64,000 nucleotides of DNA from Diplosphaera chodatii (Eukaryota; Chlorophyta; Trebouxiophyceae; Prasiolales; Stichococcaceae), in NCBI GenBank assembly GCA_032358165.1, contig JAALGY010000054.1, positions 372,001 through 436,000 on the forward strand. Reading direction: 5' to 3'. The notes under the pieces were generated by a model. The model ran no database searches. It was given only the letters and a program-made list of their open reading frames with translations, and was not told the DNA's origin. A program made the translations under genes and the position numbers. Below are positions 1 to 64,000 of the stretch, piece by piece; the first letter of the stretch is position 1, and the number at the start of each line of letters is the position of its first letter.

Positions 1-148
1 CAACGGCTGCTGCACATGATCCAGGCAAGTTGAGGTGCTGTGCAACACTGGCAACAGGTTGATCAGTGGGCTCTTGGACACAGCACGCCACTCTGGAAGG
101 GCCACAACGCTGAGGGCCTTCGGGCCAGAGTGCTAACATCTCGCAGTC

Positions 149-3100
149 ATGGTACGGCACGCCTTCCTTGCGCATATGCCTGCAACCTTTGAGCCTGGCT
201 GTAATGCAGCTGTGCTGACGATCTGTTGCTGCTCTTTCTGCAGCCTCTTCGGCTGGACGTCAAGGTGACTGCGAGCGACGCAGAGCTGTTCTGCATCCAT
301 CTCGGTGATTGCAGGGTTGCCAGTGCGATGTACAACATCAGGGACCTTGTGGTTGAATGCCGCACATTGTGCTGCTGCAGAGGCATTTCTTCCAGCGCAC
401 CGATCGGGTCAAGGGAGTCGACATCCATCCCACAGAGCCCTGGTGAGTGCGCAGCAGAGACTACGCTTGATGACAGCATGGATGCAGTATGCCTGCCTTC
501 ATGGCATGTCGTACCTGAAGGCAGCGTGATGCAAAACATATGCTGGCTGTGCAGGCTGCTTGCGAACTTGTACAGCGGGAATGTATACATCTGGAACTAC
601 AATGACCAGGTAGGCATGTGTTGTGGCATATACTGTCATGATGTGGCCTGAGCAAGCAGCAATACATAGCGCGCCGTACATGGTGTGCTGAGCGCCCATG
701 TGGTGCTGCAGACGGTCGTCAAGTCCTTCGAGGTCACAGAGCTGCCAGGTGCTGACTCTCTCGGCATCACGCCGTTTTATGTTGATCGCAGTCCAGCTGC
801 AGAATGAGGCGCATGGCATGATGTCGTCAGGTCTGTGCACACACACTACCGATGGAAGTTCAAGTCGAAGACACAGCATTGTCCTGCACCTGCAGTGCGA
901 ACGGCGAAGTTCGTGGCGCGTAAGCAGTGGGTGGTGGCAGGCGCTGACGATATGTTCATCCGTGTGTATAACCACAACACGATGGAGAAGATCAAGTCCT
1001 TTGAGGCGCATACAGACTACATCAGGTGCTCAGCGGTGATGACATGTGTGGGCGTGCAGCAGCTGCCATACCCGAAGAGAGCCATACCTAGCATTCTTTG
1101 AGGTGTCAAATGCGAGAGTTGCAAGGGACTCAAAAAGTTGCACGTGCTCCCACAGATCAATTGCGGTTCACCCGGTGCTGCCATACATCCTGTCGTCCTC
1201 TGACGACATGCTGATCAAGCTCTGGGACTGGGACAAGGTGAGCGGCATCTGTCTGCGTGTGCAATGAGTGCACAGCTTCGTGCCCAGGTTTCCTATCGCC
1301 TGCCATGTGATCCCAGGATTGATGAGCAGGTTTGTTGGTGCTTGCTGCAGGGGTGGGCGTGCACACAGATCTTCGAGGGGCACTCTCACTATGTCATGCA
1401 ATGCGTATTCAACCCAAAGGACACCAACACCTTTGCCAGCGCCTCATTGGATCGCACAGTCAAGGTCCGAGTGGCATCACACACGCTCACTCCTGCTTAT
1501 CTGTACCGTGCCGAAGACTGGCAACAAACATCTGATTCTGTCTCTCGCATCCTCAGGTATGGAGTCTGGGGCAGCCCACCCCTAACTTCACGCTGGAGGG
1601 GCACGAGAAGGGCGTCAACGCCGTAGACTACTTTGTCGGCGGTACGCTCTCGTGCTGCCTGCTCCTGTAGTACTGTCAAGCTGGTTGCCATGTACCACCA
1701 CTGTGGACGCGCGCCGTCACACCGCCAAACACTTGCCACTCAGCCACCTGCTGTCGTCCACCAGGCGACCGTCCGTTCCTCATATCTGGCGCCGACGACC
1801 GCGTGGCCAAGGTCTGGGACTACCAGACCAAGGCGTGCGTGCAGACGCTGGAGGGGCATGCACACAATGTGTCAGCTGTCATGTTCCACCCGGAGCTGCC
1901 GGTGAGTCCCGTTCATGCGCAATGTGGGCGCATTGAGCGAGGGCTTGTCGCGCGACTGGACCCAGCACGAGACCACATCTGGCAGCTTGCAGAGCTCCTC
2001 AGAGGTGGTAAGGTGACCGGGCTGTGCCTGCTGCAGGTGATCCTGACGGGCGGCGAGGACGGCTCGGTGCGGATCTGGCACTCGACCACCTACCGGCTGG
2101 AGAACACCCTGAACTACGGCATGGAGCGCGTGTGGGCGCTGGCCTACGTCAAGGGCTCCAACTCGTGAGTAAACTCCTCCTGGGTGGTGCACATTCATGG
2201 CACACGTGCATTCCTGATCAACTGGCACCTAGCGGTGGTCTCCTCAACACTACATGACCTGATAGCAGGGTAGCTCACTCCTGACTTCAGTTGAGGGACC
2301 ACAGCGCTCATGCACTGCTGTCAGTGACGGGGCCTTTGAACTGATATTGGTCGTAATCGCCTCAGGGTGGCCATGGGCTTTGACGAGGGCGCGGTCATGA
2401 TCAAGATTGGGCGCGAGGAGCCGGTCGCCAGCATGGACGCCGCTGGCAAGATCATCTGGGCGCGTCACAACGACATCCAGACCGTCAACATCAAGGCGCT
2501 GGGCGCAGATGCCGAGGAGGTGCGCCGAATAACACAAAAGCTTGCCGTGCTGTTGGACGGAACCGTTTCCGCTTCTGAGGTCCTTCAGTCCACTTGTGTA
2601 CTCATGGTTGACATACAGGTTCTTCACAATCCATTGCATTTGCAGGTGGATGGAGAGCGGCTGCCGCTTGCAGCCAAGGACCTGGGCAGCTGCGACCTGT
2701 ACCCGCAGACGCTGGTGCACAACCCGAATGGGCGCTTCGTCACCGTGTGCGGCGACGGCGAGTTCATCATCTACACCGCCCTCGCGTGGCGTAACAAGGC
2801 CTTCGGCCCAGCGGAGGAATTTGTCTGGGGCGAGGACTCGTCAGTCTATGCTACACGGTGTGCTGCCTGCTGCAACCTCAGCGCCCAGTGATCCCATCTC
2901 ACTGGGATTGTCTGCTTGGCGATGCTGACTCAGAAACACCAGGTTGCAGCAAAGCTCGTCACGATGATGTGCAGCATCTGCATTGGGCAGACCCCCCATA
3001 AGTATGGGCAACAAGACAGAAGTGCAAGGTTCTCCAGATTTGAGCAGGGATGTAGCGCCTGAGCCTGCCTTCCGATGCTCTGTGGTGCAGGGAGGGCAGC

Positions 3101-6100
3101 ACGCAGGTGAAGATCTTCAAGAACTTCAAGGAGGTGGCGCAGGTGCGGCCCGGCTTCAGCATCGAGGCCATCTACGGCGGAGCGCTGCTCGGCATCGCTG
3201 GCGCCGACTTCATCGCCTTCCATGACTGGACCACTGCCACAGTGAGGATCATGATGTTGACCGCCTGCATGGCAATCCAGGAGAGCCATTCCCAACTTGG
3301 TAATTAGAAGCAGCTGCTGCCCTGGGAGCATAGCACTCGATGGCAGGGCACTGCCACGCTGCAGTGACATTCATCCGCTCATGTGCTGTCATGTGATGCA
3401 GATCGTCAGGCGCATCGATGTGGCCGTGCGCAACGTCAAGTGGTCCGACAACGGCGACCTGGTGGCCATTCTCAGCGAGGCGTGCTTCTATGTGCTGTCG
3501 CACGACCGCGAGGTATGTGCGAGTAAATTCACCTCACTCATGTGTGCTGTTGTCAGACTACTCCGACAATGCCCGTCTGGCCGATCATCGTGCATGTGCA
3601 TGAGCATGTGAGGCATCATATTCCCAGCTTCACTCATGTTGTGGACCGGGTGCAGGTGGTGGCGGCGGCACTGGAGGCTGGTGTACAGCCTGACGAGGAT
3701 GGCATCGAGGACTCCTTTGAACTTCTGAACGAGATTGCGGAGCACGCACGCGGCGGTGAGGACAATCTTCATATTACTTGCACTGGCCTGCTGCCATGTC
3801 CTCTCTGCTGCATCGAGCCTGCAGATACAGTATCCTTCAACCGAGCGATGTCTCTACTGCATGTGACACAGCTGTGGTTTGAGCGGAGCGCTTGTCCTGA
3901 TGCTCAAGCGTCATGAGACTGTACAACAGGCGTATATTGCGCGCCTTGTACCGCTCATCTGCTGCTTGTCCTACGCCGCAGGCCTGTGGGTTGGTGACTG
4001 CTTCATCTACAACAACAGCGCATGGCGCCTGTGCTACTGCGTCGGCAGCGAGGTGTGCTGCTGTGAAGACATTGCCGCTAGCTGTTTATGGTGTATGCAC
4101 CCTGTTGCTTGCATAGCAGCCAGTGGGTTCAGTAGCAAATCTGTTGCTGCACATTGGCAAGCCAGCCCTTGTGCGCCGGAATCATCGTGCTGTGCACTCT
4201 GTCGCAAGCTCTGCCATTGCCAACTGTCATCAGGTGACGACCATGGCGCACCTGGATAGACCGATGTACCTGCTGGGCTATCTGGCCGGCACCTCCCGCG
4301 TGTACCTCATCGACAAGGAGTTTGGCATCGTGTCCTACACGCTGCTGCTGTCGCTCATCGAATACAAGACGCTGATCATGCGCGGTGATGAGGAGGCTGC
4401 CGCGGCCATCCTGCCCACCATCCCGAAGGTTTGCCCCCTTGTGTGCCCCACAGCCCTATTGAGCTGCTGTGGTCTCGCTGCATCTGATGAGCGCCCCGTA
4501 AGACTGACGCTGCTGTTCACCACCACCCACAGGAGCAGCTGAATAACGTGGCCAAGTTCCTGGAGGCGCGCGGCCTGCCCGAGCAGGCGCTCGCGGTCGC
4601 CACCGATCCCGACTACCGCTTCGAGCTTGCGGTGCGCACCCTACCCTACCAATGTGCAGCACCTGATCTGTGCCGAACAGGAGTTGGCCACTGCAGACAT
4701 GCCACATACGAAGGGCCAAACTGCTCCACACAAACACTATATACAAAGGCCGTGTTCGGCGGCTTGCCGTGCCACCCTGGGTCGAGAGGCGTTTCAGCTG
4801 CTCGGTCGCTCAATCCTGGCCGGCGTGCAACCTGCAGGTGCAACTGGGTGAGCTGGAGGTGGCACTGGAGATCGCCACCGCATCGGCCGGCACCGAGGCC
4901 AAGTGGAAGCAGCTGGGCGAGCTGGCGATGTCCTCCGGCCGCCTGGATGTGCGCACCTCAATCTTCTTGTCATTGTCCCGTCTGAAAGCCGCTCGAGTGC
5001 TCCTACACTGGAACAGTCCCCCTGCATCAACAGCTGCAATGCCCTTGGTATGCTTGCTTTCCAACGACATAGGTCCTCGCGGGATACGTGCCATTGCAGG
5101 CTTATCACCCTGCCCTGCGCAGCCCTGCATTCCCTGCAGATGCGGTCTGATATGGACTGCACTTCGCACGGACAGGTGGCTGAGCAGTGCCTCAACAACG
5201 CCAGCGACCTGTCGGGGCTGCTGCTGCTGACGTCGGCGCGCGGCGACGTCACCGGGCTGCGCAAGCTGATCGAGTCCGCCGAGGCGGCTGGCCGCCTGAA
5301 CGTGGCCTTCGTCGCGCGCTTCCTGCTGGGCGACCTCGCAGAGTGCGCAGCTGTTGCCGCTGACGGTCCACGCAACCTGAGGACCCAGAGCCCGAAGCAG
5401 CGGCTCCTGTTTGTGTTTGCACAATGCTGTGGAGGCTGACGGTCGCTGGCTGCTGGCTGGGGCATGTGACGCAGGAAGCAACCTTTCTGATCACCCGCGC
5501 AGGTGTGTGGACCTGCTGGTGTCTGCGGGGCGTGTGCCGGAAGCTGCCTTCTTCACACGCACCTACCTGCCATCACGCATCACTGAGGTGCGACTGCTTC
5601 GGGATAATTGACGTTCCAATAACGCTACAACCATTGCCTCACGATCATACACTGCCTTGCCTTGTGCACCTGCTGCATTACTTGGCAGATCCTCTTTATG
5701 ACTCAGCAGATCTTACAGACGCGGCAAATTTCACAACCAACGCACCACCTGCGCATGTGAGCAGGTGGTGCAGCTCTGGCGGGACGACCTGCGTAAGATC
5801 AACCCCAAGGCGGCGGAGGCGCTGGCGGACCCCTCCCAGTACGCCAACCTGTTCCCCAACATGGCGGAGGCCCTGCAGGCCGAGGAGCTGCAGGTGGGCG
5901 CACCCGAGCCTGCTCCGCTTGAGCTGGACAACACCAGCAGCAACGCTGCCCTGCCTGTACAGAAGCCCATGGTCGAACATCAATGTCGTCCTCAGCCCAT
6001 AGGTCCTGCTGGCTACAGCAAACCATCTAGCGGATGCCAGCTCTGAATGCTCGCAAGGGCTGCTGTGCGCTGCAGCATGTTAGTGAGCTTTGATGAGCGT

Positions 6101-6999
6101 TGAGCTGGCCCCGCGTGCTGAACGTGGCCCCGTCTGCTCCGCAGGCGCAGCGGCTGGCCAAGCGGCCGCCGGCCAGCGAGTACCCGCAGCACACGGGCCA
6201 GATGGCGGAGGACCTGGTCGCGGCCGTGCAGTCGCTCGGGCTGCACGACGGCGAGGAGGCCCACCCTGCAGCGCCGGCCGAGGGCGGCGACATCCCTGCC
6301 GGCGCGCAGAACGGCGGCTACGATGACAGCTCATACCTGGAGTCCGGCGCCGAGGCCGAGGGCGGGTGAGATCCGATCCGAATCCGCGATAGTGCTCTCG
6401 TGCAGAGTAGCTGAGCACGTGCATGTTGCAGCTGACGAGCATGCTGCAGCTGCTTGTGGCTGCTGCCTCATGCGAGTCGCACTTGTCAGGGGGACGAATG
6501 CGTTGATCGCAGCCACGCACCCTCGTGTGGCTAGGATGATGTGTGCGTGCCTCCTGACAAGGCGACTTTCCGGGCTTGCCTGCATGTTCCCAGGAAATTC
6601 TGCGGCATCTGCCATCCCAAGACATCTGCCAAGAGCATGCTGACCCAGAGCCCAGCCCGCCGCAAACTGCACCCCTTGACTGCGTCCACTCTGCCCTGCT
6701 GCTCGTCACAGCCACCCGACTCTGGCTGCAGGTATGAGGAGGATGGCGAGGAGGACGCCGCCCCCGAGCCCAGCCCGGCGCTGCACGAGAGCAACCCGCC
6801 GCCCGGCACCGCGGCGCACCCCGCGGACCCCAGCAGCACCGCCGCCGGCGCCGCCGCCACCGAGGAGGAGGAGTACTACGAGGACGAAGGCGTGGGCGAG
6901 GAGTATGGCGAGGAGGAGCTTGGAGACGAGGACATCGGAGACATCGATGACGACTGGGGCCTGGATGGCGCCGAGGCGGATGACGAGGCGACCGCCTGA
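149..6999 (+). CDS. COPB2: Coatomer subunit beta' (beta'-COP)
   Basis: Subunit of the COPI coat, which carries retrograde Golgi-to-ER vesicles; it binds dilysine cargo signals. Twenty-five exons keep phase and give 975 residues: 149-151, 244-264, 381-442, 555-609, 712-748, 896-1025, 1156-1237, 1351-1464, 1557-1641, 1765-1901, 2037-2164, 2366-2519, 2646-2857, 3091-3241, 3402-3512, 3656-3755, 3982-4052, 4234-4428, 4533-4631, 4838-4948, 5176-5342, 5503-5587, 5765-5893, 6145-6365, 6732-6999. The N-terminus MPLRLDVK and block [12 protein letters not shown] are family signatures. WD40 repeats fill about 1-300 (for example [22 protein letters not shown]), a second propeller about 320-600, an alpha-solenoid about 617-830 ([20 protein letters not shown]), then an acidic Glu/Asp tail. 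Length fits the family (about 900-950), with a longer tail. The start codon sits alone in exon 1; it was chosen because the next exon begins exactly with the conserved PLRLD. Confidence 0.96.
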
Positions 7000-8094
7000 T
7001 GGTTTGCAGAACACCCTCAAGACCCTAGCAGGGCCCATGCACCTGAGTTTGACTCCTGGCAGCAGCGGCATTTGTGGGGCGCGCAGCATGTGCACAGATG
7101 ACGTACAGGCAGGTGCATGCCCGTCAGGCACATGGACAACGTTGCTATCCAGCGCCAATGTTGATGCCTGGGGTTCTAAATGATGACTGCGCAAAGCTTG
7201 ATGCGAATGCATCTTCTACCCCAGCTGTCTCACACCAAGAGTCATGGCAAACCACTGGCTTACAAACTGGGGAATCATCACATGGCAAGCAAATTGCAGC
7301 ACCACCGGATCAGACACACAAACAATGCATGTAAAAATGTGTGCCACCGGGCAGGAGCGCCCCAAGCCAGATCAAGCGAAAGGTTGCTGCAGAGCAGGCA
7401 AAACTGACAAGGGCAGCTGATGTGTACACCCCTTGCTCCCTGTCGAACACACGAAACTGCAACTGGATGTGCTCACATGCTGCGCCACTTGCGATGTGCC
7501 AAAAATCTGTATGATGTGCATGTTGCACCAGCTCAGCTGGGGCCACATGAACCTCTCGCCCACCACGTTGATCCAGTGTCCGTGCTAGCTCCACAGATTC
7601 CTACTTGCAGACTTGCTGGGCAGGGCACCTCTGGCTCGTAAGGCCTGTGGCTGACTGACACCGACTGCTGAACTGACGTGTTGCGCACACGTCGCGCCAA
7701 GCGCTCACGTCGTGTTGCATTGCGTTTTGAGAGACCGTGCGTGAGCACGGTTGCCAGTGCTGCCCCAGGGGTGATGACGCTGGGGCTGTCAGCGCAACCA
7801 CGCCATCAGCATGGCGCTAGCACTATACTGAGCTGCCGCCGGCTGTGCCCAGGGCACGCGAGAGTGCGCCCGGCGTGGCCATGGGCGGAGGCGGCGACTC
7901 GAAGGCCGACTCGCGAATGGGGTCCATCGTCTCTGCACGCAGGAGTAGGGCGCCTCACTAGGCAGCACGTCAGCTTCAATACATCAGCTATTGTGCAGAG
8001 GCATCACAGGTAGAGGCGAAGCCATCGCCGTCGACCCCGCAGCCGATGCAGGCTCAACCCACACCGCAGCTACGATGACATCTCGCATTCCATT
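7000..8094. other. Convergent 3' intergenic region
   Basis: Lies between the stops of beta'-COP (+) and the S40-like gene (-). It should hold both 3' UTRs. I see no conserved coding frame, RNA gene or repeat. A TTACA (TGTAA on the minus strand) at 7260-7264 could end the minus-strand gene, in which case the two transcripts would overlap. Confidence 0.6.
7330..7334 (+). terminator. Candidate polyadenylation signal TGTAA for the beta'-COP gene
   Basis: TGTAA, the usual chlorophyte poly(A) signal, lies about 330 bases past the stop codon on the same strand. It is a five-base motif, so position and strand are the only support. Confidence 0.45.
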
Positions 8095-9974
8095 TCATGG
8101 AATGTAGCTCATACTTCTGCCCACAATTGGCGCAGGGTGAGACAGGGGGGCTGCACAGGGCGCACCCAGGAAGGCGGCGCCCTGGGAGCCCTCCAGGAAC
8201 CCCGTGCGACGCAGGATGGCATTGCGGTTGACCAGGCGCTCGCGCTTCAGGCTGGCCGCCGGCGAGGTGCCCTGCGGCAGATCAGGCACCCCCAGCTCAG
8301 CACAGCTGCACAACCCAGCAGAACTCCGCTGCCTCGCAAAAACACCCAGACTGCTGCCGGCAAGGCAAGAGCTCAGACTTGTGCACTCGAACTTGCGCAC
8401 GCCTCACTGGGCGAGCTCATCTGGCGTCGCCCATGCATAGCAGGCCTGGACGAATGCAACCTAGCTCATGAACCCGTCAGCGTGTCACGCTCGCACCGGC
8501 TGCACCTGCACCGAGTTGGAGGCGTCCAGCGCGCCCGAGCGAACCGACTCCAGCATGTGCGGCGGCACAAAGGTGGCGGCGTGGATGCCGCCGGGCTCCT
8601 CGGGCGAGTCGGGCGTGGAGTCCCGCTCCTCCCGCAGCCCCATGGGGATGGCAATCGGCACCGATGTGCCCTGCAGACGGCAACAGGCCCCTCGTGTATG
8701 ACCTGGAGTTGATGGAGGCTCGCCACAAGCTGGTACTGCCACAAGTTGGTACTGCACATGTGTGCGGAGTGGCAGGTGTTGCAGAACACTAGGAATCTTC
8801 ATGGGCAAAGGCCATCAGCCGCATGTGCAGCGGGCAGGCGCACCAGCTTCGAGGCCGCCGAGTCCATGGCCAGCTTCTTGCGGGAGGAGGGCATGGGGGA
8901 GGTGATGGACACCGCGCGCCGGGGCCGCGCCGGCGTGGCGGCAAAGGCGGGTATGAGCCCCTCTGCACGCCCGCCGCCGCCGCCGCTGCCGGGGGCGTCG
9001 CGCGGCCCGCTGCCCGCGCTGCCGGGCGTGCCCAGGGCGCTGGGGGTGCGGGCGCCCGCGGGCGACACCGAAGCCGCTCCTGCAGGCCGAGTTTGCGCTC
9101 TTGATATGCTGCATATGTCGTGATCATTCAGCAGGTAGAGCTGCAACCCGTGTGATCAGACTGCCCAACCAGCCACGGCAGCAAATGTCACAGCAGGAGT
9201 TTCAGCTGCCGTGGCAGTGCAGTGGTAGCAGCTCGCTTGCGGTGAAGCAAGCGTGCATACAGGAGAGGGCAACTTTCAACAGAGATCCGCCTGCCAGGCC
9301 GCCGGCGCTGCTGCTGCGGTGCAGCTCCGCCGCCTGCGCAAACTCGGTGCCGATGTCCTCGTCGGAGCTGTCAGAGCCGCTGTCGGCGGCGCCGCCGCCG
9401 CCGCCGCCGCCAGGCAGCCCCGGAGTGCTGCGGGCCGCGCTGCTAGGAGTGCCGACTTGCACGCCCGCCGCTGGGCGCTGCTGCTGCTGTGGCGTGAGCT
9501 GCGGCTCATCCTCGCCCTCTGAAGACATGTCGTCTGCCAAAACAGGTTCCTGTGCGCAGGGCGCATACATAGGTTTTGTGTCTGGAGGAGCGCTTCAGGC
9601 ACACAGAGTGGCTGCAGCTGGAGTGGGAGGCAGAGGCAGCATGTCGTCATTCCTGAAATGCATTGTCGGCAACCACTGACCTGGCCGTCAAACTCCTCTG
9701 GGAACAGCACATCCTCGGAGAGCTCCAGGTTGACGCTGCCCCCGGGCATCACGACTGCCGCCCCGAAGCTGGCCGCTGTCCAGGAAGGCAGCCTCGCTGC
9801 TGTCGCAATCGCTGCAGGGGTGGCGGGCGCGGCGGCGAGGCCCGGCGGCTGTTGCTTCAGCGGGGTGGAGCCGCCAGCGGCCTGTTCGGGCGACAGCGGC
9901 GGCAGCTGCGCGAAGGCCGAGTGCGTGCGAGCCTGCTGCGCTGCTGCCTGAGGGTGCAGCTGCGCAGCCCGCAT
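8095..9974 (-). CDS. S40 / senescence-regulator-like protein (probable)
   Basis: Five exons on the minus strand (9974-9681, 9549-9291, 9079-8844, 8670-8506, 8271-8095) keep phase and give 376 residues. The protein is mostly low-complexity Ser, Pro, Gly and Ala with an acidic stretch (SDSSDEDIGTEF). Two short blocks near the C-terminus stand out: FVPPHML at about 297-303 and LKRERLVNRNAILRRTGFLE at about 326-345. They occur in the order and form of the plant S40 family (VPPH..., then a basic LKGRDL-like segment ending in TGFL). S40 proteins are small nuclear plant proteins linked to senescence and stress; their biochemistry is unknown. The match rests on these motifs only. Intron 2 needs a GC donor (9290). 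The chosen ATG at 9974 may be internal: the frame stays open upstream through VWDVCRSALETRTP, so a 5' exon may be missing. Confidence 0.55.
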
Positions 9975-11525
9975 GCAGCGCACCGGGGTTCGGGTTTCCA
10001 GCGCCGAGCGGCACACGTCCCAGACAGACGTTGCAGGGGCTTCAGGTGTGTTGGACCCTCCCGATCAACCGGCAAGACCGCTGAGGTGCCTTTGCATACT
10101 TGGCGTCAGCCCACGTGACGTCGCGCGCGCTTGGATGGTTACGATGCAGCTTGTGTAGGGCTGCACGAGGTTCTGTATGCTCTAGCTGATCGCAAGCGCC
10201 ACGCCTGCGGGAGTCCTTGGGCGTCGGCGTGGTAGGAAGGCGTGCGAAGTAGAGGGATCACCCACTTGTGTGGTTGCAGCTGCAGCAGCTCTCCGTCCCT
10301 GCTGGCCCCGGCCCTCTCAATGATCTTATAATCACCTTTGTCGCAGCAGGTGCTGTGCAAACCTGAAGAATGTGGCGGCCCGCGGCGCGGCCCCCGAAGG
10401 TTTTGAGCATCAGAAACAAGGGAGCATAATCATGTTTGTCCCCCTCGCTGCTGCACTCGATTTTGCACATGCTGTGCCTGGCCTGCCTTCTTCAGCCAAG
10501 ACCATGTGTCGTTCGGTGTGTCTTACGACGATCGACAATGGGCGCTGTGTTGCATACGCAGGGTGTGGTGTGCGGGCCCCATCTGAACAACCGCGCCCCG
10601 CCCACCTGCTGTGATCATCGTTACAGCAGCTCGACCTGCAGTGAAACATCCATCCGTGTATCGAAACATGTGTTCTATCGTACAGTCCCAATTGTGACCG
10701 CGGGAGTATCAAGCCGCCATCCAGCCACTACAAGACTTGCGTGCTGCGCAATGGCTGCGGCGTACAGCACACGTAGACGCGATTCCGATCCATCGTGGCT
10801 CGTCAAAAGCCTCCCACATTGCAGATACCGTCGTGCATGACCCAGTTGGCATATCGAATGCCAATATGGCCACGAGCAGAATGGAGCCCACCCTCTGCAG
10901 ATGTTGCACACGAACTGCTGCCACTGTGAGCTCCGGGGCACCTGATACGAGCAGTCCGCAGTGCTAAGAGTGTGTATGACAAGGCGATATAGTTTTGTCA
11001 GCCCCGGGTGACCGTGCAGAGTCGAAGCGTCGAATCCGTCGCAGCCACAGACGTGCTGGGCTCAGGTGCAGCATGCGTGTGTACCACAGGGTCACGGCGC
11101 ACATTCTTTACGCACATTCGCATGACAATCTAGCGTCATCATAGTGATGTGAGCGAGGCTCAAACTGTCCCCTGCCGATGACGTGCCGGCTCCGCCGGTC
11201 AAACTAATCGCTGCTGACGTGACGCCAGCAGGTCAGCAGCTCGCACCGCCTGTGTGGCCATCTGCAAGGTCTCCTGCCTGCACAGTGATCCCTGTCATTC
11301 TGGCTTGACTGAAAGACAGTACACTGCCCTGATTCTGAGTTTGAAGCGCCCACGCTCTGTCCTCGGGGGCGCCCACATATCGCTACGAGGTGCAGGCCGG
11401 TCTGAAGGCCTTGCCATAAGCTGTAACCAACGTGAAACAATCCTGATCTTCATGTTGCCACTTCAAGCGAGCTCCCAGCCGGTGGAAGCGCTTGACAAGA
11501 TTGCGGGCTGAGTCGTGCGGGAGGG
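9975..11525. other. Divergent upstream region between S40-like and MscS-like genes
   Basis: About 1.55 kb between two genes transcribed away from each other. It should hold both promoters and 5' UTRs, and possibly an unrecognised first exon of the S40-like gene between 9975 and about 10060, where its frame stays open. No other coding region, RNA gene or repeat is supported; the short open frames here have no recognisable content. Confidence 0.5.
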
Positions 11526-14500
11526 ATGTCTGGCTCGGGCAACGCCCCGCTCGAGGAGGTGCTGATTGCGGCCGCGTACCAGGACAATGAGCGTTACAGA
11601 GCCTCTGGAGCGCGCGGAGTGTACGGGGAGGAGGGGCATGACAGTGAAGGTGGGCTCGATGGTAACGGACACACTTGCTTGCTTGCTTGGGTCGGTCAAA
11701 AGGCTGCAGCTTGGCCATGTTGGCATCTGTAAAACGGACAGAGCGGCTTTGCGGAGTTGTGCGGTCGTGGATGTGTTGGCTGTGTAGACTTCGTTGCTGC
11801 GATTACATCATTAATTCTGCTGAACCGCTGGGCAGACAGCGGCGTGATGGCTGATGTCCGGCCTGTGCCACACATAGGTGGCGGCGGCAGTGGCGGCCCG
11901 TACCATCAGCACAGCGGCTGGGGGCAGCACGCAGGCTTTGGGCCGTCGTCGCCCAGCCACCACGGCTCCCGCCTGCGGGAAGTGTCCTATGGCAGGTGCG
12001 CGCTCGGTCTGCTCATGCTTGAAAGCACCCAGCAGGCGCCGCCATCAGGGGATCTCTCCCAAACCTTTTTCTATCTGTCGTTTCCAAAGCTTCGCTGATG
12101 CACCTGGACTAAGCACAGTATTGGCCTCATGCTCTTGCAGTGACGCCGGGCACATTGCCGGGAGCCGCCCCCGGTCCCCAGGGGGCGCGAGTGCGGGGTC
12201 CCGCCACAGCGTCGGCGGCGCTGTTCACTCAAGCAGCCGCAGCCCGCACCGCCCCGGCGGCATCCTGCGCCGCTCCCAGGGGTCCGGCGGCGGCAGCAGC
12301 AGCAGCAGCAGCTCCAGCAGCAGCCCGTCGGACGGCGAGGAGTGGGACGACCGCCTGGGCCGCCGCCACACCAGGTGCGTGGGCATGTTGTGTAGGGAAC
12401 CAATCATGTCATCCCATGCGTCGTTGGCGCTGTTCGTCTGATCCAACCTGGAGGGCATGTCAGTTGTTTAGCTACTCGTGGGCGTTGGTGCAGTGTATGA
12501 GCATGTGGACGGCACAGTCTTTCCCGCAGAAAAGCTCCTACCATCGTCTCCTCCACTCGAAGTGGCTGCTGCGGTGCAGGCACGTGAGCCGCTCGCCTGA
12601 TGCTCGCACGCGGGGCCGCTTCTACCCGGAGCACCGCAGCAGCATCGAGCAGCGCGCCCTGCAACGCAACCGCCACGCTTACCCAGGTGCTGTTAAATCG
12701 ATGAACGTATCCACTTCTACATCACCCTACCTGCGATGTCAGCAAGCTGCAGCGAGGGCTCGGTTTTGTGATGCAACCTTGTGTCTAGGCTTGACCTGCA
12801 AGCTTGCTGTCATTAGTACGCTATGTTTGAGCTCACTGGACATGACTGCAGCCCATGGCGAGGGGCGGGGCGGCAGCGCCCACAGCAGCCGCGCCAGCAG
12901 CCGCCACTCTAGCCGCAATTCCAGCCGCCGGACGTCAGCCGCCTCCGAGAGCCCCACGCACGGGGGCCGGCACTCACATGCGGGGTCTGAAGGCCTTGGC
13001 CAAGTGGCCCGCGCCGGCTCGGCCACCTCGCAGCAGTCGGGGCGCTCCGGCCGCAGCCACGTCAGCTACAGGGGGGACGTCAAGGCCAATGACGGCCCCG
13101 GCGAGGATGATGCCGTGTCAGGTAGAAGCACTTGACCACGTGCCAGGGACGAACTTAAGTGTACACATCTTGCGCTGACCTGCACAGCACGCAGCCGTCT
13201 GCCGTCAGGAGGACACGCATCCTTACTTGGCAGCAAGCGGCTTCCGAATGTGAGTGTGATGTGCGCACAGAGCTGGGGGACCTGCCGGAGCCCGCGCCTG
13301 GGCCGGCAGAGACGGAGGCAGAGCTGGTGGAGCGGGTGGGGCAGCCCACCTTCCGGCGGCGCCCCATCCGTGCCACCCGCAAGACCTCCTCCTTCAGGTG
13401 AACGGTGAACTATATTGCTGCTGGCACTCCCCTCCAAAAGTTTGTGCTCCTGCTCGTAGTACGATATGAACCTTCTGCGAGGTGGCCAGTATCACATTGC
13501 AAATGTGTGACATGTACTCATGCTCGTGTGGGTGGCTCAATGTTCACCCTTTTGCTGCAGGCTGCCGGCACGGTACTCCGTCGCCGGCGGCGCAGCCCCG
13601 CGCAAGCGCGACAGCGTGCTCTCCCGTGGCAGCCTGCCGACGATCGTCGACGACGAGGACGGCGGCGGCCCCGGGGTGATTTTCGGGGTGCCGCTGCCGG
13701 CGGTGGGAGCCAGCCCAGCCAAGCCCCGCGCCCGCTTCCGCGAGTCCATGATGGCGCTTATTCTGCCGGCGCGGCGGCGGACGTCAGTGCGCGTGTCTGG
13801 CAGCGGCGTTGATGCACCCATACCAGAAGGTGGCCAGGAAGCAGGGCACGTCAGGGCGCAGAGACCAGCATGTGCATCGCTTCACTCGCACATCCTGTCA
13901 AAACACTGCGACATGTGCGATGTGACCAGGAGATGCTCCGAGGTAGCCTGAGCAGCATGGTGCTGTGTGATGCAGGCTCTGTGGCATCCAGATCGGTGTT
14001 CGACCTGGAGGAGGAAGAAGAAGTGGAGACGACCAGCCGGCCCTGGTACAAGCGCTTCACCTTTTGGCGTGCTGCGGTGCCAGCGACGTTCAGCATCCTC
14101 GCACTGGCCGCGGCCCTGACGCTGCTGCTGGTCCCGGAGTTCCACTTCACCACCACAGTGAGACTGCAGTCTCGAAAGTGCATTTATCACCAAAAGTCAT
14201 GTCGATTTGCTGCAGAGTCCATGCATCCAGCCATATTTGCATGCAGCAGTCAATTCCTATCCCCATAGACAGCCGAGCGCACAACAGTAGCCGTGTGCTG
14301 ACGTATAAATAACCCAGATGCGCGTGGTGCATGCAGGTGCATGTGGCGGCGACAGACACCGCGCCTGCATACAGCTACAAATCCACGGAGGTGCACAAGT
14401 TCCTGACCCGGTGGTGCTTCTTTGCGGCCGGGCTGACGCCCTCCTTCATCATCGCCTGGTACATCATGCACGTGAGCGGGGCTGCTCTGTTAACATGAAG

Positions 14501-17500
14501 GCCTGTCGCAAGCACACCGTGTCCTCACGACTGCAGCAAGCTGGCGCCTCTTCAGTGTGTGAAGTTTGAGCAGCTCCGCCATACATGTGCATGCACCATT
14601 GATGCCCACGACCAACGAACAAGGAGCAGCAGGCTGTGTCTGCGGACGAGCTCATCATACGTGATACGTCTGCTCCCTCTCTGCAGGTGCTCGTGGTGCT
14701 TGTGGAGAAGGGCGGCCTGTTTGCGCAGCACAAGGTCGTCTACTTCGTCATCGGCACCAGGGTGCGTCTTGGGTAGCCGCGCTTATGCATGAACTGCAGC
14801 AGAGGTCAGGACATGCAGCATCCCACTGTGCCAAGTCATGCACACTCATAGCCTGAGCTCGCTGATAGCAGCAGTGCTGTGGGTACTGAAGGCTAACAGG
14901 AACGATCACGCACTTGACACTAAACCTGCATGGGCAGGCTGGTGTGGAGCGGCTGCTGCGGGCGGGCTTCATGTGCGCGCTGTTCGCCGGGTTGTTTGGC
15001 ACCGGCCACTGGAAGCTGCACACCATCCGCAGGACGCACATCATCGTGCTGCGCCTGCTGGGCTGTCAGGTGCTGCTGGGCTGTCAACACCCGATGCCAC
15101 ATCCATTGTCCATGCATCAAGTCTGACACGGACCAACCGAGATGCTGCAAAATGAGCATGGGAGCACGCGCCCACTTGCTGAGCTCGAGATGAACCTGCT
15201 TGACGGCAAGGTGCAGCCCACTGGCCTTGGCGGCGTGTGCCTATCTGTGGCGACGATGGCACTGACATTTCCCAGCGCATATCATCACCCTGCAGGTGGT
15301 CTTCATGACCGGCAGCCTGCTTAAGACCATCATCGCCAAGATGCTGTCCAGCCGCTTTCACAAGGCCGCGCACTTTGACAAGCTGCAGGACGCGCTGCAC
15401 AAGGTGCGGCGCCAGCAGCCTGCATCAATTCGCAGCGTCACCTGAACAAGCTCGCAGTTATATATTGTAGTCGGACGTCCGGATCAGGAGGCGTAGGGGT
15501 CTGACATGCGTACCCTGGGCTGCGCAGGAGTATCTGCTGACGCTGCTGGCAAAGCCGCGGGAGTGGTCGGAGACCAGCAGTGAGCAGGCGTCCGAGGAGG
15601 GTGGCTTCCTGAAGAACCCCCAAAAGTCGTTCGCCAGCTTCATGGTATGCACTCGTGTGGCTCTTCAGGCACATCTGCCACATCATTCGCTCGTGCAGTG
15701 GCCGCATGTGTTCCCATCGAGTGGGCCACAATGGCCAGGTGACATGCTTCATGCTGCTCATGCGACTTGCTGCGCCACTGTGCAGATGAAGGGCAAGTTC
15801 AAGAGCATGCTGAACAGCAGCGGCGGCAGTGTGAGCCGTCGCAACAGCGCCGCAGCTGCGGTGGCGGCGGCAGCAGCGGTGGCAGCAAACCCTGAGGGCG
15901 ATGCGCCTGTGCCACAGCCTGGCGGCATGGCGTCAAACCCTCTCTATGACGACCCCAGCCACAGCAACCCGCTGTTTGATCCCAGCAAAGGCGCCTTGGA
16001 GATACAGGCAGACGCATCCAGCAGGGCTGCAGCAGCAGATGCCATCGACAGCAGGGGCCAGGACGATCAGTCGTCGTACTTTGCAGACGAGTCCCTCCCA
16101 GTGATCCAGCCAAGGCCACGGCAGGTGTGCCACAGACTCGTTCCGTGCGTGGTTGCCCTTAAAACTTATGCATGTGTCATATCCAGTCGTCGCTGAGAGG
16201 CTTGACAAACCCTGTATGCTGAGCTTTTGATGTTTTTCACGGCCATGTCCAGTAGTCTCAACATTCACCATGTTGTGACACCGCAATTGCACTGCAGCAG
16301 CTGCCGAGCCTGCTGAACCAGCCGCCGCTGCCGCCGCCCAGCTTCCCGCCGCGGCCGCAGCCGCTGGGTGCTACGCGCCTCAGTATCGGCAGCAGCGCGC
16401 AGCAGCCGCCGCCGGCGCCCGCGACGGCGGTCGAGACCTACAACAGCTCCTTCGGGGTGTCGTTCGCCGCTCCAGCAGGCGGCGCCCCCCCTGCAGCAGG
16501 AGCCGCGCAGCCATCAGCTGGTAGGACCTCATTGATGCTTCCCTTGAACGCTGTAGAATGCAGGTCGACATGTGCTTCAGTTGTGCTGTGCGGCTGCAGC
16601 ACCGTGGGATCAAGCACACCTCTGAAGGGTCGGCAGGTGCTGCAGGGCCACCAGGCAGCGTGCAGATGGCGGACATGCAGGCGTTGCAGCCGCCAGAACC
16701 GACGAGTCTCCACACTATGCAGCCACCACCAATGCTGCCGAACCTGGCATCGCTGCCGCCGCACGTGCTGCGGGATTACTCACCGATCCGGCGGGCGGGA
16801 TCCGCGGGATCCGTCAGCTCGGAGGTGCCGCTGCTAGGTGAGCACCACATGCCACACGCTGCGTTCCTACATCGCTGCATTTGATCGTTCACTTGCATGT
16901 GTGCCAATGCAGTGTATGAGCCACGATCAGGGCTCATGTCGGGCTGTCACGGGCTGTTTGGGCCCTGCTTGCCGTGACAAAGTGGTGGTGGCGCCCGCTC
17001 CCTGATGACTCACCCCATCATAAAAACTTTGTTGGACTGCAGACGCCACAGACCAGACGCTGCGGGGCGCGAGGACGGCGCTTCTGCCCCTGGACGGCGG
17101 CACCATGGACGCTGCACCGCGCGTAAGGGCGAACTCAAGCATGGACCCTGATGCACCGCTGCCTCCGCCGCCGCTGAACATGGCGAGGTATGAGCACGCA
17201 GCACTGCCTGCTCACCTCAAGCCCAAGGTTCAGGCAGCTGGGACCTCACGACAGCAGTTCGTTCGTGCTGGTACAGGCTTCGATACCCTGCTGCACATGC
17301 TTGTGCTTGCGTCTCCACAGCAGAGCTCATGTTGTCCAACTGGTGTATATGGGCCCGGGTGCAGGGGGCCGGCCAGGAAGCGCTTCTCGGCGCAGTCCAC
17401 GGGGTCGCAGCGCTCACAGCACAGCGCGCGCAGCGCGCCCTCGCGGCTGAACTCCAACATGCTGCCGGAAGGCGAGAAGGTGCACCCACTGTATATGCAG

Positions 17501-20289
17501 CATGCCCGTGGCTGCAGTGCCCCCTCGTCCCAATGCTGAGCAAGCACTGCAGGCCACCCAGTGTTAAAAGCGGTTGTTTGCAACGCTCTGCAGGCGGAGG
17601 TGTTCTCTGCGCTGCGCAACCCGGCGCAGGGTGATGAGCTGCAGCTGCTCAGCAAGCTGCACAAGGTAGGCATGTCATATGGTTGCACCCTATACACACG
17701 TTGCTGCACTGCAAACTATGGGTGGTTACTGAGTCCTGGGTTGATCGGCTCGGCAGAAGTTCCCTTGAGAAAAAGTGGCCGAGTTTCTGAGCTGCTACGA
17801 CCTGCAGGTGGAGCAGCACATTCGCCGAAATGCGCTACGCCTGAACCTTGCGGACCGTCTGAACATGGCCAACGCACCTTCCTCAGAGATATCGTCCGAG
17901 GTGGGTTGCTGATCACTCCTGTCTGCCTGTTGCAAGGGTGGCAGTGTGCTGGTCAAGTCGTCGGATACAGCCCTTGTCAGAAGACATGGGTATGTGGCAG
18001 GACAGCAAAGCGTGCTGCTGCACGCCGTAGGCGGAGGCCAAGAAGTTGGCGTTCTACCTGTACCACAATGTCCGGGGACCGCGGAAGGACAGCCACCAGC
18101 ACAAGCATCACATCGTGCTTGAGGACCTGGAGGTGAGCTGTGTGTGCATGCATTGGCAGATGCAGCCAGGCCAATGTGCCTGTTCATGCAGCTTCCATCC
18201 TTGACATGAGCAAGGCTGTGGTATGACGAGTTTGGCACTGGCAGTGTGGTTCTTGCATGGCCCAGCTGTTGGACCCTCGTCCGAGGTGGCATGGTGTTGC
18301 AGGGCTTCATGGAGGCAGGGGCGGCTGCAGAAGCGTTCGAGATGCTGGATGTCAACCAGCGCGGCAAGGTCTCCCAGCATGTGCGGCTCTAGCTCGCCCT
18401 CAAACCAGAAACCTGAGTCGTGCAAATCACGGAGCGCTGTCAACCTACTTTGTCCTGCTGCTCTGCTCTGAGCTACAGTCTTGAGCTGCCACTGCAGCAA
18501 GGGGGAGGGGCGGACATAAGGGAGGACGCCTGACTCCCTGCACTACTTTTCTGTGCATGCAGGATGTACAGGAGTGCGTGTGCGGTATTGTGCAAAACCG
18601 CGCCAACCTGGCGGCCACGCTGAAGGACGCCCGCACGGTGGTCGGCAAGCTGGAGCGCTTCATGGCTGTGGTGGTGCAGGCGCTGTTCCTGTTCCTGTAC
18701 CTCATGATCTGGCAGGTGACCCCGAGTGTGTCTGTGTGATGTACCTCTAGATACGGGCCCACCGTCATCAGTATCGCATCCATGCCATGTACAAGTGGAG
18801 CGCATCAGCTAGGGCTACACAAACCTGGTGTCCGGCTGCCTGTGTGCAGATCAACCTGCGGGCGGCGTGGCTGCAGTTCAGCAGCTGCGTGGTGGCGGGC
18901 GCCTTTGTGTTCGCCAACTCCATCCGCACGATCTACGAGTCCGTGGTGTTCCTGTTCGTTGTGCACCCCTTCGACGTCGGGGACGGCATCTTCATTGGGT
19001 CCCAGAACGACTTCTACATTGTGAGCGACTCACAAACTACACGCCGCCATGTGTTTCACCATCCCAACTTTCATCAGTGCTGTCAACCCCACTATGCAGA
19101 AATGATCCTGAGCCTCAACTGCCGGCTGCATGCAGGTTGAGGAGATTGCGCTGCTGAACACGACACTGATGCGCCCCGACGGCGGGCGGTTCCTGTTCCC
19201 CAACATCGTCATGTCCACGCTGGGAGTCGTCAACATCGCACGCTCTGGGCCACACAACGAGGCGTTTGCGGTGAGTTTCTCGTCTCGCTCTGTTTCGTGA
19301 ACAGTAACATGCAACCGATGTGCAAGTGTTCGTGATGCTGCTGTCAGCTGCTAGCTGTCAGCACATCAAGCTGGGCACTGAAGCCGCATCGGATAGTGCC
19401 GAAGAAGACGCACCCTTGAAGTTCCGTGTAAAGCAAACTACTTGATGTCTGTTTGCCTGCGAAGGTGGTGGTCGACGGCGCAACACCACAGTCCATCTTT
19501 GACACGCTGCGAGAACGGTTGCGGGCGCATGTGGAGGCTTCACAGGTCGTTCTTATCATATATTCTCGAGTCAGGAGTGGTGTCCATTTGTTACTAGAAT
19601 GCAATGCTGCAGCACAGCTTGAGTATGCTTTGCTGCGTCTGCAACACGAGATGAATCCGAATGGCACAGCTGTCACTGCTGCAGGACTTCTCTGGGGCAT
19701 GCGCAGTCAACTGCAAGGACACACCTGCGCCACTGAAGATGGCGATCTCCATTTGGTGGGAGAACAGTTACAATGGTGCGTGCTGCCAATGACCCAGCAT
19801 CGTAGATCAGCACGCTTGCGCACAAGCAGGCACTGGAGTTGGCAGTCCTTTGCATAACGTCATCAAACATGCTCCCTGAAACTGTGCACATGAGCATGGT
19901 CAACTGCAGCATGATGCTCCAAGCAGGTATGGACCGCGGTCGGGTCTACTCCAACAAGTCGGACATCATGCGCATGGTGGTGAGCACCCTGGAGGAGCAG
20001 CGTGTCGACTACTCCCTGCCCGCAAGCAAGGGCGGCCAGGTAGCCACTGGGCAGCATGCAAGCCCCATGCACATCAACAGGGTTTCACCCATGTGTCCCA
20101 GCCTCTAGCGCACAGAAGCGGACCATGGTGTGCTGTGCTGTGCTGCAGCCGAGCAGCATGGAGCAGAAGTTCCTGGCAGTGGGTGCGGGCAAGCAGCACA
20201 GGCCGCCGGGCATTGTGGACAACAGCCTTGATGCGCCGACGGCCGCGCTCATGGGCGAGCAGATGCTGACGGTGCAGAACACCCTGTAG
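11526..20289 (+). CDS. MSL: MscS-like mechanosensitive ion channel, MSL4-10 type, with very long low-complexity insertions
   Basis: Tension-gated membrane channel of the eukaryotic MscS family. Twenty-nine exons close in phase to 1412 residues: 11526-11649, 11878-11995, 12141-12374, 12580-12686, 12852-13121, 13271-13397, 13561-13829, 13976-14157, 14337-14471, 14687-14761, 14938-15069, 15296-15403, 15528-15644, 15786-16124, 16298-16520, 16637-16837, 17043-17187, 17365-17479, 17594-17665, 17808-17900, 18031-18132, 18303-18368, 18563-18715, 18850-19020, 19136-19270, 19465-19545, 19685-19775, 19927-20039, 20149-20289. Residues 1-440 are a Ser/Arg/Gly-rich tail. Six membrane segments follow at about 445-473, 500-525, 553-570, 580-607, 1150-1175 and 1179-1205. 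The pore helix and beta domain carry NSIRTIYESVVFLFVVHPFD and FPNIVMSTL, diagnostic of plant MSLs. RANLAATLKDARTVVGKLE precedes TM5 as in that family. The TM4-TM5 loop is about 545 residues, far above the family's usual 200-300. Confidence 0.93.
12290..12332 (+). repeat. AGC trinucleotide run coding polyserine
   Basis: A run of mostly AGC codons within exon 3 of the MscS-like gene encodes about ten serines in the disordered N-terminal tail. It is a likely length-variable microsatellite. Confidence 0.7.
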
Positions 20290-20654
20290 CGCCCAGATAC
20301 AGCTTCTGACGGCAGATTCGCAAGGCGGCAGGGAGCTGGTGTTTGTCTGGGGTGTACAGACTGCCGTACGTAGCTGGGTGTGCCCAGCACGGGCGCGATG
20401 CCCGTAGAATGCGAAGGCGCAGATGTGGCGGCAGGTGATGCCGGCAGGTTGCAATCGCTGCGGTTTGCTGCTGCAACGGCCCTGCCTGGAGTACACTGGT
20501 GACCTGCCACCAGCTTGCATGTTGGGGTGGGTGCTAGTCTTTGTATTCGCAGTGAACCTGCATGTGGAACTGTCACGTGCATAGACAGCACAAGTTGATC
20601 ATGCATGAAGTCTGAAGGATCGTGGTAAAACAGCAGCAAGTGCACTTGCCATGC

Positions 20655-20659
20655 TTACA
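20655..20659 (-). terminator. Candidate poly(A) signal (TGTAA on minus strand) for CFIm25
   Basis: TTACA on the plus strand reads TGTAA on the minus strand, about 490 bases past the CFIm25 stop. Motif only. Confidence 0.4.
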
Positions 20660-21059
20660 CGGAAGCCACGTCACCACAGGCGCAGCAATGACACTTCAGC
20701 AAATCCCTGTGCTGCACCAGATCCCACGAAGTCGATCTCTCAGAGTCATGCGCCCAATGTCCTCCCAATCGAGCTGCACCAACGTTGCTATTGTCATTGG
20801 CCGTAGATTTCTGCAGCCAGCTCATCATCGCCCCAGCCGTCAGCATCGCCGCCTGCCTTGCCGTTGGGCGTGCTGCCTGCCACAGGCGCTGCGGCAGGCA
20901 TCAGCAGCCGCCCCGTCCCTGATAGCGTCAGCCTGTGGGCAGGGCGACGAAGTCACTCAACATACACAGCAGGCGTGTGCAACGGTGCGTATGAGAAATG
21001 CCACGAATTGCAACTCCGTCCCAATGGCAGTGACTCATCTGAGACACAGCACTTGAGAC

Positions 21060-21064
21060 TGTAA
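21060..21064 (+). terminator. Candidate poly(A) signal TGTAA for the MscS-like gene
   Basis: TGTAA about 770 bases past the channel's stop and about 90 bases before the CFIm25 stop on the opposite strand. If used, the two 3' UTRs overlap. Confidence 0.35.
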
Positions 21065-21151
21065 GCATGAGCGCGCTGGGCCAACAGAGCACTGTACATG
21101 GACCTTCCACGCTGTGCATGAATCTACCATCAAAACATCCTACACACATGC

Positions 21152-22789
<1,638 letters not shown>

Positions 22790-23458
22790 GCGGCTGCCTC
22801 AAGCCTGGGCTGCCTGCCGCTGAATGCACAGCGCCGGGCGGCCAACATGTGCCAGTGGTCGATCAGAACCGAGGCACACGACAGCAATGATCGAGTGCGG
22901 ACGATGGCTTTAGGGACACACAGACAGCTGCTGTCGTGCCACGTCTTCACCGCTCGCAGGCCAGCACGGCAACAGCATGTGCGGCACGGTGCACGCGCCA
23001 AACCCTGCTGGTGATGCTCTGCAGGTATCGATACCGTCTCTCTGCAAAGCGTGCTCCAGATCAATGCATCACACAGCTGCGTGTGATGAACTGTTGATGG
23101 CAGTGGTCTTGTGTCACAACAGCAAGCTGCTATCAGAGCAGGCCCGTTGCAAACCGTACAAGGGCACGTGCGCCAGCTCTGAGCGTAAAACCTGCCGTAT
23201 GTAAAACCACAGTTGCGACCCCAGGTGCGGCAAGGGTTTCCCTGTTCCATCACAGCCGCATTGCGCCAGTTGCACTGTAGACTTTTTGCACGATCATCGA
23301 CAGTGTTGTATCTCTTGGGGCTGCAGCAAGGTGTCGGACGGACTGCACCAGCTCCGAGGGGGCTGATGTGTGGTTGCCCCTCGGCAACATCACCTCCCCA
23401 AGGAGCTTGATCCTGTGACGGTCTCGAGCCGCTTGCTCACCAGTCACACACCAGCACC
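22790..23458. other. Divergent promoter region between CFIm25 and TRF-like copy A
   Basis: Between two ATG codons facing away from each other. It holds the 5' regions of both genes, including the 18-base block at 23204-23221 shared with copy B. No coding content is seen; a long minus-strand open frame crossing here is a shadow of CFIm25. Confidence 0.6.
23204..23221 (+). promoter_or_regulatory. Promoter block shared with TRF-like copy B, followed by a telo-box-like AGGGTTT
   Basis: The 18 bases aaaccacagttgcgaccc lie 255 bases before the ATG of copy A. The identical 18 bases lie 260 bases before the ATG of copy B. After it comes AGGGTTT at 23233-23239, a permutation of the plant telomere repeat TTTAGGG. 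Preservation of one block at matched distance while the surrounding sequence has diverged suggests a regulatory site. Confidence 0.5.
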
Positions 23459-26400
23459 ATGTCGATGGCTGAGTCGTGGGCGTGGGAGGCGCTTCTTGCC
23501 TCCGACAGCACACGCATCGCAACAGTTGCACCAAGTTTGGATGATTTGAGCAGCCTGGCGGGTCAGCAGCCAGTGCTACGCGCGCGCCTTGATCTGTTCT
23601 TGCTGCGAGAGGTTGCATACGGCCGTGGTGCCCTGGGATCGCACACGGTAGCGCAACTGGTAGACCTTGCAGAGGTGGTGGCCAAGCACAATAGTGGGCA
23701 GGCCACTCTCGACCAGTACACAACGGAATTTTTTCAGCTCGACCCAAAGGTCGACCTCATTGTTGCGGTGAGTTGTCGGGCCATCCTTGGAACACCCTTT
23801 GCTGCCATGCCGAGGCTTGTCCTGTCCGCGCCGAGAAGGGGCTCGCAGAAGCGGCTCCTGATGGGGACATGTTTACCGTTTAGGTCGATGTGAACACCGA
23901 GCACTTGTGTGACGGTGCACAAGCATCAGCTTGGAACGTCTAGACAGGACATTTTGGCATGCGGGCGCTGACACTGAGCTGTGTGTGCAGGTTGGCTTTG
24001 TGCTGGTGCTCAAGAAGTTGCAGGGGTTGACTTTCCCGGGCAGCCAAGACACAGACAGCCCTGGCGAGGCATTCGAGCTCTACTGCTCCAGGTGGAAAGA
24101 TGCGGGCATCAGTGGCCGCAACATGTGAGTCATAATCCAATGCTGATGACCGCTCTGTACCGGTGACCTCGGTTGCAGTGCTGTCTATGTTCAACTCGCC
24201 ATGAAACACAAGCTGTGCAGAAGGGACTGGTCACCATGAGCGCAACGTTTCATGAGGTGCTCACCCGCGCCATGCTGCTCTGCACGTTCTGCAGCAAGGA
24301 TACATTCGATCGCCTGCTCGACACCTATGCTGCGGCGCGGCCTGAGGATGTGCATGGCCTCACTCGGGAGGCGGACTCCATTGCTTCGGTCATCGAATCC
24401 ACGGTACTAGACCCTACGACATAGTGTGCAGCTGATGTCCATGTATCTTCAGTTGGCTTTGTCTGCACAATTTCGAAGAGATGTTGTGCTCATACACATC
24501 GGCCTTAGCTTCTGTGCATGCAGATGCTGAAAGACCTCAGGGAGTTAGTAGAGGAAGCAAGCGACCGCCTGGGCCCTGCGTTTCTGCAAGTGAGGAGTGG
24601 CGCCTTGGCTGAACATAGTCTCGCCTCAGACGATTGTGGGTCATGCAGGTGCAGCTTGCAATGAGGCACGTGCCTCTTTTCATGACTAAGTGGCAAATCA
24701 GTGCTTTGCACACTTGCAGGAGGTGGCGAAGTACGCTGACGACTTCCGGGGTCACAACATCCGGTGAGTGTTTGCTCAGCCCCTGCTGACACTTGCGTGC
24801 AGCTCAGCATATGTTGTCATGGCATGAGTTGCATATACACGCGGTGCACGGTTGCATACTGTTCTCTCTGCTGTCGGTATGGTTGAGGTTTCGCCTGCAA
24901 TCGCAGTGAGCAGCTGGATCAGCTGGAGAAGGAGCCACCTCGCAAGCAGCAGCGCCTCGAAGCCAATGAGGTGCTTTACACACTGGCTTCGCAAAGTCAC
25001 TCCAACAATCGGTGCTGCTTTGCATGACCGCTAGCTACGCGCCTCACAAACATCGCATTATCAAGATGGCTTTGGTCAAACAAACAAGTTTGTTACTGCT
25101 GCAGGCTGGGCCTGGGTCACCTGAGGTACAGAGGACGCTGAGTCGCTGCTTGTCCCCAGTCGATGCATATCACACATTTGCAAGCAGTGATGTCGATGGT
25201 GACCACAGCTCGACAGCCTGCATGCTGATATGTACGCAGGCATACGCCCGAGCAATTGCAGCATATGCCCAAAGGATGGGTATTGGGCCGAGTCCTGCAA
25301 GGGCGAACCACGGCCAGATCATGGACGATGCCTCGGCGCAGCGCCTCAATGCGCGTGTGCGGGTGAGCATGTGTCATTTATAGGCATCAAATTTGCTGCA
25401 AGGTATTCCACGCAAGAGTTTCGTTCTTTACGAGCATAGCTGGTCCGCAGTAGTGTGACATTGCAGGGGGCCGTGTCATCCATTTGCAGGCGCGGGAGGC
25501 TTTTGCGGAGGATGGCATGTACGCGCAGCAATCCCCAGCGGTGGCAGGTGGCATGGTGATCGGCACGCCAGCGCGTGCCAGGGTGTCCGAGCCGGATGCA
25601 GGTCAGTGCTTGGCGCCTGAAGTAGTGTAGCCGGCCAGCCGGCTATGACTGTGATGCTTACTACTGCACGAGAAGCGCAGCGTCCCGTCGTGCTGTCCAG
25701 TCATGCATGCTGCAGCCCAGCGTATGTCAGCGGCACATGAGTCACCTGCTCCTGCCCTGCGTGACAACAAAGCAGCTGTTAAGAGGGAAGGGCATAGAGC
25801 TCTCCTGCAATGGACGTCCTCCCAATGCCAGCGCTTGCTGCTGTTCAGGTGGCGCCGGGCCGTCGCAGCCGCGGCAGGGGCGCACCATGGTATGGGGCGA
25901 CACCCCTGGCGAGGTGCATATCTTCGCCTTTCACACCCTCCGCAAGTGTTGGCCTCTCCGTGGTCAGTGACGAAGAGGAGCGAGTTCAATGCCTCGCAGT
26001 TTCGGCCATGCAGGCGCCTGTTATGGCAATGCAGTGCTTCCTTGTCGCCGTCTCAACATGAGCAACGAGAGGGTGTTGAGCAATTCTGATGCGCTGTTGG
26101 CAGGGCACAGCCTGGACCTGGCGGCAACGACCATGCCTCATGCTATACCGACAGAACAGCTGGCTTGCGGTGCGCAGGTGCCAGACCCCTTGGAGTTGTC
26201 GCCAACAAGGCGAGCGTACCGCCCGCCGTCGTACCGCACGCCGCAGGGGCCTGGCGAGCCGAAGGGCCGGCGGCCCACAGTCAGATGGACGCAGGAGGTA
26301 CGTGTGAGTCAACCTTCACGGGTGTCGAAGCCCAAGCCTCCGACTTGGAATCTGCTTGACGGCTGACATGACGCTGTTGCTGGCCAGTAGCGTTGCTCCT

Positions 26401-27320
26401 GACTTGGGTTTCCCTGTTCAAAACAAGAAAGACACGGTGTCGTCCAGCTACACCACCCGCAGTATACCGGCAAGATTATGATAGTGTGTTGTGTTGAAGT
26501 GGCATGGTGGTCAACTGCAGGAGACGGACCACTTGACCCGCATGGTCCACGAATTTGGAATGGGTTCATGGGCAGCGATGATCAACAGCTTGCAGCATGA
26601 CGACCTCATTCAGCGCCGCAGTGCGGTGAGCTTCCTCACAGCCCATGCTCGTCGTCACATGGAGGAAAGTGCGACTCATCCTGTCGTGATGCGGACGTCA
26701 GCTGCGTCTCCGATTATCGGGGTCCAGGAAGTCACGTCAGTAGTCGTTTGGATGCAGGTTGATCTGAAGGACAAGTGGCGCAACATGTGCAAGGCACGCC
26801 CTGAGCTGGAGCGTGTGGGCAGGCGAGATGGCGACCAGCCCGGCCCGCATGGCACGCCGGCAGCGCTGCGGCGGCCGCCCGCTGAGCAGGTGGATGAGCA
26901 CCCGCCCCGGGACGCAGGTGCGCAGCAGCGCCACGAGTACAACACTTGGCCGCTGTGCTTGGCGCAGGCGGCACTGTCTTGACTGCTGTCCGTGCTCATC
27001 GGCGATCGTCACATGTGTGCAGAGCGTCCCACAAGTTTCACGACCTTGCAATGTTCACACGTCCTCGGTTGGCAGGGGCTGCCAGCGACACGGCCCTGCA
27101 CAGCGGCAATGGGGCGCCAGCGGCGGCGGAGGCAGGCGGCACCGCAGCCATCGCAGCGGCGGCTGCAGGTGGCGACGGCAGCGGCAACGGAGAGCCCGCT
27201 GAGGCACGCACTGTTGAGGGGGGCATGGTGGAGGGCGGCACAGCCGAGGCGGACAGTGGCGAGGGTACTGCGGTGGCCGACACCGCCGAGCTGGCAGGGG
27301 AGCAGGCAGCAGCCGGGTGA
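23459..27320 (+). CDS. TRF-like telomere-repeat binding protein, copy A (TRFH-like region plus C-terminal telobox Myb)
   Basis: Predicted nuclear protein binding double-stranded telomere repeats. Fourteen exons close to 558 residues: 23459-23767, 23991-24124, 24295-24403, 24524-24589, 24720-24763, 24907-24970, 25105-25125, 25240-25362, 25490-25601, 25849-25913, 26178-26297, 26521-26625, 26758-26917, 27076-27320. The C-terminal Myb (about 383-440) has the three spaced tryptophans and VDLKDKWRNM, the telobox signature of TRF/TRB proteins. Residues about 5-225 are predicted helical and resemble TRFH by eye: KDTFDRLL, then LKDLRELVEEASDRLGPAFL. A basic PPRKQQR near 234 may be a nuclear signal. 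An Ala/Gly-rich tail follows the Myb. Two introns interrupt the Myb; copy B lacks them. The start gives MSMAES, matching MSLAEQ in copy B. The Myb call is firm; TRFH is inference. Confidence 0.85.
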
Positions 27321-27893
27321 GGCAGCTAATCCACAGCGTTGCTGGCTGCGTCGCCGACAGCCAGCACGTTTGAGACTTGTTTTGGGACGATGGGGCCCTG
27401 TCTGCAGCAAGTGAACCATATGGAGGCAGCAGTGGCGTCCCAATAGCCAGCAGTACAGCAGTGCACGGCAATACTGGCAGTGCTGCAGCCGTTGAGCTTG
27501 TGCTATAGCACTTGGCGTGCAGGAGTCCTGCAGCGCGCTCCTCGTTGTGACGTTTGTCGATGCTGCACCGTACTTTCAGTACGAGTACGAGTACTGTTAC
27601 CACCATCCTGCATACCCTGGCGTATGCAACCGTAAACCACAGTTGCGACCCTACTTGCGACAGGGTTCGTGATTTCAACCTAAAACGTCACGCCCGGCAG
27701 CGCCACACTCCACCGCTGCAACGAGCCGACTTGACTTGCTTGTGACTGTGGCGGCTGCAAGGCGTTGCTAGCGATCGGGGAGGTTCTTGAGGCCTGACGC
27801 GCGCGTGCATCGCATCCCCTTTGGCATATATCACGGCTCCGAGCGCGAGCTCAGCGACTCACTGGCTGTACGCCCGCAGTGCAGACATTCATC
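27321..27893 (+). other. Spacer between the tandem TRF-like genes
   Basis: Holds the 3' UTR of copy A and the promoter of copy B, including the shared 18-base block at 27634-27651. A short run of TACGAG units lies near 27575. No TGTAA was found, and nothing codes. Confidence 0.6.
27634..27651 (+). promoter_or_regulatory. Promoter block shared with TRF-like copy A
   Basis: Identical over 18 bases to 23204-23221 and at nearly the same distance from the start codon (260 against 255 bases). It is followed by AGGGTT at 27662-27667, one base short of the telo-box-like AGGGTTT seen in copy A. Confidence 0.5.
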
Positions 27894-30800
27894 ATGTCGC
27901 TGGCCGAGCAGTGGGCCTGGGAGGCGCTCCTCGCATCCGACGGCACAGATATCGGTGTAGTTGCTCAGTTTGAGGCAATGGCCCCAACCGGTCTGAAGGA
28001 TCGGCCAAGGCTCCGCGCCTTCGCTGCGCTGCACTGGCTGCGCAAGGTCGCAAGCGGCAGCGAAGAGCTCAGCGCGCGCGTCATCGATGCTTTGAGCGTG
28101 CTTGCCACTTTGGTGCGGCAGCATCGCAGCAGCGGGGGGGGCATGTTTGATGAACAGTACAGCACTCCCAGCCTGCTCGAGCCGGATATGGGGCTGGATT
28201 TGCGGGTAAGAGTCTGTCTCTCAGGCATCAGCAGCTGACAACTGAGATACAGACGCCATAGCGTCCACAGCATGTGGTACTTTTGTGTCTTGGCGGTGAT
28301 GGTCTCGGGCTGCTTGGGGGGCTTAAATCACTCGAGCCGAGGTCATAGTGCGTGGTGCTCAGCATGCGGGATTTGGAATTGTTCTGGACCCTGGTGACAG
28401 TCATTTGTCACCACGCAAGCGCCGATCTGCTGACCCCTACCATGCAGGTCGGCTTCAACCTGGTGCTCAAGAAGCTGCAAGGCCAAGTCTACCCAGGGTA
28501 TCAGGCAGAAGAAAGCCCCAGCGACGCCTTCGACAAGCGTCACTGTTACATGTGGCGGCTTGCAGGCAACTATGGCAAGAAGATGTGGGTCCACCCCCTT
28601 CTGCTGATGACCACGCACGCTGCACCTGTGTGTTGTCTTTCACATACCTTGCATAAGTAAGCCACATGCTGCTGTGCATATGCTGCAGCGAGAAGCAGTT
28701 CCACGAGCTGATGACACTGAACACTCCGGCGCGACATGAACAGCTGCCACACGCTGCACGGGAGCTGGCGGACACAGCAGAATTCGCCGACGCCGAGGTT
28801 TGGACCCAAACATGCATCGTGCTTGCCTGCCAGACATGCAGCAAGGTGTTGCAGATACAGCCCAGTGTCCGCCTGTACTAGCTAGCCTAGCCACGCACGG
28901 ATCTGGCTGGTGATGCGACTATGCACTGCATGCACGATGATCACACATGATTGAAAGCATGCTTGACATGTGCATGGCAGGTGCTGAAGGACGTCAAGAA
29001 GTTTGTTGAGATGGCCACAGAAGGACTCGGCGCTGTGTTTTTGCAAGTGAGCCATTACTGTGTAGCTCGCGCTTCTGAAGCTTCATTCAACTAGCACCCA
29101 GTGTCACCTGAGTGTGTTGCTTGGGAGTGCTTGCTTTGTGAGCGGACAGCAGTGCGTCATGTGCCACCCAGTAAACAGCATGCTCGCGTGCTTTTAGGAG
29201 CTGGCGAAGCATGCAGCAGATGACGACCTCAAGGGCCATGGTATCATGTAAGTGTGTCCTCAGAACAGGCCCACAGTGCTGCATCAGCACAGCACCTGCG
29301 CACTTCATGCATGTCGCTGAGCTTGCCTATATTCAAATAGAGGTTGATTGCAAGCATCCTGCAACAGCTGTGATGCGGTGCTGCAGTGAGCAGCTGGAAG
29401 GACGTCCCCGCAAGCAACAGCGGCTCAGTTCAGATGAGGTGCTCGTTTGCTCATGGAACATATTACTATATGACCTATGCACCTGGGCTCAGCAGCCTGA
29501 CAGTTTTGCAGATTCGTCGTTCAGTCACATATCAATCGCTATGTGTCCGCCTTGTTGCTGCAGGGTGGGCCTTCTTCTCCCAGGCTTGAGCAGGCCTCAC
29601 CCGAGGTGGGAGATATAGCGGCCGCTCATTGTGCCTTGCTGCAGTTTGCCTTGTCGCAGTGTGCGTTGCTGCATCAAGTTCATTTCTGTTTGCACTGTCC
29701 ATCACGCAGCTGTATCTTCAATAAGGACAACAGCTGCTCAAGCAAACGACGAATATATAAGGTTCGGTTGCAGGCGTGTGGCGGGGCAGTTGCTGCGGCG
29801 CTGCAGTGCCTGAAGGTTGTGCAGAATCCTGTGGGCGTGCTGCAAGAGTGGAATTACAATGGAGCCTCGAACCAGCGTCACGTTGAAAGCGTGCAGGTGC
29901 GTATGGTATGGTAGCGCATGCATGGCGAGTGCCTAACTCTTGATGTGGTCCATGGCAGCATCATCTGCGCATGCGCCTCGATCTCCTGCGTATCACACGT
30001 CCCATGACCCGCAGACTGTTGGCAACACTGCAACGTCTGTGCCCGCTGTAGGCACCGGAGGCATTGGTGGATGGTGGCCTGTACCTGGATGATGCTCCTG
30101 CAGCGGCTGGCAGCGCCTTGCTCAGCACCCCAGCAGGCACCAGGGTCGCCGCGCCAGATGCAGGTCGGTGCGTTGGCAGCGTTAGCATGCAGTCAGCCTA
30201 GCAGCCTGCCTGAGCGCAGGCTGCTGCGCATGCTGCAACCACGGATGCCGTGCCGTCGATGTTTGCTGTTGACAGATAGAGAGGGTGCACAGCACCTGAA
30301 CATGTCTTGCCGTAAGCACACATCTCGGACTGGGGCGCTGGTTTCGGGGCAGTGTGTACCAAGCAAAGTGATCATTCATGGTGCGTTCTGGGTATGATCA
30401 GGTGGGGCTGGGCCATCGCAACCGCAGCAGGGGCGCACTGTGGAGCGGGTCGACACCCCTGCTGGCGAGGTACATCGGTTGCTCTTGGCGATCCGACCGC
30501 TGTCAGCGGCATAATCCGACCTGTACTGATGTACATGGTACAAGGGCTTGGACTCTTCGCCCTGCATGCAACACTGCATGGCAGCGCTGCCCATGCCAGC
30601 CCGTGGTGTCCTTCACATGTCAGTCGATGTTGTGGATGTTGTGTTCCGTCTATGCCATGCATTAGGGTATGGCATGCAAAGCAGCAGGTGCTTGTCCGCG
30701 AGCAGTCCTATAGCGGCACACCCACTTGCTTGCCATCAACTGTCCGCTCAGCCTGTTCGCTTATCCTTTGCATGCTATCTGAACGCCCGATCGACATGTA

Positions 30801-31388
30801 GCATGGTGTCGTCAGGTGCCACACCCACTAATGGAGACACAGGTGCAGCGGCAAGACTGTTCAGAGCCGGATGTCGGATCACCAGATAACGGTGTCACCC
30901 CAAAACCTCGGCGGGAGACAACAAAATGGACGGAGGAGGAGGAGGACCACTTGTTCCGGCTGGTTCGGCAGTTCGGCACGGGCCAGTGGAAACAAATGCT
31001 CAAGAGCACGCGGCAGGGCGATACAATTCGGCGCCGGACGGGGGTGGACCTGAAAGACAAGTGGAGGAGCCTACACAAAGAACCACGCTCTGGGAAGAGA
31101 CGCAGCCGGGGCGGCCGGAACAGCAGCCACCTTGGCCAATGTGGTACCCCGGCAGCGCTAAGGCTGCCGCCTGCTGAGCATGCGCCTGCTGGGGCCGAAG
31201 AGGCTGCCGGCAACACGGCCCTGCACAGGGGCAACGGAGCGCCCGCGGCGGCGGAGGCTAATGGCGGCACTGCGGTGGTCGCAGCGGCTGCAGGGGGTGA
31301 CGGCAACCGCAATGGAGAGCCCGCTGGGGCGGGCACTGTTGAGGGGGGTATGGCGGGGGTCGGCACTGCCGAGGCGGACGGCGGCTAG
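27894..31388 (+). CDS. TRF-like telomere-repeat binding protein, copy B (tandem paralogue)
   Basis: Tandem duplicate of copy A, with the same likely role. Eleven exons close to 547 residues: 27894-28205, 28448-28584, 28689-28797, 28981-29046, 29198-29247, 29387-29438, 29564-29605, 29774-29896, 30052-30163, 30402-30469, 30816-31388. The first ten introns match copy A in position and phase. The last exon covers what is four exons in copy A. The Myb domain is uninterrupted: KWTEEEEDHLFRLVRQFGTG with W395, then VDLKDKWRSL at 434-443. The helical N-terminal region includes RAFAALHWLRKVASG and LKDVKKFVEMATEGLGAVFL. RPRKQQR is a candidate nuclear signal. The TAG at 31386 sits where copy A has GAG, and in-frame homology to the copy A tail continues for 18 codons to a TGA at 31443, so this copy appears to have been shortened by a nonsense change. 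Confidence 0.86.
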
Positions 31389-32406
31389 GGCACTGCGGTG
31401 GCTGACACCACGGCTGACACCACCGAGCAGGCAGCAGCCGAGTGAGGCGGCTGCCAGCGGCTGCTTCGACCAGAGCCAGCTTACTATGTGGTGGTTGCTG
31501 TCCAGCAACGGAGCCCTGCAGCATCTGAGTCAATGTAGGCGTGGCAGGCTGTGAGCAGCCACGGTGACGCCTGCTGGGCGTCCAGGCGGTACCAGTGCCA
31601 GCAGTGCACAGCAACAGTTATAGCGCTGCAGCTGCCGACCCTGTATCAACTCTGCTGTTCTAAAGTTAACACATCTTGCGGGGGCGCCATCCGTTTGCGG
31701 CCAAGTTGAAATTTCGATACCAAGGCGATAATCGTTACAGATGCACATCAGTGGGATTTCGTATTGTCCAGGTACGTTCTTGAGCATTGCAAGGTAATGT
31801 GTGAGGTGACATGCAAAATTGTAGGACTGTGCCTTCCTGTTTCCACTGGTACAGATCTCTGCTGAGTCATCAGTTCCAGCTATCTACACCCGACTATTGT
31901 GTGATCATATCGTCCGTGAATGGTCGACATGTGCCAGTAATAGTGACATTGTTAAACACTGCGTTGTTCGAGACGCTGCGCAGCGGCACTATGTCCGTCG
32001 GCTGACTAGTTGCTTGCTTTGGGATGGCACCTGCAGCCACATGATCGAGACCTGCACTGTGCTACGCCAAACCTGAGGATGCTGCTTCCTGCATGCGTTA
32101 AATAAGGGCGACTGTCAATTGCTTGCGATAGCCGCGGCGATTTGTTTGCTCCAGCTTTGCTGACACACCATTGCTCCCTGCTGCTGCATGCGCAAGTATA
32201 GACACTAGTCCGCCAGTGTACCGCAGCCGAGCGATACCTCCTTTCTAGCGTCGAGGATCAAACAGCAGCCAGCAGTGTGCGATTTCACTGGCAGGCCAGT
32301 GGCTGACTGGGTGCTGTGCAGCCGCCAGCATAGGTGCAGGGACAGCAACCCATACATCAAGGCGACTGCAGCGAGCGTTGCGGCAGCACGGCCTACTGTC
32401 CCACAC
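31389..32406 (+). other. Intergenic region with the remnant tail of TRF-like copy B
   Basis: The first 57 bases still read in frame like the copy A tail (GTAVADT, then EQAAAE and TGA at 31443-31445), past the earlier stop. The rest is 3' UTR and the upstream region of Naa30. Nothing else codes. Confidence 0.6.
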
Positions 32407-34068
32407 ATGGCCGAATCTGAGAGGGAAAGCGGCGCAGCCGAATGTTACCCTACGGCAGAGGCGCGGCCCGCAGTTGCCGGCCCACCGGACTCTGGGGCTG
32501 CAGCCGGGACCATGGCGGCGGCCAGCGTTGCAGTCCCTGCAGGACCGCAGGCGGTTGAGCCGGCGGCCAGCTGCGACGGCAGGCAGCAAGACGGCACCAC
32601 CATGGCCAATGGAGTGGGTGGCGACAGAGCGGACAGCGGTGCGGCCAGCACGGCGAGCACACGCCAGGACAAGGGCAGGGAGGTTACATACCGCCTGGTG
32701 AGGCACCTGAGACGAGACACACGCCTCATACGCAGGCTTCCTCCATGCTGGCTCCCGTGCTGCAAGCGTGGGCACACGTGCTGCGTCCTGGCGACTGCCA
32801 CAGTGGCTCACAGTGTGGACTGTTCAAGACGCTCACACTTGCACCGACTGCAGTACCGAGGGGAGGAGGACTTGCGGCACGTTATGCGGCTGATAGACAC
32901 GGAGCTCAGCGAGCCGTACTCCATATTCACCTACAGGTGCTGTCGTGTCAGACCCGCACTGCGTCACGCCTGTGAAGCCTGATCTGTGCGTGCCTGACCA
33001 TCTGGCGGTCCACCATGCAGGTACTTCCTGCACCAGTGGCCCAGTCTCTGTGTGTTCGCCTGCGACGGCGGGGGCTTGCAAGTTGGCACCATCGTTGCCA
33101 AGGTGCAACGCCAGCACGAGTGGCTGGCTGCAGTGTCCGTGCAAATGCAAGACTGCAGTGCGCGTACCTGGTATGGGCTGCCGCCTGCTCTGGTGCAGTG
33201 ACCTGCCGCCGGCGGCTGCTGACACCACGCTGTCGGCTGCCCGCAGGTGGAGCCACACAAGAGCTCGGGCGTCATGCGCGGCTACATCGCCATGCTCGTG
33301 GTGCAGAAGCCCTTCCGCGGCGCGGGCATAGGTGCGACCCCTGCAGGGGCACGCCTGCTGCAGCGGCCAGAAGTGGGCGCCCGGGCAGGGCATGCGAGCA
33401 TGGAAGATTTGGGCTCTCAAGCCAAGTCTGTCAACCTACGCCTGCATATCGGCTTCTTGGGATCATACAAGCACCTGCTCACCTGGGGTGCTGCATTGCT
33501 GTTGGAATCATACCTGCACCTGCTCACTCGGGGCGCTGCACTGCTGCCAGGTACGCAGCTGGTGCGGCGGGCTATTGAGGGCATGCGGCTGCAGGGCGCG
33601 ACGGAGGTGGTGCTGGAGGCGGAGACGCACAACGCGGGCGCGCTCGCGATGTACGAGGGCCTGGGCTTCATCCGGGACAAGCGCCTCGAAAGGTGGGTCA
33701 TGACCCTGCACACCCAATGAGCAGCCTGCTGGCGACCCAGCTCATGCTGCCAGTGCGGGCAAGTGTTGAGGGTCCAGCACTGACTGTGTAACGGGATGGT
33801 GTTTGGGCAGTGTGTGTGTATGCCGGCACCTGCAGCAGGATGCTGGCTTCATCCTGCGGTGGCGAGGTTGCATGCTTTGCAACGCAGGTACTACCTGAGC
33901 GGCACTGACGCCTTCCGGCTGAAGCTGCTGCTCCCAGAGCCGGGGGAGGGGGCGGAGAAGCTGGCGGCACAGGCGGAGGCGGCCGCTGAGGCGCGGCGGC
34001 TGGAAGCCATGGAAGCCAACGCAGCAGCTCTGCAGATGCACGCGCTGCGAGTGGAGAGCGTAGCATAG
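32407..34068 (+). CDS. NAA30: N-alpha-acetyltransferase 30, catalytic subunit of NatC
   Basis: Transfers acetyl from acetyl-CoA to the start methionine of nascent proteins beginning Met-Leu, Met-Ile, Met-Phe and similar, at the ribosome. Six exons (32407-32697, 32854-32936, 33021-33102, 33247-33331, 33551-33692, 33888-34068) give 287 residues. Residues 1-97 are a low-complexity Ala/Gly/Ser-rich extension. The GNAT domain then follows the family closely: DTELSEPYSIFTYRYFLHQW, VMRGYIAMLVV, the acetyl-CoA loop FRGAGIGTQLV, VVLEAETHNAGALAMYEGLG, and FIRDKRLERYYLSGTDAFRL. A helical Glu/Ala-rich tail ends the protein. The GNAT core has the usual family length; the N-terminal extension is variable among NatC enzymes. 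The first ATG of the open exon was taken as start. Confidence 0.95.
33460..33548 (+). repeat. Imperfect tandem duplication in a NAA30 intron
   Basis: Two adjacent units of 44 and 45 bases (33460-33503 and 33504-33548), each with ATCATAC, then GCACCTGCTCAC and GCTGCA, fill the end of intron 4. The second unit runs into the acceptor used for exon 5. Confidence 0.75.
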
Positions 34069-34628
34069 CGCGGCCAGCAGGGCCCAGCTTCTGACACAGC
34101 AGCCAGGCGTCACGCTCGTGTGTTGCAGATGCAGCTCCGGCAGTCTGTCTAGTGTTGTCATTTTATAGGACGACTCACACCATTGGAGACCAATTTGCCG
34201 GTGGGCCGGGCCCATACTTGGAAAGGGACACGTGGTCTGTTGCCACGGTGGCAGGGGCCCACAACAGATGCGTAATCCGGGCAACATCACAAGAGACCGG
34301 CACTTGCGCACCAGCTCGGCGGATGCGTTCCAGCTGCTACGACCCGCAAACGTCAGAGTCTGTCTGGCGTCTTGTTTGTTGTCGCAAGCGAACGGCTTGG
34401 AGGTCTGCAACGTCTTGCATCGGAAGCGTGCTGCAGCAAGAGCGTTTGCCAGTCGACATGAACCCCGTTGCCATCTTTGGTGCAGTGCTGCAGACGCACG
34501 CAGTCCCAAGCTGAAGGGTCTGCCGCTCGTTTGCGTCGCTTGATTTACTCTGCAAAAAGGTTTCCGCAGCAAGCCTTCCACGTGTGCAGTCAGCAGACTC
34601 AGCTGCAAGCAGCGCACCCCGCCCGAGC
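34069..34628 (+). other. Intergenic region between NAA30 and the membrane protein gene
   Basis: 3' UTR of NAA30 and promoter of the next gene. I see no coding frame with recognisable content, no clear TGTAA and no repeat. Confidence 0.55.
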
Positions 34629-37163
34629 ATGCGAGTACCAGTGGTACTTGTAGGGCTTCTTGTGGTGCTTACGGGCCTCTGCGTGCCAGCAGTCGCCAGC
34701 AGGGCCGGGTTTGTGGCTGGTGAGCTGGCATGTCAGAGTCGGCTTACTGCATACTTGCGACCGCGTGACACCGCCTGGCGCGCGCTGCAAGCATGCTCAC
34801 CAAGCTCACATTGTTAACAGAGATTGCATGCTTGCACCTGCATTGGTAACTCCGCCTCCTGTCATGTCTTGCAGGTGTGCCTGGTAGCAGCAGCGGCAGG
34901 CTTAGCCATGCCGCACACAGCCAGTCAGTTCGACACACAAATCGCCGGCTGCTGCAGACCACCAACGCCACCTCGGCCGCCACAGCCGCAGCGCCACCTC
35001 GGGGTGTGCTGCCGCCGCCGCCCGCAGCCGTGGTGATCAATGCCACTGGGGATGGACCGGCGTTGGCGCCAGCCGACGATCCCGCTGACAATCGTGGCAA
35101 CTTCGCGGGAGCCAACTTTGGGTTCCAGGTGGGCACCCGACACCTGACTGAAGACCTCACCATGTGCTCGTTGCCTGTTCCGCGCCCTATTGCACAACCA
35201 GCCCAGAGTTGCTGCCTTCCTATGCGAGGATTGACTATGGTCCTCAAGCTCAAAGGCACTTGCATCGGTCCTCTCCCCCAACGAGTCTGCGCTTACCCTT
35301 GCTCTTGACGCATGGCGTCATCATTGAGGCCTTGCTGCTGTCGTCTGCGGCTGGCTATGGTGTGAGGGTGTTGTGACGGTCTGTTACTGCGTGCTGGCGC
35401 AGTTCAACAACAACGTGGCGTTCATTGGCGTCGCCATCATCCTGGGGCTGGCGGTGTCGTGCTTCTGGGGCGTGTGCGGGGTGTACCGTCGGCGGCGCCT
35501 CGCGGCGCACAGGTTCAGCGGGCCGCCGGGCAACGGCAGGGGAGGTAGGCTGCCAAGCACCGCGTGCAGTACATACTATGCTGGGAGAGTCATTAGCTGG
35601 CAACCCTGTTTCTTTGTGGAGCCTTGGATGCGTTCAGTGGAGTCTGTGCATCAGTTGTTAGCGCCGGCAGCCTGCATCTGCACTGGCAGCCCGGTGCTGC
35701 ACCTCCTATCTGGCCTGCATCTGCCTCCTGTGGTGCGTTCGCTCACTGCTGGGGGCCAGTGTAAGTGCACCATGCCGATGATGGTGTGCTGCTCTGTAGG
35801 TGACATTCCAGAGGTGCAGCTTGTGCCCCAGGACGTGAAGCTGACCGTCCAGCCGATTGTGGTGATACAGGTGCGCTTCTGGCAACACACCGTGCAATGC
35901 AGACCCAGATCCCCTGTTTTGCCTGTTCTTCCCCTTAATGGTGCTGTAATACGATCTTGTCTGGGCAACGACAGGCGACTGCATTGAGTGATACTTGGTG
36001 GCCCTGCAGCCCGACAACGAGAGCATTGCGTACACTTTCCGGGAGCTAGACCCTGAGGGCGGTAAGGGCAGCAGCAAAGGGGACAGCGATGGCGGAGGCG
36101 ACTGCAGTTGTGCCGGTGCCACCCCGGAAGAGGCGGAGCAGCAGGCTGATGCCGGCAACAGCGAACTGCCCAGCAACGCTGTCAGCAACGGCAGCAGCAG
36201 CGCCGGGCTTGGTGGCAGCAATGAACGAGCTGGGGATGCTCCTCCCGCTGCTGCTGTGGGCGCTGCAGTCGAGCCTGCAGATGGCCACCCAGCAGCGGCA
36301 GGCGATGCTGCAGGCACGGCGGCAGCCCAGCCGGCGATCCCGCAGCAGCAAGGGCAGCCTGGGGAGGCCGTCGCAGCGCTGCAGGAGGCCGGGTTGCTTC
36401 GGCGTCACAGCTCGAGGAGACGAAGTGAGCACAGCTTTGTCGAAACTCCCACCTCTGGTGTTCATGCACCATCTGCATCTGGACGTCAGTCTGGCTGACA
36501 TGCTGATCGAGAACGCTGGTTGTCGCACATCTTGACACATGTTGCCGCAGCGCTGCCACTGTGTGCACAGCCGTGAACTGGCAGCCGGCGCCACGACCCC
36601 GCTCACCCGTGCCGGTTCACCCCCTGCTGCAGGGCCGCTCGGCATCCCGCGGCTGCTGGAGTGGGACCTGGGCGCTGCGCTGGCGGCGCTGGACGCTGAG
36701 CGGGCGGCCGCCGGCGACCAGCCCTCTCTCAGCAGGGGCGTGTCGGCCGCCGCCCTGACCCGCAGCCCCTCAGGTCAGCTGGCTGCCGGACCTTATGGAC
36801 GTGGTGGAAGATGCTCGCTTGAGTATGAGATTTGGAAGGCGCCTGCCAGCTCGGTCTGATGCATGAATTGTAACTGCGGGGAATCGAAGATCACAGTTTA
36901 CTGCAAGGGACGCACACGCCTGTTGGCCATGGCGGTGCTCATCTAGAGTGTCACAGACGTCTTTGTGCCTTGGGTTAGTGACACTGAAGTAGTGGCACTG
37001 AATCTGTTACAATGCAGGCGCACTGGCAGTCGGCAGTCGGCCGGGCTCGTTCGTCGCGCTGAGCCGCAGCCCCTCGGGGTTACTAGGCTCCAACAGCAGG
37101 ACGCCTTCCGCGGCAGCCCTGCAGCGAACCTCCGGCAGCCTGGCGGCAGGCAGCAGGCTGTAG
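34629..37163 (+). CDS. Predicted type I single-pass membrane protein, unknown function
   Basis: Not recognised. Seven exons (34629-34719, 34875-35128, 35403-35544, 35800-35870, 36010-36424, 36633-36773, 37018-37163) close to 419 residues. A clean signal peptide opens it (MRVPVVLVGLLVVLTGLCVP, cut near AVAS). A short extracellular part of about 90 residues, rich in Ala, Pro, Asn and Thr, has two N-glycosylation sequons (NATS, NATG). One membrane helix follows at about 120-143 (FIGVAIILGLAVSCFWGVCG), then a basic stop-transfer YRRRRLAAHR. The cytosolic part has a short conserved-looking stretch (VQLVPQDVKLTVQPIVVIQP) and then Gly/Ala/Ser-rich low complexity with repeated RSPSG. The exon structure and phases are sound; the role is open. 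It could be a cell-surface adaptor or receptor-like protein without a kinase domain. Confidence 0.75.
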
Positions 37164-38162
37164 GGGCTGCATGCAGCATGCAGCGTCTCCTCGTAGCCAT
37201 GCACGATGCGTGCGGTTGGTTCTGACGTTCGAGTGGCCTCGAGGCTGTCACAGCTGGCTGCCATAGGGGTCATTGAGGGATCTGCCGTCAGAGCAGTATG
37301 TGCAGCGTGGTGCATCGCAGACGGTCACGATACCGTCGTGCTGTGCTGCAGCGTCTGGGATGGTGCCTCGTGACTCATCGGCTTTACGCTTGCTTTGCAG
37401 TGTATCATGCGTATTGGACTTGACAGTCGAAACTGGGGGGTTACTGTTTCATCTATGTATGTGCACACTGGTTTGCGCCTGTTGATAGCTTCTAAAGTGT
37501 ATTCGGTCTGCATAATGCTTGCTGCTGTCTGAATTTGCTAGATTGCTGCGCCTGACCTTTGCTGTTGAACTGGTTGCCCCAGCGTAAGGCAACTGTTGTG
37601 GTCGATCCTTTGTTGCTGAAAACATTGCGGCACACTCTTGCGTGCGTGGTGAAGTCAGGCAATCGAACAACCAACCCCTCAACCAAAGATGGCCCACTCA
37701 GAATAGGTCAGCACAGTTGCTGCCGTGGTCACAGACGAAAGAACTAGGGTCTCAAACCCCGAAGTTGTCAGGTCGGTGGTGCCTACCAGCTATCTAACAG
37801 AGCGACTATTGTCACCACCTGGTGGTGTCGACTCAGAAAGCAAGGCGCACTTTGTTGGCCGCAGTCATACCATGTGCAAGCGCACATGTCATGCGCAAAG
37901 TCGCCTGCAGAGTTGCTGCCTATGTCCAAGTGGATTGCAAGTGCATCGTGCACTGCGGTCATCATGGGCAGCTAGCAGCTTAGACCACAGCTGCCAATGG
38001 CTGACGACAGATCCCTTATCGGTAGGCGGAAGGTCAAAAGCAGGCAGTCACCCCTGGCGGAAGCTATCTGCAGCAGTCTTCGGCATGGCCCCGTGTTTTG
38101 TCGAATTCCAGTTCCTTCTGGTGTTCAGTCTTCAGCAGCAGCAGCAGCGGTGCTCGCGCCGC
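37164..38162. other. Tail-to-tail intergenic region
   Basis: About 1 kb between two stop codons, lower in GC than its neighbours. It contains a tRNA-like pair of internal promoter boxes on the minus strand (37748-37796). No protein-coding frame is supported. Confidence 0.5.
37748..37796 (-). other. tRNA-like A box and B box (possible tRNA-derived remnant)
   Basis: On the minus strand, TAGATAGCTGG (37796-37786) resembles a tRNA A box and GGTTTGAGACC (37758-37748) a B box with one change. They are 27 bases apart, as in tRNA genes. The flanks do not form a seven-pair acceptor stem, so this is not an intact tRNA. It may be a tRNA pseudogene or SINE head, or chance. Confidence 0.25.
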
Positions 38163-39368
38163 TCATGGGAAGTACCAGGGGGGGCAGTAGGCGGCGCCGC
38201 CGCTAAACGAGTTGCCCGAGTTGCGGGGCTTGCCGCAGCCGGCCCGCCCCGTGCCGCCGCCGCCCTGCTTTGCGGGCTTTGTCTTGGGGTTGTACCCGAT
38301 CTGGCCCTTGAACGTGCTGGCGGTGTTGGACACAAAGCGATTCTTCGTCAGTGTGGGCGTCGCGCCATTGCAGTAGGAGTAGAATATTGCGCCACCCGTG
38401 AGCTTTGCCTTGTTCTGCTGGAACAGGTTGGATGCGATCACGGGCTTGCAGCCGCCGTCCGGTGAGCCGATCTTGATGGCGCCGCCGAAGCCCTGGCTGG
38501 AGTTCTTGACGAAGCGGTTGCTCTTGATGGTGGACACGCGGTTGGTGCGGCAGTAGTCGTGGAAGATTGCGCCGCCAAAGTCGCCGTAGTTCACAACAGA
38601 GTTGCTCAGGAAGCTGTTGCTGACCACATTTGCGGCGGCGCCGGCCGTGATCATGACGGCGCCCGCCAGGTGACCCCGGTTGCCGCGGAAGGAGCTCTTG
38701 GACACGCTGAATGTGGCGCCCTCGGTGATGTAGGGGCCGCCGGTGTGGCACCGCCGCTTATCGGTGCACACGTTGCTGGTCCAGGTGCAGGCGGTGGCGG
38801 ACACCTTGCTGCGGCTCACGGCAAGCGTGGGGAAGCGCAGCCCGTAGTTGCCGGTCCACTCAAACTTGGAGAAGGCTGCGGTGGTGCCCTGCTCCACCGT
38901 GATGGAAGCCCAGTCGACGAGCGACAGCGAGCGGACGTAGCCGGTCAGCTTCAGTGGGCCGGCGCCGACGAGGAATAGGGCGGGCTCGGCGTTCTTTGGG
39001 CCCAGGAAGTTTGGCTCGTTCGGCAGACGCAGGCTGACGCCGATGAAGCTCTTGGGGTGGGAGCGCGCATAGTTGACCAGCGGCCTGCCAGCGAAGAAGG
39101 TCGGCTTGCGGCCCGTGCACTTGATGTACGCGGACTTCAGGCCGTACTTCTTGCCTGTGCCGTTGATCCTGATCAGGCAGCTGGCCGTCGCAGCCTTCAG
39201 CGACCGTCCGTGGGTGCCGTCCAGAGCTGCGTCGGCGTACCACGTGGGCTGTGGCATGGTGTATTTTTCAAAGTCCTCGTCGCCGGCCTGCGCCGCGCTC
39301 AGGGCGACAAACGCCATGGCAACGATACCTGCCAGTAGGGCGCCGTAAGTCGTAGCGCGTGCCACCAT
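38163..39368 (-). CDS. Secreted right-handed beta-helix protein with chlamydial Pmp-type repeats, intronless
   Basis: One uninterrupted frame of 401 residues, the only intronless gene in the window. A signal peptide opens it (MVARATTYGALLAGIVAMAF, ending ALSAAQA). The C-terminal half repeats the two hallmarks of polymorphic outer-membrane protein repeats: GGAI (three times, as in FGGAIFHDY, FGGAIKIGS and TGGAIFYSY) and FxxN (SFRGN, SFLSN, RFVKN, LFQQN, RFVSN). These build turns of a parallel beta-helix. About ten cysteines are spread through the mature part, fitting an extracellular protein. It lacks the C-terminal autotransporter barrel of bacterial Pmp proteins, so it is probably soluble or wall-bound. 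The ligand is unknown. The ATG at 39368 was chosen because it starts the signal peptide; the upstream frame has no such feature. Confidence 0.85.
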   Translation of the reverse strand: MVARATTYGALLAGIVAMAFVALSAAQAGDEDFEKYTMPQPTWYADAALDGTHGRSLKAATASCLIRINGTGKKYGLKSAYIKCTGRKPTFFAGRPLVNYARSHPKSFIGVSLRLPNEPNFLGPKNAEPALFLVGAGPLKLTGYVRSLSLVDWASITVEQGTTAAFSKFEWTGNYGLRFPTLAVSRSKVSATACTWTSNVCTDKRRCHTGGPYITEGATFSVSKSSFRGNRGHLAGAVMITAGAAANVVSNSFLSNSVVNYGDFGGAIFHDYCRTNRVSTIKSNRFVKNSSQGFGGAIKIGSPDGGCKPVIASNLFQQNKAKLTGGAIFYSYCNGATPTLTKNRFVSNTASTFKGQIGYNPKTKPAKQGGGGTGRAGCGKPRNSGNSFSGGAAYCPPWYFP

Positions 39369-40084
39369 GCTTGCTCGCCCGCGGTAGATCGCACGCAAAC
39401 AGCTGTCTTCGCCGCCGCACGTGTGGACTGCCGGTTGATGTGTAGTCGGTCTGTGTGTGCTGGAGCTACAGTTGACCGATCGGCGGTGCGAGGTGGGTTC
39501 GTATGTTACGAGATGGCGCACGCAAGCTTGTAGGCTGCAAATGGCAAGTGGGCCACTTGTGCGAGTCAAAGTGAACGAGACTTGTGGAGGGCACGTTAGC
39601 TTGGTAGGCTTGGTAGCTGGGTGCAGCGAAAATTGCAGTTTGACTGCGGCTTTTAATGGTTGTTGTTGGAGTGTGCAGAGCTGGATGCGTCTGTGTGAGG
39701 GTTCGCGAGATGCTCGCTGGCGTGTGCGCTCGACGGTGTGTCATCTCAACGGTCCGTGCTTTGGCCCGCCCTGGTGCAGTATACAGCCTGGAAGGTACGG
39801 ATACTAGGCAATACTGCGTCGGACAGAGCCCCATCGTCATCCTGCGTCGGACTCAGAGCACCCATTCCAAGTCCACACGAGGCCTCCAGCCAAGCCAGCA
39901 CCAGCAGAAGTTATGGTCGGCAAAGGACTGGGGGTTCTGCCACAAACAACTGTGCCGTCACTGCTCTGATTATTACATCATGTATGGCACACACTCTGCT
40001 ATCGAACCCCTCGATGCCAGAGAGCATCTCTTCACAACACCATTCCAAACAATTTAGAGCAATGCAATCAAGTTGTCAGGATCG
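39369..40084 (-). other. Intergenic region upstream of the Pmp-like gene
   Basis: Promoter side of the Pmp-like gene and 3' side of the O-fucosyltransferase gene. Apart from the TTACA at 39973 nothing can be named; no coding frame is supported. Confidence 0.55.
39973..39977 (-). terminator. Candidate poly(A) signal for the O-fucosyltransferase gene
   Basis: TTACA (TGTAA on the minus strand) about 108 bases past the 40085 stop. This supports the more distal of the two possible ends of that gene. Confidence 0.45.
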
Positions 40085-43000
40085 TCAGTAGGCAGCACAG
40101 TGCACGTCAGAGCAGGCGCCAGACACACCTGGAGTGCTGCTGCCAAACCCAGAACCACGTTCTACTAGCATCAGCACCGCTCGCACGGTGCTGTCATCGG
40201 CAAGCAGTGCAGTTCGCAGGTCGGCACCAGCTCGCAGGAGCCGCCAGCTGCGCAGCAGGTCAGGCTGCCGTCGCGGCTGCTCCGCCAGCGCCGGCAGCAG
40301 CTGCTGCCCCCGCGCCTGCCTGCGCCGCCGCCTGCTCTGCCGCTGCCGCCTGGGTGCAACAAAAGATGCCAGCGTCAGCGTCATCACAGCTTTGAGAAAT
40401 GCCATGGGCCGACCAAGCAGAAGGTGTGCAGCCAAAAGGAAATGTACAGGTTTCCACTCAGCCGCCTGGGAAGTCTGCCAATGCGCTGCAGCTGCCACGC
40501 TGCTCGAGCATGGTGGGCGATCACCACAAGCAGAACAGTAATATCGTCCAGGGTGTTGAAATACTGCAGGAGCAGAGGGCGCGCCTGGTCCTGCTGCTCC
40601 CGCTGCCGCTGGCGCACCAGGTGCTCCCCGGGCAGCGGCCGCGTCAGGATGCCTGCCGCCTGGAACAGCGGGTCCGTCCCGATCGCCGAGCCGTCCACCA
40701 GCACCGAGCGCCCCCGCTCCACCCCCTGTATCGACACACGCTTCCATGATCAGGCAGGCCCTGCCGTGGTGGCGCAGCGCAGGATGTCCAATCACTCATC
40801 ACACAGAGTACATGCGACGCAGGCCGCAACCAGCCAATGCAAAGTCAGAGCTGCACTCGCAGGCCGGTGTGCACCACAGGAGAAGTGCAGGACCAGGGAC
40901 CCGGCGGCTGGCGGACCTGCATGGTGCGGTACTCCCGCAGGAAGAAGCTGTAGGTGGACGGCCCGAAGCCCACGAAGCGGGACGAGTGCGCGAGCACCAG
41001 GAAGTCGATCAGGCCGCGCTGCTCGGAGTGCAGCCCCGCCAGGTCGCCCTCGCTCAGGAACATCTCCTTGTACACCGCGCCCTGGCACAGGCCTTCCCCC
41101 GTCAGGTTGCCCACCACCTGCGGCGGCAGGGTGGACACTCACAGGAGCATTCCTGCTGTGCAGCCTCGGCCAGACCTATAGGCGATGTTGAGTTGCTGCC
41201 TGTGCCTCATGAAGCGTGTCAGTATTTTCAGGTTCCGCTGAAGAGAGACGCTGTGCTTGTCACTTTATACATTATATATTTATTTATATATTTCTCGGTG
41301 ATCTCACAGACATGGCCCATGACCTACCTGCTGCAGCTCCTCAGGGCCGCCCTTGTACGACAGCAGCGCCGATGCGACGTACAGCACCGTGCGGCCGTCG
41401 AAGCCTGCCTCCCGCATGGCTGCCCTGCAGCACAGCAGCGCACACAATCAATCTCCCTGCATGTGCGCGCTGCCGGCCAATTGCAAGATGGCACAATAGG
41501 GCAAAGGCCATGTGGGAGCATCTGGCCATGCATGGGAGGCATGCCCAGTGATAACTTGACGGCTTGGAACATCACCTGGTGTAGTCATGGAGTAGTTATC
41601 AGGCCTCAGGCATCAGGCAACAGGCATCAAGCAGATCAGCCCACCTGTAGCGCGCCTCCACCACGTGGCGGCCGCCCAGGATCTGCGCCCAGGCGCCCGC
41701 ATCCTTCTCGATGCGCAGGTGCACCGCGTTGAAATCCTTGCTCCCTGCAATCGCAAACACGCCCCTCAATGACTGACCACTGAACGTGCTGGCAGAGTTG
41801 CCAAGCCACGAGCGTACTGCATCACTCGACCTGCTGCAACCCACACAATCGAGCAGCAAGCGCATCAGCAACTGGTGCCGGCTGGAGAGCCAAGACCGAG
41901 CCACCGGGGAAGCAGGATGCAACAGGCCCCGCACCGAGCTTCCGCCGCATGCTGGCGATGACTTTGTCGGCGAGGCGGTGGATGGCGGGCGACCAGACGA
42001 GCGTCTTGGCCACCGGCTCCACGATCGGCAGCGCCTTCTCCGCCCGCAGCATGAAGAAGGTGCACGGCAGGTCCAGCGCTACCGTGCTCACGTCCATGTC
42101 AGGGTCGATCCGCAGCGCCGCCTGCCGTGCAGCGGGCAGGCGTCAGCCCACAGCTAAACATGCAGCTTGAGCATGCTGCCCGGTAGTAGCTCCAGTCTCG
42201 GGCATTGCAGGTCCAGCGCCCGCACCACGTGGATGGCCGATCGGACCAGAGTGGTAGGGTGACGCAAAATATGGATACCTCCACGGTGTCCAGGACGGCG
42301 GCCCTGGAGCGCCGCACCAGCTCCTTCATCTGCAGGTTCTGGCCGAACACATTGTGCAGGCGCGCCGCCAGGAACTCCTGCACCCCGCCCTGCAGCAGCC
42401 AGTCTGTGCTGAGCCAAAGTGTGGAGCAAGGCGTGGATGCTTGTGCACACAGCTCAGCACACCGCCAGGGCTACGTATTGCAGATGGTTTGGACAATGAT
42501 CTTGTGCAGCCGCGAGCATGCGCCGCATTGTCAGGGGAGCGGGCATCTAACAGTCCTGCTGCTGCGTGCCCATAATATTTGACGGGTTTTCAGATGCAAC
42601 ATCCAGCGACTTGACGCCCACCTGCTCAGGTGGCGTGGGTGCATACGTGGGGAAGGCGGTCTGCGGCTGGCTGAGGTCCGGGGTGCGCAGTATGCGGGGC
42701 GTTCTGTACACCTGCACTCAGTGCACGAAGGCGCCAGCGTCAGCGGGGTGCTGGCACCTGGACTGCGAGGACATGTGCACAGACTGCGACAGGATGTAGC
42801 CTTGTCATCCACGGGCGCAGGGGGCCCGGGCATCTGGACGATCTGCAAAACCCTGTAGCACCTTCGTGCCGAGCCCCTCCCAGTTGCTGATGATCGCCTC
42901 CACGTCGTACAGCGACTCCAGTGGCGCAAAGGCCCACTTCACCGACGACTGCCCCTTGAACACCTGCGGAGCGCCGAGCAAGGGACGTCCCTCTCCATCT

Positions 43001-44378
43001 TGCGGGCACATCAGGCTCAGATGCTGGTACGACTGACACCCGCAACAGTGCCCCATGCTGGCTTGATCCAGAATACTCGATGAAGCACAACAACTTGAAG
43101 AACCACTGCACCTGTTGCACCTGTAAAGTGTACAGTGTACCCGCCTGGCATCAGAGGCCAGACCATAAAGGCCACAATAGCATGGGTGTGGGCGGGTGTG
43201 AGGCGCTCACGCTGAAGATGTGCTCGAAGGAGGAGCGGTGCATGGCGGGCGGCAGCACCACCTCCGCGCCCAGCATGGTCGCCAGCCCCAGCGCGGCGAC
43301 ATGCGAGTAGTGCTGGTTTATGAGCCCGGTGCCCGCGATGTACCGCAGCAGCAGCCGCAACCGCCGCGCCACGCGCCCCTGCAACATCATGCAGACCCGG
43401 CATTAACTCTTGGCGACCTCGTCCTGCAGAGTCCACTGGGCGGATGCCCTGAAGCAAGCTGCACACACCTGGAGGTGTCGAGCAGCCAGGTGGTGGGCTT
43501 GTCGCCAAACCACTGTTGAATGCTTGCGTGCTTCTACGAATGTTGATGTCGCCTGTGTTCAGCAGCCCCACCTGTGCCCTGCCGACGCGCAGATAGTGGT
43601 CCGCTGCCGCGAGCTCTGAGGTGATGCCCTGCCGCCGCAGCCACGGGTAGAACTGCAGATACGCCTCCCAGTCGAAGTAGGCCGGCAGGCTGCCATTTAC
43701 TGCAGTCAGCAGCAGGCGTCTGTCAGGACGCACTTTCCTCAAGACCACGGGCAGATGAAAGGTATGGTATGTGAGGAATGCCATGGCCAGGCTGCCAGAC
43801 TGTGCAGCGTATGCCCAGCACCATACACGTCTGAGCTTTCAGGCACTGCAGTCCCTGCCCCTGCACCAGCATGCCAATGAAACACGAGACCGAGTCCTAG
43901 TGTGCGATGCACCCCTCCAACCAACCCGAACACGTTGCACTCTGTCACGGAGGCACGGCCCCCTTCATGTGTATGTGATCTGTGAGCCTTTACAAACGGC
44001 TTGTGGGCAGCAGTGACATCAGAGAACGCACGGAACCTCACCTGCACCCGCTGCAATAAGCCGGTGGCCATGTGCTGTTTTGCACCGCCCGAACGCCCTG
44101 GAGCAGCCTCTATACTGCGTTGCTCCGGCCTTGGCTGCTGCACCGCGCTGATCCGAGACCAAGACTTGCTGCGGTGGCGCCGATCCGGCGGCAGCTGCGG
44201 CGGGGGAGGCCTCCTCCCGCAGCGACCTCTGGCGCACAACCGGCCCCCCGGTGGCGGAGTCCAGCCCCGCGTAGAAGCGGAACGCAACGCCGAAGGACAG
44301 CAGGAAGAGCGCAGCGAGTTTGGCTGCTCGCCAGACGGCCTGCTCCTTGGCTCCGTCGTCGCTGGATGCCCGTCTCAT
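40085..44378 (-). CDS. Plant-type O-fucosyltransferase family protein (GDP-fucose dependent, type II membrane)
   Basis: Golgi glycosyltransferase of the plant O-FucT family. Exons 1-10 (44378-44144, 43699-43572, 43378-43211, 42963-42862, 42711-42622, 42389-42279, 42121-41935, 41744-41645, 41424-41328, 41117-40917) keep phase for 473 residues; an eleventh begins at 40725. There is an N-terminal anchor at about 21-36 (LAALFLLSFGVAFRFY), then the donor-site region GLINQHYSHVAALGLATMLG with AEVVLPP. The family's key motif follows (VHLRIEKDAGAW, about 348-359, equivalent to HLRxExD). The C-terminal block is EGDLAGLHSEQRGLIDFLVL then SRFVGFGPSTYSFF. The acceptor protein or glycan is unknown. The 3' end is uncertain: either exon 11 reads on to a stop at 40384, or it splices once more to the frame ending at 40085. 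The TTACA at 39973 favours the latter. Confidence 0.82.
41263..41293. other. AT-rich patch inside an O-fucosyltransferase intron
   Basis: About 30 bases of almost pure A and T in the intron 41118-41327, in otherwise GC-rich DNA. No gene or element is recognised in it. Confidence 0.7.
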
Positions 44379-44853
44379 GGCATGGCTGGGCACCCGCCAC
44401 ACCGCGAGCTTGTGCAAGGCGACGCGGTCAGCGCGGCAAGGCTGATGAAACTTCTAGCTTGCCGCAATGTGTTACAAGGTCGAGGCTGCGCGCTGAAGAA
44501 GTTCCTGGGTTTCCAGGGTTGCCAATGAGGTGCACCCCTTTCACGTGGTGAAAGGTGGCAGGCCTTGTGAAGGGCTTGAGGGCAGGAGGGCTGGAGGGCT
44601 CTTGTAGGTGGTAACTTGGCGAGTACGCTGTGAAGACCAGCAGCAGACTTAGCAAGCATCTAACAGGTAGTAAGTAGCCCTCACAGAAGTGCTGTCTGCG
44701 TATTGATACACTTGGAAAGCTCCCAGCGCCAGAAACATGCTGTCGCAGCGCACCCACACTCCAACATGAAACCCCATACTCGCAGTTGTACGAATTCACC
44801 GCACGAAGCAGTCACATCCACGATACTGAATCGGAACCGACCCCAATAATTAA
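44379..44853 (-). other. Intergenic region between CBM20 and O-fucosyltransferase genes
   Basis: Head-to-tail spacing of about 475 bases: 3' UTR of the CBM20 gene and promoter of the O-fucosyltransferase gene. TTACA at 44472-44476 (TGTAA on the minus strand) is the candidate poly(A) signal. No coding content is seen. Confidence 0.6.
44472..44476 (-). terminator. Candidate poly(A) signal for the CBM20 gene
   Basis: TGTAA on the minus strand, about 380 bases past the stop of the CBM20 protein and about 94 bases before the O-fucosyltransferase ATG. Motif only. Confidence 0.4.
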
Positions 44854-47621
44854 TCAAGCCTGTGGGCGTGAGCCGCCGTTGACGCTGCTGCCACCTGCCC
44901 TCCCCACCTGCTGCGTTGCCACAGCCGCCTGGCCATCAACTTGTGACTGCAGAGGCGGCTGGCCGCGAGCTGCCTGGGTGACGCCGCTGCTGTTGCTGCT
45001 GATCTCACTGCTGCCGCTGCTGACAGCACCAGCTGCCGGTGCTGTGTCTGCGTCCGCCGGGGCTGCCGCCGCTGTCGGGGATGCCACGGGCAGCGGCAGG
45101 ATGAGGTCCACCGCCTGCTGCGCGATGGCCTCCACCTCCTCGTTCGCAGCGCTGTCGACATCCGCTGCACGGCAGGACGGTACAACATGTGTTTATGGAC
45201 CATGAAATTGCGGTCCACAAGCACCACATGCCCAACCCCATCCCCCGTAAATGACGCGATGGCAGCCAGGGAAGCAGCATGAGCACATTCATCAGCGGGG
45301 CAGCAGCCGGCCCGGCGGATCATCAAATGCTGGGCGCTGCTTCCGAGACAGACACACCATTTCCACTCATCCTCCTCCTCAGCACACCACCAGAACCCTC
45401 AGACCCCCACCCTGCTGCAGGAAGCCCTGGGCGGTGGCCATGGCGGCGCGGAAGGCGGCGCCCGCCTCCGCCAGCTGCGCCCGCAGCGCCCGCGACGCCA
45501 GGTCCGCCGTGCGCGCCGCCGCCACCAGCCGCGCGCGCTCCGCCTCCGACGCCGCCAGCTCCATGCGCACCGCCCGCGTCTCCTCCCGCGACGCCCGCGC
45601 CTCCTGTCGGTCGCGGGCAACCGAGCATAGGACTTCGTGCAGGACATCGCAGCAGCTGGCGGGAGGTTCACATTGGAGCGCCTAGGAGGTGTTGCAGCAA
45701 GGCACACACGTGACCTCAGCGAACCGGCGTGCGCCAAACGCGTTGCGAAGAGGCTGATACGGCCACCACATGCTCAGGGCAGCAGGGGAGGACATTGCAA
45801 CAGCACCTCCTGGGCGGCAACCAGCTCCATGCGGGCCCGCCGCAGCTCGTGCCGCTGCGCCTCGACGGTGGAGGCGAGGCCCTCGGCCCAGGCGGTCAGC
45901 CGGTTCTCCCGCGTGCTCTGCTGCCCGTCCGCCACCACCATCGCGCCCGGCTGCCCCGACCTGTGCAAACCAGTGCGAGAGCGGTGAGGTACACCCTGCA
46001 CACACCGCAGGCGCTCCTGCAGGCGTTTGCGAGCCTGCATCAACAAAGACGCTTGCAGGCTGCAGCAGTATCTTTCTCACAGTCTGGCAAGTCCTTGCTG
46101 CTGCATCTGATCCAGAGGCCGCTAAACGTCTGCTGCTCTCGCTGACTTTATCCGCATGCTAGAGTCACGCAGCACGATCAGCGATCAGAAGGCCTCACCA
46201 GTTGTCAAACACCTCCAGTGCCTCCTCCCCCGCCTGCACCGCCAGCACGCTGTTGTTGCCCGACTGCCAGGCGGCTGCATGCATCCCGTCCGCCGCCAGC
46301 ACGAAGAACTTGTACTCCACCTGCACAGAGCAGGCACCATAGTCATGAGTAGAAGCTGCCCTGGTGGATTCCTGCCAGGATTGTGCATGTTGCATAACAA
46401 GACAAAGCTCACCACGCGGCTGGTGGGCAGCTCCACTGTGACGGACCAGCGGTCGCCCTCGTTCCAGTGCAGCTCTGGCGCGCGCGCCATGTCCCAGTTG
46501 CCTGCGCAAGCATACACGACAGCCTGCGAATCAGCCATGGTCTCGAGGGTACGGATCGGGGTTGACAGCAATGGGAAGCTGGCATGGTTGGTGCTCAACA
46601 GGAATTGTGCTGCGGCGCAGGCCTGATCACGTCCTTCGCACCAGAGCTGAGTCCCAGCTGAGTCTGTGACTCAGTCTGGAGTGGCGCAGCGGACGTCCCT
46701 GTGCCGCATGGAATCACGCTTCCAGAACTGGCTCATGCAGGCTTCGTCAGCACGCACCTAGCTGTGGGTGGGAGCCGATGACGCGCAGGGTCTGGCCCCA
46801 CTCCACGTGAAACTGCAGCCAGAAGGTGACCTTGGCGGTCTTCTCCTCGCCGGAGGAGCTGGAGGCGAGCTCGATGGCACGGCGGGCGGCCTTCGAGGCG
46901 TAGTTGCCGTACCGCCGCAGCGCGCGCCGCGTGCTGACCTCTGCCGACTCCGGCTGAACCTCGCCGCCACCTGCGCCGGCTGGTTCCGCCCCCTCGCCGT
47001 CGCTATCGCTGTCGCTGAAACCCGCAGCAGAGGCGCCGCCGAGGATGGTGGCAGCATCCGAGGATCCCGGCGCCGCCGGCAGCGGGGGCTGCCAGCCGGG
47101 GCCCGTGGGGCCACGTCCCTGAGGCCGTCCGTCCGGCCGCATGTAGCTCTGCCACTTTGAGCCTGTCATGACCAACAACCTCACTTAAGATCACGCCAAT
47201 AGGTCACCAAGCGCACGAACCGGTGTCTGGCAGTCCATGCCATCATCAAGATGATGATCCATTGAGGCGTCATGCACAGGATGGTTGTAAACAGTCTGAA
47301 CAAGCACATGCATGCCGGACCGCTGCAGGCAGTCACACCTGCTTTCGCAGCATCTGTCCGCTGCGCATTCCGGAGCAACCGCGCCCGCAGCTCCTCTGAT
47401 GTCATCCGCGGGCCCCGGTACCGCGTTGCCGCCTGTTGATCCTGATCTGCGGCCCCAGCATCGTCCGGCTGCCCCTCTGCCTCGCTGGCTGCCGCGACCC
47501 GCCATGCTGGGGCGCCCCGAAAGCAGGGCCTGCATCTAGCCGTGCTGCGTTGCACAGGCGGCAGGTGGACATGATGCTTCGAGCCCAGCCACCTAACATT
47601 GCCCGCGTCCCGGGCCAGCAT
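44854..47621 (-). CDS. Starch-binding CBM20 domain protein with C-terminal coiled coil, probably plastid-targeted
   Basis: Seven exons (47621-47339, 47162-46758, 46501-46413, 46320-46199, 45960-45807, 45603-45411, 45164-44854) close to 518 residues. The N-terminus is basic and Ser/Ala-rich, fitting a plastid transit peptide. Residues about 205-297 are a CBM20: VTFWLQFHVEWGQTLRVIGS, then LGNWDMARAPELHW, RWSVTVELPTSRVVEYKFFV and AAWQSGNNSVLAV. The two starch-binding tryptophans of site 1 (in GNW and in AAWQSGN) are present. A long charged coiled coil follows at about 310-415 (RMELVAAQEE, RAVRMELAASEAERARLVAA). The tail is low complexity. No enzyme domain is seen, so a structural or adaptor role on starch is likely. 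One CBM20 with coiled coils recalls the SAGA pyrenoid-starch proteins of Chlamydomonas, which are much longer, and small plant CBM20 proteins. Confidence 0.87.
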
Positions 47622-48294
47622 GGCAGCTGCTGACCCCCTGCACCCAAGCTGCGTCGCTATCGGCAGTGAAGGGGGATCAGACCGCACGAAGGTTGCTGAC
47701 CCAAAGGCCGCCGCCCTGTTACGACATGCAATGCTTGATCAGCATACTGCCTCGTTACTGGGTTGTTTGACATGCTGCGCAACGCGCACACTGCGCTGCG
47801 ATCGTGCAGCTGCACACCCACTGCTGAAATCCTGTGCTGGGGCAGTTTGAACACCCTGTAGCAATATGCTGCACTTGTGCATGCCACTTGTCGGGCCGAA
47901 CGCCCTCATCATCCACATGTCGGTATCTTGTTTGCCAGAAGAAGTGATAGTTTGCAGGACGGGGCCACTTTCCGAAACATTCAGCTGCGTATCGAACATT
48001 GCAATACTGTGCACAGCCCGAAACTTCCGGAAGGAGGTGCAGCAAGCTTCCCGTCTGTAGGTCAATGCTATCAACACATCCACGCTCGTTGCAATCACAA
48101 ACGCGCGTGAGGTGTTGAGAGACACAGCGGGTGAGAAAACATCAACTGATTTGAGCGCTGCATGCAGGTGCATGCATGCACATCTGCATCTGTAAACAGC
48201 CTAAGATGCACAACACGACTACACAATCTATCGACCCTGATCCTAAGCTTCGGACCTGCGATACGGAAATACGCTCAATCTGTAGGCATTCGGC
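47622..48294. other. Divergent promoter region between the CBM20 gene and ClpB
   Basis: About 670 bases between two ATG codons facing away from each other. It should hold both promoters and 5' UTRs. No heat-shock element or other motif could be called with confidence, and no coding content is seen. Confidence 0.5.
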
Positions 48295-51043
48295 ATGCGG
48301 CGGCGGACAGTGCAGCAGCTGCAGCCGCTGGTCCGACAGGCGAAGGACAGATGCCAGTCGCAATGTAGTGGACGCTGCTACGCCACAGAATCGTGCGCAG
48401 ATACTGCAGCAAGGCGCAGCAGCACCGCACCAGCACAACCGGCCGCTGCCGCTGCAAGGGTGGACTCAGGGCGGCATGCAACCACCAGCAGCAGCCACCT
48501 TTCCGGCTTCACGTCTTCGAGACCGAGCAGCCGCGCGTTTGCAGACACAGCAGGCAGCGTGCCAAGCCGAACGCTTGCAGGAAATCCAGCTGCGACCTTC
48601 CTTGCTACAGGGCCTGCCCGCTGGGGCGCTGCCCTGCGGCCGTTGGCAGCAACGGCCGTGAGCCAGCCTTGGCACCTTGGAGGGCAAAGTGTCCCGTACA
48701 GCGATGGCGGCAGTGCCCGCGGCTTTGCCAGCCAGCCCATCGGGCGCATCACCCCGGAGGGCTTCACGGAAAAGGCCTGGGAGGTACGGCTGTCATATTA
48801 CTGCTGATGTTGTCTCTCAAGCCTTGCGATGTACCGTGCTCAATGGCTTCCCAGCTCGAAAGCAGAGGGGCAGTAGCATTCTTGCCTGTTGTCTTTGTTC
48901 AGAGACAACAGGTATGTGCAGCCCTGCAGGCCATCACAACAGCGCCGCAGCTGGCGGCTTCTTCTGGCCAGCAGCTGGTGCAGCCGGAGCACCTGGCCAA
49001 GGCCCTCCTCGAGCAGGTGCAACACCAATTACGCATGCTCCGTCAACAGATGGTAGTTTCTGTCAGCATCTCCACTTCGAATGGCACAAATGTTGATCAA
49101 AGTGGATGCACGGCAACAATCCGCCGTGCAACCTCCGCAGTCAAAGATGGGACCAGGCATCATGCACAGTGATGGCGCCCAGAGCCAGATGTTTGGTTGT
49201 GTTGTGCTAAACATAACAATGTGGACTATATTCAGGGTTGGTCAAGTGCAGGTGGGCGGCATCGCACGGCGGGTGGTGCAGAAGGCGGGCGTTGAGCCGA
49301 CGGCGCTGCTGCACGCCCTGGACGCCTTCGTCGGGCGGCAGCCTAAGGTGTCGGGCGGCAACAACCGGCAGGCACGTCATCAGCCACATGCATTGCATGG
49401 AAGAAGTGGTATGGATTGACTCAAGAAGCCGTGCGACACTAGCTGCAGGTCGATTGCTGGCAACAGCTGTCAGCAATCACTTGGGTTCTGGTCCGTGCTG
49501 CTTCCAAATGTAGTCTGGCGTCTGACATCCGGCAAGGGTGCAGCTTGTGCTGCTTGGGTGCTATGCTTCTGCACTGCGGCCGGCCATCGACGTGCCAAAA
49601 CGCGTTCAAAGGTGAAAAATCCCTACTTGGGCTGTGCGGACTCGTGTCTATGTGGCGCCTGCAGACGATCTCCGAGGGGCTGGCGGGCGCGCTGCAGCGG
49701 GCGACCAATCTGCAGTCGTCCTGGGGCGATGACTTCGTGTCTGCTGAGCACCTGCTGCAGGTCAGCCTCTACGTGTGCTTGCATGATTGTCACATCCATT
49801 CCTGCTAAGAAACCCGACCCAGGGGACAGCTTAGCTGACGCATTGTGCAGGATCACAAGTCACAAGGGGTGGCATTTGATCAGTGAACCTTACAAAGCTG
49901 CAGTATTTGCTCTGGTCTGTGACTCCATGCGAGCAGTGCAGGCAGCATTCGAGGACCCGCGGCTGCAGCCCGCGCTACAGGAGGCGGGGCTGACTACGCA
50001 GAAGTTGGAGTCCGCCATCCAGGTAGGTGATGCAAAGGGAAGGCCATTGAAACACACAGAGCATTGTTGGGGTAAAACCCTTGCTCAGCTAGATGTTTGC
50101 ACACCTCTGGACATGGTCGGTGATAAGATAGTTGAAGCAGTGTTAGAGTGCCACCAGCCGTTTGGCTGTTTGTGTATGCCATGTGTGCCTCTGCACTCAC
50201 TGGCACAGCGTGCAGACTGCGGCGTATTGGTAACACCTGCTGGCAGCAGCTAATAAATCCTGCCAAAGCATGTGCCGTACGCCGCCGTCTGGTCAGCTGA
50301 TTGGACACCGCTTTGGCTGTCGATTTCAATATGCCTGCAAGTTGGACTGGTCAGCATCATGTGGTCAGTAGCACATCGTTTATAGTGTGGCCATGTGCAG
50401 TGAGCAGTACAACCCATGGGCATCGAGGTGGAGGGCATACGATGCAGTGCTATACCTTCTGCTTGATGTACAACCGTTTGTTCGTGCTGCACATCATTGC
50501 ATCCCAAGAAGAATAGGTACCTGAGCGTGTCATGCCACCACCGAAGCATGTGCAGGTAGTCTGCCAGGCTTCTGCTCAGCTCCCAAGAATACCAAACTTG
50601 CTCACAGTCACATGTGGCCACAGGAGGTGCGGGGGACTCAGAAGGTGACGAGCCAGAACCCGGAGGGCACACAGGAGGCGCTGTCCAAGTATGCACGCGA
50701 CCTGACCGCAGCAGCTGCTGAGGGCAAGCTTGATCCAGTGAGTCAGATCTGACTCGAGTAACCCAGATGCTCGATGTATGGGTGTCACCGTATGACAGCT
50801 TGTGCATCAGCCTGAAGAGCACTAAGGTTCAGTATCTTACTTCATGAAACATGCTGCATGCGTGCATTGAGGCAAGGCAAGATTTTTGTCGCTGCACATG
50901 AAAGCAGAAGTGAGCCCTGTCGCATGTACAGCACAAAATGCGTGGCCAATGCTGAGGGATACCTGCAGGTGATTGGCCGCGACGAGCACATCCGGCGCGC
51001 CATCCAGATCCTGTCGCGCCGCACCAAGAACAACCCTGTCATT

Positions 51044-51075
<32 letters not shown>

Positions 51076-51375
51076 TGTGGAGGGCCTGGCGCAGCGCATC
51101 ATCGCTGGAGATGTGCCATCGTCCCTACAGGTGTGTTCGACCGCATTGTGTGCCCTTCTGCGTACCGAAACTGCAGGCCATGAGCTGGCTGGCACGACAT
51201 CTGCATACAAGACCAGCACCGCAGAGAGAGCGTATGTGTGTGTGTATGTGCACAACAGCTTACTGCGAGGAAGTTATGTCCCTCCTTTATCACTGCACCG
51301 CTGATGACTTTGTACTGACCCTGGGTACATGAACTGCAGGACCGGACGATCATGGCGCTGGACATGGGGGCGCTC

Positions 51376-51416
<41 letters not shown>

Positions 51417-54400
51417 GAAGGCCGTCATCAAGGAGGTCACTGCGTCCAACGGCAAGATCGTGCTGTTCATCGACGAGGTGAGGTCTGTCAGATTGCCAAT
51501 GTCAGCATCACTATGTATTGTCACTGTGATCAAAATGCTGTCTACCGTCAAAACGCTGCAGTGGTGCTGTGACCTCAGCATCAGCACGCAGACCACCATG
51601 TGCTACACCCAGCCAAAGACTTGATACATACCGCCTGTGACATCGCCCCTTGTTGAACTTGGAGACTGGCATCAGTTGACTGATCATGTATGGTGTAAAC
51701 CGTGGTGTGCAGATCCACATGGTGGTGGGAGCCGGTGCGGGTGGCGGCGACTCTGGCATGGATGCAAGTGCGTCTCTCCATGGTCTTTCCATGGCAGCTG
51801 CATATGCAAGCAGAACGAGTAGCACCTGTGTGTGCAGTAGACCGCTCTGGAAGCAGAGCAAGTGCAAGCTGACAGGATGCGGATGTATCAGGATGGCACA
51901 TGGTCATGCACGTCTGCAGGCAACCTGTTGAAGCCAATGCTGGGCCGGGGTGAGCTGCGGTGCATCGGCGCAACCACCATCGCTGAGTACCGCAAATACA
52001 TTGAGAAGGTGATTTCCATCAACCGGTGCAGTAAGGCTTATACGGTGTGCCGTGCTGAACACATTGGCGCGGTGCAGAGCCGGCCTCTGGTCAGAGCTCA
52101 GCGCACGACCACCATCTGCATGTCTGCCTCAACGAATCAGGTCATATAGCACTGTGATCGGCAGCTTCCATCCTTCAGGACGCGGCCCTGGAGCGACGCT
52201 TCCAGCAGGTCATGGTGGAACCTCCCAGCGTGCTGGAGACGGTCTCCATCCTACGTGGGCTGCGTGAGAAGTGAGCCATGCCTCCTGGTGTCAATGCCAT
52301 TCATGGTCTCCCATGTAGCATGGGTATAGCAAGTTTGCCTGGGGGTGGAGGTGTGCAGAGTCTGCAAGCAAGTGCATCTGGGGCCGAGCAGACTCCAGAA
52401 GTGAGCAGTGAGCTCTGTTTCCACGAGCGTGGTGACGGCAGCATGCTGGCATGCTGATGTGCAGCATGCGATGTTGTGCACCCCTGGCAACAGAGTCTAG
52501 GTTGCCTATCAACCGACACACTGCCAAACCTTCACCTATGCCATCCACCAGCACCTGGCTGGGGCAATCACGAATGTTGCAACTTGAGCACTTGTGCCCC
52601 ACCTGTGCTCAGCTGATGGCTTCCATGTCCAGGTACGAGGTGCACCATGGGGTGCGCATCAGCGATGGCGCTCTGGTGGAAGCTGCCGTGGCCTCGGATC
52701 GCTATATAGCCGGCAAGTGCAGCATGTCCACAATTACATTGCCATGCAGCTGTAATGCATGTGTACATCATCAGTGCCTATCTGCAACTACGTGTACACC
52801 ATATCGCATGGCGACAGAGTCGGGTCCCATGTGATGTTCTGCAAGTAAGTTGCGATAGGCACTTGTCATTGCAGATGTGCTGTCCACTCGCACGCAGTGC
52901 CACATGTGGTTTTCTTCGCTGGCCAATATCATTTCTACTGTCAATCTGCAGACCGCTTCCTGCCAGACAAGGCGATCGACCTGGTGGACGAGGCGGCTGC
53001 GCGCCTCAAGATGGAGGCCACCAGCAAGCCTGAGGCGCTGGACGAGATCGAGCGCAAGGTGAACCCAGACAGCTGCCTCTCTGCGCCCGAGGCTTGCATG
53101 AGCTGCTGTCACAAATAGACTCCCTCTACATCTGTAGTTCACCAGGACCTGGTCATAAGTTCCGTGCATTGGTCATATGTGACGACTTGACCATGTGCTT
53201 TGAAAGACCTGGGAGTTTGCGAGCCGCAACTATCTCACGCATGCAACATCTTCGTGCAGGTGCGGCAGCTGGAGATGGAGCGGTTCAGTCTCGCAGGCAG
53301 CGCGGGCGGCGACCGAGCAGCCGCGGACCGCCTGGCCGCCCTGGACGCGCACCTCAAGGAGCTGCAGGACCAGCAGAAGGCGAGGCTGCTTCTTCCTCAT
53401 GCTGAGATGTGCAGCTGCAGGCGTGACGTGAGCAGCACATCATGCAGCCCGCGAGTGTCCTGGCTTCGCTGCCACCGTGCTATAACCAGAAACAAAAGAT
53501 GAACCTGCTGTTGGCCGGGGTGTGCATGTAGCGATTGCGTGTGCAACAAAATCTTGCCGTGAGGTGCCTTTCCAGCAAAGAAGCGAAAAGACATGTGCGC
53601 AGGCAACCACCTGACGGTGTCTAATGCCTCGCAGGAGCTGGCGGACAAGTGGGAGGGCGAGCGGGAGGCGATCGCCAGCGTGGCGCGGCTCAAGGAGGAG
53701 ATCGAGCGCGTGACCATCGAGGCGCAGGCCGCCGAGCGGGAGGCGGACCTGGGCCGCGCCGCCGAGCTCAGGTCGGGATTTAGGGTTTGGAGGGACGACC
53801 TCAAGTGGATGTGCAGTCGTCTGGGCATATGCTAGTTGCTCAAGTACTGCGCAGTCGAGACGCAGGCTGTTGGCGTACAGCATCTGCTGCGCATGATCCT
53901 AGCCTCGCCTGATTGCATAGCCTGTCAAGGTGGAACAGAGTTGTGATCCAGAGGCTGACCAACGCTGCTCGCCAGTGAGCTTGCGTGGTAAGCGCCCTGA
54001 CTTGAGCTCTGTTCTCACACTCTGCTGTCATGGTCGCTTTGCACTTCATGCACTGCTATAGATGACTGGCTCGGCTGCTGCTGTGTTGAGTTAGCTCATG
54101 GTACAGGCCATGCAGCCAGTTGACAAGCATGTAGTACCTGCAGATATGGCATGCTGCCGCGGCTGCGGGGGCAGCTGCAGGAGCAGGAGGCCGCACTCAA
54201 GGGTCGCGAGGTGAGGCCTACATCTCTGATGAGTCCCCTAGTCCACCGCCTGCTGCAACTCCAGACAGCATAAGTTGCCTTTGACAAACATGTTGCTGCT
54301 GCAGATGGGGCAGCGCATGCTGCGGGAGGAGGTCACGGCCGCAGACATCGCAGAGGTCACCGCCAAGTGGACCGGCATCCCGGTATGTAACATTCGGGAC

Positions 54401-57400
54401 ACCACATGCTCCTGCTCACTACCACTTGCCTTCGGTGTCTGCCACATGTGAGTGATCTCCTGAGGGTGTGTGAACGCATGCCTCCTGCAGGTGGCGCAGC
54501 TGCTGGCGCCGGAGCGCGAGAAGCTGCTGCACCTGCCCGAGGCGCTGCACCAGCGGGTGGTCGGGCAGGACCAGGCAGTGGACGCCGTCGCGGACGCCAT
54601 TCAGAGGCAAGCGTTCCGTCAGCATGTGTCGGTACCACTGCAGACCCACCTGCCTGCTGGCGTACTGCGCCATGTCCATGTTAGGCTGTGAAGGGTTTGA
54701 GATACCCTGCAGAGCGCTCCAGTTGGGAAACCGTGCAATGTGGCACATACTACAGAGCAGCAGTACGTTCAAGAATGACGAGTCAGATAAACAGGCTCTC
54801 ACCTGTGTCCGACACCAATTGCGACCTGCTGCAGATCGCGCATGGGGCTGTCGGACCCGGGGCGACCCATCGCTTCCTTCATGTTCCTGGGGCCCACGGG
54901 CGTCGGCAAAACCGAGCTGGCCAAGGTGAGTTGCTCCGGCTGCTGACAGTATTGAGGCACGAGTCGCATGTTTGGTCGCTCACTCCTTGCTCACATGCAT
55001 GCAACCCATTGATTGGAGCACCATTTGATGCTCTGCGTGACACCCACACTAGCCAATGCCAAGCAATATGCTCTGGGCTGGCTTGCGCGGGAGGTTGCTA
55101 AGGTCATCAAATGCTGGCGCAATGCAGAACATTTCTCAGACACTTGGCTAAGATCCAGCACCATGAAAATACAGACACTGAGACTTGACAAAAGAATTCA
55201 CAGGAGGTTATTGGTTGTCATGAGACGATGTTGACTACTCGTCCACGCAGGCGCTGTCGGCGCACATGTTCGCCAGCGAGAAGGCGATGATCCGGCTGGA
55301 CATGTCGGAATTCATGGAGCGCCACACCGTCGCCAAGCTCATCGGCGCGCCGCCCGGCTACATCGGCTTCGGCGAGGGCGGCCAGCTCACCGAGCAGATC
55401 AGGTGACGTCAAACTTGACACCTTATGGACTGGTCTGTGCTGGGTTCGCCAAGTGGCAGTCAGCGGACACCGCAGACCAGGTAGCCTGCGACGCTGCAAC
55501 AACCGAGCACAGGTACATTGCCTCTGGCAATGGTGGCAGCCGGTGTGGCAGCCTAGACATGGGGCAACGGACTGAGAGGTTCATGCAAGAGAGGCTGCCC
55601 AGAGAACGGCTCTCTCTGCCAGACCAAACATCTTAGCGACTGGCTGCTTATGCAGCCTATGCAGCCAGTTAGCTTGTGCAGGCTGTGCCGAGACTGCATG
55701 CAGCTCCACCTAGTAACCGAGTTTCCAAGCCTTCCACTAAGCGCGCTTGGGCCAAAGGCTCACCTATCATGCTTGCCACCTCGTGCGCAGCAGATCAGCG
55801 CATGGCACCACCATGTCTACTCAACTGCACACTCACATGTACACTTGACAGCCAGATGCTTGCCTGAGATCGGTGCGATCCCTGCAGGCGGCACCCGCAC
55901 TCAGTGGTGCTGTTTGACGAGGTCGAGAAGGTGAGCGCTGCGTCAGTCTGCAAATGCACTTGCTTGCCTGATAATAGCAACCCTTTGAATGTGATTTGAA
56001 GTTACTCTATAGGCGTAAAGGTATGTGTCATGGTTTGCGCTGGTTATCTGTGCTCATTTTGTGGATTTTGCTGTAGGCGCACCCGGATGTGATGAACGTG
56101 CTGCTGCAACTGCTGGACGATGGTCGCGTCACCGACTCTCAGGTCTGCCTGCATGTGAACAATCCGCTTTCTGTGTGTAGCTCCATCAGCTGTCTGTGGA
56201 ATGGCACTGCGCCAGTGTGGCATATCGACTAGCGTTACGAAGTCGCCACTGCGCCGTACGTCACGTGAATGGGTCCTGGCAGCACCAGTCCCCATGGCGA
56301 TGACGAGCGACGTCAGTGGCGGTCACTCGACGATATGACCAAATAAGGTCCTGCATCGTTCGTCACTCGCACATGCTCTGCCTCTCACTGGCCCAAAATG
56401 CTCCCCAGGGCCGCACGGTCAGCTTCCGCAACGCCGTCATCATCATGACCAGCAACCTGGGCAGCGCCGACATCCTGGCGGCTTCAAGAAGCGCGGCGGC
56501 GGGCGGCGGCGCCGACGAGGCGTTTTCGCTCCTGACCCGGGACCGCGTCATGGCGCAGGTGGGGCCTTCTGCTGCAGGGCATCATTATGTGCGATATTCC
56601 TGTCCAGTGAAAAGGTTGTGTGAAGGGAGGACCCAGGAGGGGCCTCCTCCACGACACAGGGCTGGTTTCCAGTGCCATCATGAGCGTTGGCATGGTATCA
56701 GAGCTGGGCAAGCTGCCATGCTGAGCTCCCGCCTTATGCGTTTGCACTCTGCACAGCATAGGTGTGGCGACTCCCATGGCTGTTTGACTGTGCCAATCAT
56801 TTACTGTGATAAATTGTGCTGGGTTTGTCAGTAGCCACATGCCACACTTCAGGCTTGCTCCTTGACCCATGACACCCTGCGGTGGTGTATCATCAGGTGC
56901 AGCAGCATAGAAAGGGTATCGGCAGGTGCATTGGTCTGCTGCCGTATGCGGCAGCTGACTGAAAACAGCTAATGGCTTTGTATACATAACCAATATTGCC
57001 TGCAGGTGCAGCAGCACTTCCGCCCTGAGTTCGTCAACCGCGTGGACGAATTCATCGTGTTCCAGGTGTCACCGATGATATACACCTTCCCACTGCTGTA
57101 TGTTGCCATGCGACTTTTGTCTGCAGCTGCAATGTGCGCCTTGCAACATGCACAGTGCTTACTATTGTCCATGTGCTGCAGGGGCTGGACGCCGCGCAGA
57201 TCCGCTCCATTGTGGCGCTGCAAGTGCGCGCTGCAGCGCTGCTGACTCATGCTCTGGTTTAGCGCTCTGTTTGAGCATCACATTACAATTTGACGGCTTC
57301 AAGAGGCTCTGCGTCGATGCTGGCAGTCCTCTCTTGACAGCTGTACCTGATCCCTGAAGTTTAAAACCCTGGCACTGCTGGACGGCAGGTGAAGCGGGTG

Positions 57401-58426
57401 GAGGAGCGGCTGCTGGCGCGGGGCATCCTGCTGCGGGTGGACGAGCCCGCGCTCGACTTCCTGGCGGGCCGCGGCTACGACCCCGCCTTCGGTGCGGGCC
57501 CGCACCCTGCCGGCCTTACTCCTTTGTGGGGTTGGTCCCATCACAGAGTGACCCCCTGCTTCCGCAGCTGTAGGCCAGGTGTCCCAGTTTTGCTGATGTA
57601 CGGCATGATGCTGTCGAACTACGGCGAACTACGGCGAAGGCAGACATGCATACCCCGTGGCAGGTGCGCGCCCCGTCAAGCGGACGATACAGCGGGAGCT
57701 GGAGTCTGCACTTGCAAAGGTACCTACTTGTTGTACTGCTGTTACTGAGCCATTTTCCAGGACTCTGATCAGGTCTAGGGCCATGCCATCCACCGCTGCA
57801 CAGTGCACTATACTCCTCTTGGGCATGCTGTTGCTGTGGGCATTGGCGGTACCAATGTCAAACAGCAACCCTGGCTCTGCAGGAGATGCTGCGGGGCTCC
57901 TTTGTGGAGGGTGACACAGTGGCGGTGACGGTGGCGACCAGCCACGATGGCCGCCCCACAGGGCTGGCGTTCTCTCGGGCGGAGGCCGGTGCGTATAGCG
58001 TCCTGCCAGCTCAAAACAATTCACGACCGTGCTAGCAGCTGCAGCAGGACTCACTTTGGCTCAAGTGCACGACACTGGTGGTTTCATGCATGACCTCGAC
58101 ATTGCAAGCAGCAACTGCCCAGACACATGGCATGGCGCACTTGGCAAAGTCCACACCACTTGTCGGGGCGGCCAGGGTTTGTTCGGCCAACGTCATCAGC
58201 ATCTGCTGGATGCCATTTCCTGCCATCAGCATGCCGCCACAGACGACCTGCATTGGCATCCAGTGCAGTGGTATGGCGGGAACACATTGCATTGTCTGTG
58301 CGTGCAGGTGATGGCCCACCGCCAGCACCTGTTGAGGACGCCGAGGTGATTGACGGGTACAGGGAGGCTGCGAGCTCGGCTGGCGCAGCAGCAGGCGGCG
58401 CCGCACCCGCAGCCGCTGCCGCTTGA
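48295..58426 (+). CDS. CLPB: Organellar ClpB chaperone (Hsp100 disaggregase)
   Basis: Hexameric AAA+ motor that pulls proteins out of aggregates with Hsp70, here in an organelle. Twenty-nine exons close to 1071 residues: 48295-48783, 48930-49016, 49252-49371, 49665-49760, 49942-50022, 50624-50737, 50969-51130, 51340-51477, 51713-51767, 51920-52008, 52179-52270, 52633-52712, 52952-53058, 53260-53379, 53635-53771, 54144-54210, 54305-54382, 54491-54606, 54835-54925, 55251-55402, 55888-55930, 56077-56142, 56409-56558, 57006-57065, 57182-57223, 57389-57491, 57664-57719, 57883-57988, 58308-58426. A presequence of about 150 residues precedes the Clp N domain ([17 protein letters not shown]). NBD1 has Walker A GEPGVGKT (356-363) and VLFIDE; the M-domain coiled coil spans about 570-690; NBD2 has GPTGVGKT (762-769) and [11 protein letters not shown]; then MTSNLGS and [11 protein letters not shown]. 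ClpP-binding loops are absent, as in ClpB. Mitochondrion and plastid cannot be told apart. Four introns use GC donors. Confidence 0.96.
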
Positions 58427-58981
58427 TGGCGAGCACAGATCAGCCAGATCAGCGGGCTCAGCGGGCCTTTGGTGCAATGCCGACCGTAGACGGGTGCACG
58501 TCATCCATGCAGCTGGGGCAGCGCTTCATACAGCTGAATCAAGCATCCAGCCGCACACGCTCGGCGACAGTCATGGCACAGCGCATTCGGGGTGGGAGAC
58601 AGACAGGATTACAGGAACAGCAGTGCTGCTGGTGTTGTGGCAAAGGTAGAAAGTGCACTGCATGTTTGAATGCATGCAGGTTGAACGCATGCAGTAGGAG
58701 GTTTCAGGAACTGTTACAATATCTGGAATGACAGTCAGCGATGTTCTGTCCTGCATAGTTTGCAGGAAGTTGCTCAGCTTTGCTATTTCCCGATCGAGGA
58801 GCATAGGCTGAGACCTGCTGCAAAACCACTAAATCCAGCTACAGAGTGCTCTGATGTCCTGTGTCCTACTGACAAATGACCAATCTCGGACTAAGAATCG
58901 CTACAGTGCGGCTGCAAACACCAATACCCCCAATGACCCTCGAAGTGCTGCAGCGGTGTTCGATGCCAATGTACCAATGTG
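58427..58981. other. Convergent 3' intergenic region
   Basis: Between the stops of ClpB (+) and the PAQR-type gene (-). TTACA at 58714-58718 and 58609-58613 are candidate minus-strand poly(A) signals for the latter; no TGTAA was found for ClpB. Nothing codes. Confidence 0.55.
58714..58718 (-). terminator. Candidate poly(A) signal for the PAQR-type gene
   Basis: TGTAA on the minus strand about 265 bases past the stop. A second copy lies about 105 bases further downstream at 58609-58613. Confidence 0.4.
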
Positions 58982-61102
58982 TCACTGCTGCTGTGATGCG
59001 AGCTTGGCTCTATACGCCAGGAAGCACCACTCCACGGTGTACTCGGCGACCACCTGCGGGCGGAAAGCAGGGCGGCAGAGCGTCACCAGACCTGAGAGCA
59101 CTCTACAGGTGGCGTGTGTCCGATGAGGCTCATCAACCACTCAGCAGCTCGGCATCAGGCACACAAACCCTCCTCCCACTGCAACCGGCATGTGCACCAT
59201 GTATGGCTCGTATACAGCCTCATATGACACTACCCAGCATGCGGATGCTGAACAGGCTCAACCTCGATCCACGGAGTCAACAGGGCCTCACCAGCGCGTG
59301 CATCCACTGGTGGCTGTTGCCCACCAGGTCGTAGCCGCCCGGCCGCCAGCGCTCCGGCAGGTGGCGCGAGTACAGCCAGCCCGCCAGGTACATCAGCAGC
59401 ACCACCGCCACCAGCATCGCCGCCTGCGGCCCCGGGTAGCCCTGCAGTGGTGCAACACGGAGTGCAGGTCATGCAAGGATGTTGAGAAACTTGAATGCTG
59501 CTGAAACAACTGCTGAAAGCACAACTGCTTGGCGGGAGTGATGAGGACACTTCAATACCCGCTTGCCCGTGATCGCCCTCACATGCGGTACTCTGCTCAA
59601 GCTTTCTGCTGGGACCTCTGCTCTCCTCAAGCCTGCTGCTCGGACTCACCCGCTTGGACACCTCCGCCGCCGCCGCCGCAAACATGGGGCAGCTGTAGCA
59701 CAGCACGATGCAGGCGACGTCGCGCGCCAGCTGCGGCTTGGGGATGTCCTTGATGCGGCGCATGAGGCAGGTGGACACCACGCTCCACGCCCAGTCGCCG
59801 ACGATCACGGCGGCATACACCGCGTAAGTCGTGGGCGCCTCAAACACGAACCAGGCCAGCGCCAGGCCCCGGGGGACTGCCAAGGCAAGAGAATTGTGAC
59901 GGTCAGCCGACATCGCCCTGTGCCCGTCGTCGGACATCATGGTATTGCTAGCTCAGCAACTCTTCTGGCTGAACACTCTTCCAGCTCCACAATGAAGTGC
60001 ATGGGTATATGCCAGTCTGTCAGCGCTCACTACCAATCGGAGCGCATGGCAGCTGGCAGCCAACGTGCACAGTATCTCATGACTGCACTGAAGCCAGCTG
60101 GGTGCGGGGCGCACAAGCCGCTGTGTGCCGCCCTCACCGCCGCAGGTGAGGATGAAGAACACGTCCAGCGTGCGCAGCACGTCGCGCGTGCGCTCCGACA
60201 CCCCGATCATGGCGTGCAGCGCGATGGAGAAGGGGGCGTGCGGCAGCGCCGACGCCGCCATCAGCGCCCACGGCTCCCAGTGCTGCGGGTAGCGCGCCCT
60301 GCAGCGATCGGGGGCGGGCTGCTCAGGCGCATGTCGCACAGACGACTGCTGTGCCCAGCGCGCGCTTCTCGCTGCGGCTGAGGCGGTGTGCGCTGCAGTG
60401 CTAAGGGTGTGTGTAAGTGGTAGACATTCCAGCAGGAAGAGATGCATCACCTGGCCAGCGACCAGAGGCAGCATGAGATGAGAAGGCCGGCGATCATGGT
60501 CCACGCGTTCAGCGTCTCGTTGTTCCAGCCGAAAATCGTGTGCCGCACTGACGCCAGGTGCGTGCCCCCTGCACTGGCGCCAGCCGTGTTCAGGGCGCAC
60601 TGCAATGCTCACATCGCAAGGAGACAGCGTCAAGCGAGACATTACTCAGGGTGAGGATAGCAATGGACATCGCAACAGAAAGCTCTGCACCTATGTAGTA
60701 GCCGGACAATATGAACTCGCGGCGCAGGTAGCCCGGCGCCTCATCAAAGCTGACGCAGACGCCGTCGACCCGGCCCGCCTTTGCCGCCGCCTCTGCAGTG
60801 TCCAGCTGCTGCTGCGCCGCCTGCATGCTGTCCTGCCGCTGCGTGAAGGACAGGCGCGAGCGCAACCCAGAGTGCTGGATGTCCGTCCCCGCTTGGCTGC
60901 AGCAGCGCAGCGCGTCTGTGATTCTCCTTGGTGTGGCTGGACATGCTTGGGCATGTCAGCGGGCGTGCAGGCTTCCTCAAGAAGGTTGGGGAGACTCCGA
61001 CTGCGATCACCTTCTGTCGTCGAAGGAGTGACGGAAGACCATGCCGGCCAGCCGGGCGGGGCTCGGCGGCTGCCGCAGCTCATCTGACAGCGAGTGCGCC
61101 AT
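58982..61102 (-). CDS. PAQR / adiponectin-receptor-like heptahelical membrane protein (hemolysin III superfamily)
   Basis: Seven exons (61102-61011, 60896-60691, 60568-60451, 60298-60138, 59876-59650, 59441-59292, 59053-58982) close to 341 residues. The order of conserved blocks is that of the PAQR family: SFDEAPGYLRREFILSGYY at about 80-98, then HNETLN-like WNNETLNAWTMIAGLLIS, several membrane helices (LALAWFVFEAPTTYAVYAAV, MLVAVVLLMYLAGWLYS), and ERWRPGGYDLVGNSHQWMH before the last helix. The SHQWMH pair of histidines matches family metal ligands. The animal proteins are metal-dependent ceramidases or receptors, and the plant homologues (HHP) act in stress and sugar signalling; the role here is inferred only at family level. 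It begins MAHSLSDELRQ in the first exon. It is divergent from DPH1, about 630 bp away. Confidence 0.88.
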
Positions 61103-61732
61103 GCTGCCGCCAGATGCCCCCGCAGATTCCACAGTTGCGAGTTGCCCCTTGCCGCTGCTGCAGCAGCCTCTACCTAGCTATGCGGTCTCACTAAGACTGT
61201 TGAGGTGACTGCAGGTCCTGCCACAGGTTGCAGGATCGTGCAAAGACCAGATCGTGAGCCTGCTCCTCCCCAAGCCCAGCCACAGTACGCGGGATTGAAG
61301 GGTACAATAGCACGCTTCGATCAACTATGAAGGCTTTGAATAGCTTTTGACACAGCAACGAGCAGCAATTGCTGCTGAATCGATGACAAGGTACCTTCGC
61401 GTAGGTAGGACCACTACCAATTCACACCTCGCAACAGCACTTGAGCACGCCGTGGGCCTGCGAGGCACCGAACACTCCAGTCCAAGACGGTGCAAAGGCA
61501 GCACAATGGACGAATGCGATCCAGCGCACGGTGCCCAGCTGCTGGGCGAAGCCGGTGACGCATGCTTAGGTCATCGAACATGAGTCATGCTGACGATGCC
61601 AAGCTGCAAGCCCAGCAATGCAGCCGCTTGATGCGCAGTGGTTCAGTCGCGTAAGCACTTGTGAAGCTTGCTTCGGCATACCGTCGACACGGACAAGCAT
61701 GCAAGCTCAGCCGCACTAGTAGCACTGCAGGG
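61103..61732. other. Divergent promoter region between the PAQR-type gene and DPH1
   Basis: 630 bases between the two start codons. It should contain both promoters. No recognisable motif, RNA gene or coding frame is seen. Confidence 0.5.
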
Positions 61733-64000
61733 ATGGCTGAGCCCGCCAGACCCCGCAGGTTCATCGGTGCGCATCAGTGCACCGCATGAACGCAAATGCA
61801 ACACACAGGAAAGCTCAGCAGCATGGTGCGGAACCACATGTGTCGTGCCTAGCAAGCAGCATACTGTGCTGCATGCAGGCCGTCGGGCTGCGGAAGCGGC
61901 AGCGGCAGCGGCAAATGGCGGTGCATCCACATCAGGCGGCGGCAACGAGGTGGTGCAGGCCAGTCCGTCCGCTACCAAGCGCTTTGATAAGCAGCAGGTA
62001 GGCTGGGTCGACCAATGGCCGTGCTGCACATGACCGCCCATGCATATTGCATGCTGCGGTATGCAGCAGGGGTCCGGTGCCACATGCGGGTGTTTGCGGG
62101 TACTCGGTGCTGTTGCAACGCTGGGACGACTTTGCTGTCCCGCCCTGCAGGTGCCGGACGAAATTCTGCACGACGAGGCGCTGAATGAGGCCATCGCTGT
62201 GCTGCCAGCCAATTACAACTTTGAGGTGCGGCTGCGAAAGCTGCCATGCATGCCATGGCATCGCATCTCTGACGGTGAGGAGCGCACTCATGTCCGGTTG
62301 TTTGTTCCTCAGATACACAAGACGGTCGCGCGCATCCGGCAGCTGGGCGCCCGCCGGGTGGCGCTGCAGTTCCCGGAGGGCCTGCTGATGTACGCCTGCG
62401 TCATCGCCGACATCCTGGAGAGGTGACTCACTTGCTGCACACGGGCTGCAAACCGTCCATATCGTCAATGCTTGTCGCGCAGCACGGCTGAGTGCCTGCC
62501 GCAAGCTGCGGACGGCTGCAGTGGCGCCACCAGCTGGGTGTCTGCTGCGCAGCCATGCGGGCGTGCGGCACGCCATCGTGATGGGTGATGTCACATATGG
62601 CGCCTGCTGCGTGGACGACTTCTCGGCGCTGGCGCTGCAGGCAGATCTGCTGGTGCATTACGGCCACAGCTGCCTGGTGCCCGTGGACGTCACAAAGGTG
62701 CGCCTGCGACCCACAGCAGCCTGTCAGATGTAGTGAGCATTCATGTCATCTTGTCATGGTCTGCTGCCAGCTGCTGCCTGCTGGAAGCGGCTGCATGCAC
62801 CTACTGCCGTCTGCAGCCGCCTACAAAAGCTCGGTGTACTTGCTGAGGTACCAACATGCAGAGAGGCCAGGCGGTGGCATGGTTGCAAAGGGATGGTTTT
62901 GGGCGATGGCCGTCTTGAAATGTGCAGGTGCCGTGCATGTACGTGTTCGTGGACATTGGGGTGGATGTGCGCCACCTGGTGGCGACTGTGCGGGCCAACT
63001 TCCCGGCGGGCACGCACCTCGCGCTCGCAGGCACCATCCAGTTCGGCTCCTCCATGCAGGTGCGGCCGCTGAAGCGCAGCGCCTCGCCTGTGCCCTGCAG
63101 CGCTGCTTTGAAGACGGTGTTGCTGAGGCGTGCCTGAGCTGGTGCCGGTCACCCAACACGGCCGAGAAGCATGCTGGACGTGCAGGCGGCACGGCAGGAG
63201 CTGGCGGGGGACTACCCTTCGCTGCGCATCCCGCAGTCCCGCCCGCTCTCCCCCGGCGAGGTGCCTGCACATGATGACTGGCTAGGTCAAGAACATGCTG
63301 CCTGAAACACCGTGCAGAATCGAGGCCTACAGAGCGTATGAGAGTGTGCTTGAGTTGTCATCTCTCCGGCAGTGAAGTTAAGCTAGCCTCAGGTGGTCCT
63401 GCCCACAGGTGCTGGGCTGCACAGCTCCGGTGGTGCCGCCGGAAACAGACGCCATCATCTTCGTTGCGGACGGGCGCTTCCACCTGGAGGCCATCATGAT
63501 CGCCAACCCAGCTGTGCCTGCCTTCAGGTACAGGGCATACTGCCACTTACAGTTCAGCACGTGAGCTATTCAGCATATGAACGGCACCAAAACCTTCGAC
63601 ATCAGCGCTTCGAGCTGCAGGCAATCCTGCAAGCGATGCTCACAGGGCATCTCATGCACAGGTACGACCCCTACGCGCGGGAAATGACGGCGGAGCACTA
63701 TGACCAGGAGGGCATGCGGGCCGTCAGGCGGCGGGCCGTGGAGGCGGCGGCGCCCGCGCGGCAGTGGGGCATCGTGCTTGGCACGCTGGGGCGGCAGGTG
63801 GTTACAAACAGTGTTCACGAGGTGTCACGCGGTGGTGGTGCACGTGGCATGGTGCGCCCAGAGCAGCAGTTCCTCTGCGCACAGCATGCAGTATTCAGGG
63901 TATTGCTCAACTGGATGTCGTAGGGCAACCCGCGCATCGTGAAGCACCTCCAGTCGGTGCTGAGCCGCCTCGGCCGCAGCCACCTTACCGTCCTGCTGTC
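61733..64000 (+). CDS. DPH1: Diphthamide biosynthesis protein 1 (2-(3-amino-3-carboxypropyl)histidine synthase subunit 1), 3' truncated by the window edge
   Basis: Cytosolic radical enzyme subunit which, with Dph2, moves the aminocarboxypropyl group of S-adenosylmethionine to a histidine of elongation factor 2, the first step of diphthamide synthesis. Ten exons are visible: 61733-61766, 61879-61997, 62151-62225, 62313-62422, 62553-62697, 62928-63059, 63186-63260, 63409-63527, 63662-63797 and 63924 to the edge, all in phase, giving about 340 residues of an expected 430 or so. Diagnostic blocks are [84 protein letters not shown] and [14 protein letters not shown], then [15 protein letters not shown]. 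Two of the three iron-sulfur cysteines are visible (in YGACC and GCTAP); the third lies beyond the window. Exon 1 codes only [11 protein letters not shown] plus one base. Confidence 0.95.

Follow-up and report, generated by a model that had tools for sequence, protein, structure and literature searches.

Two neighbouring genes, g1 and g2, in a 64,000-nt stretch of Diplosphaera chodatii DNA (the window) raise the question whether a green alga possesses telomere proteins of the TRF type. According to passages in PMC7952879 and PMC8402208, the subunits of TRF1 and TRF2 pair through their N-terminal domain, and each carries one telobox Myb on a linker. The initial annotation proposed this architecture, including a TRFH domain, for both algal proteins. 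Domain order, telobox Myb, and tandem arrangement are in good agreement with the TRF reading, but the motif evidence for TRFH is not. Judged from the predicted proteins, the TRF-type domain order is clear. We consider it probable that g1 and g2 encode TRF-architecture proteins for double-stranded telomeric DNA, with an N-terminal domain that most likely is TRFH-like and pairs the subunits.

The exon models of both genes are manual predictions based on splice sites and open frames (Table 1). The span given initially is exact, starting with the ATG of g1 and ending with the final base of the g2 stop codon. All 23 introns (13 in g1 and 10 in g2) start with GT and end with AG, and the frame of g1 is continuous. 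The intron phases of g2 equal the first ten of g1 in the same order (0, 2, 0, 0, 2, 0, 0, 0, 1, 0), which is partly built in because splice sites were chosen partly from the similarity of g1 and g2. The best outside check is given by the predicted protein P0001 (579 aa), whose alignment spans the length of the models; its contig comprises 2583 bases and therefore leaves little room for introns. As proposed, two tandem genes encode similar proteins (46% identity over 555 columns, blastp E 2e-119), and g1 aligns end to end with g2, with P0001, and with the two further genes g3 and g4 described below. An origin of g1 and g2 by tandem duplication is supported at the sequence level. The 3' part of g2 forms a single exon, whereas the corresponding part is interrupted by three introns in g1, g3, and g4; probably g2 lost these three introns.

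Table 1. Positions of the two genes and their domains in the window.
Feature	Position	Strand	Description
Gene 1 (g1)	23459..27320	+	14 exons, 558 aa; hand-built model
g1 exons 1-7	23459-23767, 23991-24124, 24295-24403, 24524-24589, 24720-24763, 24907-24970, 25105-25125	+	
g1 exons 8-14	25240-25362, 25490-25601, 25849-25913, 26178-26297, 26521-26625, 26758-26917, 27076-27320	+	
g1 N-terminal domain	23459..24970	+	candidate TRFH-like; about residues 1-232, exons 1-6
g1 exons 11-13 with telobox Myb	26178..26917	+	Pfam residues 384-434; VDLKDKWRNM
Gene 2 (g2)	27894..31388	+	11 exons, 547 aa; hand-built model
g2 exons 1-6	27894-28205, 28448-28584, 28689-28797, 28981-29046, 29198-29247, 29387-29438	+	
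g2 exons 7-11	29564-29605, 29774-29896, 30052-30163, 30402-30469, 30816-31388	+	
g2 N-terminal domain	27894..29438	+	candidate TRFH-like; about residues 1-232, exons 1-6
g2 telobox Myb	30918..31079	+	about residues 392-445 (Pfam 394-443); VDLKDKWRSL

In a search of the alga's own genome, matching exons were located on the minus strand of contig C15. Splicing of this stretch with g1 and g2 as guide yielded two genes in the same tandem order: g3, the g1 partner, with 550 aa, and g4, the g2 partner, with 526 aa. Positions 12957-42100 of the window and 30 kb of C15 align in collinear pieces of 68-90% identity. A DNA search with positions 33000-45000 of the window listed C45 and C16, not C15, but direct alignment to C15 does show the copy. 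Matches to TERT and POT1 are paired across contigs, and, judged by eye, so are several light-harvesting genes. Given these pairs and the collinearity with C15, much of the genome seems to be present twice, in diverged form, in the 85.6-Mb assembly, be it as a hybrid, by an old duplication, or from mixed strains. Since the pair is present in both copies, the tandem duplication seems to predate their split. Between partners, pN/pS is below 1 in 8 of 8 regions, ranging from 0.34 (Myb of g1 and g3) to 0.92 (linker of g2 and g4). For g2 and g4, silent-site divergence (pS) is 0.51 in the Myb vs. 0.28 in the N-terminal part.

The predicted telobox Myb is situated in the C-terminal half of both proteins and matches PF00249 above the cut-off (g1: E 1.7e-6, 28.4 bits vs. 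cut-off 24.4; g2: E 5.9e-8, 33.2 bits). The Pfam Myb is matched by all five rows of alignment A1, and VDLKDKWR is present in g1, g2, g3, g4, and P0001. V, K, D, and R of this helix presumably occupy the positions of the TRF1 base-contacting residues. Contrary to the initial description, the Myb does not form the end of either protein; it is located 105-125 residues short of the C-terminus and is followed by an Ala/Gly/Glu-rich tail. In this they differ from animal TRF1 and TRF2, with which they share an N-terminal domain, a long linker, and, in the C-terminal half, a telobox Myb that is matched by sequence.

When g2 was searched against the PDB, 36 distinct sequences were retrieved up to E 10; c-Myb ranks first (3.1e-4), followed by plant TBP1 chains, TRF1, and TRF2. 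It is very improbable that g1 and g2 represent plant class I TRFL proteins such as TBP1 and RTBP1, i.e., a Myb with the plant Myb extension: position of the telobox Myb, VDLKDKW helix, and the high rank of plant TBP1 chains in the PDB search fit, but the match of g2 to rice chain 2roh covers residues 28-80 of 122 and stops with the Myb, so that the extension is unmatched (a diverged one may escape local alignment), and Pfam lists no ubiquitin-like domain. Plant TRB/SMH proteins share the telobox Myb with VDLKDKWRNM, as in the TRB-like walnut protein P0003, but in these proteins the Myb comes first, followed by an H1/5 domain. Due to the late position of the algal Myb and the lack of a linker-histone (H1/5) domain among the Pfam matches listed for the algal proteins, membership in this group was rejected.

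Relatives were looked for with three protein searches, two of which (including the alignment search) scored the best 7993 and the best 7994 candidates, respectively. They yielded one close relative, P0001 (E 4e-81 with g1 over 82% of its length), which was returned by all three, and one distant eukaryotic relative, P0002 (E 1.6e-9); the latter and P0003 (E 9.9e-6) were returned by the alignment search alone. P0001 is the sole match of the N-terminal region search (E 3.6e-49). Its BLASTP match to P0002 falls in linker and Myb; when aligned, the N-terminal domains of the two are 19% identical, to which no significance is attached. A scan of viral contigs for relatives gave 31 pattern matches, none of which was confirmed.

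The N-terminal region described as common to both proteins is 42.6% identical between g1 and g2 over 230 aa (E 4e-50), well above chance. For the ten pairs among g1-g4 and P0001, identities of 37-76% over 230-235 aa were observed (e.g., 45.5% over 235 aa for g2 and P0001). By these comparisons, it is a real, conserved domain. All checked segments quoted initially exist, but they are split between the proteins instead of being shared: among g1 and g2, VDLKDKWRNM and KDTFDRLL occur only in g1, and VDLKDKWRSL, RAFAALHWLRKVASG, and LKDVKKFVEMATEGLGAVFL only in g2. KDTF is no family feature, as it is found in g1 and its copy g3 only and is replaced by EKQF in g2, KDQF in g4, and KEEF in P0001.

No recognisable TRFH sequence profile was found in any protein tested. 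The Pfam TRF family has no match in g1, g2, g3, g4, P0001, or P0002, and NCBIfam, a library for bacteria and archaea, has no TRFH match in P0001. In the own-genome search with PF08558 no TRFH match was observed; the control was silent too, so this search is uninformative. A PDB search with the N-terminal profile was empty up to E 10, and hhalign, applied to alignments of six and two rows, gave P 0.33. In a separate profile alignment, the end-free score was 1.7, whereas 52 rotations averaged 3.4, with 36 of them scoring at least equally, and 46 of 60 column shuffles score at least as high; 50 of 52 rotations also attained the local score, and the reversed profile surpassed it. Because all sequence routes to TRFH are empty and KDTF is not conserved, we dropped the motif argument. 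A human TRF1+TRF2 profile retrieved 17 PDB sequences at E<=10, of which 13 are TRF1/TRF2 and 4 are replication factor C (E 0.1-0.15); Poz1 and Tbf1 are absent, though both have PDB structures. Since this profile also misses Tbf1 and Poz1, the sequence silence is weak evidence against a TRFH fold.

In the AlphaFold model of P0001, which is of low confidence, the N-terminal domain is helical. The initial description as mostly helical is supported by this model of the relative. Foldseek gave no significant match for this model. Among the 50 VIA structural alignments listed, the seven longest are to Poz1, Tbf1, and TRF2; TRF1, Taz1, and TIN2 are absent and the TRF2 match is weak. The fold of Poz1 is TRFH-like, a point on which the literature searched contained no paper. 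In the structural alignments listed, no other family scores higher across the domain, and, in this model of low confidence, neither a different fold nor clear similarity to another family emerged, which the initial annotation had named as evidence against TRFH. Compared to animal TRF1 and TRF2, N-terminal sequence similarity is undetectable, and the fold match is weak for TRF2 and unlisted among the 50 for TRF1. Likewise, no sequence match was observed to fungal Tbf1 and Taz1, which combine TRFH with a C-terminal Myb. According to a table in PMC4839565, TRFH is present in the Tbf1 homologues of several yeasts. The AlphaFold model of P0002 (mean pLDDT 39.4) was set aside, as its thioredoxin region was matched by VIA to phosphoribosyltransferases and thereby failed the internal control. 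Taken from the P0001 model, the weak structural result suggests a TRFH-like fold as the best single guess.

The same results have to be weighed for a green-lineage TRFL-like telobox protein with a helical N-terminal domain unrelated to TRFH, in which the TRF-like order was reached independently. The negative TRFH sequence tests and the lack of a significant Foldseek match are in line with such a protein, as are passages in two papers, one reporting two telobox TRFL proteins in Ostreococcus lucimarinus (PMC3400083) and one presenting a telobox tree including Coccomyxa and Ostreococcus, in which TRFL and TRB are already separate (PMC4700174). Considering that Poz1, Tbf1, and TRF2 account for the longest structural alignments listed, and that no other family scores higher over the domain, we regard this origin as somewhat unlikely.

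The telomere repeats of the alga are of the TTTAGGG type. Fourfold TTTAGGG occurs with at least 149 forward and at least 37 reverse matches in the assembly and is absent from a backwards-read control. Among the arrays listed, those on C7, C18, and C24 are located at a contig end, and among the matches listed, the one on C33 at 44556 may be internal. Chlorophyll a/b-binding matches were observed in 56 stretches of the assembly, and one protein matches 52 sequences of PDB chlorophyll a-b binding chains at E<=1e-100; together with the TTTAGGG repeats this fits the green-alga host assumed initially, although these matches would suit a secondary green alga as well.

With regard to function, a role like that of Tbf1 is compatible with a TRFH fold: the proteins would bind internal telomere-type repeats in promoters and subtelomeres and regulate genes, rather than act at chromosome ends. 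In the passages of PMC7952879 considered here, Tbf1 of budding yeast is TRF-like and works away from the telomere end, a shift that is tied to a diverged telomere sequence, but the alga has TTTAGGG. We rate such a role as unlikely, even with Tbf1 among the structural matches of the P0001 model and with other telobox Mybs in the genome, such as a TRB-like one on C13, that could serve the telomeres. The latter lies close to the start of an open frame of 426 aa (C13:2859692-2860972) whose tail is rich in glutamine, and is 54% identical to walnut P0003 over residues 3-63; within that one open frame, no linker-histone match was found. More telobox-like Myb exons, paired by eye, occur on C49/C46 and C15/C47. 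POT1 matches on C35 and C52 are weak and below the cut-off. A Rap1_C search gave no match, and its control was silent as well.

For the favoured TRF-type proteins, the telobox Myb of the C-terminal half would read the TTTAGGG repeat, and the linker would tie it to the N-terminal domain of approximately 230 residues, most likely a TRFH-like helical fold. Dimerisation through this domain would enable two Mybs to grip neighbouring repeats, and its surface may recruit end-protection partners and thus contribute to capping. Any division of labour between g1 and g2 is inferred only.

As TRFL proteins have already been reported in green algae, a telobox protein in such an organism is no novelty, in contrast to a TRFH domain in a green alga, if true. 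No paper combining TRFH with green algae and telomere, or TRFH with Chlamydomonas, was retrieved from a literature collection that covers a minority of subscription papers and no preprints. Land plants are not known to possess the TRFH pairing domain. It is tempting to speculate, at slightly less than even chances, that green algae retain a true TRF, a shelterin-type binder of duplex telomeric DNA that is older than the divergence of green plants from animals and fungi and that disappeared from land plants or gave way to another protein there, and that the tandem pair, present in both copies of the region, represents an independent duplication comparable to TRF1 and TRF2. If the TRFH assignment is true, the view that plants never had TRF would change to land plants having lost it, and a unicellular system would be on offer for testing TRF loss in land plants.
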